A DNA stretch of 64,000 bases from Pachyseris speciosa (lineage: Eukaryota; Cnidaria; Anthozoa; Scleractinia; Pachyseridae): contig JAEMWC010000135.1 in assembly GCA_016490735.1 (NCBI GenBank), forward strand, positions 1,231,001 to 1,295,000, written 5' to 3'. Position 1 is the stretch's first letter, and each line of letters starts with the position of its first letter. Below the pieces are notes generated by a model. It was not told the DNA's origin. It saw only the letters and a program-made list of their open reading frames with translations, and did no database searches. Shown one piece after another: positions 1-64,000 of the stretch. The position numbers and the translations under genes were made by a program.

Positions 1-708
1 GTTTCTCGCTTCACAAATGTTGAACTCGTTTCTGTTTCGGTTGACGCCTCTTGCAATTGAACGAAAAGTTTGAGTCGCACTTCTGCTTTTTCGAATTTAA
101 TTTATTTTAGTTGACTTCACTGGAACTTCGACAAAAGTCGACTGTTGCATTAGTTGTTGAAGTTCGTTGTATTCTGTGGACATTTTTCCTTCAGCAAGAC
201 ACAGGCTTCTTATAATTATATTGAATACTGCGCTCAATTGGGACTTCATGCACATTTTAAAGTGCTTATGCATAATGTATAAGCATTTTAAAATTGGGTA
301 TCCACGGACACGCGTGGGTTGTTTTTCCACATGTCAGTGAATACCTAACTACGGATAGGAGCTTATACATTTGATAGGATTAGGCTTATACCGGTATGCA
401 GTTGATTCACCTTGACAGAATTTCAGTGTTTGAATTGGCACCACTTTTCTGTTCAAGGGTAACATAAAACCAGTTGACCTTGCAGCACAAGTGTGAAAGT
501 TTAGGAAATTTGCAAAAAGTTTGGCATGAGTGGAGTCCACTTGATAAGAAATAAGAGAGCAAAATTTGGCACTCATTTAGACTCCATCCGAGGCTGTGCT
601 CTATGAAAAGTTTTTGGAAGCCCCAAACTAAATCTTTGACACAACTTACTCTTGACACTCAATTGACAACTGCTATAACTTTTATCATTCCAATCTATAT
701 ATTACTAG
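1..708. other. Upstream or intronic sequence of CPSF6
   Basis: I see no convincing coding exon or repeat here. It is either promoter/5' UTR or an upstream intron of CPSF6, depending on whether 709 is a true acceptor (TTACTAG before CAC CAT ATG). Confidence 0.4.
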
Positions 709-3700
709 CACCATATGACAGAAGGGTTGGATCTGTATGATGATGTTCTGACCACCAGAGGAGAGATGCCTGAGGGGACGGAAGATGAAGTATTACATAC
801 GCAGGTGGGAAGGACTAGAAACTCTGCACACTTTTTATTTGCTGGTATTTTGTGTCTATAAAACACCGGTGTTTACAGCACTTTCAAATCTGGGTACTAT
901 TTGAGTACTATAATTCTGATGTCTGTGCTCGAAACTCATTATCATTAAATTACTACATCTAACTGATCTACCTTCAGGATAATGGTTTGGGTTTCATTAT
1001 GGCAGTGTACAGCATTCAAGGGTTGAATTTTGTACTACTATAGGCCATGTGCACGAAGTTGGTGTACAAAGCAAAAATAGCAAAAACTTGGTGTAAAATT
1101 TGTTTTAGAATTGCTGTATTTTGCAAAATATTCATTTTTGCTCTTAAATATATACACCATGACAAAGCAAATTTTATATAGTTCATTAAAGAGTACAAGT
1201 TTGGTTTTAAAATGTCTCAGAAGAGCCACAGAGAGGAAAAATACTAACTGCTCCTGACATACAATCTGGAATGCCTCATAACAAATGAGCTCTTTTTTTT
1301 TCAGAATTTCAATCACGCCGATCACGCCTTCTGTTTGCTGTTTTGCCAATTTTGCCTTTGCATTTAACACGCTTTTAGCCTTTTTTGCATTTTTCCTGTT
1401 TTGCCTTTTTTGCTTTTTGCCTGTTTTGCCTTTCGTGCCTTTATCAATCGCGTCTACCCACAATGTAAACGCAAGTTTACAAAGCAGTGAATCAATTTGC
1501 ATACGAGTGCGTATCAAATTTCGCTTGAGTGCATTCCGGTTTCTTCGAAATAAATCATAATCAATCAAGTGTATCTTGCTTTTTATCCCTTTAAAAGGCA
1601 TGGAAATCCTTACCATAACTGTGCGGATCTAGTTCCTGTTGCTTCACGTTGTTTCATAAGTAAGGAACCCCGAATGGTTGCAAAATTTTAGTCGATCACA
1701 ACAGACATTTACAGTACCGGCCAGAGGGATTGTAGCATGTCCACGCATGTAAAATGCGTGTAATGCGTGTGTAATTTAAGTGGACACTGAGTGGGTATTG
1801 CATGGGCACTGCGTGGACACTGCGTGTAATGTTTGTGTAAAAATTGCGTGTAAAAATTGCTTTGCGTGTACTCATGGCATGCGAACATATTTGCCAAAAA
1901 AAGCAATGAAAACGTAAAGCTTGTGGGATGTGGCTGGAGTGACAAGGATACTTCACAAATTAATGTGATCAAGTAAGCTGAAGCCACTCAAAAGGCACTA
2001 AGGTCACATGGTAGTGGGCATTACCCCTTAAATCTACCAAAGCAAAGATTGAGCCCAAGCATTAGCAGCCATGGACAGCTGTTTCGGCCTTGTTAGGCCT
2101 CATCAGCATGGCATAGTTAATGCTCAGGCTCAAGTACCCACATATCAATAAAACAAGCAATGAAAACGTAAAGCTTGTGGGATGTGGCTGGAGTGACAAG
2201 GATACTTCACACATTAATGTGATCAAGTAAGCTGAAGCCACTCAAAAGGCACTAAGGTCACATGGTAGCAGGCATTACCCCTTACATCTACCAAAGCAAA
2301 GATTGAGCCCAAGCATTAGCAGCCATGGACAGCTGTTTCGGCCTTGTTAGGCCTCATCAGCATGGCATAGCTAATGCTCAGGCTCAAGTACCCACATATC
2401 AATAAAACAAGCAATGAAAACGTAAAGCTTGTGGGATGTGGCTGGAGTGACAAGGATACTTCACACATTAATGTGATCAAGTAAGCTGAAGCCACTCAAA
2501 AGGCACTAAGGTCACATGGTAGCAGGCATTACCCCTTACATCTACCAAAGCAAAGATTGAGCCCAAGCATTAGCAGCCATGGACAGCTGTTTCGGCCTTG
2601 TTAGGCCTCATCAGCATGGCATGGCTAATGCTCAGGCTCAAGTACCCACATATCAATAAAACAAGCAATGAAAACGTAAAGCTTGTGGGATGTGGCTGGA
2701 GTGACAAGGATACTTCACAAATTAATGTGATCAAGTAAGCTGAAGCCACTCAAAAGGCACTAAGGCCACATGGTAGCGGGCATTACCCCTTACATCTACC
2801 AAAGCAAAGATTGAGCCCAAGCATTAGCAGCCATGGACAGCTGTTTCGGCCTTGTTAGGCCTCATCAGCATGGCATAGCTAATGCTCAGGCTCAAGTACC
2901 CACATATCAATAAAACAAGCAATGAAAACATAAAGCTTGTGGGATGTGGCTGGAGTGACAAGGATACTTCACAAATTAATGTGATCAAGTAAGCTGAAGC
3001 CACTCAAAAGGCACTAAGGCCACATGGTAGCGGGCATTACCCCTTAAATCTACCAAAGCAAAAAGTCTCAGATAATTATAGCACACAACACTGCGAAATG
3101 GCTGTGCATGTTATTCGACACGCAGCGATCGATGTGCTACGGAACGTGAAATCAAAACAACTCGTAATAAAATAGCGAATTTCCATGTTACTTCTTCAAC
3201 ACTCAATTATTAAACGAACCTTAAGGATTGAAAGAAAGCATCTTACTCTTGTTGAGGGACGCTACTATTTCAGGAAAACTGCTGTGAGAGTCTGTTTTGG
3301 CACTCCGCAGTGGTTTAAAAATTTTGCACCCTTCCACGAAAGTTTGAGCGAAATTTCGAGCAAAAATTTTGCGGCATTAACAAATTTTAAAATAGCCGTC
3401 TGAGCTAACTAAAGTAGGCGGAAAACTGATGAAATTTTTTAAAAAGAGGTAAATTCTGACAAAGTAGGCGGCGATTTTCGCTGGTTGCCGGCTTCTCATG
3501 AAACCCCTGCTCCACTATAGCTTGAGCGAAATTCTGCGGCATTCTGCAATAGTTCGAGCGAAATTTTGCAACCCTCCACGACAGTTCTGAGCGAAATTTC
3601 ACGCCAATCCGCGATAGTTCAAGCAAATATTTTGAACCCCGCTATAGTTTGAGTGAAATTCTTTTCGCTTGCTGTAACGATACATTTATCTTGTTTCGTT

Positions 3701-6700
3701 TTATCTCCCCCGCATCATAAACATCTCATTCTTCAACAAACAGCGTGTGCTATTTTTGTCACCCGACGAGGGCAAATTTTTGTCACGTGCTAGGCAACGA
3801 ATTCTATCAATGGATCGGATTTCATTTTATCTTTTAACAAGTAAAAGTTCTCGTATGTTTTGTTTTGCATTTTGTAATGATCTCCTTCACAATAATGGTG
3901 TTCTCGGTAACCAGGCTGGCTTGCCTGCTCATAATGAACACAACAGATATTTTTTTTTAACAAGAAAAATATAGGAACAGCCTGGTCAATCGAGCTCAGT
4001 TCGTTTCGATTGTCTAGACGATCGGGCGCCGCTTATGTCTCATCTGTGGCTGTTTTTTTAATTCACGCACTTATCCTTGTCACGCAACTCTGTAATAAAA
4101 ATACCGAAGTTTGCAAATTAATCCTGTTTTCGACACCACAAATTGAGCGCAATACTTCAAGCTATCCTTCATGCCTTTTGTAAAACAGTGGGTTCGCTAT
4201 AAAACTCTCATTTGAAGAACGACAATGACAGAACACCGGCAAGGCGGTCAGCAAATAATACGGTAGTGTTTTGTTCTTGTTACAAGCAGTGAGTGAGTTC
4301 CAGGGGAGAGACTGTGTGTTATTTTACACGCAGTCACTGAGTGTAAAATTACACGCATAAAATGTATTTGCGTGGACACTGCGTGGGCAGTGCGTGTAAA
4401 GTGAGTGTAAGGTCCGTGTAAACTGCGTGTACTGCACGCACAATACACACGTGTAATGCTGCAATCCCTCCGGCCGGTACTGTAGCCGTTTCGCATCGCT
4501 GCACGCGTCTCGCAGTCGCCATCTCTTCACTAGGTGTTTTAGTGTCACGGTCAAAAGTAGCCAAAAAATTGCCAGTCTCTTGAATTTAACATTCACTGCC
4601 CTTTTTAGTCGTGGATACGCGAAAGCGTAGGAACAAGTATTGTGAGGGGACAGATTATGCAAATTTGTCACTCACTCAGATGTAAACAAATCGATATGCC
4701 AACGGCATACCAATAGATATCGATTTTCCGAAGTATTGCCGGAATACCTCTATCGGCTTTCCAAAGTAATGTCTGAGGAGCAACAGTCGAACCGATGAAC
4801 GGAATGAAAAAAGTAAAGTAAAGTAACTTTATTTCAGCTCGGATCGAAAGAAGTAAACAGCAAAAGGAACGTCCGATCAAACAGCCGAACGACGAAAGAA
4901 ATTATAATCAATATTCCGTCACAAGCGCAGCTTCTCCTTCGTTCCTCCAATTCACGATCTGTAGAAAAAATATATGAGCCATTCAACCCAAGATATTTTC
5001 TAAGTGTGTACAGGAATTGACGGCGAAAACTTTTGACACCAATATAGCTGCATTCGTGCGTTGGAAATAATATTCTAACGAAAACAATACAATCTAAAAT
5101 TAAATTATTTTTAGGTGGCGCCATCGCGTCTAGCCACAATGTAAACACAAGTTTGCTTTGAGAAATATTCTTTTTAACTAAACGCGCCACTTTTTCAGTA
5201 AAAGTTTTGAATGAAACTTGATTATTTTTATATCCAAAAGCATGGCGTCGATGGTTGTTTGTGAAAACGACGGCAAATGTTGCATTTCCGACCGGCAGTA
5301 AAAAGCATAATTTGCATATGTCAAATTTCAATTCGGTTGCGTTCACGTTCGTTCGACAGCTTTGTGTAACAATTTACTCGAAATACTGCAGTGTGTTGGC
5401 TGGGTTCGTTTTGGCAAAATCGTCCTTTCGCCTGATATTTATCCGACCCGTACGGACAAGACAGAAACCTTTCAAAAGGAGCACATTTTTTTTTAACTCC
5501 CACGATATCTCCCTGCCTCAATATGCTCGATATGAACCCCGAGGTTAAATTGTGTTAAGCTCATGAACAATAAAATTGATGCTCAAAAGAGCTGGACGTT
5601 TCGGAACGCATTAAAACGTTGTTTAAACACTTTCGAGAAAGAGTTTTCACCCGTTTAAACTAGTTAAAACGCCATTTTCTCGAGTCACCTTGGCTTAATC
5701 CCCCTTCTCGCAAATAAGGTCACAAATCCACAACTTCTTCACAGTTGTACTTTGATTATAAGTGTTTCTATTAATGCTGCTGATATTTGTTCTTAAAACA
5801 CTCTAAAATTACACCACAAAACATGGAATAAACATCTCAGATTCTTGTTGTGTATTTCATTGTCTTCTCTTATTACCAAGTGCTGTGCTGCTGGTGTAAA
5901 TAACAGTTTGCAGGACATCCGAAGACACGCTTGTACGTCCACCGTGTAGCGATACTTTGTTAACTTTTAAATGAGTGCTACTGGTGGAGATTCTGGCAAT
6001 TAAATCTGTGGTGTACGCTTTTCCCTTGTACCAGCCCTGCAGCAGTGCTAATTGTTTATTGATACTTCATTTCTGCAGCCCACTCCCCTTAAATATGTAC
6101 CAGTTGTTGTGCCATATGAAACAAAGTCGGAATAATAATAAATAAGAATTAGAGATATTTTCCCTCTCCTATTGCTTATTTATCGAGAACTTGAAATGGA
6201 ACTAAATAAGATACTCCGTTCGATGTTTGCTGCCGGATAAGAGTGAAACAAAAATGGTGAAAAACAAAAGCGAGGCACTGGCAAGCCAGACTTTTAAACT
6301 GCGCTGTTAAAGTGATTAACAAACAGGCAAAAAATGCAAAATGATCAGTTTGGCGTGATAGGCGCGATTGGCAAAATGTGCAGGAGGTGTGAAACGCGCG
6401 ATTGGCAAAAACACGAAGGCAAAAAGGACAAAAACAACTCGACGACTGAAACATAGGTGCAATAAGATGACATTTTTAGTTAAGAAAACTGGTGTCTTGC
6501 GCTAGTTTTTTAGTAATATTTTCTTCCAGGGAAATCGAAGGTAGGATTAACTTATACCACTTTAAAGCGAATTTTATGTGCATACTGTTTTCAACTTTTA
6601 TCAGGAAATTAGATTTCATGAATTTTTAAGAACAAAGAAACACTCATTCGCGTTGGAGGGAAAAAACAGCGAATACATCACTTTTTTGGGTGATGCGTTC

Positions 6701-9700
6701 TCAAAATTTTGTTCTGTCTCTTTCATATGAAATTAATCTGCATTACATGTAAATATCCATCCTTTCCAGTGCACATAGGCTGCAGTTTTACTCTGCAAAG
6801 TTACAAGACAACTTGTTTTTTAGTTTCTGATTAAAGCAATAAAAAGTAGCGTGAGACTGTTTTTGTGACTCAAATGTACACCAACTTCATGCACGTGGCC
6901 TATAACATCTTCATTGGCAAGAAAACTTTGTTAATGATTTCCCACTCTGTTTCTTGCTCATTGTTAATGTACATGTAGTCATAATGTTATTTTTTGGAAA
7001 AAGTACAACAGGCATATCATTAAAATGCTGTAAGGAATTTTTTTCAAGCACTGCAGCTTCCTGCAACTTTTCTTGCAGTGCCACCATACCTAGCTTTCAA
7101 TCATCACAATATTAGAATGCACAAAGCACAGGAAATAAAAGCAATCTTGTTTGTTTCCCCTTTCTTTTAGTATGAAGAAGATGTCACTGGTGTTGTAGCA
7201 CCGGAAATCACCCAGTCAGGTACATTTAGATAATAATCTTTTGAATAGTACAGCTGTCTGCATAGTGTTATGATTGTCTCATAATGACTTTCTTGGTTTC
7301 AGCAGCCTATGAATACAAGTCCTATACAACAGTCCATCCAAAATCAGCGGGTGCCCGATCTTCCAGCACCTATTATGAAAGACATAAAGGAAGACCACTT
7401 TATGTTGGCAATCTGACATGGGTAGGTTTAAGGATGTTGTTCATTGAGAGCAGTGCTTACGCAAAATCACAGTGATCACAAATTGCAAAAATCCCTCAGT
7501 AGTTCAGTTGCAAAGGATTGCAAACCTTCACCAAACAAAGGGGTGTATTCCCTCTGCGTACTTTTTGATTGGCTGAATGTAAGTTATAATGTGTTTTACT
7601 TATCGCATCACAGAGCATTGTTTTCCATATGATAACCAGGGCTGTCATTAGCTAGGAGCCATAACCCGTAACACCTGTTACAGCTGAGCTCAGATGGTTG
7701 CTTGGTAATTAAACAATGTTCATAGAGCAAGATCAGATGTTACAGCTGTATATGCGGTAACTCCCAGACAGCTGCCTTGCAATGACAAAATGTTGTTTTC
7801 CTGTGATTCCAGCTGCTTCAGCCAGATGGAAACCAATTTAAAGTCAGTTATTTTAGTGCTCACTGTGACCACTTCTCTTGTACGTGTATAGTGGACGAAC
7901 GATCAAGAGCTTACAGAGGCCCTTCAAGAGTGTGGTGTCACTGACCTGATTAACATCAAGTTCTTTGAAAACAGAACCAATGGTCAATCTAAAGGGTGAG
8001 TTGGAATGCTAGAAAGCATTATTATTAAAGAAACTGGGTAATTCTTGGTGAGTCCTTTGTAAAATTCCCTTTTATTTTACACTCCTTACCTCAAAGTTTA
8101 AGTGTTACAAAGTAATAAACTTTAAGCCTTTTGTAAGGTTAATGACCAACATTCTTAAGCATTGTGGGGAACTTTGATAAAAATTAATGTATGAAGTTTG
8201 TTTAGTAGAAGTGGAGTTATGCAGCGATTCTTGTCTGATATTTTATTTCAATACTTATTCATTTGCACTTTTTCGTTTCAAATCTACATGTATCTACACC
8301 CCTCTAAAGTTTTCCTTTGATTTTGGAATTGTCTGCTTAATAGCTATTGAATATAAGTTGTAACAGTGGACTGTTTGCCAGTTTTGACTGCCACTTCTGA
8401 AAAACAAGTTTTTTCACAAAACCAGTGTGTTTGATCAAGTCTCTACATAGTGACAGTTTTTAGTCTTCTATAGTGTAAATCAGTTCCAGACCTGAAAAGA
8501 TGATGCCCATTACTTTTCACTCCTACCCAAAAGAATTCAAATTTCAAGGACAAGTTGTTGAGACAAATAATTAAGAATGGCTCCCCAGCCAGGTCTACTT
8601 TTTTTTAGCTGTACAGAGTTATGCATTTGGATTGTGGTTAAAATACCTCATTTTCAGTATGAAGAATGCACACTGTCATTCTGTGTTCTCCTTAGAAGGG
8701 GTTTTTGTTAGTTGTTGTTAAACATGGTTCTCAACTATATTGAATAGATATGCACCCCTCAGCCCTTTGATCCATTTTGATCTCTTCGAAATATCAGGTC
8801 ACTGCTTGTTATAAAACTCCTACTTAGACAAGAAACGTTGCCTCAAATTGTTTCTCCACCAAGGTGTTTAAATACATACTGAATGTTTGGGGATACTAAC
8901 CAAACAGCTAGGGAGGTACCCTGTGATTCAGTTGCATCGCATCCACAGGGTGGTTCAGTACTCCTGGTCAATTCTTGTTACAGAATTAAAGGTATATTCA
9001 GGGTTGCCACATTCAGGAAAAAAAAACAGGGGAAAGGAGATTGTTTTCAAGGTTAGGGAAAAGTCAGGGAATTGTGTAAATTCTACCTGAAAGTGAGTGA
9101 AAAGTCAGGGAATTTTACTTTTAGCTAGCCATCAGTTTAAGAAGGAGATTCATTGTTAGTAAAGGTAACATTGTTTCAATATAATCCCTGCAAAGAAATA
9201 TTGATTTCCATGGCTCCATTGAGGGCTTTGTTGCCAAGGTTTTGTCTTGGATGGCCAGTGAAAATTGGTTTGTGTTCAGTGAAAAGTTAAGGAAATGCCA
9301 GGCAATATTTTCTATCCCAATGTGTGGCAACCCTGAAATTCCCATCATGACCCCCACCTCTGCCCTGGGGGTGACATCACGTTCTGCCGACTGTTTACTG
9401 ACTCTCTGTTACCTATACTCACAGTTCTGCTATTGAGTGACAACGGATAGCAGTGCCCACGTTCTGGGCATGGGATCACACAAGGAAGAAATGAAAACAC
9501 CCATCAAAGAAAACTCCTTAGCTATTGAAAATGTTGATTGCAGAAAAAAATTGTATTTGAGTGCCCTTTGTCAAAAAAATTAATGACCACATGAAAATTT
9601 GTAACAAAATGCAGAAAATATCCAAGTTGAATTTGTAAAAGAGAGAGTAATATTTCTGTATTATAAATAGAAGAAATCTATCAAGTTTAAAATTGCATAT

Positions 9701-12700
9701 AAAATAATATGTTTTTACCCTCTGTTTAAAACAAACTACCGTAATAACATTTTTATACAGAATTTGTAAACTTAAGATAATTAAATGAGTTAAATTTTGA
9801 TGTATTTATTTGTACAGCGAAATTTTGTATAGATTCATTTACTTGAACTGCATGTTACTTTATTTCAAAATTATCTAACTTATCTCAAGAAAGATGCAAT
9901 TGTATATATTAGGTGAATAACCATTGTAAGTTATGAGTTGTGTTGAAGTATCTTTAGTTTGTAATAGGAATTATTGTATCTATATTACAGCTCTTTAACT
10001 TGTATCTTATTTTTCCCCTCAATGGTGCAGTTCATGTATTTCTTGCAAAAAAAAAAAAGTTACATGTTTGTTTATTGTGAGTTCTGGGTTTTGGTCAGTT
10101 TTTGTTTTGTTCCTTTCAGCTGTGATAGAAAACTCTAAAGGAATCTGTGTTTGTAATTTTAAGTGTACATTGGAAATAAATATACCGCATCTTGTAGTCA
10201 TGAAACTATTACTTACATCAACTTGCTATACACTGGACCACTCCATTCAACCTAATAATGCAAAGCTTCACTTCATTGAATCTTTGTAACTCGTTATTTC
10301 AAAATCAACCATCAGCAATTTTTTATTTGATTGCTGATTTTTTCTAGCACACTGAAATTTGTGGACTCTCTGCTCTTTCACTGAATCTTTATAACAGAGA
10401 AAATACTCAAAGAGCTTTTTCATTCTGAATAGTCACTTTTTTCTGTTTTCTGTTTTGTTGTGGTCCATTTTGTTTGTTTAGTTTTTTATTTCATTCCAAT
10501 TACCCTCTTGAGACTTTTTTCTCTCTTCAAAAGTGATACTTTGTTTCAAGAAGTCCTGTGAAACTCGCCAATTTCTAACCTGGCTTAATTTTGGGTGAAA
10601 GGAATAGGGAATCCGCATCACGAGTTATCATACTCAGAAAAAAAAGCTGAGAAAAATCACTCATTTTCTCTCAAATCCAGCTTTGATTACTGTGGTACTA
10701 CAGCTGCAGTCTACCGTCATCATTTTGGTTTTCAGCAGTCATATAATTATCTTATTTTATTGTGGTATATTGTTCAAATTAGTTATTTATAACAGCCTGT
10801 ACAGAAATAGCAGGTATTTGCTAGACTGCTTGGTCCTTTTCGAGTGAGTTTATGTTGGTATTAATGTCAGATGTAATGACTGGGTCATACATTGTTGTAT
10901 GATGCCAGTAATTTCATCTGAGCTTCCACGCAGCATAAACTCATCCTATTACAGTCCACGCCCAAATGCACAAAATCCTTCTTTCGAGTTGTGTTGGTGC
11001 AATTGAGTTCAATGATAAATTTTTTGAAAACCATGTGTGCAGCTCACACTTTCATACATGCAGACTGTTTAGCACGATGATTTGTTATGGTAGATCTTTG
11101 CAGTCTTTTGTAAAGTCACACTGTATGTTGATTTTGCTAAACTGTCAAAGGCGAGAATAACAAATACAACATAAGCCGTTGTTTGGCAGATGCAGTGAAT
11201 ATGGTGAGTCCTCTCCAAACTTGACCTTATTATATAAAGAAAATAGGTGATTTAATTTTCTGTAAACATTTAAAGGATTCAGCATGGGTAAGTACTCATT
11301 CAAAAACATCCAAATACTACCAGGTTCCTGAGAGTTAGGTTCATGTGTAATTGTTCTTTTTAGAACCATAACTACAAATGTAATTGACATTTTTTCCATC
11401 TCCCATTTCAGATTTGCTATGATTGAACTTGGGTCGGACACATCAGTCCAACTTGTCACTGAAAAGTTGCCTAAAATGTAGGTATCGCTGTGCTTACAGG
11501 GAACTGTACAGTAGATATCATTTAACACTCGCTTTGTTATGTCAAAATTTATCAGTTTATTGAAAAAGAATCTGCGTTCTTTCATGATGTTAAGATGGTA
11601 AATTGTAACGTTTCAGTTCGTGCAAAATTGGTTCCATTTCTGCCAAGCAAATATACTATTGTTTTAAGCCTAAGCAGAAAAATTTAGGCTGTTTTTACTG
11701 GGTGCTGAGCTACAATTGTAGCTATAGGGCTGCAGTGGAGCACAATGGGATCCTTCCCCTACCTCCATACCTTCAAGAGTGTTAAAACAATGACAGTTGA
11801 ACTTAGAAGGTAGACTCATGGTAGACTTAAGGTAGTTCGTGCTACTCCTTGAAATCCTTAAAAAGTCCTGGGCCTGGTTGTTCGAAAGCCGATTAACCCT
11901 AATCCAAGATTAAAACTTAACCAAGGAGTTTATTTGTCTAACCACAGACGTTCAACGCTGATATTCTGCAAAATTTTAGATTAGAGAATTTCAATCCTGA
12001 AAAGCAAAAAGCAGCAAAAGAAATTTGGATCCAAAAGTTAAAAACTGCAACCAAACAACCGGGCCCTGGAATTTAATTTTAGGTTTCAAGGGTGGTTGAA
12101 ACAAAGCCTTTAAAAAGAGGAATTTCCACTGAAAGTGCTTGAAAGTAACAAAAACTTCTTGAATGTTTGTTCGGATGGCAAATAATTTAGGATTATATCA
12201 AAGTCAGTAAATTTGTGTTCCATTTTATATCTCGGAGAGCTACTTTAAAGTTGCTATTGATGAATGAAAACATTTCAAAACATAGTGCAAGTCAAAGTAA
12301 GCTTGCTATAAACACTCCTTGAAAACTCAGCTTTTGATGTTTGAATACTCCTTGAATCTTATGTACACAAGCCAGCATGATGGTAGTGTGACATCCAAAT
12401 TCCCCCCTGTTAGACCCCGTTCTTCCTGCAGGACTGACATCTGGGATCCTCTAGCCATTTGTTACTGTATGTGCATTGCACATGTTAGGGGTCAGTAATT
12501 TTCCCTGGATATTTGGAGTGAGATCCCTGGGATATTGACTATACATGTACCTCAAAGAATGGAATCCCTGGCTACTTTTTGTACATCCCTGCCTACTTGG
12601 AGTGACAGCCATGCACATTTGTACATACATAACCTTTTTTTTCACAGGGAGATTCATTCTCAGTTACCAGTAGTCACACCAGCAACAAAACAGTACTTAC

Positions 12701-13732
12701 AGCAGTTTGAAGCCCAGTCAAGAAAAAGTAAGAGTGTTAATGATTTACAGTACGGTCATCGTCTTTGTACAGAAATGTCTGTCAAAAAGGCACATCTTTG
12801 TAAGTTAAACCTCTCACTAAAATGGGCACCTTTCAAAGGCAACACCTCTTGGTATTGTTTTATTCTTTACAGAACAGAGAGCTCTATGGGAAATACAATC
12901 AGACTGCTGTGGGCTTCAATTTATAGTTTTTCCTTTTACTTTTCTCTCTTCTTTGTTTTGTTCCTAGTATTCTTCTACCATCCTTTTTTCCAGTTTTATG
13001 AAAGTTTCATATTTGTTTTACACCCTTAACAGAGGTTTCAGTAGAATCCGGCAACTGGTGAAAATTGCCGCCTACTTTGTCAAAATTCACCTCTTACCAC
13101 CGCCTACTTTGTCCATATTTTCACTCTGTTTATTAAAAGAGTCCATCAGGTTGCCGCCTACTTTATTTAGCTCAGACAGCAATTTCAAAACTTATTGAAA
13201 CCCCTGCCTTAAGAGGGACACACTTGTAACATTTAGATACAGACACCCTTCTAAGATAGATGCCCCTCTAAGATAAATTGAATGGGCTCACTTCAAAGCT
13301 TGTCCATGCATATACATGTACAGTGAACTTCCTTTAAAGCAGACACTTATAGGACCAGCTCTTAGTGTCCACTGTCAGAGAGGTGTCCACCTTAGTAGGA
13401 GTTTTAGTTGGGCAATTCAGCAGGGGCCAGGTGAAGGTGTCTGCCTTAGAGAGGTGTCTGCCTTACAAGTGTATCTGCATTCACTGTACAGTTGTTTTAA
13501 GCAGAGTAAAATCTATTTTAAATGTATAAAGGGGGTTAGTTTCTAAAGAAACTGTGGTGCTGCGTCAGTGGGGAAGTGAAATGCGAAAATTTGGTTTACC
13601 AATGGAGTTGATAATGTAAATTGACCACTGTACGAGGATTCAAAAAGCTGACATTTCGAGCATTAGTCCTTCATTAGAGCAAAAGGGCTAATGCTCAAAA
13701 CATCAGCTTTTTGAATCCCTGTACAGTGGTCG

Positions 13733-13768
<36 letters not shown>

Positions 13769-16700
13769 TGAGTTAAAATCTATTTCAATGATTGTCACAG
13801 ATAACCCAAGCTCGGCAGGAGGCATGCATGGAGATCAGGATGGCACAGGATATCAACAAGGTGGAGGCAGAGGATTTGGTTACAACCGTGGAGGATTCAG
13901 AGGCCGTGGATTCCCTATCCGTCCAGGAATGGGGCGAGGGTTTGAACATGGACCTCCACCTGGTGACATGGGTCGTGGAGGACCCTGGATGGGTAAGTAG
14001 GATGTGGATTTATGTTGCATTTTGAATTGTTTTATATTTTCTTGGTTTACGTTACAGTGGCATAATTACCATGATTATTAAGTACGTGGAAAAAAGCCCT
14101 AAGTGACTTCTGACCAGCTGTTAGATTTTCATTCCAAATTTCCTTTTATTTGCATGTAACACAAAGAGAGATTTTGACTGAAAATCAAGAGTCACTTAGG
14201 GCTTTATTCCATGCACCCCTTCGTTTAGGGACTAAGGTGCAGTTCAGTGCTAGTTGCTCATTCATTCTGCCAACTGAGAAAATTCTCATCATTGGCTGAC
14301 TTAATACCCGGGGTTTCCCTTTTCAAATGAAGTTGCAGTCGACTTGAACAAAGCAGGTGGAGATTATGGGTGCGCAAGTGCTAATCATTACTGAACAACA
14401 GCGATTCTTTGGCACACAGCTGCCAGTGATTGAGCCATTCACAGGCGGCGAAAATCGCCGGTCGCCGGTAAAAAAGAAAAACCCTGAATACCATGAACAG
14501 AGACACGTTTTCAATTTCAAGTTCTCTATGAAGCACTTCCTGTATTTATTCCTGAAGATGGGAAATTGCTATTTTGACTCTGCTGTGATAGACAAGGTGA
14601 TCAATTAGTCACTCTGCCCTATCTTTGAGTTGCCATTAATATTTTATTAACCACTGCATTCCCTGCATGGCTGTGCACTAACAAAAAATTTTGGTAGCCC
14701 AAAACTCTGAACCTTTGAATTTCAGGTTGCCCAGCATAGTAGTTTTTTGCAAAAACTAAGATTTCCTTGTCACCCAAAGGCAAAAGTAAATTGCCAAGGG
14801 CCACTGGACACTGCGACATTTGTAGCCCTGCAGCTGTATTGTCTCTTTTGTTACCTTCCTGGCTTATGGAGTTCCAGACAAGTAGAACACTGTTATGAAG
14901 CTAATGCAGCTGGAGTGCAGGATTCAATACTGTACATACATGTACTACTCCTCACAGGGCATTAACACAATAAAATTATTACGCAGTCTTCTTGCAAGGG
15001 AATGTGAGGGGAGGGGAGGGGAGGGGAGGGGAGGGGCAGGGAAGGCTAGGGATGTTCAGTGGTGAAGTGGAACAGTTAAAGATTTTGATATTATTTTTGC
15101 TAATACTGCAAAGCAGCAACCTTAAAGCTCAGTATTATGAGGATAAAAAACACAGATGAAAAATGACTGGCTGTGTCACCTCTCAATTTAGCCTGCTCTT
15201 GTAGCTGTGCGAACAGTACACAAGTACGTGAAAGCTGTTATCCAGAATGTTCTTTTGTTGTCATCTTTCAGGTCCTGGTCACATGGGAATGCCAAGACAC
15301 CCTCCCCCTGGTATGCCACCATATCATGGCGAACATGCCCCACCATACTACCCCATGGTACCCCCCCTGGGGAAAAACTTCCTGGTCCAATGCCACCTCA
15401 AATGCATCTACCACCGGTAAGTGGTTTTTCCAAATATAAGTTATCCACAGTGGTGCAATAACTTAAGATAAGGAGTTTCACACAGGAGTTGCAAATAGAG
15501 ATCTTTGCATAGGCCTTGTTAAATTAAGGGGGTGTACAGCTGTAGTTTCTACAGAAACTGTGGCATGGACCTGCTTTTTTTATGGGTGTCAAGACTCTTT
15601 CATTGACCATTCCACAAATCCGGCTTTGTTTAAACTGTGGTAGAATCTAACTCAGCCTTCCAATTTTCTGTCCTGGTTGAATTTGTAAGTTATTTAGCTT
15701 CTGCATAATTGTGTAGGGGTGAGGGAGATAAGGCCAGTGGCTTAACGTAAAGGTAAAGTAAAGGTAAATAAACTTTATTTATTCACGGTTACAATATTTA
15801 AAGCTGCTAGCTTGTGGGGCCATGTGGGGGAAATATTGGTTTTTGAGGAGAGGGGAAAACCGGAGTACCCGGAGAAAAACCTCTCGGAGCAAAGTAGAGA
15901 ACCAAGAAACTCAGCCCATTTATGGCGCTCAGTCCAGGAATCAAACCCAGGACACATTGGTGGAAGGCAAGCTCTCTCACCACTGCGCCAACCCTACAGT
16001 ACTGCCTAATGATGCCGTCATCTGAACTGAGGTAGATGCTGAGCACATGACCAGCATTATCTTGTCAGTTGCTATGGGATGCTCGTTTGTGGTCCTGCCT
16101 GGGGTTTGAACTCAGAAGCTGCTGCTCAGCAGTCCATTGGTCTTGCCAGATGAAGTAACAGGGTGGCAGTTTTATTTGTTAAGGTATTTACTGGTTTCAA
16201 GTTTAAGATTATTCTTTGCTGATTCTTGTCATGTATCCCTGTTTAGCAACCTCCTCCCCCTGGAGCTGGACCCCTTACAGATCACAGAGCTGCAGGTATT
16301 GTTTCTTTTTATTGCTGTCTATTGACTTTAATTTCAAGGCAGCACTAGGTCACAAGCTAAAAATTATTAGTTACAGAATTTGAAGTCTAACTCAGTTCTA
16401 CAAACAGTCATGTATTGGGGGCACCCAACGAGCCAAAGCAGCCAAAAGTTGTAGAAAGGCATTCTCAAGCACTTTATGATGTTTGAAGTCTGTTTAAAGT
16501 GAAGTTTGTTTTGTTAGCTAGAAGAGTTTGGTCTATTCAGGTTCCTTAGCTGATATTTTAATTGCCCGAAAATGTTAGGGAACAACATCCTCCTTCGAGA
16601 AAATGCTAGCTGAAATAAACTTTCCAGAAAGTTTCTAGGGCACTGTTTTTCTTTCCGAAAATATTAGCTGTCGTTTTTGACTGTCAAGAACAGCAATTAC

Positions 16701-17720
16701 GACCTTTCCTAACACCTCAGGGGCTATGATTTCCCCTTTGCGAATCTTTTAGGCCTCATTTCAGTTACTAAAATCGACCCAAGTGCACTCTTTAAATCGA
16801 CACCAAAAGCCAAAGGCAAACTACCTTCCTCTGAACAAAACTACCAAAACTTGCCGTTGGGTGCCCCCTATGTATACCTGACTGTAATACCACATTTTGA
16901 TTAATTTTAGACTTTCTTGAGTTACAGCAAGAAATACACTGATAGCGACATAGAATGTGGAGAATTGCCATTGGATTTTGGACAACTAGTCCATCCAATT
17001 TCAATGGTGTAGCTTAGATCCTATCCAGAAGGAATACCGTTACTCCTGACAGAGCCTTTCACAATAATATTTCTGATGCCATCTTGGGTGAGATACAAAC
17101 CCAGCCTAAATTCTGGGAAGTTTTTAGGAAGTGGGACAGTGGCGCTAAAGTTTGAAAAAAGCTCTATTCCAATGGGCCCTTTGCAGCTGGTTAGTCACAG
17201 GGTAAAAAAATGCCATGCTGGAGGGCAAGCAACACACTGGGACAAAACAAGCAAAGAAAATTACCATTTTAAATGATGTAAACTCTTTGTTTATCTTGTC
17301 CCAGTGTGTTGCTTGCCCTCCAGCATGGCGGTTTTGTACCACGTCACTGACCAGCTGCAAAGAGCCCATTGGTCAGCATGCAGTCATTTTCAAGATGATG
17401 TCATCTGTCTTTACTGGCTTATTCTATTTTGCAGGCATGGTTCCACAGTTTGCAAAGCCCCCTGTTGCACCACATGTGAATCCGGCATTCTTCCCTGAAG
17501 GTCCTCCTGTAAGTTAATCATAAACCATATAAATTGGAGTCTATGTACATGTCCCTGGGGTGAAATGTCAAGAGCATAATCGCCGCCAAAACCTTTTTTA
17601 CCTCTGAAGGAACGTGGAAAGTTAAATTGTGTAGGTTCGAGTGAGGCCTGTAACTTCTGTCTTGCTGAAATTAAAAGTCTGAGGTTTTACAAGACAAGCC
17701 AGACAGACAGACAGGCAGGC

Positions 17721-17757
<37 letters not shown>

Positions 17758-20472
17758 TTACAAACCTCATTTGAACCTACACAATTTAATAATAAAATGC
17801 TGCTGACATCCAAAGGTGGAAAATATTTTCAGAAACAGAACATTTTTCTGGTGTCCATTGAATTGTGGAAATCCTGGGATAAGTTGGAGAGAACAATGCA
17901 GCATGGTGGGAACACAACGGGTAGACGACTGTCCTCAGTTTTTTCATGAATTTTACCGCTACAGGCGAAGTCCTTTCCGTCTTCTTTGGAGCGTAACCAT
18001 CTTTACGTACATTTGGATATGCTCCATAAAGCAAAACTGTACTTGCATAAAATCAGTCTTTTCTTTTGACAGCCTGAAACGTTCCTAGCAGCTGGAACTC
18101 CTGGCGTGAGTAGAATGGACATGATGGCACAGTTCATGCCAAGACCAGGTAACTGGGTGTTTCACAAATAGGTTCCATTTGTCCGTGCCTGTGTCCTCTG
18201 ATAACGCTCGGATGGCGTCAAAACGGGGTAACAACAAAGAAGTAAGCTACATGTATGAGCCGCAGACGTGCGTTGTCAGAGGACACACCCACTGACAAAA
18301 TGGAACCTACATGTATTCGTTTTCTACGTTGTTTTTACTTTCATAAGCTCATGCCGTCATCCGTGCGTCTGTACTTCAATGGCAAACTTGTTAGACCAAT
18401 CAAACCGTGACATTTACGTCCTTCGTTGTATAATTTGGTATATTGTAGGCGACGATTTCAGCGAGTCCATGAAAAGAAATCAAATCCTCGCCAGCAGTGC
18501 CATCAAACGAGCCATGTCCGACGCCAACGCTGGTGATTATGAAAGCGGAATAGAAACGTTGGTTGGGGCGATATCTCTTATTAAACAGTCACCGACAGCT
18601 GCCGAAGAGAGATGCCAGGTAAGGACAAACCGCAGTAGAACCCAGCGTAGACAGTGAATAACTGAACAGATTTATTTAGTGTGATGGCAACTCTGTGTTT
18701 TCCACACTGGGGCAGGGAGAGTTTTACTGTTCTTTCTTTGAAGGGGGATTGTCAAAGGAAAGTTGACATAGGGGAGCTTCATAAACGATGACGCCAACGC
18801 ACCAAAACAATTGGTTAAAGGGACAATGTCACGCTATTTGGCAACTTTATAAAAAGCTAGGTGTCTTCGCATCAATTGAATTCCAAAAATAATGGTCTAG
18901 TTTTGTTATTAAAGACTTTGAAGGTACTGAAACTGTTTCCTATCGCCTGTTGCTACGGATGGCAAAGATGGAAATGGATTGAAACTTGAAAAAATTGGCC
19001 AATTTTTTCAAGTTTTGAAATCATCTAGACATTTATTATAGCCCTCCCTGATAAAATTCATTTGATATCTTCGTCGTAGTTTTACAGAAGCATTTTGTTT
19101 TTGAGCTCAAAGTAAAGATTTCTTCTTGAAACGTGAACCGATCAAATACAAAGTTTTGTCGAAAACATGAGTGCATGATGGTGAATTTTGCTTTCGTTTT
19201 CTTAAACGACATCCATTGCATGATAGTAATGGATGTAATGGATTAATGATTCCTAGTAATGGATTATGATTCCTAGATAGTCCGCCGATATTTTACGAGT
19301 TGAATGAGCTGGCATAATCGTCAACAAGCTCCAATAACGAGAGGTCATATTTTGAAATGATCTTTTTAGTGCCGTTGACATCCTGTTGCCCCTTTTTAAG
19401 ACGGAGGTAACTTTACAGGTTGCTTATGTTCAAAACTATGCCAAAATAGAAGAGTGGGAGTTTTGTTCTATATGTGAGTGTCCTTTACATTTACATCTAC
19501 AAATGTACAAGGAGAGGGCTAATGTGCGGCGACTGGAGGCGTATGTACCGGGAAGTAGCAGATCTAAAGACATTCCTAGCGATCCAACCCACAGATATCC
19601 CTCTTTGGTTTCTACCAAAGTCTTAGCATAGTATGCCTTTCGCAAAGCCACAAGACCGGCTCTGAGTTTGTAGCATGAAATGAGCTCACAATGGTTTTGT
19701 CTTTAACGACAGGTTCTTGTTCAGTCGTTACAAGACTGTCTTCAAGGACTGGAGTTGCAGCTGCTCGAAAGAAGGTAAGACCTGTAGTTTATTTTTTCTG
19801 GATTTCCTTGATGGTGACGGGTTAACTTTGATTGGCAAATACATCTGAATTTTCGAAATCTGCTACCCATCATTGCCGACTATCTTACAAACGTGTTTAC
19901 TGTTTGAGCGCTCCAAAGTTGTATCTTATCCGAGCTTACGCTCGGTTCCATTCAAGCTTCACATTCAAGCTTCACATTCAAGCGAACACTCGCCTCCCAC
20001 CAATGTGGCCCGGGTTCCATTCCCGCACTCAACGCCATATGTAGTTTGAGTTTTCTGTTGATTCTCTTCTCTGCTCCGAGAGGTTTTTCTCCGGGTACTC
20101 CGGTTTTCCCCTCCCCTCAAAAACCAACACTTCTAAATTCGAACATTTAAAAATGAGACCTTTGCTCGGGAAATTGGGCAACCACTCCCCACGCTTTCGA
20201 TCTGAAATAAATTCAGTAATTTAATTTCACTAAAATGATGTTCAAGCTTTTTTATTTCGAACAAAATTGTTCCATGATTTTGCCCAATCCATCTATGATC
20301 ATACCCTTCGATTATGAATAAACGAATGGTAATAAATGCCATGATAGTGAGACCCCCACAGTGATGTTCCAGCTACCGATGGTGCAATATTGTTCGTCAT
20401 TGTAGGATTGCCCTCTGTCAATACATGTTTGCTTCACGTAACTTAACCCTTTCACTCCCAAGGGGTCTCCCT

Positions 20473-20504
<32 letters not shown>

Positions 20505-21248
20505 ATAAAATCTATAAAGTCACTCTTGGAATTGAAAGGGTTAAAAAGTAATTTATCATGCAGGATAAGTTCCTGGTGTTTTAACTCGGAAAATTGGCAA
20601 ACAAATTGTCAGTTTCAGAGTTGCAGGTGTGCTGATTTAACTCCTTTAAATCCCTGTTAAACATTTTGTGCATCCGCTGACCAGTGCATAGCGCCTGGGA
20701 TATATTCAACCATCAAACGCGTATATATACTTTACAAAGAAAATTATGATCATGAAATAGGTCAAATGAAAGAGCAAATTTCATCAAGATACTAAAAGAC
20801 AAGAAGCTGTGCATGTACAGAAGAAGAGGAACTCATTTTTGAGAATTTTCTTCAGGATAAAGCCAACAGTTCCCACAATATGGTTGTTACACGTAAATTT
20901 GACCCAACAAAGACTTGATCATGAGTAAATGTAACGCACTGGTCGCGCGTCTCTTTTGAAGTTTTCAAGCGATTTGTAACAAGGGAATCAAAACCATATT
21001 CCCGCGAGTGGCTTATAATTCATTTTCCGAGTTCATTGGACCATAGCCACATTGATTTCTTTTTTTCTCACAGGTCGACTGGAAGTAAACATCATTATAG
21101 TGACAAGGACGACTATGAAGGAGAAACCAGAGAAAAACGACACAGGCGTAGACGGTCACGGTCTAGGTCACGTGATAGAGATAGGAGATCCAGGTCACGT
21201 GACAAGCGCTCGAGATCACGTGAGCGAGAACGCCGCCATCGAAGATGA
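709..21248 (+). CDS. CPSF6: CPSF6 (CFIm68), cleavage factor Im large subunit, 14 exons
   Basis: Nuclear subunit of cleavage factor Im, which with NUDT21 binds UGUA sites and guides 3'-end cleavage and poly(A) site choice. Exons read from splice sites: 709-804 (ATG at 715), 7171-7219, 7303-7421, 7892-7995, 11412-11477, 12648-12727, 13801-13992, 15272-15416, 16247-16295, 17435-17508, 18073-18148, 18449-18618, 19713-19774, 21074-21248. All junction phases agree except one frame break in exon 8. The product from ATG 715 is about 483 aa (human about 550). An acidic LDLYDDV start is followed by an RRM (RNP2 LYVGNL, RNP1 KGFAMIEL), the PVVTPATKQ segment, a Gly/Arg then Pro-rich middle with APHVNPAFFP, the AGDYESGIETLVGAISLIKQ helix, and an RS-type C-terminus ending in RRHRR. 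Phase-0 entry at 709 suggests an upstream coding exon outside or unseen; otherwise the start is 715. Confidence 0.93.
2049..2133 (-). ncRNA. Type I hammerhead ribozyme, copy 1
   Basis: Minus strand: CTGATGA, stem II GGCC-TAACAA-GGCC, GAAA, the palindrome ACAGCTGT (stem III), then a GTC triplet with cleavage predicted between 2074 and 2073. Stem I closes with GCCATG/CATGGC, an asymmetric internal loop, a 9-bp AGCATTARC/GCTAATGCT helix, a TG/TG loop and TTGAGCC/GGCTCAA. This copy has one C-A mismatch in the 9-bp helix (GTTAATG on plus). Confidence 0.9.
2303..2387 (-). ncRNA. Type I hammerhead ribozyme, copy 2
   Basis: All conserved core bases are present (CTGATGA, GAAA, GTC); cleavage is predicted between 2328 and 2327. 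The stem I helices are fully paired. Confidence 0.92.
2557..2641 (-). ncRNA. Type I hammerhead ribozyme, copy 3
   Basis: The core is intact; cleavage is predicted between 2582 and 2581. One substitution (ATGGC instead of ATAGC on plus) falls in the stem I internal loop and leaves the helices paired. Confidence 0.92.
2811..2895 (-). ncRNA. Type I hammerhead ribozyme, copy 4
   Basis: Same as copy 2; cleavage is predicted between 2836 and 2835. On the minus strand this is the first ribozyme to be transcribed, after a 144-nt partial linker. Confidence 0.92.
3290..3670. repeat. Degenerate short repeats (GAGCGAAATTT words)
   Basis: Irregular repeats built on TAGTTTGAGCGAAATTTTGC-like words occur about six times. 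Within it, 3409-3515 (AAAGTAGGCGG ... GAAACCCCTGC) is similar in inverted sense to 13050-13210 in another CPSF6 intron. No coding content seen. Confidence 0.5.
7996..11411 (+). other. CPSF6 intron 4
   Basis: AT-rich intron of 3.4 kb. The only structure I see is an inverted repeat CAGGGTTGCCACA at 8999 matched by TGTGGCAACCCTG ending at 9335, a short element without a target duplication. Confidence 0.6.
8999..9335. repeat. Inverted-repeat element, CAGGGTTGCC termini
   Basis: The terminal inverted repeat CAGGGTTGCCACA/TGTGGCAACCCTG bounds 337 bp that contain several GTCAGGGAA words. The termini resemble hAT ends, but the 8-bp flanks (GGTATATT and AAATTCCC) do not match, so the class is open. 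Confidence 0.4.
13317..13500. mobile_element. MITE-like element, TACAGTGAA termini
   Basis: TACAGTGAA near 13319 is mirrored by TTCACTGTA near 13500. The interior has repeated GAGGTGTCYGCCTTA words. Intronic in CPSF6. Confidence 0.5.
13585..13769. mobile_element. Foldback MITE near CPSF6 exon 7
   Basis: A long imperfect palindrome: AAAATTTGGTTTACCAATGG ... CAAAAAGCTGACATTTCGAG is mirrored by CATCAGCTTTTTGAATCC ... TTGATAAACCAAATTTTT. The arms are about 85 bp. It ends only about 30 nt upstream of the exon 7 acceptor (13800). Confidence 0.75.
15009..15044 (+). repeat. (GAGGGG)n tract, potential G-quadruplex
   Basis: Six consecutive GAGGGG-type words followed by CAGGG on the sense strand of a CPSF6 intron. 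This satisfies the usual four-G-run quadruplex pattern. Confidence 0.7.
15745..15998 (-). mobile_element. tRNA-derived SINE
   Basis: On the minus strand an A-box-like GGCGCAGTGGTGAGAG (plus 15974-15989) and a B-box-like GGGTTTGATTCCTGG (plus 15934-15948) are spaced as in a pol III promoter. A body with GGTTTTTCTCCGGGTACTCC follows, then an AT-rich tail of AAATAAA/TTTACC words. The body recurs in plus sense at 19996-20133. Intronic in CPSF6. Confidence 0.75.
16414..16870. mobile_element. MITE-like element, GGGGGCACCCAACG termini
   Basis: GGGGGCACCCAACG at about 16417 is mirrored by CGTTGGGTGCCCCC ending near 16869, in the intron after exon 9. The interior contains mirrored AAAATGTTAG/CTAGCTGA-like words and no open frame. 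Confidence 0.6.
17165..17376. mobile_element. Foldback MITE
   Basis: Arms of about 85 bp: CCAATGGGCCCTTTGCAGCT ... CTGGAGGGCAAGCAACACAC and its inverted copy. The right arm ends about 60 nt upstream of the exon 10 acceptor (17434). Confidence 0.75.
17698..17757 (+). repeat. (ACAG)n microsatellite
   Basis: About 14 ACAG/GCAG tetranucleotides in an intron of CPSF6. Confidence 0.9.
18169..18309. mobile_element. TA-flanked MITE
   Basis: GGTTCCATTTGTC (18171) is mirrored by GACAAAATGGAACC (to 18307), with further inverted pairing of GTGTCCTCTGA. It is flanked by TA on both sides, as for Tc1/mariner-type elements. Confidence 0.65.
19996..20133 (+). mobile_element. SINE fragment (same family as 15745-15998)
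   Basis: Begins near a B-box-like CGGGTTCCATTCCCGC and continues with CCGAGAGGTTTTTCTCCGGG, matching the minus-strand SINE. The A box region is missing or diverged. Confidence 0.65.
20443..20544. mobile_element. piggyBac-type MITE, TTAA ends, copy 1
   Basis: TTAACCCTTTCACTCCCAAG at the left is mirrored by TTGAAAGGGTTAA at the right; about 100 bp with TTAA on both sides. A related copy is at 51859-51960. Confidence 0.7.
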
Positions 21249-22444
21249 GGAGTCTCAGGAGGAAAAACTCTCGCGTCGCCATTTTGTTTGTTGTTTCCAT
21301 GAACAGCATTTTACCACTGTAATACCATACCGTGTATTTTTCGTCACAGGCATCACTTTGAGCAATTTTAGCGCTCTATTTTCGTAAAACTTCATCTTCT
21401 GTATAGAATTTTTGACCGTTTCCAATTTATTTTATTTTATTTTTTTGGAAGTGAACGGAGTATGTATGGTCGGTAGCAATTCGCACTCTTGTGTATGGCT
21501 TGGTAGTTGGGAACGGGCGTGCCTCAGTCCGCGCTCGGATCGCTTCCATAGGGAAATATCGGTTCTTCCGATATGCTTCGATACTGCCTATCTACTAACG
21601 AATAAGCAGTAGCGTTTACGTTTCGTGCTTTTTGCGAACACTGCCAGTTCAATATTTGTCCTGTTTCGTACGTGTTGTTTTGCTGATTGTAGCCCGTACG
21701 CTTTCTCGACTCTTTAGAGCCTGGATACAACCTTAGTGATGAGGTCACTTTGAAATCGTGGACGCCGGCATGTATCGCAACCGTTAACAGATCGAGTTGA
21801 AAAAGTCTGACCCGTCAATCTCCCTGAGGCGCGGACAGGTACGTCCAACTCCCCACAACGAAACCCTTCCCAGGCTGCTTTCTCAGGATGAAAGAAAATG
21901 AGGCCCTAAGAAAGAGCTTGTATGACCTATATCACATTTTTCTCACTCTCCTTGTCATTGCGCTTTTTTTTTTGGTAACAAATCATAATCTTTCGTTCCA
22001 TGGCCCATTGGATGGCGAACTCTGATCATTTTACATAACATTTCTAGCCAAATCACAACATTTGCGCATTTCATGGCTCAGCACGCCAACGAAGCCGCTA
22101 TTAGAAAGAAAATTGCTCGACTGGACCATAAAATATCTTGAAACTTGTTAAAGCACGTCTCTTTTTTCTTTGTCTTTTGAGGTGAATAAAAAGAGTTGAA
22201 GCTTTGAGAAGGTTTGGCTGTTGTCTTAAATTGTTTTGTTTGTTTTCCTTTAAAGTTGTTGTTTTTGTTCTTGTCATTGCTATTTTTTCCTCTGGTTGGT
22301 TCCAGGCGACAAGTGGTTACAGAAGAGTATGGTTGTCACTTCATAGCATGTACAACGCGTGGGTGCCTTTTGGGGCTCGTGTAAACAAATGTGTGCTAAG
22401 CATAACAAAAAAAAACGAGCTTAATCGCCACAGCCAAACATAAT
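21249..22444 (+). other. CPSF6 3' UTR and downstream region
   Basis: No coding exon is recognised. AATAAA at 22185-22190 is the first canonical poly(A) signal after the stop and a plausible end of the transcript. Confidence 0.55.
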
Positions 22445-24307
22445 TTAACTCATTTCCCCCCGGCCCTTTAAATATCGTTCCTCCAGGAACGATACGCAAA
22501 AAAAATATTAAAAAATTGCGTTACTTCCGATTGCTTCCAATTTTGGCACACAGGATGCTTATAGATTTACCAATCACAGGGCCTAGTTTCATCCCATATA
22601 AGGTAGTGGTCGCCGGAAGGTGAATTTTTGAATTTGGGAGTATCATGGCGTCCGCGAGCAGGAGATCGCGAACTGAATTATTCGGTCGTGATGAGGTCAT
22701 GCGACAGTTACATTTATTGGATGACGACTTTGAAGGCATGTCTTCAGGTGAGGAGAGCGATTTAGATCACCAGCTTTACGATCTAGATGAAAATTCGAGG
22801 TAAGCGAACAGTCACCTTCAGAACGTCACATTTGCATCTGCTGGACAATCGAGTGTGAGGCGCCACGCAGCTCTCGGAACAGTTCACAGGATTGGCTGAG
22901 AAAACAATAAACAACAGAAACAATGGACCCTAGCCCTGAAAGAATGGAGCTGCGTGGTAATAAGAACCAATGAAATTAGAGGTTACTGAGAGGTGCGTGG
23001 CATCTGTCGAGTGTGTTGTCTTGAAAATACATCGATATGCGATTGAAATCATCTTTTTACGTTCAAAAACCTGCCAGTTAGTTGAAATAGTCTCCCAAAT
23101 GTATATCTGCGTGGTCAAAGCTGGATAAATTTGCGAGAAAGTAAAGATTTTGATGTCCAGAGTAATATTTTTTGATTCACTCGTAAGGACGCGAAAGTCA
23201 CGTGGGGACGCGAAGGCTGCGTGGGACGCCAAAGTATCATATATCACGCACTAGTTTTTATTTGTTTCATTGGAATACTGCAGTCTTTCAACCTTTTTTG
23301 TTTGTTTCTCTGTGGAGAGAGCATTTATCTTTGTGTCTTTTCTCTGGCCAAATAATTTACAAGGCTTTTTGATGGTCAGTGATGAATTTATTTGGTTTAT
23401 GTTTATGTTTGTTATTTATAGTTTCTTTACTTGTTTATTTTGATTATGAAAGTGATGATAGTGGTGATGACACTAGTGCAGATGTTCCTGACACCGGTGA
23501 AGATATTCCTGTGGTGTTGCCTGCTCCTATGGGACCTGCAACCTTCCTAATGTAGACACAGACAAACATTTTTTCAAATTTTATTATTATTTTTTTTTTT
23601 GCATTGCGGTACTTGTGGCAAATAATATTCAAAAACCTAGTCACTGTTGGTTGTCAGGGGTTTAGGAGGGCTTTTTTTCGTCATTTTATAATGTTCTCAT
23701 GTAAGTCCCCCATGTAGACACACCCAAACATTTTTTGAATTTTTTTGTTTTTGGCCTTTTGTGCCATGAGGTACTCATAGCTAACAATATTCAAAAACCT
23801 TGTCAGTGAGGGTTGTCAGCAGTTTAGGAGAGCTTTTTTCATCATTTTATAACCTTTTCATGAAAATGCCCCCATGAGACAAACCCAAAAAATTTTTGAA
23901 AAAAAAAATTTGTTTGGCCTTTTTTTCACCATAAGTAGGTGTTACTGAAAATGATGCAGAAAATCTTGTTTTTGTTTCTTTTCAGGCAGATTTGGTGGCC
24001 TTTTTGCCAATGAAACAAGGAAAAATGTTGTTTTTATCTTTTTACTGTAACACAACTTCATGTAAGACAAAGTGACTTTTTCCTTGAATTTGTTTGCATA
24101 AATTATGCAAATTACGTTCCTTCTGAATTATTTTTACAAACTGTAATGGACTTCTGGAGGAGAAAAGGAGTGTTTTCCATAGCTTTTTTATTCCTCTTTC
24201 AAATGAGGTATAGCTTTGCACACTGCTGTAAATACCTGTGGAGATATCAAATAAAATGTAAATGTCGCCAATTTTGCCTGTTTTTTGGACGGGGGGGAAT
24301 GAGTTAA
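22445..24307 (+). mobile_element. piggyBac-like element, decayed or non-autonomous
   Basis: TTAA (22445-22448) followed by CTCATTTCCCCCCGG, and GGGGGGGAATGAG followed by TTAA (24304-24307), form inverted termini with the piggyBac-type target duplication. A perfect hairpin ATCGTTCCT-CC-AGGAACGAT sits just inside the left end. Inside is a possible reading frame from ATG 22645 encoding an acidic start (MASASRRSRTELFG ... GEESDLDHQLYD) with a GTAAGC donor near 22801, and an acidic frame DDSGDDTSADVPDTGEDIP at 23451-23555 ending in TAG. These resemble the acidic N-terminus of piggyBac transposases. The catalytic core is absent. Confidence 0.65.
23551..23950 (+). repeat. About 158-bp tandem repeat, 2.5 copies
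   Basis: Three imperfect units begin with CATGTAGACACACCCAAACA-like words near 23551, 23710 and 23868, each followed by AATATTCAAAAACCT and GGTTGTCAG. It fills the interior of the piggyBac-like element. Confidence 0.7.
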
Positions 24308-24510
24308 AGCATAATAGTCCGTTTATCTGGTTGACGCCAAAACTAATACTCGGTTTAAGGAGCATAATGAGCCAACCCGTAATATTAACCACCACTCGCT
24401 CACCTCGGCCTTATCAAAAGAAGCCGAAGCAGTTACTTGAGCCCAGGATATATCTTTGTAATTTACTTTCCCCAACATATAATTTCTGAAATTTTCAGAG
24501 CAGGTGAAAC

Positions 24511-24865
24511 TATGGTCGCTTTCCATTGAACAAAAATCACCGGTACAAATTTTCGCCGGTCGAATGGAACGCGTCCGACGACGTCCCAGAATTCGAGGTC
24601 ACGTGAATTGCCATCCTGGATGTGCTTCGTCCGCTTATTGGTTTTTCCGCTTGTCCACTTGAGCTCACGCTCGGTAGGGAGACTAAAACCGACATCTATC
24701 GCGAATGGAACACGAAAATTTCGATAATTCTGGAAATTCCATCAAAGAGAGTGCACTCAAAACGTATTCCTAAATTTTCGAAGACTTTTCCCGGAACTTT
24801 GCCCGTTCCATTCAATTTCGGACCGGAAATCTCGAAAATTTTGGCTAAATGGAAAGCGCCCTATA
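24511..24865. mobile_element. MITE-like element, CGCTTTCCATT termini
   Basis: TATGGTCGCTTTCCATT at the left is mirrored by AAATGGAAAGCGCCCTATA at the right, with inner mirrored words CCGGT/ACCGG and GAAAATTT. No coding capacity. Confidence 0.6.
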
Positions 24866-25159
24866 TAAATGCGAGCCGTTAAAGTAACAGTAGAGAATTG
24901 TAAAAATAACGTGGTTTACATGTCTAGCATACCGCAGCCTTTTGGACAGGCTTCACACTGTTCGGCCGAATGACATTTTAGGGAAGCATGGTAAATCTCT
25001 TGTGAGTCATTATGCGCCCAAAGTGTTTCCACATCACATCATCGTGTCTGTAGAGACACCGACTGAGTTCCGTGTGTGATATGAACGCCTTAGATTTCAC
25101 CAAATTTATCTGCCCCCTCACTGCTTTGTGTGTGAGAATATCACGATAAGCGATCGGAA

Positions 25160-25265
25160 ATTGTAAAACCTCGCGCGTCGGCTGCTCGGAGGTGAATAGT
25201 ACTTGCTAGTCACCTCCGAGTTAACCAATCAGAGCGCGCGAAAAGCACTATTCACTTGTGTGGTA
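25160..25265. repeat. Hairpin-forming repeat
   Basis: CTCGGAGGTGA (from about 25185) pairs perfectly with TCACCTCCGAG (to about 25220). It is nested in CGCGCG-containing flanks, with ACTATTCACTTGTG mirroring the AATAGT segment. Confidence 0.5.
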
Positions 25266-25434
25266 TATACTAAACCCGAAATTCGAAAAACTAATGTTCA
25301 AACGCCTAAAATATGAATGACATTTTTTAAAATCGCAATATGGTTTAGAGAGAACTGTTCATATAAAACATGCAAATCTGGGCATTCTGAACAAAATTTA
25401 AAATAATATGGATAAAAGATTATTATGATATTTT

Positions 25435-25725
25435 GTGGCATTTTTATTGATTTAAAGAAGGCCTTTGGCAAGGTTGATCATTCGATGTTGTTACATAAGT
25501 CGCACCATTGTGGAATTAGAGGAGAATAATTAATGACTGGGTTCGCGTCATGATTGTCCGGCAGAATGCAATCAATCCACATCGGTTCTATTGTCTCTAG
25601 CAAAGAAAGAACAGTGTACGGTGTCCCTCAAGGTTCTGTACATGGTCCGCATATATCTTTTCCTAATTTATACCAACGACAAATGCACCGCTCCTCAAAA
25701 AGTTTGATTGGGGCCGAACGTACAG
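25435..25725 (+). pseudogene. Non-LTR retrotransposon reverse transcriptase relic
   Basis: One frame reads FIDLKKAFGKVDHSMLLHK (25443 onward) and stops at a TAA near 25530. Another frame from 25554 continues GRMQSIHIGSIVSS ... VYGVPQGSVHGPHI. These match the DLxKAFDxVDH and GVPQGSxLGP motifs of LINE reverse transcriptases, separated by a frameshift. No endonuclease or complete element is present. Confidence 0.75.
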
Positions 25726-26619
25726 AACGTGGCACATTTATGGGAAATTCAGCTCCATCTATTTTTCTAGCTCTTTCCGCGTTTCCATACTGAATATAAT
25801 GAGAAGATATGAGGCGATATTGTGACATAAATTTCCTTGTTAGCTGCACCTGTCACCTGGGTTAACCTTGTGAACGACACTTAGAACAGATAGACAAACA
25901 AAAGCTAGCAAATAAAAGCCTTTTGTCACTTTATTCCATAAAAGCAAACTGCCTTCCCTTCCCTTTCCTTGCTTCTCCCTGGGCCGAGTACGATTAAAAT
26001 ACACAGATTATCAATTTAGCGGGGCTTGTGCTGCCCTCTCAAACCTTACAAAAGAGTTCTTTGAAGTTAATGTCGATTGAGACAGAAAGTTTCGTATCTG
26101 GTAACAAATGCGAACAACTAATCAGTATAAGAAACAAAATGCAAATGTAATAATGGTTCGTCTTGAATATTATATTAAATTCCGGACTGACCTGTCAGAA
26201 GACAAGACACGAATGAGGGCGACAAAACACCCGTATTCCATGGTTAGAATTATTTATTTTGAAAAGAAGTCATAATAATAGATCAGGAGAGGCCCCACGC
26301 AAAGTTCAAGGTGAGAAAATCGTTTTCGAAGACGTTTACGGGACCTCGCAGTTATATTTACGTTTCCTGCTGAGAGAAGAAATCCGCCTGAAAGTTTATG
26401 ATTTATTTATAATCCTAAAACTTAACTTTCAAATTTTTGCAGAATATTTAACGAGTAACAACCACGCAGTTGCTATCTCGTTGCTAAGCTAACAAGTCGA
26501 AGTCAAGAGCGGCTACAAGGTTTATAAGGCTGTGAAGAAACAGGTACCGTGTTTTTTTCTACAGTTGTGAAAGGTGAAGCTGTTTGCCGAAAGCGTTTGT
26601 TTGACTAAACGTGAACAAA

Positions 26620-29600
26620 ATGGCTTCGTCGATAATTGCAGGAGTAAACGTCGAAGACATATCAAGGCATTTGAATTGCAAGTTGTGTAAAAGACTGATT
26701 CGAAGCCCGAAACTTCTACCATGCTTACATTCATTTTGCCAAGTGTGCGTGGAAGGTCTCGCTCAGAAACTCGCTCCAAATGAATATCTGGTCTGCCCGC
26801 TCTGCAAAACGGACGCGAAAGTTTCACGGGAAGAAGTAGACGACTTGCCAATAAATTTTTTTTTGGATAACATGTTGGATATAGCGCTCATAAATTCGAG
26901 CGATCGACAGCCTGTACCTTGTTCGAACTGCGACTCAACAAATCCGGCGACATCGAGATGCGTCGATTGTGGGGAATTTCTCTGCCAGAATTGCTATGTC
27001 GTCCACAAAAGGATCCGTCAGACAAAAGATCACAAGATTTTGACGATTTCCGAACTTCTTGAGAGTAAAACAGGTGAAGATTTGCATCGGCCAGCGTTCT
27101 GTGGAATCCATCGAAGCGAGCAACTAAAATATTACTGCGAGACGTGCAACCAGGCGGTTTGCAGGGACTGCGTTTTGATCGAACATCGTCAGCATAAATA
27201 TAACTACATAAAAGACTGTAAAAAGATACATAAACAAAGAACCACCTTAGAAAGCTTGTACGAGCAATGCGAGAGGAACGTTCCAATGCTGGAGAAGTCT
27301 ATTAGAGAAATACAAAGAATTTCAGATACCTTGCACGGACGGCTGGTGACGGTGAGAGCTGAGATTCGCGAAACTGCTCTACAGCAGATTAAAGTTATAA
27401 AGGAGCAGGAAAGAAAACTTCTGGCGGAAGTGGAGAAAATTCACAACGCGAAGTCCACTATTTTACGGCGACAAAAGGAACATCTTGAAGAAGATTTCAC
27501 GCGGTTTAAAGCTGGCTGCGACTTCTCGGAGCAGGTTTTGAAATACGCCAATGAAGTGGAACTGCTGTCGCTAAAAGAGCCCATCACACAAAGGTTGACT
27601 GAACTGAACGAAACAGAGCTAGATTGCAAACCACAAGAAAACTCTGAGATTAAATATGAGGTGAATAACAAAGAAGCTGAAAACACGGTGTCTCAGAGTC
27701 TGGGGAGTTTGAAAAGTAGTGGCCCACATTCGACGCTGGAAGATATTGAGTTCCCTGCAACGAATGGAAGTGCGAGTGAGTCAGAAGATTTCGCTTCGAA
27801 GGAAGCGCCAATATCCGTAGAGTTGAGAGACACAAGCGGGGTTATGCTTCCCCCCGAGACAATTCTTCAAGGTAAAGGTTTTTCTTTCACTTACTGTTAA
27901 AGAAAAATAATACTGTGAAGGTTTTTGTTTTAGTGTTTCAGCATCTTTCCCGCCTCTTGTTTTTAACATGCACGTAATCTCTTGCAGAAGCGGTTAGTCA
28001 ATTAACGATTTTATTTGTTTCGAAAAATCCTTCATTTGTGATTATAGCAAACAGGAGCTAAGAAGGCTTTCCAATAAAATTCAAGCTCTCAGTTCAAACC
28101 ATAAGTTGTGCGTGATAATTTTAAAATCGATATTAATTATTGAGAAAACTAATAATGTTGCATTTTCCGTTTCAACGGAAATTGATACATAGCCGATATG
28201 AATCTATCCTCTTTGCGGGAAACAATCGGAAATTAATTGAATTGTCTCCACTTCCCTGAATGCAACTAATAAGCTCTTTCTTCAAAGAATATTAAATTCA
28301 GAGCAGTCGTACTTTTTTCCCGGGATCACTTGCCCGAGCAAGTTGTGCAAATAATTAGCGAAGAGAATGCGCGCTACAGAACTACAAGGCACGCGCAGAG
28401 ACTGCGAGCAGTCTAGCAAAAATTGATCAAAAACAGCGGGTAAAAAAAATTGATGCAACGTGTTTTATTTTTCTTAGTAATGAATATTTCAGCTACCTTG
28501 CAACTAAGAAAAGGCCAAAGTGGAAAAAGAAACAAAAAGATAACTGAAAACTTTTGAGAAGTTTCACTATGCATATTACCAAAACTGCGTAGGTGTCCCA
28601 GATAATTTTAGATCTGTACCCCAGAACGTAAGAGCCTTGCCAACAACGAAGTAGAAGGCTTCCAATAATTTCATTTTCATTAGCGTAGGGTTCAGAGGCT
28701 AGAGGCCCTTGTTACTGCTCTTGGAATTAGCAGGGCTAAGGGGAAAGAATATTTCGGGTAGCTAAACTACGCGAGTAATTGAAGTTAAGTGTAATGAACA
28801 CTATATCGAGGCTTTGTATCAAGTGATTAACCTGATTCTTTCTGATTCGCCAAGTCGTTGCTTAGCAATTACGTCATTAACCTTTACACGTGGGCGGTAT
28901 AAAGATAGCTTTAGCGGCATATTCCCACCAGTAGTTTAGCTTAAGCTCATCGTGCACAGTACGTGTGTTAAGTAAAATTAAGTTTAAGCTACCCTTGGCT
29001 ATTTAGAGTGCAAGCGGGAATCGATGTGTAAGTACAAATTATTTTCTATGCTCGTTTTCTGGTATAAGTTTTCAAGTTTTACGTTTTGGACTTCTAGTAC
29101 CTTTAGTCTCGGTTTTTTATACAACAGCCTAATTGTTCTAAGTCCACCACGTGGCAGCGCCCCAGCTTTTAAAGTTTTCATTCCGTCTTGTTTTAGTGTT
29201 AAATCTTTACAGTTTATATGCCCCTAGTTTAAGTTTCTATTTAGCGGCTTCCTATAAGAATCTCTGGTAATTCAGTTCAAGTCCCTTTCATGCTCGTTAA
29301 CTCCCTCATCGCTTGCAATGGCGCTCACGCAAGCATGCTTTTATAGCATCGTGCAATTTTATCGTTTTCAAGATTTTACAGTGTTACCATTTATTGTAAC
29401 TAGGACTGTTAGCAGTACGTATATCTGCTTGGGATCATTGATGATTTTAATTGTATCTTTTCTGAGAAGTATGACTGGAAAGTATTGTCACACCGCAATT
29501 ATGATTGGAATGTTTGCTACTTTTGATTCGTGACTCTTGTCATCTTGTAAGCTTTTATTATCAAGTAATTAGTTTATTGCATTGTATTTCAGTTTACGTT

Positions 29601-32600
29601 CGATTATCGTCAATTAAATCACCGTCAATCACAGCTGATTTTCCGTGATCTCTGGCTTTATTCGATTAGTAAAGCATCTCCCACATCACACGCTTATCTC
29701 ATCGCGACAAGTTGTTTCGCAAGTGACAGCCTTTCAGCAATCGCCGTGAACCTGGCGTTACAGTAAAACATCGAACTTGTTCTAAATTCGTCATCGGTAT
29801 TCCAGTACTTGTTTGAACTTTGAGAACGTAACAAACAATGAGCATCGCATCCGCACCGGAAGATCTGACGTCGTCGTTTCTTAATGAAGACTTAGAAAAT
29901 GTCGTGCCCGTTTTCCAATGAGAACTCAATGTCAAAATTTCAAAGCGAAAACAGAAGTTCTCAGAGAAAGGAAAGAGCTTTTTAAAGGAACTGAGAGCAA
30001 AAAGAAAGGAAACAGCTTTCCGAAATCTCAAAAGAAAGTTAGATCACAGTAAGGAACTACATGAAGATCCGGAAACGGAATTAGAAGTTTTGGAAGTCGA
30101 ACGCAATGAATTAGATTCTTTAAAGGATGCTTTTAACCAAGCTTGTTACACACACGAAAGTCTGCTGGATAGTCCTGCAGATAAAGAAGAATCCTATCAG
30201 TGGTATGACGTTAGGGATCGAGAATTTACCGAACAAAGAATGAAGCTTTGCGAACAAATCCAGCGCCTTGAAAAGGGATCGCTTTTCACCAAATCTAGCG
30301 CCTCGTCGAGCCATAGATCAAAGGTAAGATCCAAGTCATCTAAAGGGTCGACTAGGTCCTCTTCGCGTTCCGTTTCACAAGCTAGAGCGGACGCCGCAGC
30401 AAAGGCAGCCAAAGTTAAAATAGAAATGAAATTTCTGGAAAAGGAAAATGAACTCAGGCGCATTCAACTAGAAAAGGAGTACGCGCTCGCAAAAGCAGAA
30501 GAAAGCGCGTTCAAAGAAATTCTAGATGAAGAGTACAAATTAAACACACAAATAAAACAGGAGATTAAACCGGAAGATAAGAAGATAAGCCTCCAACAAT
30601 CAACAGCCGTCACGACAAGAATTGAAAAACAGGAAATGAATCCGAACGGCCCTCCCTTTGTGCCTAAAACGATTCCGGATAACTTTGGCCAGCAACCAGC
30701 AAATAGTATGCAGAACGTTGAACGATCATCCAGTATAAGTCTCGCCCTTAATCAACTGGTCAACCTTCAAGCCCAACAAACGGAATTAAGTTCAGCGCTA
30801 GTCAATCAACAAAGGACCTTTCACCTCCCCGTTAAGGAGCCTCCGACATTTTCTGGCAACTCATTCGAATATCCGACTTTTGTGACCGCATTTGATAGTA
30901 TTATCGCCGCCAACGTCCCCCTCGATAAGGACAAATTGTTCTTCTTAGAAAAATATACGACCGGCAAGGCCAACGAAGTGGTTAAAGGTTTCCTAGCAAC
31001 AAACTCAGACACCGCCTACAGTGAAGCCCGGAAACTGCTCGATCGGCGTTTTGGAAACCCTGTGGTGGCAGCCGAAGACTACAAAAAGAAACTTAGAGGT
31101 TGGCGACAGATCAGTGATGGCGATAGCAAAGGACTGGAGGAGTTCTCTGTTTTTTTGGTGCGCTGTGAAGAGGCTTTGAAGACTATGAAATCTATGTCGG
31201 AGCTGGATTCTACTCAGATCCTACAGTCCATCTCCACTAAGTTGCCGTCGTATTCGGGCGTCAAGTGGTGTAGATCCGCTCACGAGACTCAGGTAAAGGA
31301 AAAGAGGCTCGTGCGCGTTTTACGGACTTTGTCAAGTTTGTCAAACAGGAAGCCGAAGTAGCAAACGACCCGATCTTTTCTCCAGACGTATTTAAGAGAG
31401 AAAGGAAAAGGAACGTCCCGGCTAGAGACAACCACCGTGGCACAAGGTTGAAGTATCAAGAAGGAACCAATCCAAGTCAATCACTGGTCACTTCTGCCAC
31501 TCCAGTAGACCATTCCGAACAACAGCAATCAGCAGCCACATCGGGGCGCGAGCAGTCCTGCCCAGCCTGCAATGACAAACATACAATAATGAAGTGCAGC
31601 AATTTCATCAAGGCCACTGCAGACAAGAGGTTGGATCTCATCGTCGAGAAGCGCCTATGCTTCAGATGCTTCAGGGCAGGTCACATTTCCTCTGACTGCA
31701 CATCCAAGCAAACCTGTGGTGAATGCGGAAAGCGTCACAACACCTTGCTACACGGAGCGACTCTAAAGACAAAGACACACAGCGAGCAAACTCCGTCAAG
31801 CACTCAGGCGTCACGCAATCCACCCCAACCCTTGCAGCCAGCCCATGCTGCCGAGTCTGCACACTCAAACGCAGCCAGCGTCGCCCACAGTTCTGTCGGT
31901 ACATCGGACGTCACCATCATGTGTCGAATCGTACCCGTAGTCCTGTACCATAAGGATAATCCCAGCAAGGAAATTAAAACGTACGCACTTTTGGATGACG
32001 CTAGTGACACGACTTTCGTGACAAATAAGGCGAAGAGCGAGCTTGGAGTTGGGGGAGTCGACACAAGTCTCAATTTAAGCACAATGCACGGTCGCAAAGT
32101 AATACCTGTAACCCGAATCGACGGATTGATAGTGGAGCGCCCCGATAGACGCGCGCAGGTCGAACTCCCTAAGGCATATGCAAGAGACATAATCCCATCC
32201 AGAAAGGACCAAATCCCAACCCCAGCAGTAGCAGACAAGTGGCAACACCTGAAGAAAATAAGGGACAAAATACCTCCGCTAGACGAAAACCTTGACGTTG
32301 GAATACTGATCGGATCCAACTGCCCGAAGGCGATCAAACCAAAGGAAGTCATAGCTGGTAAAAGCGAAGATCCATACGCAGTTCGTACACTCCTTGGTTG
32401 GTGCATAGTCGGACCGGCCAATCTTTCAGAGACCCACCTAGACGAGGACGGCGTGGCAGCGTGCAACAGGATTATAGCGCACGAGAACACGCCCGAAACA
32501 AGCCATGTTAGCTTTATCCTGGAAGACAAGACAAAGGAAGTTATAAACCCCTGCTATGTAAAGCAAATGCTTGAAATGGACTTTGCGGAGAATAAGAACT

Positions 32601-35600
32601 CGACTCATCAAGGTCTCTCTAAAGAAGACAGGAGATTCCTGAACATTGCAGAGACGCGCATACACAGACGTGACGATGGCCATTACGAACTTCCACTCCC
32701 GTTAAAGGAAAGTTTCAATGGTCTCCCTAACAATAGAGATGACGCTGTCCGACGCATGTACCCTATCAACAAACGGTTTATGTCGCCGGGTAACGAAGAA
32801 TATAAGGAAGAATATATGAAGTTCATGGGAGACATGATTGAAAACGGCTACGCCGAAAGGGCTCCACGCAATGCTGACGCGAAGCCCGGCATGACATTCT
32901 ACATTAATCATCACGGAACAAGACATCCGAATAAGAAGTTAAGAATAGTTTTCAACTGCAGTCAAGAGTACAATGGTGAATCCCTGAACAAGAATCTATT
33001 GCAAGGTCCTCTGCTGACGAACAACCTTACTGGTGTCTTGATGAGATTCCGACAAGAGCCCGTTGCTGTGACATGCGACATTGAGGGCATGTTCCATCAA
33101 GTCCACGTCAATCCCGAGCACCGTGACCTGCTTCGTTTCCTGTGGTGGGAGAAGAACGATCTTTCTAAGGATCCTGTAGACTACCGCATGACAGTTCACC
33201 TGTTTGGCGCGACGTCATCACCAAGCTGCGCCAACTTCGCGCTCAAGCAAACCGCGAATGACTTCGAGGGAGAATACGGTGAACAAGCAGCCAACTTCAT
33301 GCGAAACGATTTATATGTAGACGACGGTTTAAAGTCAGTCGATACAGCAGCGTCAGCAGTAGAATTGGTCAAGAATGTAAAGGCCATGTGTCATCAGGGA
33401 GGATTCAACCTTCACAAGTTCTTGTCAAACAGCAAAGAGGTAATCAAGAACATCCCCGAGAAAGACAGAGCAGAGGGAGTTAAAGAGATAGACCTAGACC
33501 TGGACACACTTCCTTTAGAACGCACACTAGGAGTTCAATGGTGCGTCGAATCTGACAGCTTCGAATTCAGCGTCGTCCTGCAAGACAAACCATGCACGAG
33601 ACGAGGTATTCTGTCGACCGTGAGCTCTATATATGACCCTATAGGCTTTGTAGCCCCCCTCCTGCTTCAAGGAAAGTCGATACTGCAAGAATTATGCAGT
33701 CTCCATTTGGACTGGGACGATCCAATACCAGAAGACGCGAAGATGAGATGGGAGAAGTGGAGAATGGAACTGATGAAACTACAGAGCATCATGATTCCTC
33801 GATGTTACAAGCCTAAAGATTTCGGCCAAGTCGTCAGGGCAGAGCTGCATCATTTCAGTGACGCGAGCGTTCGGGGCTACGGCCAGTGTAGCTATTTACG
33901 TCTTGTAGATGATGCCAACAAAGTTAACTGCGCTTTCGTGATGGGAAAATCACGTGTAGCTCCTCCCAAACCTGTAACCATCCCGCGACTCGAGCTAACC
34001 GCCGCTGTTTGCTCCGTACGAATAAGTCAACAGATTCATCGCGAGCTAGAATATCGGATCGATAAGGACTTCTTCTGGACGGACAGCAAAGTTGTACTTG
34101 GGTACATAAGCAATGAGAGCAGACGTTTTCACGTTTTCGTTTCTAACAGAGTACAAGAGATACAAGACAGTACCCATAGAAGCCAATGGCGGTATGTTGA
34201 CACTAAACAGAACCCAGCAGACGAAGCGTCACGTGGAATGAAGACCGATGAGCTCCGACATTCGCGGTGGATTCTGGGACCAGAGTTCCTATGGAAAGAA
34301 GAAGGCGAATGGCTGAACAGTGACGAACAAGAACATACCTTGATGAACGACGACCCGGAGGTCAAGAAATCCGTCGCCATGGCAACATCCTTAGACGACC
34401 AAAGAAAAGCCAGTCTAGAAGAAAGAATCGAGCGTTTTTCCGACTGGTACCGAGCACGGCGAGCAGTAGCACTCTGCTCGAAGTACGTCCAGAAACTAAG
34501 GAAACGCGTGAACAAAGAACCAAGCGAAGTGGTTCAAGTGTCAGCTGAAGATTTGGAGGAGGCAGGAAGGTCGACCATTCAGGCCGCGCAGTCCAAAGCC
34601 TTTCAAGATGAGTTTAAGTCAGCTGCAAGAAAAGCAGAAGAAGAGGGATCCTTCCCGAAGCAGGAAAGTGCGAAGCTACGCAGTTAAATCAACAAGTTGG
34701 ATCCGTTCATCGATGAATACGGAGTCCTACGCGTTGGCGGTCGCCTCAAGCACACAGACCTCTCAGACAAGGTGAAGCATCCAATAGTCCTACCCAAAGG
34801 CAGCCACGTGACCAGCCTTATAATTAAGTATTACCACGAGAACAGCAAACATCAAGGCAAAGGAATAACGCTCAATGAGATTCGATCCCACGGCCTTTGG
34901 ATCATTGGAGGTTCGTCCGCTGTGAGTTATGTCATTGCTTCCAGTTTGACATGTAGGAAGCTGCGAGGTGCCGTTATTGAGCAGAAGATGTCTGACCTTC
35001 CCGAGGACCGACTAGAAAGCTGTCCACCCTTCACATATTGCGGCGTAGACTATTTTGGCCCATTTACGATTAAAGAAGGGCGCAAGGAGCTAAAACGCTA
35101 TGGAGTCCTATTCACTTGTATGTCGTCAAGAGCTGTCCATCTAGAGACCGCAGCGTCTCTGGACACAGACTCCTTCATAAACGCGTTGAGACGCTTCCTA
35201 AGTCGTAGGGGCCCAGTGAGACAGCTAAGAAGCGACAATGGAACAAATTTCGTAGGAGCCCGTCGAGAGCTCAAAGAAGCTTTAGAAGAAATGGACGAGA
35301 GCCGTATTAAGGAAGAACTTCTAAAGTCACAGTGCGACTGGATCAAATTCGAGATGAATGTTCCAGCCGCAAGCCACATGGGCGGAGTATGGGAGAGGCA
35401 AATAAGGACGGTGCGCTCAATCCTATCCTCGCTTCTCTCTAACAATGGTAAACAGCTGGATGATGAGTCCCTGAGGACGCTGATGTGCGAGGCGGAAGCA
35501 ATAGTCAACAGCCGCCCCCTCACCACCAATCACCTTTCAGACCCAGATTCGCCAGAACCGCTAACCCCTAATCACTTGCTGACAACGAAATCCAAGATTC

Positions 35601-38600
35601 TATTCTCACCACCCGGAAAATTCGAGCCAGCCGACATGTACGCCCGCAAACGCTGGAGACGCGTGCAACACCTCGCCAACGAATTCTGGACCCGCTGGAG
35701 AAAGGAGTATCTGTTAAGTCTCCAAGAACGACAGAAGTGGACGCGGCCTCGTCGAAATCTACGCGTCGGCGATGTCGTGATGATCAAGGACACCAACCTG
35801 CCACGGAACGCGTGGCAACCTGCCCGCGTCGCCACGATATACCCAAGCACGGATGGCCAAGTCCGCAAAGTGCAAGTGGCCCTAGCGGATGCCTGCCTGG
35901 ACAAAAGGGGAAGGAGGTCTGGACCTATGCGGTACCTGGAGAGACCAGTACAGAAACTGGTACTTCTTGTACCATCCCCTGAGTAGACTGAGACCGGAGT
36001 AGTCCCGGCCGAGGAGCCTGCTGCCAACCATGAACTGTAACGTTAATTTTCATGATAAATATAGCTTATAAACATTGTGGACATTGAACATTAGTTAGTT
36101 ACATCAACAGTGATTAGTGAAATATTTGGATATTTCAGGGGAGCCATGTAATGAACACTATATCGAGGGTTTGTATCAAGTGATTAACCTGATTCTTTCT
36201 GATTCGCCAAGTCGTTGCTTAGCAAATACGTCATTAACCTTTACACGTGGGCGGTATAAAGATAGCTTTAGCGGCATATTCCCGCCAGTAGTTTAGCTTA
36301 AGCTCATCGTGCACAGTACGTGTGTTAAGTAAAATTAAGTTTAAGCTACCCTTGGCTATTTAGAGTGCAAGCGGGAATCGATGTGTAAGTACAAACTATT
36401 TTCTATGCTCGTTTTTTAGTATAAGTTTTCAAGTTTTACGTTTTGGACTTCTAGTACCTTTAGTCTCGGTTTTTTATACAACAGCCTAATTGTTCTAAGT
36501 CCACCACGTGGCAGCGCCCCAGCTTTTAAAGTTTTCATTCCGTCTTGTTTTAGTGTTAAATCTTTACAGTTTATATGCCCCTAGTTTAAGTTTCTATTTA
36601 GCGGCTTCCTATAAGAATCTCTGGTAATTCAGTTCAAGTCCCTTTCATGCTCGTTAACTCCCTCATCGCTTGCAATGGCGCTCACGCAAGCATGCTTTTA
36701 TAGCATCGTGCAATTTTATCGTTTTCAAGATTTTACAGTGTTACCATTTATTGTAACTAGGACTGTTAGCAGTACGTATATCTGCTTGGGATCATTGATG
36801 ATTTTAATTGTATCTTTTCTGAGAAGTATGACTGGAAAGTATTGTCACACCGCAATTATGATTGGAATGTTTGCTACTTTTGATTCGTGACTCTTGTCAT
36901 CTTGTAATCTTTTATTATCAAGTAATTAGTTTATTGCATTGTATTTCAGTTTACGTTCGATTATCGTCAATTAAATCACCGTCAATCACAGCTGATTTTC
37001 TGTGATCTCTGGCTTTATTCGATTAGTAAAGCATCTCCCACATCACACGCTTATCTCATCGCGACAAGTTGTTTCGCAAGTGACAGCCTTTCAGCAATCG
37101 CCGTGAACCTGGCGTTACATTAAGAAAGCGAATTGTGGTAAACACAATCGTAGAATAAGCATAATGTCACTTTAATGCTCTCTTTCCCATTGATTCTTCG
37201 GCATTATTCTACAGTAAAACGGCACTAAGCTGCTCCATCTGCATGAAGCGTGAGGGAGGAAAGTTTCTCTTTCAATGACTCCTTATAATTAAAGCTAGAT
37301 ATCAATTTTGTCTTCACGAAAACGTCGTACATGTTTTGGTACCGATGATGATATTTCTGACTGAACCAGGGATCGTTCCTTTTCGGGCTGGCCATTACTT
37401 TCGCAAATTACTGATTAGAAAGGTCCGAAATTTCTTTCACGTATTACTGCATCAATAAAGCTAATAAAAAAAAATTAAAAACAAAAATTAGCCTTACTTA
37501 CGGCGGGTCGCTACTTTCGGAACTTGACTTCGAAACTTTCGCGATCTACGGCAATTAATTTATGCCATCACACGGGTGCATTAGTTTTCACGCCGGCCAT
37601 GAAAACGAATATCGTAAACATTTTCATAAACGTTTACTTTAAACCTCGTTTTCTCGAATGATAAAGTTGAAACTGTTATCAGAAACTGATAGTTGCTTAA
37701 AAGAGCAAACTTTTCACAAAATCGGACGAAATTTCCCATGAGAAATGCCGATGAACGTCGTTTAGTATCCTTGTGAAACTTAAAATGTGTTGTCGGTTTT
37801 GCAGTTAATTACGTTCCTTCATTTGTGGAAAACTAGCAGTTGGGAATTATTCCATTAAAGAAATGTTCTCTGGATAGGTAAAGGGAATAAAAGGCTTTTC
37901 ATTTACCCGCCAGGTCCCCATTCATGAGTATTCGTTCTTAAGAAAGAAGATTTCCGGGCCCTCTGCGCTTGTGCACGGAACTCAGCTGTCCGAACTCTGC
38001 CACTCTTCTTAAAATTTCCTTCTGTGTGGAGGACAAACTGAACGGTTCGAGTGAAAACTGGGAAGATTTTTCTCAAGGTGTTTGACCTTCTTTTACCTGA
38101 TATAGGGGGGAAAGGCCGAGGAAAACGAAGAAAGATTTCATGAAAATTGTTCTTTTCACCTTTAGTGGCTCGTAATCTTTTAAATATAATGTACTGAAAA
38201 TTAATGTACCGTAAAAGCTCTATTAAGCCCCCCCGGGGGGGGGCTTATTTAATTTCAGGCCTTATTAACTGGGGGGGGGGCTTATTGGAGAGAGGGGCTT
38301 AATAGAGAGGGGGCTTATTTCAAATCTTTGAACACGCCGTTTTCGTGTTAAATAGTTTTTGTACAAATTTCAAACAACTGCAGTGAAACTTAAGTATTTA
38401 ATACCGAGCAGGAAACACACTCACTCACTCACTTGGTCGCCCGAAGGCGGGCAACCACTAGATCTTTCCACAGCCTCTTATCAGCCTTCAGTGCTGCCAT
38501 CTCACATGCATCGAATGCCCCAGTATCCCTCTTAAGAGTGTCAATATAGGTAGTTTTCGGTCTTCCTCTCCCGCGATGACCATGATGACTAATTTCTGGG

Positions 38601-48900: not shown

Positions 48901-51900
48901 AAAAACATCATAGAAATGAAACTGTTAGTTTTTTTGCCTTTTAACCTTAATTTGTAACTCTGTTGAGTACATGCTGTAGTTGTAAGCAAGTGTTCCAGCT
49001 TTGTGAATGCAAATATCTTTCCCTGTGTTTGTTTGTTTTTTTTTTTTTCATTACCAAATCTCACTACTGTGACACTTTATTTTCCGTATGACTTCTAACA
49101 GTTAGTAATCTTCATTACCATGAGCTTGTTTCTATTAGCTTAAAAAGACTAATGATCAGTCACTCCTCTTTTGGGCACAATAAGCTTCAAAAACCACTCC
49201 TCTTGGAATCTCCTCTGGTGAATTCTAATTTTCATTTAATACATGTATACGTACGTAATCAAAACCATGGGCTGTTTTTTTTTTTTTGATATTGTGTTAT
49301 TTACTATAAATTAGAAAAAAGGTTGTCTGTTTAAAACTCTTGTCCATCTACCTGATACAGTATGAGGTGGTCCTGTATTATCCTTTGATAAAAATGGTTT
49401 TGTGGAGAAAAACAAATGACAATGGTGACAATCTCTGTGCTTCCAACACTGTGTTTTCATTTTTATAATTTCAGAGGTTCTTTATGATAACTTCCTTCCT
49501 CTTAGATAACAGATTAGTGGACATGAAATTGCTGAGATTTTTTGGGCTTAGTGAATTTTTGGCCTCACGTATATGGGTACCAGTAATACTCAGTATCATG
49601 TTCTACATAAATTTTGGAAATTTGACTTATGGCCAATCAATGGACTTGACCTGATTTGTGATAACTGCTTCAGATGTGTTGGAATCTGAAATGTGTGTGT
49701 GGGAATCCTAGACAAGTGGGTTCTGAAATGTGGTGAGCTCATAGGTGGGCTCAACAGAATGCCAGTAATTTTGCTATCTTGTAATTCTCTTGTAAAGGTC
49801 AAGCAAATTTTACCCTCTGTTCAGAAAAAGAGACCACAGAAATGATATTTTCCATGTTTGTTGTGAAAACCATTCTTAAATTTACCAAGTCTATGGATGG
49901 GAGGAGGATTCTAACCTCAAGAAATTAGCAGTTCACAAAAACTGTTTTCACTCTGTTTTTCAGTATTTTTGAAATGTGAAACAAGAGTCACATTGGAGGA
50001 TGTACTTTACTGGGTGTTGATTAAAGTCATATGTCAGTCAAACTATGAAATCAATGCTAAACGGATTTCGGCAATTCCAATGGCATGACGTACCCTGTAA
50101 AAAGATAAATACAATTAAATCTATCATGCTTCAGCTTGCAACAAGCGGAGAATCAATGTAGAACATTCTGCAATTTTTCAGAGCTACATGTGTCTGTCTG
50201 ATGTTTGAACATAAAAGTTTTAACCACAGCTGTATTTCATGGTCAAAATCAAGGCTTTTAGTGATCGAAACATGTGGCCTTTAAGTTCAAAGAAAAGATA
50301 TGTCCTCAATCGGTCCTGCATGGACCTTTTCAACTCTCCTTCTAAAGACCAGGAGAATCTATTTTGTTTCTCCATACCTGTTACTTATTTCAGCTTTTTG
50401 GACGGTGAAAAAGGTAAGAAATTTCATTCTTCTTTTGTATTTACTTAATATTCTGTACAAGAACTGCTACGACAGTACTGTTTACAAATGCATCTGAGTG
50501 AAGACAATTTGATTCCTTGGAACTGGTCCAAGTGAGAAAGCACAAGTAACATTGTCTTCCTTGTTTCTTAAATAACAACTAACTATTTTATGTAATTCAT
50601 GCATTTTCTGTACTTTTTGTAGTTAAAAATGATTGTATGAAACTGCATGATTCGTATGTAATTTACAACTGTGGAATTCCGGTACTGTTAGGAATCAATA
50701 TGAGACATAACAGAGACTTGTACTCATCTCTTATCTTGACATCTATATTAACATGTTCAGTGTAGGATTTCATTACATGAAAGTTATTTGACTACCACCA
50801 TGTGTTGTCTGTGAGCAACAGTGCATATACTGACCTAGCCTTGTAGCAGAAAATTTACATGTAAATCAGTAACCTCTGACAATAACATACTTTTCTCCTA
50901 ATTGCAAGCTAGGTAAATAGTTTTTGGTCATTGTTCCATTTTATTAACTGTCTTTGTTCCAACAGCCTTGTACACGTACTGTACTTGCATCTCTCTTTGT
51001 TATACATGTAATTCAGTGAATGGTCAATGCACTTTCCAGCAGATACATGTACACTTGTAGCTTGAGTTTACTTTATCTGCTTAATAAGAAACAGTTGCAT
51101 ATTTGAGTTACTGTGTCCTGAATAAAATATGTTTTTGTTGTTATGAAATGTGTTATTACCAGCTAGGATAGTGGTTCAGATTGTGAATCAATCCTTCTTC
51201 CTGATAGATAACATCCTAAAAACATTTTTTAAAGAAAAATCAAAATTCTCTGCCAGTTTTAACTAGTGTTTCTTGAGAGGTCTCTCATGTTAAAACATGG
51301 TCTAGATTCTAACTTTTCTCACATTGTGAGTATTAACGCTGTTAAACACCATAGAGAACCATTTGGAGTTTTCAGGTACTTGCAAATAGGTGTATCTTCA
51401 GTTCAGATCCCACCCCCTAACAATCCCCCCTCCAACTTCCTCCTTACCCCCCCCCCCCCCCACCCCCCACCACCACCACACACACACACACTTTAATAAT
51501 GACATAAACTTGAATTTTTCCGTGCATTTTGGGTTGAGTACAGCAATGGCAATGAGGGTTGTCCAATACTCTGACATAATGAGATTCATGATACCTTGTG
51601 ATAGACATCACAAAGTGTCCCCAAACCATATTTCTTAACAAAATAGTAAAAGTTTTGTGACACAGGAAGAACGGGACACTTTGTGACACTTTGTGATGTC
51701 TATTGTGACATGCTATGAAATCTCATTATGTCAGAGTATTGGACATGTATGATGGCCATAACCATTAACACTGTGGTATGTAATGGCATTCATTAACACT
51801 TGCCTGGTGTCACTCTACGTAGGAACATGGGCAAGATTGTCACAACTTCCCTTACCAATTAACCCTTTCACCACCAAGGGGGACTTTACAGATTTTACTC

Positions 51901-54900
51901 TGGCTAACACCAGATGATTTTACTCGTCAAAAGCGAGGCCTTTGGTGGTGAAAGGGTTAAAACTGTCTCCTTAAAAACTATCCCCTTAACCGCTGGTGAA
52001 AGGGTTAACAGGGACGCATCATTGTTTTTTTTTTCTTTGAAATAACTCATCAGCTGGGGAAAGTATGTCAGAAAAGATACTTGCCCTGGCTAAATTTTAC
52101 TTGCCTTTTCAGAAATGCAAAATACTTCTACTAAATAATAATAAAAAAGTAGATTAACGTATCTGGGAAAGTTGCATTTTCTTTTTCACTGTGTTACTCC
52201 AACAGTACTGCAATAAGGTTCCTATTAAAATTTTCACTTTGCAAGTTCAACTACACAGAGTTCAGAGTTATAACATTACTATTTTACACATTAGAATTTG
52301 CTGTATTCAAGTTTAGTTCAATGTGTGATATATGAAATGAATCGGTGCCCGGTCCAGGGGAGCGGATGGGTACCCCGGCCCGCATCGGTGCCCGGTCCAG
52401 GGGGAGCGAGACGGGGTACCCCGGCCCGCATCATAGTTCAATGTATTTAGAACTCTGTTCAGAAAACAATGATTTCACATTTGAAAAAAAAACTGTATTT
52501 GCTGCACTACATCAGTGGCCAAGAGCAAAAAACAGGTTTGGGAGCATTTCATTTATGTGAGGCACAAAGATGTGCCTCAAGATGTTCTGCAATAAACGAA
52601 ATGAATATAAATTCTCTCATTCCAAGATACAGAATCACAATAAGTTGGTGGACCTTCAAAATGCACTCCTGGAGCTACTACCATTTCATAAACTGATGAA
52701 AGTGAAGATCAAAATACTTACTTGTCTACTGAACTAGAATTTGAGTTGAGATACTTGTCCAAAGGATGTTATACTCCTCTCTGGCAACCTGACAACTGCT
52801 AAAATGATTCCTGTGCATCCAGTAGGAATGATGGAATTGTGAAATATACTGTCCAATAGGATGTATCCATAGTACATGGGCAAGATAGTGGTCAACTTCC
52901 ACTTCATCAAAAAAGTGTTCTGTGTTTACTGCAAAAAGTGGAACTTCACTGTATAAAATACATCGTCCTATTGGCTTGATGCATACAGTATACAACGTGG
53001 ACGTGTTTGTCTTACAACTTCCCTGGCCGCAGTACAATATGCCTTCATATCTGCTAGAAAGATTAGAGTGGTCAAATGTGTTGTCCCATTGGCTAGATGC
53101 ATAAGTACATGTACAAGATTGTGCTAGAACTTCCCCTACAACAAAATAGTGCTGACCAGAAGAAAATATACCAAGGAAATACATTGTCCCTTTGGTTGGA
53201 TGGGTGGATGCCTCACGTATATGCAAGGTTGTGTTACAACTTCCTCTACGACAAAATGGTGTTGTGTTTCACTAAAAATGTTAGACTGATGTAATATGTT
53301 ATCCAATTAGCTACAGGGGACAGATGGGTAACATTTGGGCAAGATTGGACAACAATTTCTTCCACAATGAAATAGTGTTGTGTACATGTAAGAAAAACAT
53401 TAGAACAATAAAAGTGCATTCATACATTATCCAGTAAGCTGGATTGCTACTGCAAAACTGTGCTACCACTTACCCTACAAAAAAATGTGTTGTGTGCCTG
53501 CCAAATAAAACAAAAAAAGTGATCAAATACATTGGCCAATGGGGTGACTGCATGGTATTCGGGTGAGATAGTGTTACAACTTCCCCACAGCAAAATTGTA
53601 ATTACGACTTCCCTAAAAAAGAAAATCTGCTGTTGTCATTCAATAGGTTGAATGCGTAAGTAAGGGCAAAGGGTATGAGTGTGGACAAGATTGTGTTACA
53701 AAATGGAGTTATGTAATTCTTCTATAAAAAGAGAACAGTTGAGCTGGATGCATAACTGTTTCACTGCTAGTGTAGACAGCGTTTGGACATCGGTAGGGAT
53801 AATTCATACTTTTGAACTATGCAGTGAAACATTGCAGCACTTAACAATGTATAATTATTTATATTCACGTGTTTATATGTCCTGTTCAACTATTTACTGA
53901 CATTTTTGTTTCTAATTTTCACTCTCAGATTCTTCATCTGGCGAACTCACTCCAGTATCGATGGGAAGGTCAAGCTCTAATTTTTCTTATAGTGGTGAGT
54001 TAATATTTTTGTATTTCTGTCAATAATTATCTGACTTTTTTGTAAGGGAGTTCTTGCATCTTATGTGTTGTCTTAGATAGTCCAGTAAGATGGTGATCTG
54101 ACATCATCTGAGCATTGAAACTTGCAATTGAAGTAAATCTAGCACCACTGCAGATGTGGGTTTCTGTAATTACTGAAGGTGCATTATTGCAGAAAACATG
54201 TCTGTGTCTGTTCTCTTCGAAATTCTTTTACCCTGAGAATCTATCCTCTGTTGCATTCTTTTTATCTTTATTTACTTCCCCCAGCTTTTGCGTTTGACTG
54301 CACTCCATTCAAAAGCAACAACTAGAAACTTGAAAAATGATGACTTATCAAAAATCGCCTTGAACAAATTAGCTCACATTTTAGGAGTGTGTGTTATGCA
54401 CTAGAAGATGGCGCTCTTTTTGGTGTATGTGGGACAAATAATTAACCTCTGTGGACTCGATTCATTTTTCTTTTTTCTTTTTTTTTCCTTCAACTTTGTT
54501 TGTTTTGTCAGTAAATTTTCATGATGGCATCCAAATGCTAGAGAGCAGTATTTTCCCTTGGTGGTACATGTATTGATGCGCTGTACAAGGTGGTTATAAC
54601 TTTTGAGTCTGTGGATGAAATTCTAGACTGTGCTTTAAAACAAAACTTTTTTTTTGCGGTTGTAATTTGAAAGGTCTACAAAGGAACTCTAAATTTTGAA
54701 TCTTTGGCTGATATCCTAAAGCGTAATCATTCAGGACATTGATTTGGACTAATGGGCGATTTGTTGTCTATTACTCCAGTAATTTTATGCATGGAAACCA
54801 AACTTTCACTTGATTTAGCATTTTAGCTAGTGCCGATGTGTATATATATTATGCTTCCGCCATCTCAAAGATGTTTCAACACTCTTAATTCCCTGTATCG

Positions 54901-57900
54901 ACAGTAAAAAAAGTGAACGTTTGTATGATAAAGTAGATGGTAAAATAGGCTTTGACAAGTTGAAGTCTTTTGTCACCTGACGATAATCGAAAAACAATGG
55001 ATGTTTTACGTGACTTCACGCGCTAATGTTTTGTCGTGTTTTGTTAATGGCTTTGTCGAAGCGAAGCCCCTCCTTGTTTGTGTTTGTCACGTATTTTTCT
55101 TGTTTTAAAAAAGATCCTTCTCTGTATTCGAATGTCCTGCCGTAAATTAAGAGGATTAACAATTCTCTAGTGCGATTTTACGCAGATGCACTGGAGCATG
55201 TACTGTATGCTAATTCGTCGTCTGTATTCGTGACTAAAGAAAATTCGAGATAATTCCACGCCGATTATCGTATTAATATGGATTTCTAACACAATTTCCA
55301 TCCACCCTGTACAAACTGCATTTGGCTAGGAAACCGAAACGCACTCACCATGTGAATTGTAGTTTCTTTCGCGTGACTGAAAGAATCATGGATTTTTCTC
55401 ATGCCAGCTTATCCTTCCTGTGCCCCAACATCACGCCATTTGGCATTCTCGCAGTAAGTGTATTGAGCTTATCTTTGAATTCGTCTCTGGGTGTTGTTTT
55501 GGTGCCGTGAAATATTGTTATTGCCTTATTCTAATCAGACGCTCTTCTCTCGATATTTTTCGAGGTTTCTGATCTGACCTCGCCGCGGTTAGCGTCTTGA
55601 CACGTTGAACAGGGACCTGTAGAGGCTGTATCTCGAATATTTATTTTAGAGCCAAAAAATTTTTAATATCGCACTCGTTGTAAGTTTTTTGACGTAGTCA
55701 CACACTTGAGGATATTATCAGATAGTTATCATTCACAGACTCGACATCACCTTTTACTGCAATACACTACTCAATACCTTGACACAAGTTTCTGTTTACA
55801 AATCAAGAAGATGACATCGACATTTTAAAACTACCATGAAAACCGTAATAAAAAGAATCACAGGAAATTACTGCGACGGTAGCTTTAATTTGAAGGGCCA
55901 CACTTTGGGATTTCATTACAGAAGTCAAAAGCTTGAACTACTTCGTAGAGCATAATAAACAGAACCGCGATCGATAGAGTACTGCTCACTGGCTTTGACG
56001 GTGAATGGTCAAAACTTAGGACTTCATCCACAGACTCGAAAGGTGAACCACCTTGTGAAGCATAGCATCACAGTACAGCACTACTGAGTGGCTTTCATTT
56101 GATCGGTCACACTTTAGAATTTCATCCACAGACTCAAAAGCTGGAACATGACAAAACTTAACATCGACTCTGGAAAGCAAAGGGAGTGGCTTATTCCCAG
56201 TAGTAAGAGCGATAAACGATTTTCTGTCCAGAAATTAATAGAAGCGTGTTAAGCTTCTCCCTCGGCAGGTGTTCAGGTTTCAGTTTTTATGTTTTGAGCT
56301 TATGACGACCCTTTGACCTGTTAGTGGTTACCACTCAAAGAACCGCTATGGTAGAAACGTCTAGACTAAAGTTTAATGCCCCAATATCGGGTACCCTTTT
56401 GCTGAATTAAGCGGCCCTTTGTGGATTCGTATTAACAAGCTCAAGTTTGATGCCGCCGTAAAGGTAATTTTCGGTGTTAGGCTAATGCATTGTAGGCCAA
56501 TTTCAGTTGCGACGGATGCCAGTCGAGAAAAATTTTGAAACTGAAAGATCGCTGCATATCAGTCCTGGTCAACATAAACAATAAGCAATGCACTTTATAT
56601 CGGCCTTAACTTCAGGTCGAACCGAGAGTGAATTGTATTCTTATCTTTAAACTGAATTGTCTACGAACAACGCGTTTTAAATAGGGCCTTTATATTAGAC
56701 ATGGTAAATTTTTCCAGTCTTTATGCAGTCACGAGAATTCTGCGCAGAGAAAGTTAATATGTAATTAAAAAGAAACATAATCATCACCAGTTTGCATGAC
56801 CGTCAATGGAAATTTTACCAAGGTGAAGGTGTCCAATGCCTTGAGGGTGACATTTTGGTTAGCAATTCCCTTTTACTTTTGCGGAGCTTAATTAGAATTC
56901 GCAAAAAACTTGCAAAATTTACATCTAAATGGATGTGTTTTTGTTCGCAATTACGCGCTTATCACCTCAGGGTGACATTTTTATTTCAGGCTCCTGTTTT
57001 TTGTTTTCGCTTCTTTGCTGTACTAAGCTTAAAAGCCATCAGCAATTGTCTGATTAAAATTCAAATTTTCGCCAAATTTGGTGAGTCGTGTAATAACCTG
57101 AATAAGCTGCAGCCTCAATTCCCTTCTCTTCGCGATAGCGCTTGCAACACACAGACCAGAGGTAAATGAAGATGATCATCAATTGCTGGTTTGCAAGTGA
57201 CGTCAGGCAGCCATGTTGGAGGTCAAGAACAATGGCCTTTCTCTCCGAACTAAATTCTATATGTAAATTCTCCGAAAAAATATGTTTGACCTCCACATGC
57301 CGCCCTATCATTGGTTGCAACCAAGAATAAGCAAATCTTAATCTGCTGTTGTCTCCGCCCATCTTCACGTTGCATTTACTAACTGAATGAACGTTATTTT
57401 CTATTTTCCAGGAAGCATGAGAAAGAAGAGACTCGTGCAGAAGATCCTATCGCCAATCTTCAAATCCATTTCTCTGGATGAGGGCATAAGTAACCAGGCC
57501 CCAAGTCCAGTAGGCGAGGTTCCTCAAAGTCCTGAGGTGGTGGATGGCCCAGACCTCTCGCAGCGTCTGGTTGACATTGACGCGTCGCTGTTTGCGCGGG
57601 AAATTACGCTAATTGACAAAGAACTGTTCATTAGAATTCCATGGCCGGAGCTGGCGAATTGCGGATGGATGACAAAGGACAAGGTAAGTATTTCTTCGTA
57701 TAACCGTTGGGAACTTTTTGAAACTCCAGCGATTCTCGTTGCTTGGTGCTCTAGTGTTACAAAAAGAACATGCATGTAGTAGCACCACAGAATAGAATTT
57801 GAATGGTTTGCTTTTCTGATTTTAACAACGGAACCCATCATGTACAGCGTAAGATTTAACGGCCAAGTGAAAGTGCTGCTTACAGGCTTCAATCAGATGA

Positions 57901-60900
57901 TCACACTTTAGAATTTCGTTTCCTTACTCAAAAGTTAGAAACAAGTTGTTCGCCCCGCTGCGAAGTCCCACAGAAAACCACTGCTTAGTAGATTCCGTTT
58001 AAATGGCCTCTCTGTAGGATTCTCTAAAAACTCAGGAAAAGGAACCGTCTTGCACAGCAACGCCACGGGAGAGTCTGTCTGAGTTCTTTCATTTTATTGG
58101 TCTCACAGTACTGATAGATTTTATCCCTACTTGTAAACCCTTTACAAGTAAAGGTAACAGCTATGCATTTATGTTACTGGCAGAAATTTGCTGTTGATCA
58201 CAACTTTTCGTTCCCTTATTTTAGTATGTCACCTCGCCTAACGTCATGGCCATGGTGGAGTTTTTCAACCGCGTGGCACTTTTAGCGGCGTCTGAAATTT
58301 TAACCCAGGATACGCCGAGCGGAAGGGCGCGAGCCATCTCGAAAGTTATACAGGTATGCATGCACTCAGCAAGCACGGTAACCCTTGTATTTACTGTCTT
58401 TTGTTTTATTTTCTTATTTGGAGAAGTTATGTCTTAGGAAAAGTCGTTGGCATTAGATGGTCTGATTTTGTCGTGATTGGTTTCTTTCCGCAGATTGCCG
58501 ATAAATGTCACCTCTTAGGGAACTTCAATTCTCTCAAGGCTCTTTTGGCTGGTCTCCAATCCACCCCGGTGTACAGACTGAAGGAGACCTGGAAAGAAGT
58601 ACCTTCGAAAAGGAAAAAGTAAGCGGTGATCGTTATTTGCTGGGGAGTGGTTAATGTGTTAGAACTTCCTTAAATGGGCAACCTTGGGACCACACTTCGT
58701 TCGCTTTTCAGAATTTATAACAGCAGAGTTCGTACGTGTTGGGAAGATTTCAACTGAACTTTTCGCTCAGGAGAAGTTGTCAAATTCAACTGTTTATGTG
58801 TACTGGGACCACAGTCGAAGCATCGGTTACTTGGGAGGTATTCGCTACAATGTAGTGTGCCAGTATGACTTGGACCGTCTTTGCTTTTAAGTGTTTACCT
58901 GTTCGACTTTTGTGTTGGAGGAATTTTGACTGTGGCTTGCAGCGGAAAACGCGTTGTCGTACTCAATTCTTGTTCTTCATTTTAGCAAGTGGAATTGTTG
59001 ATATCAGTTGATAGAATTGAAGATCTCAAGTTCTGAGCGCTGTTTAGTTGTTTCACGTCATTCTTTTTTTCTTGATGTTTTGCTAACTCTTTTGTGCATT
59101 CAGTGTTTGTTGTGATTGTCAACAACAACAATTATTGTATTCTTGTTTCTATTTTCGCAGGAAGTTTCGTGACTTGTCTATACTGATGGGAGAAAGCGAG
59201 AATTTTTCCATGTACCGCACGGAACTGTCAAACTTTCTCGAGAGTGGTCCTTGTTTACCGTTCCTTGGTAACTTCCTGACCGAAATTGCACAGAAGCACA
59301 CTTACCTGGCATGCAAAAGGAAAAAGCTTCAAAAGGGAAGCAAACCGTCACCGCAAACAGGAAGGAAGAATGGCAAAATCGACAGGACGGACGGAGTGGT
59401 CATAAATGGCGTAATTCCCAATCGAAATGGAATCACCACGCAACATGGAAGACATGAACGTGACGGGGAAATATCCCCTCGTGATGAAGAAGCATCCCAG
59501 CGTGACAAGCGTGACAAAGAAAATGTCACGCAGGAGTCGAGCGACAAGCGTAACGGCAAAGTCAAGCGGACTCCATCGCGCAAAAATGTTCAGATTTCAT
59601 AATCGCCAGAGTGTAAATGACAGTGGCGTTATGTTGAATCGGAGTCGAAACAGTAGCGCAGAAGTTCTAGATATACCAGACGGAAACTTGCGGAAAGGAC
59701 TGACTTCAAGTTCTGATTCTGTGATCACCAGCACAAGCTCGCTTAATGAGAGCTCAATTGCACGGAACGTGACCAGTGGTAATGGAAATTCGCGCACGCC
59801 CAGAAGACCTCCGCTGTTGAGGAGGCTTTCAGAGACCTCGACACCATTTTCAAGCAAGACGCCAAAACGGCGACTGTCTGAGACGAAAACTGGCGAAACA
59901 CGACGCTCGTTTCTCAAGGGACTCGTCCGAAGAACGCCGAGCAGTCAGTCGGTAAAGGAAGGCCGAGTTTCCCGAGAACCGTCTTCGGAAAAGCTGACAG
60001 TGAGCCTTAGCACACTTCCCGTGGGTGAGAACTCAAATCAGGTGAAATCGTTCATGGAGAAACTTGCCAAGTCTCAGAGCAGTCCTTCGGTCAAGGAAGA
60101 TGTCATCGATGGCAGGCTCTCCCCTGAACTCAGCCCAGGCCCTCTCCAAAGATCACCTGAGATCGATGTTAAGCATTCGCCCAGTCATAACTCGTTGGTG
60201 GGGGATACACCAAATAGCAGCAATCATGAATTCCAATCAGGTAAGCGATTAAAAGCCACACTTCTGCCCGTACAAGCATCGCACTGTGCGAGAATCGTGA
60301 ACAAGAATTAGCGTTCGTGGCACGTTCTGCCGCTAGAGCAAAAAAAAAAAAAACAACCGGCTGCAAGGAATCACACCTTATGAGGAGGATTATTGTTGTG
60401 GTTTGCCTCCTCATCTTGTTCGCCCAAGCAGTTCGTTTAAAATGAAATTAAAGCGTTCACGCTATTTCGAGTCACATGGTGATTCATCCGTACTGCGTAA
60501 AATTAGAGCCCGGTTGTTCAAAGCACGATTACGGGTTATCCCGGCAATGGTCAGCGTGAAACTTTCCTCTAGTTCAATCGCTAATCAACAAAGGTTTTTC
60601 CAAAACTTTTTTGTTTTGTTTTGTTTTTATTTCCGAGACTGACTTTCCTTTGTCCTAAGTTAAAAACCAACTTCTAAAGACATTGTCCACTAATGAAGTG
60701 AAGTGCTCAGTGGAGTTCAAATCCTGGATTAACACCAATTACGTTTCGCACAAGTTGGGCTAGGTTCTTGTCAAAGTCAGAAACACGTAGACCTACGTAA
60801 TTACGACTTTGTAAACCCAAAAAGGAAAGGACTAATTTAATTCAACAGTAATGAATTCATGCCATTTCTCATGATGATTTTTTTACTTATTTCCAGGAAC

Positions 60901-61063
60901 AGAGAAGCAGTTGTGGGCGTACCAGATTGCTTCCATCCAGTACAGCTTTGTGAGTCGCCCTTTCGTGCGACACTTCCTTCTGAACGCTTCGTTCAATTCC
61001 GAAGAAGATAACTACAGACTATCACTAAAGCGTGAATCCCCAAGCAAGAAAGCTAACAGCTGA
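45972..61063 (+). CDS. RasGEF (CDC25-homology) domain protein, 7 exons
   Basis: Exons 45972-47645, 53929-53994, 57412-57683, 58225-58353, 58494-58618, 59161-60240 and 60897-61063 (TGA). All junction phases match (1,1,0,0,2,1), giving about 1170 aa if two one-base frame breaks (near 46750 and 59583) are artefacts. The start ATG 45972 has context AAACATGGC. The N-terminal 120 residues could be PH-like (inference). A Ser-rich linker leads to the exchange domain: ITLIDKELFIRIPWPELANC, SPNVMAMVEFFNRVALLAA, LLGNFNSLKALLAGLQSTPV, PCLPFLGNFLTEI. After KHTYLACKRKK there is a Ser/Arg-rich insertion of about 305 residues, then the last helices (IASIQYSF ... EEDNYRLSLKRE). The terminal motif resembles RalGPS-type RasGEFs. 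Family role: GDP/GTP exchange on Ras- or Ral-like GTPases. Subfamily unresolved. Confidence 0.85.
51447..51492 (+). repeat. C-rich and (CA)n tract
   Basis: A C-homopolymer run followed by CCACCACCACCACACACACA. Confidence 0.9.
51561..51744. mobile_element. Foldback MITE
   Basis: GTCCAATACTCTGACATAAT at the left is mirrored at the right. Arms are about 65 bp and include GATAGACATCACAAAGTGTC; the right arm has a duplicated ACACTTTGTG word. In RasGEF intron 1. Confidence 0.8.
51859..51960. mobile_element. piggyBac-type MITE, TTAA ends, copy 2
   Basis: TTAACCCTTTCACCACCAAG mirrored by CTTTGGTGGTGAAAGGGTTAA. Same size class and termini as 20443-20544. A third end-like fragment (GGTGAAAGGGTTAA) follows at about 51994-52008. 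Confidence 0.75.
52343..52433 (+). repeat. GC-rich direct repeat, 2 copies
   Basis: Two near-identical units of about 45 bp, each containing CGGTGCCCGGTCCAGGGG and GGTACCCCGGCCCGCATC, in an otherwise AT-rich intron. Confidence 0.8.
52850..53650 (+). repeat. Highly degenerate tandem repeat of about 110-125 bp
   Basis: About seven diverged units. Each contains words like GTCCAATAGGNTGGATGCAT, GGGCAAGATTGTGTTACAAC, CCCCTACAACAAAATAGTG and AAATACATT, in constant order. In RasGEF intron 1, just upstream of exon 2. Confidence 0.7.
54000..57411 (+). other. RasGEF intron 2
   Basis: Mostly unique AT-rich sequence. At 55885-56160 there are about 2.5 imperfect copies of a roughly 110-bp unit (TTTCATCCACAGACTCRAAAG); a related copy occurs at 57868-58020 in the next intron. 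No coding exon with the required phase is seen. Confidence 0.5.
55885..56160 (+). repeat. About 110-bp repeat, also present at 57868-58020
   Basis: Units share GGTCACACTTTAGAATTTCA, CAGACTCAAAAG and a CACTGCTNAGTGGCTTT segment. A copy in the neighbouring intron spans an exon, so it is dispersed as well as tandem. Confidence 0.6.
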
Positions 61064-62109
61064 CTGACAAGAACTGCGGGTTCGTGAAAGCTCGTTACCA
61101 CAGCAACCAGATGTTATCCCTCTCATTCTCCATTGCACTTTTGATTCTTGAATGTTTCTCCCGTTAATACTCTTTTTCGACGATATGTCTGTGTAATTCC
61201 TCGACGGGAAGACTTGCTCATACGCTGCTGTATGCCATAAAGCGTTTACGAGTCTTTATCGTCTTCGCCATAATCCTTCGTATCTCTTTAATAAAAGGGT
61301 TGATATTAAGTTACAAAATAGTTTCCGCCGACTACCACTTAAGAAAAAGATCGAAACAACTTGTACTTTAAGTACAGACACTCGTGAAAGCAATTGCTTT
61401 TGAAGATAAAGGTTAAACTCGATTTATTTTTTTCCTTCTGTTTCTCGGCAAGTTATAAGTGTTGTGCCGTTTAGAGATGGCATCTCTTTGCTTGGGTTTT
61501 AGAATTCTATTTAAATTTCATTTCCCCCCAGATGAAAACTTTCAACAACTTCCATTCTGCAAATGGATTTCTTCCATAAGTTCACGCTCTCATTTGGGTT
61601 TCCTCCATGTTTTCTCAGTCAGTTTGACAATTGAGTGACTAAAGAGAAGTGTCGTCATACAAAACGAAACATTAAGACGTACGTTCATTTCTAAAATAAA
61701 TTACAATTATTTTATGTATCAATTTTAAAAGGTATTTAATTGTAATTGGATGCTAAGATGTTATTTTTTATTTACTTCAAGTCTGAAGCAAACGTTTCTT
61801 GTGGTTTTAGAAATCATCTCTTCGTTGTTCTCTTTTATCGCTGAGAGTTGTAATTATCGCCAACTTTGTTCTGACAAAGTGTGTACATTGTACTGTTACA
61901 AATTGTACCTATTTTATTCAGATTATCGAAATATTGTTAAAAACAATGGCAAAAATAAAACTAGCCTCGATGGCATCAACATGTATCTTTCTTCATTTTC
62001 TGTCTGTTCGTAAAACTCGAAATTGTACTCTCCAAAGGAAGCGTGCAGAAACGTAGTTCGTCTTCAGAAAAACAAACAAGCAAAGAAACTGCAATAGCCC
62101 ATTTTACAG
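61064..62109 (+). other. RasGEF 3' UTR and downstream
   Basis: AATAAA at 61290-61295 is the likely poly(A) signal, about 230 nt after the stop. Another lies near 61955. No further gene recognised. Confidence 0.55.
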
Positions 62110-62301
62110 CTCAGCGACCTGGCCTTTGAGTGGAAGCGAGGCTGCAGGTGACTTTGTTTTGATCCAAACCTCTGGCTTTCTCATGTAAATGTGGACTAGT
62201 TAGCACGAGAACAAGATGATTTACATGGGAAAAGCAGTGAGGCGTGTATCAAAACAAGGTCACCGCATGCCTCGTTTCCATTCATAGGCCAGGCCACTGA
62301 G
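62110..62301. mobile_element. Foldback MITE
   Basis: CTCAGCGACCTGGCCTTTGA is mirrored by AGGCCAGGCCACTGAG; TTTGTTTTGAT pairs with ATCAAAACAA. Arms are about 55 bp around a central TTTACATG pair. Confidence 0.75.
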
Positions 62302-63401
62302 TGTACAGTCTTTGTACTCGCCACAACGTTTCTGTTTTCAAAGCCAAAACTGAAGCGTCCGAAGTAATATATAAATTTAGCGCGTTCACGACTCCTTTAA
62401 ATTATTGCAACACTGAAGGTTAAAGGCTGGGTAAACCAATTAGCTAAGAAACGGCGAGGAAAACGCCACAGAACGTCAAGCTTATTGGGCAAAAACGATC
62501 GCTCTGCACGTGCGTTTTGAATTTTGGTACATTTCTTTGACGTCCTCTTCAGTACTTTTCAGAGCAATAGCGTGAAATGACCAAATTTCAACAACGTAAG
62601 CGTATCACGGTACACTATTCTTTCTTTTTCTTTGCTTCAACGCCGTTCGTAGTAATAGGTCTCCCACATTTTACAAGTAGTACAAGTTGAAATAATCGCC
62701 AGAATTGCATTACAGCAAAATTCATTGTGTCGCGCTGCGCGTTTTCGAAGAAATGAGTTGGGCGGTGTTATGCAAACCACAACACAACGCGTTATGATTG
62801 AACTAATTGCATAACCCTTCCACCGCCCCAGCCCCCAATCAGCGCGATACAACGAATTTGGCTGTTACAAGAAATCGTATCGCGTTAACTGGCCTAAAAC
62901 GTTTAGTTGCGACACTGCCGAATACAAAAGAAGTAGCTTGGACCAAAATACAAAAAATTGATCACAAAATCTTCGAGACTCGTGGAAAATAACTAAATGA
63001 AATTACCAACTTATTAAAAAATGATGGGCAAGATGACAGAACTTAATCTTTTTTATTGAAAACAAGAGCATTCCATTCTCTGGAAAACCTGCATGTCATA
63101 ATTTGGTTGCAGGGGTTGCTTCGATTTTGATGGACTTGGGTCTACCAAAACGAACAGTAATATGCAGCAGAAATCAGGAGTTTTAGTCAATCTCTTAGCT
63201 GTGGTAATGAGAAGACACACCTTTTGGTGCAATCCACTTGTTATCATGACTTTATGAATAAAGCTAAACAAGAACTGAGGAAATCAAAGCAAGCCATGGT
63301 GTATTTTCAGGCCATATGTGGCCACTTAGTACGCAAAGGAATAAGCACCGGCGTTTTGGAGCGACAGACGGTAACCGGGAGTTGCTAAGTGTCTTTATTC
63401 T

Positions 63402-63403
<2 letters not shown>

Positions 63404-63472
<69 letters not shown>

Positions 63473-63515
63473 TAATAATAATAATAATTATTATTATTAT
63501 TATATTATTATTATT
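63404..63515 (+). repeat. (AAT)n followed by (ATT)n microsatellite
   Basis: Roughly 28 AAT triplets followed by an inverted ATT block, so the tract can fold back on itself. Confidence 0.95.
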
Positions 63516-63619
63516 AAGCTACAAACTATGGGGAAAACTATATTAATCGATTTTTATTTTAAAAAAAGTTTCAAAAATTGTGTCAAAAAACTAGGCTAAA
63601 AATAATAACATTATAATAA

Positions 63620-63690
63620 ATATAATAATAATAATAATAATAATAATCACTTTAGCCGAGCACAGATGCTCTACCAATTGGGGAGACTAA
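63620..63690 (-). mobile_element. tRNA-derived SINE fragment with ATT tail
   Basis: Minus strand reads CCCCAATTGGTAGAGCATCT, like a tRNA D-arm/A-box, then CTCGGCTAAAGTGATTATT passing into (ATT)n. A tRNA half plus a simple tail suggests a SINE remnant; there is no complete tRNA. Confidence 0.45.
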
Positions 63691-64000
63691 ATCAACTCTA
63701 AATAAATCAGATGAAATCAAATGTTGGTTTTTGGGTGTATTTTCTGGCCATATGTGGCCACTTAGTACGCAAAGGAATAAGCACCGGCGTTTTGGAGCGA
63801 CAGACGGCAACCGGGAAGATTTACTTACATTTCCCTGACCGTTAATTCAGCCTTGCTTTCTTGGTTTACGTGCTAAAGCTCCCTATTATTGTCGCTGACT
63901 CACGCTATGTCAAGATATTTTAAGGGTGCGTTCTATTCGAGCTGCTGTAGATATTTTGATTCCGATTAAAAAAAAAAGCGCATATTTTGAAAACGGCCGG

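Follow-up and report, generated by a model that had tools for sequence, protein, structure and literature searches.

The locus

The window analysed here, a 64,000-nt stretch of a Pachyseris speciosa contig, carries towards its start a minus-strand array of 254-bp units with type I hammerhead cores, enclosed by a putative transposon. These features are listed below, in positions of the window.

1896..3062, minus strand: probable retrozyme array, from Tandem Repeats Finder (254-bp unit, 4.6 copies, 98% matches) and copy alignment
2836..2868, minus strand: core of hammerhead copy 1 (type I), with a 5′ product end predicted at 2835
2582..2614, minus strand: core of hammerhead copy 2 (type I), with a 5′ product end predicted at 2581
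2328..2360, minus strand: core of hammerhead copy 3 (type I), with a 5′ product end predicted at 2327
2074..2106, minus strand: core of hammerhead copy 4 (type I), with a 5′ product end predicted at 2073; stem I with one A-C mismatch
1712..4482 (2771 bp), no strand assigned: putative non-autonomous DNA transposon around the array, from its inverted ends

Copy alignment places the array edges at about 1901-1903 and 3062-3063. Together with the repeat finder it bears out the strand, span and 254 period given in a preliminary description of this DNA, and unit alignment returns the same four predicted 5′ ends. When the array is cut at the predicted cleavage site, three complete units of 254 nt each are obtained, differing pairwise at 1, 4 and 5 positions, with a GC content of 0.449-0.461. 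The longest stop-free stretch in the array, over the six frames, is 59 codons. No further copy of the 254-bp unit was found in the 64-kb window at E 1e-3, and a tRNA scan gave no match.

The ribozyme motif

On the minus strand, the 33-nt core (CTGATGA, GGCC, TAACAA, GGCC, GAAAC, AGCT and GTC in succession) has the same letters in all four copies and includes each element that had been reported for every unit, namely CTGATGA, the GGCC/GGCC stem with its TAACAA loop, GAAA and the GTC triplet. All four sites derive from a single repeated unit and so represent one independent motif, not four. With a loose pattern (CTGATGA, 4-30 nt, GAAA, 2-14 nt, GTC), four matches are obtained over both strands of the 64-kb window, all of them in the array, where 0.25 would be expected by chance and none of 100 shuffles gave four. 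A still looser pattern has 37 matches against 14.4 expected, 16 in the array and 21 outside it, the latter by letters alone. Neither the exact 33-nt core nor a looser core occurs in viral contigs, nor a 26-nt core in bacterial and archaeal contigs, results of little weight given that these collections do not hold coral genomes as such. Strings of 21 nt from the core have no match in literature text, in which only the 12-nt CTGATGAGGCCT was found, in four papers with non-ribozyme titles.

Comparison with the Rfam covariance model of the type I hammerhead (RF00163) gave a match over 45 of 45 positions in each of the four copies, always on the minus strand, at 33.9 bits and with an E-value of 3.9e-6 in the 2.1 kb searched or 1.2e-4 across 64 kb (some lower-scoring overlapping matches of the same clan are left out). 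The gathering score of 34 is missed by 0.1 bit, and a search at the default threshold returns no match. Among other models, SNORD25 falls over the cores with 16.7 bits, far too low against its cut-off of 39, and several micro-RNA models that beat the hammerhead E-value in the 64 kb are all far under their own cut-offs.

Direct pairing gives a stem I of 6 and 16 pairs around one 3/1 internal loop, a stem II of GGCC/GGCC closed by the hexaloop UAACAA, and a stem III of two pairs closed by the palindromic tetraloop AGCU. In three copies all 22 pairs of stem I are standard; the copy with its cleavage site at 2074 has 21 of 22, the remaining position being the A-C mismatch. The internal loop (UAU or CAU against U) and the hexaloop are in place for possible tertiary contacts between loop 1 and loop 2. 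Two earlier statements about the stems are hereby corrected in part: stem I does pair over about 22 bp in both strands, but with a single internal loop (3 nt against 1 nt) and not several, and the stem III sequence ACAGCUGU does pair between two copies, yet one copy alone can also form two pairs and a tetraloop. Since stem III can form in one copy, pairing rules allow that a single-copy (monomer) hammerhead may be active.

Variation among the copies

Eight positions vary among the copies within 1901-3062, none of them in the core. At four of the eight, no state is confined to a single copy, and the states of site 43 occur with those of site 70 in all four combinations. Repeated copying of a single RNA circle, followed by private mutation, does not yield this last pattern; exchange or conversion, mixed templates or repeated mutation may account for it.

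The putative enclosing transposon and the array ends

The inverted ends of the putative transposon (1710-1738 and 4456-4484) are 93% identical over 29 nt and 82% over 51 nt (E 3.6e-8). They start with CAGTACCGGCC, have TA outside on either side and are adjoined by TGCGTGTAA-like repeats. The array starts and stops inside a unit, away from the cleavage site. No target-site duplication above the random level is found at its flanks. Their longest common word is 6 nt (equalled or beaten by 132 of 2000 random pairs), and for near-repeats of 8, 10, 12 and 15 nt, 377, 318, 279 and 270 of 400 random pairs, respectively, do equally well. This argues somewhat against a recent clean insertion, though metazoan retrozyme duplications (>4 bp) are described in PMC7229834 with the words 'when present'. 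The array may have entered the transposon later or the two may have travelled jointly, either course fitting a single locus.

Several other repeats lie nearby. A 30-nt inverted pair (1039-1068 and 6875-6904, 93%), 5.8 kb apart, encloses the host transposon, and a 32-nt direct pair (94%) is located at 1447-1478 and 5123-5154; together they are possibly the traces of a further nested element. Degenerate tandem repeats of about 33 bp (TGAGCGAAATTTTGC...) occupy 3319-3660 beside the array, and sequences 79-85% similar to the part immediately following 3379 recur at 13030-13196.

Other features of the window

Frames of a BEL/Pao-type LTR retrotransposon extend over 29922-35986 (zinc knuckle, reverse transcriptase, Pao peptidase, integrase core and DUF5641). 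They lie between a RING/B-box frame (26605-27900, plus strand) and an NHL-repeat frame (40639-41262, plus strand). A protein search with the frame at 26.6-27.9 kb gave 69 rows; the best match is an unnamed protein (91% identity), and the best named ones come from Stylophora pistillata (a TRIM71-like protein, 75%) and Nematostella vectensis (53%). These matches point to an anthozoan host, most probably a stony coral. Because TRIM71-like relatives (e.g. P0012) join both parts in one protein, the RING/B-box and NHL frames may be parts of a single gene whose intron contains the BEL/Pao element.

Long, near-perfect MITE-like hairpins are seen at 17174-17368, 40158-40296, 42619-42709 and 51574-51733, and the sub-threshold micro-RNA model matches at 17.2, 40.2, 42.6 and 51.6 kb fall on them, on both strands in the first three. 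Two more tandem repeats were recorded, at 23550-23900 (162-bp unit, 2.2 copies, 79% matches) and at 41619-41735 (41-bp unit, 2.9 copies, 97% matches).

Predicted folds of one copy, two copies and the circle

Energy rules leave out the tertiary contacts that hold hammerheads together, and the values below are to be read with this limit. In a single copy the hammerhead is predicted at -39.8 kcal/mol against an optimum of -47.2 that is not a hammerhead, the core GCUG being paired in the alternative fold with the stem III CAGC. As ACAGCUGU is self-complementary, two copies can share a stem III of eight pairs. The resulting double hammerhead has -95.5 kcal/mol, and the two-strand optimum (-98.3) consists of those helices with one extra pair per stem II.

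Controls weaken the case that these values make for action in pairs. The gap between hammerhead and optimum for the AGCU loop (-7.4 kcal/mol) is the 16th largest among 256 loops, with a median of -4.8, and the Rfam consensus, too, has a better fold that is not a hammerhead (-12.8 against -7.8), with a stem III probability of 0.0002. For each of the 16 palindromic loops, the double hammerhead is more stable than two single-copy optima combined, and the margin for AGCU is the second smallest (95.5 against 94.4). In the optimum of a 901-nt transcript with four cores, all four are in the single-copy alternative fold. These controls lend no support to the idea of an AGCU loop designed specifically for pairing.

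Circular folds of the three units have energies of -89.7, -87.5 and -80.8 kcal/mol, whereas base-shuffled sequences (60 per unit) average -60.5, -59.5 and -58.5. Of their bases, 64-65% are paired, and the hammerhead is absent from these folds.

Interpretation

Taken together, these data favour, with a probability of about 0.85, the view that the array is a metazoan non-LTR retrozyme, that is, a non-coding, non-autonomous element in a stony coral genome. A retrozyme or ribozyme-bearing satellite, as first proposed, remains the best reading of canonical type I hammerheads in tandem 254-nt units devoid of a long open frame in an anthozoan genome. It is supported by the full-length match to RF00163 in every copy, by the architecture of the ribozyme (a 22-bp stem I with an internal loop, a hexaloop on stem II and a 2-bp stem III with a palindromic tetraloop) and by a core kept constant in all four copies while eight other positions vary. 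The unit falls within the 170-400 nt published for metazoan non-LTR retrozymes, and unit size, ribozyme type, lack of coding capacity and a GC content below 50% agree with the text of PMC7229834. Further support comes from the circular folds, far more stable than their shuffled counterparts (-80.8 to -89.7 against -58 to -61 kcal/mol), from array edges lying inside a unit, as would be expected if a circle had been copied, and from the anthozoan host, since circular-RNA retrozymes are proven in Acropora millepora.

Several points count against this reading: the RF00163 score 0.1 bit below the gathering score, the pattern at sites 43 and 70 that simple copying of one circle does not give, and the single array seen in the 64-kb window. 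The non-hammerhead optimum of a single copy also does, though the Rfam consensus behaves alike. No outstanding target-site duplication is seen, against duplications of 15 bp at Nematostella arrays in an extract of PMC4918200; the paired fraction of the circles (0.64-0.65) falls short of the 'above 70%' that the same extract states for metazoan repeats; and the GC content of two of three units is just over the '<45%' of one figure legend in PMC7229834.

By analogy with published relatives, a minus-strand transcript of the array would be cut by each hammerhead after GUC, and two copies in one transcript could build a double hammerhead through the self-complementary stem III. The RNA of the element probably cuts itself in this manner and closes into small circles, and a circular RNA of 254 nt, as anticipated in the preliminary description, is a likely product. 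Circles would then be copied into tandem DNA at new sites by the reverse transcriptase of another, perhaps Penelope-like, element, again as proposed for relatives, and units could have been mixed during or after insertion by exchange, conversion or template switching, unless one site mutated twice.

Other explanations differ mainly in the part assigned to the transposon and in whether the ribozyme acts at all. The array might be a passenger satellite, an internal tandem repeat of the 2.77-kb inverted-end transposon that spread by cut-and-paste and grew by unequal exchange, with a ribozyme that is a relic or makes circles that have ceased to transpose. The well-matched inverted ends enclosing the array, the absence of an outstanding target-site duplication at the array itself and the variants common to several copies, which fit exchange in a satellite, are in keeping with it. 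The proposal is nevertheless unlikely: insertion into the transposon and carriage by it look alike at one locus, none of the four cores is damaged, and the arrays of this type published from animals act as retrozymes. A somewhat less probable variant makes the DNA transposon the carrier of a circular-RNA factory, in which multimeric transcripts would be cut mainly by paired ribozymes through the double hammerhead, and the released 254-nt unit would refold through the GCUG-CAGC pairing between core and stem III and be unable to recut itself. Its odds are lowered because the AGCU controls show no special design for pairing; if true, paired cutting and refolding would explain how the circles of animal retrozymes escape their own ribozyme.

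A dead or chance hammerhead-like repeat that does not cleave is more doubtful still. The score just under the Rfam threshold and the different fold predicted as optimum for one copy would suit it, but every core base is present, stem I reaches 22 bp, only 0.25 loose-pattern matches are expected per window and none of the eight variable positions falls in the core. Penelope-like elements also carry tandem type I hammerheads, according to an extract of PMC7761336, and the array could on that ground be taken for a pseudo-LTR of such an element with minimal tandem hammerheads. This is highly improbable, as the minimal variants described in that extract are devoid of helix III or of loop-loop contacts, whereas the array has a formable stem III, an internal loop in stem I and a hexaloop. 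Moreover, no Penelope-type protein appears in the 10 of 34 open frames scanned, among which the two nearest the array have no Pfam match, and the reverse transcriptase found is of BEL/Pao type.

As a metazoan retrozyme, the array would add a well-preserved anthozoan example of such elements. PMC7229834 leaves open how the ribozyme is kept silent in circles and which enzyme moves the elements; on the first point, the array offers a testable guess, namely paired cutting and single-copy refolding. The nested locus is also of value, since comparison of filled and empty sites could reveal how such arrays arrive.

Comparison with known systems

The comparison relies on PMC7229834 and on extracts of PMC7761336, PMC6155905 and PMC4918200. 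In Acropora millepora, 1508 canonical type I hammerheads occur in tandem arrays that range from dimers to 62-mers of a 220-240 bp unit; in vitro cleavage proceeds at about 0.8 per minute, circular RNA is seen on blots, and similar sequences exist in other stony corals (PMC7229834). Compared by description, the array resembles these stony-coral retrozymes in its canonical type I hammerheads, in its low GC content, in a tandem, non-coding unit of about 220-250 bp and in its anthozoan host; it differs in its 254-nt unit, in showing no clear target duplication and in lying inside a putative DNA transposon.

A short stem III with a palindromic tetraloop is already described for retrozyme type I hammerheads; most of those from invertebrates cleave efficiently, while amphibian ones need dimers (PMC7229834). 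The amphibian satellite retrozymes (newt, and axolotl HHR_Amex1/2) resemble the array in their type I ribozyme, very short stem III, palindromic tetraloop and dimer pairing, but have units of 330-350 bp and vertebrate hosts (PMC7229834). With two pairs, stem III of the array equals that of Amex2, versus one pair in Amex1, and its stem II has no U-U mismatch.

Penelope-like element hammerheads, as presented in the extract of PMC7761336, are likewise type I, tandem and located in retroelements, but are minimal, without helix III or loop contacts, and stand beside a reverse transcriptase gene. The plant LTR retrozymes, in the extract of PMC4918200, are also non-autonomous hammerhead elements and spread via circular RNA; they differ in having type III hammerheads, LTRs, a primer site, 4-bp target duplications and repeats of 400-1000 bp. 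By its description, the array is a well-preserved further example of a kind already known from corals and other animals.
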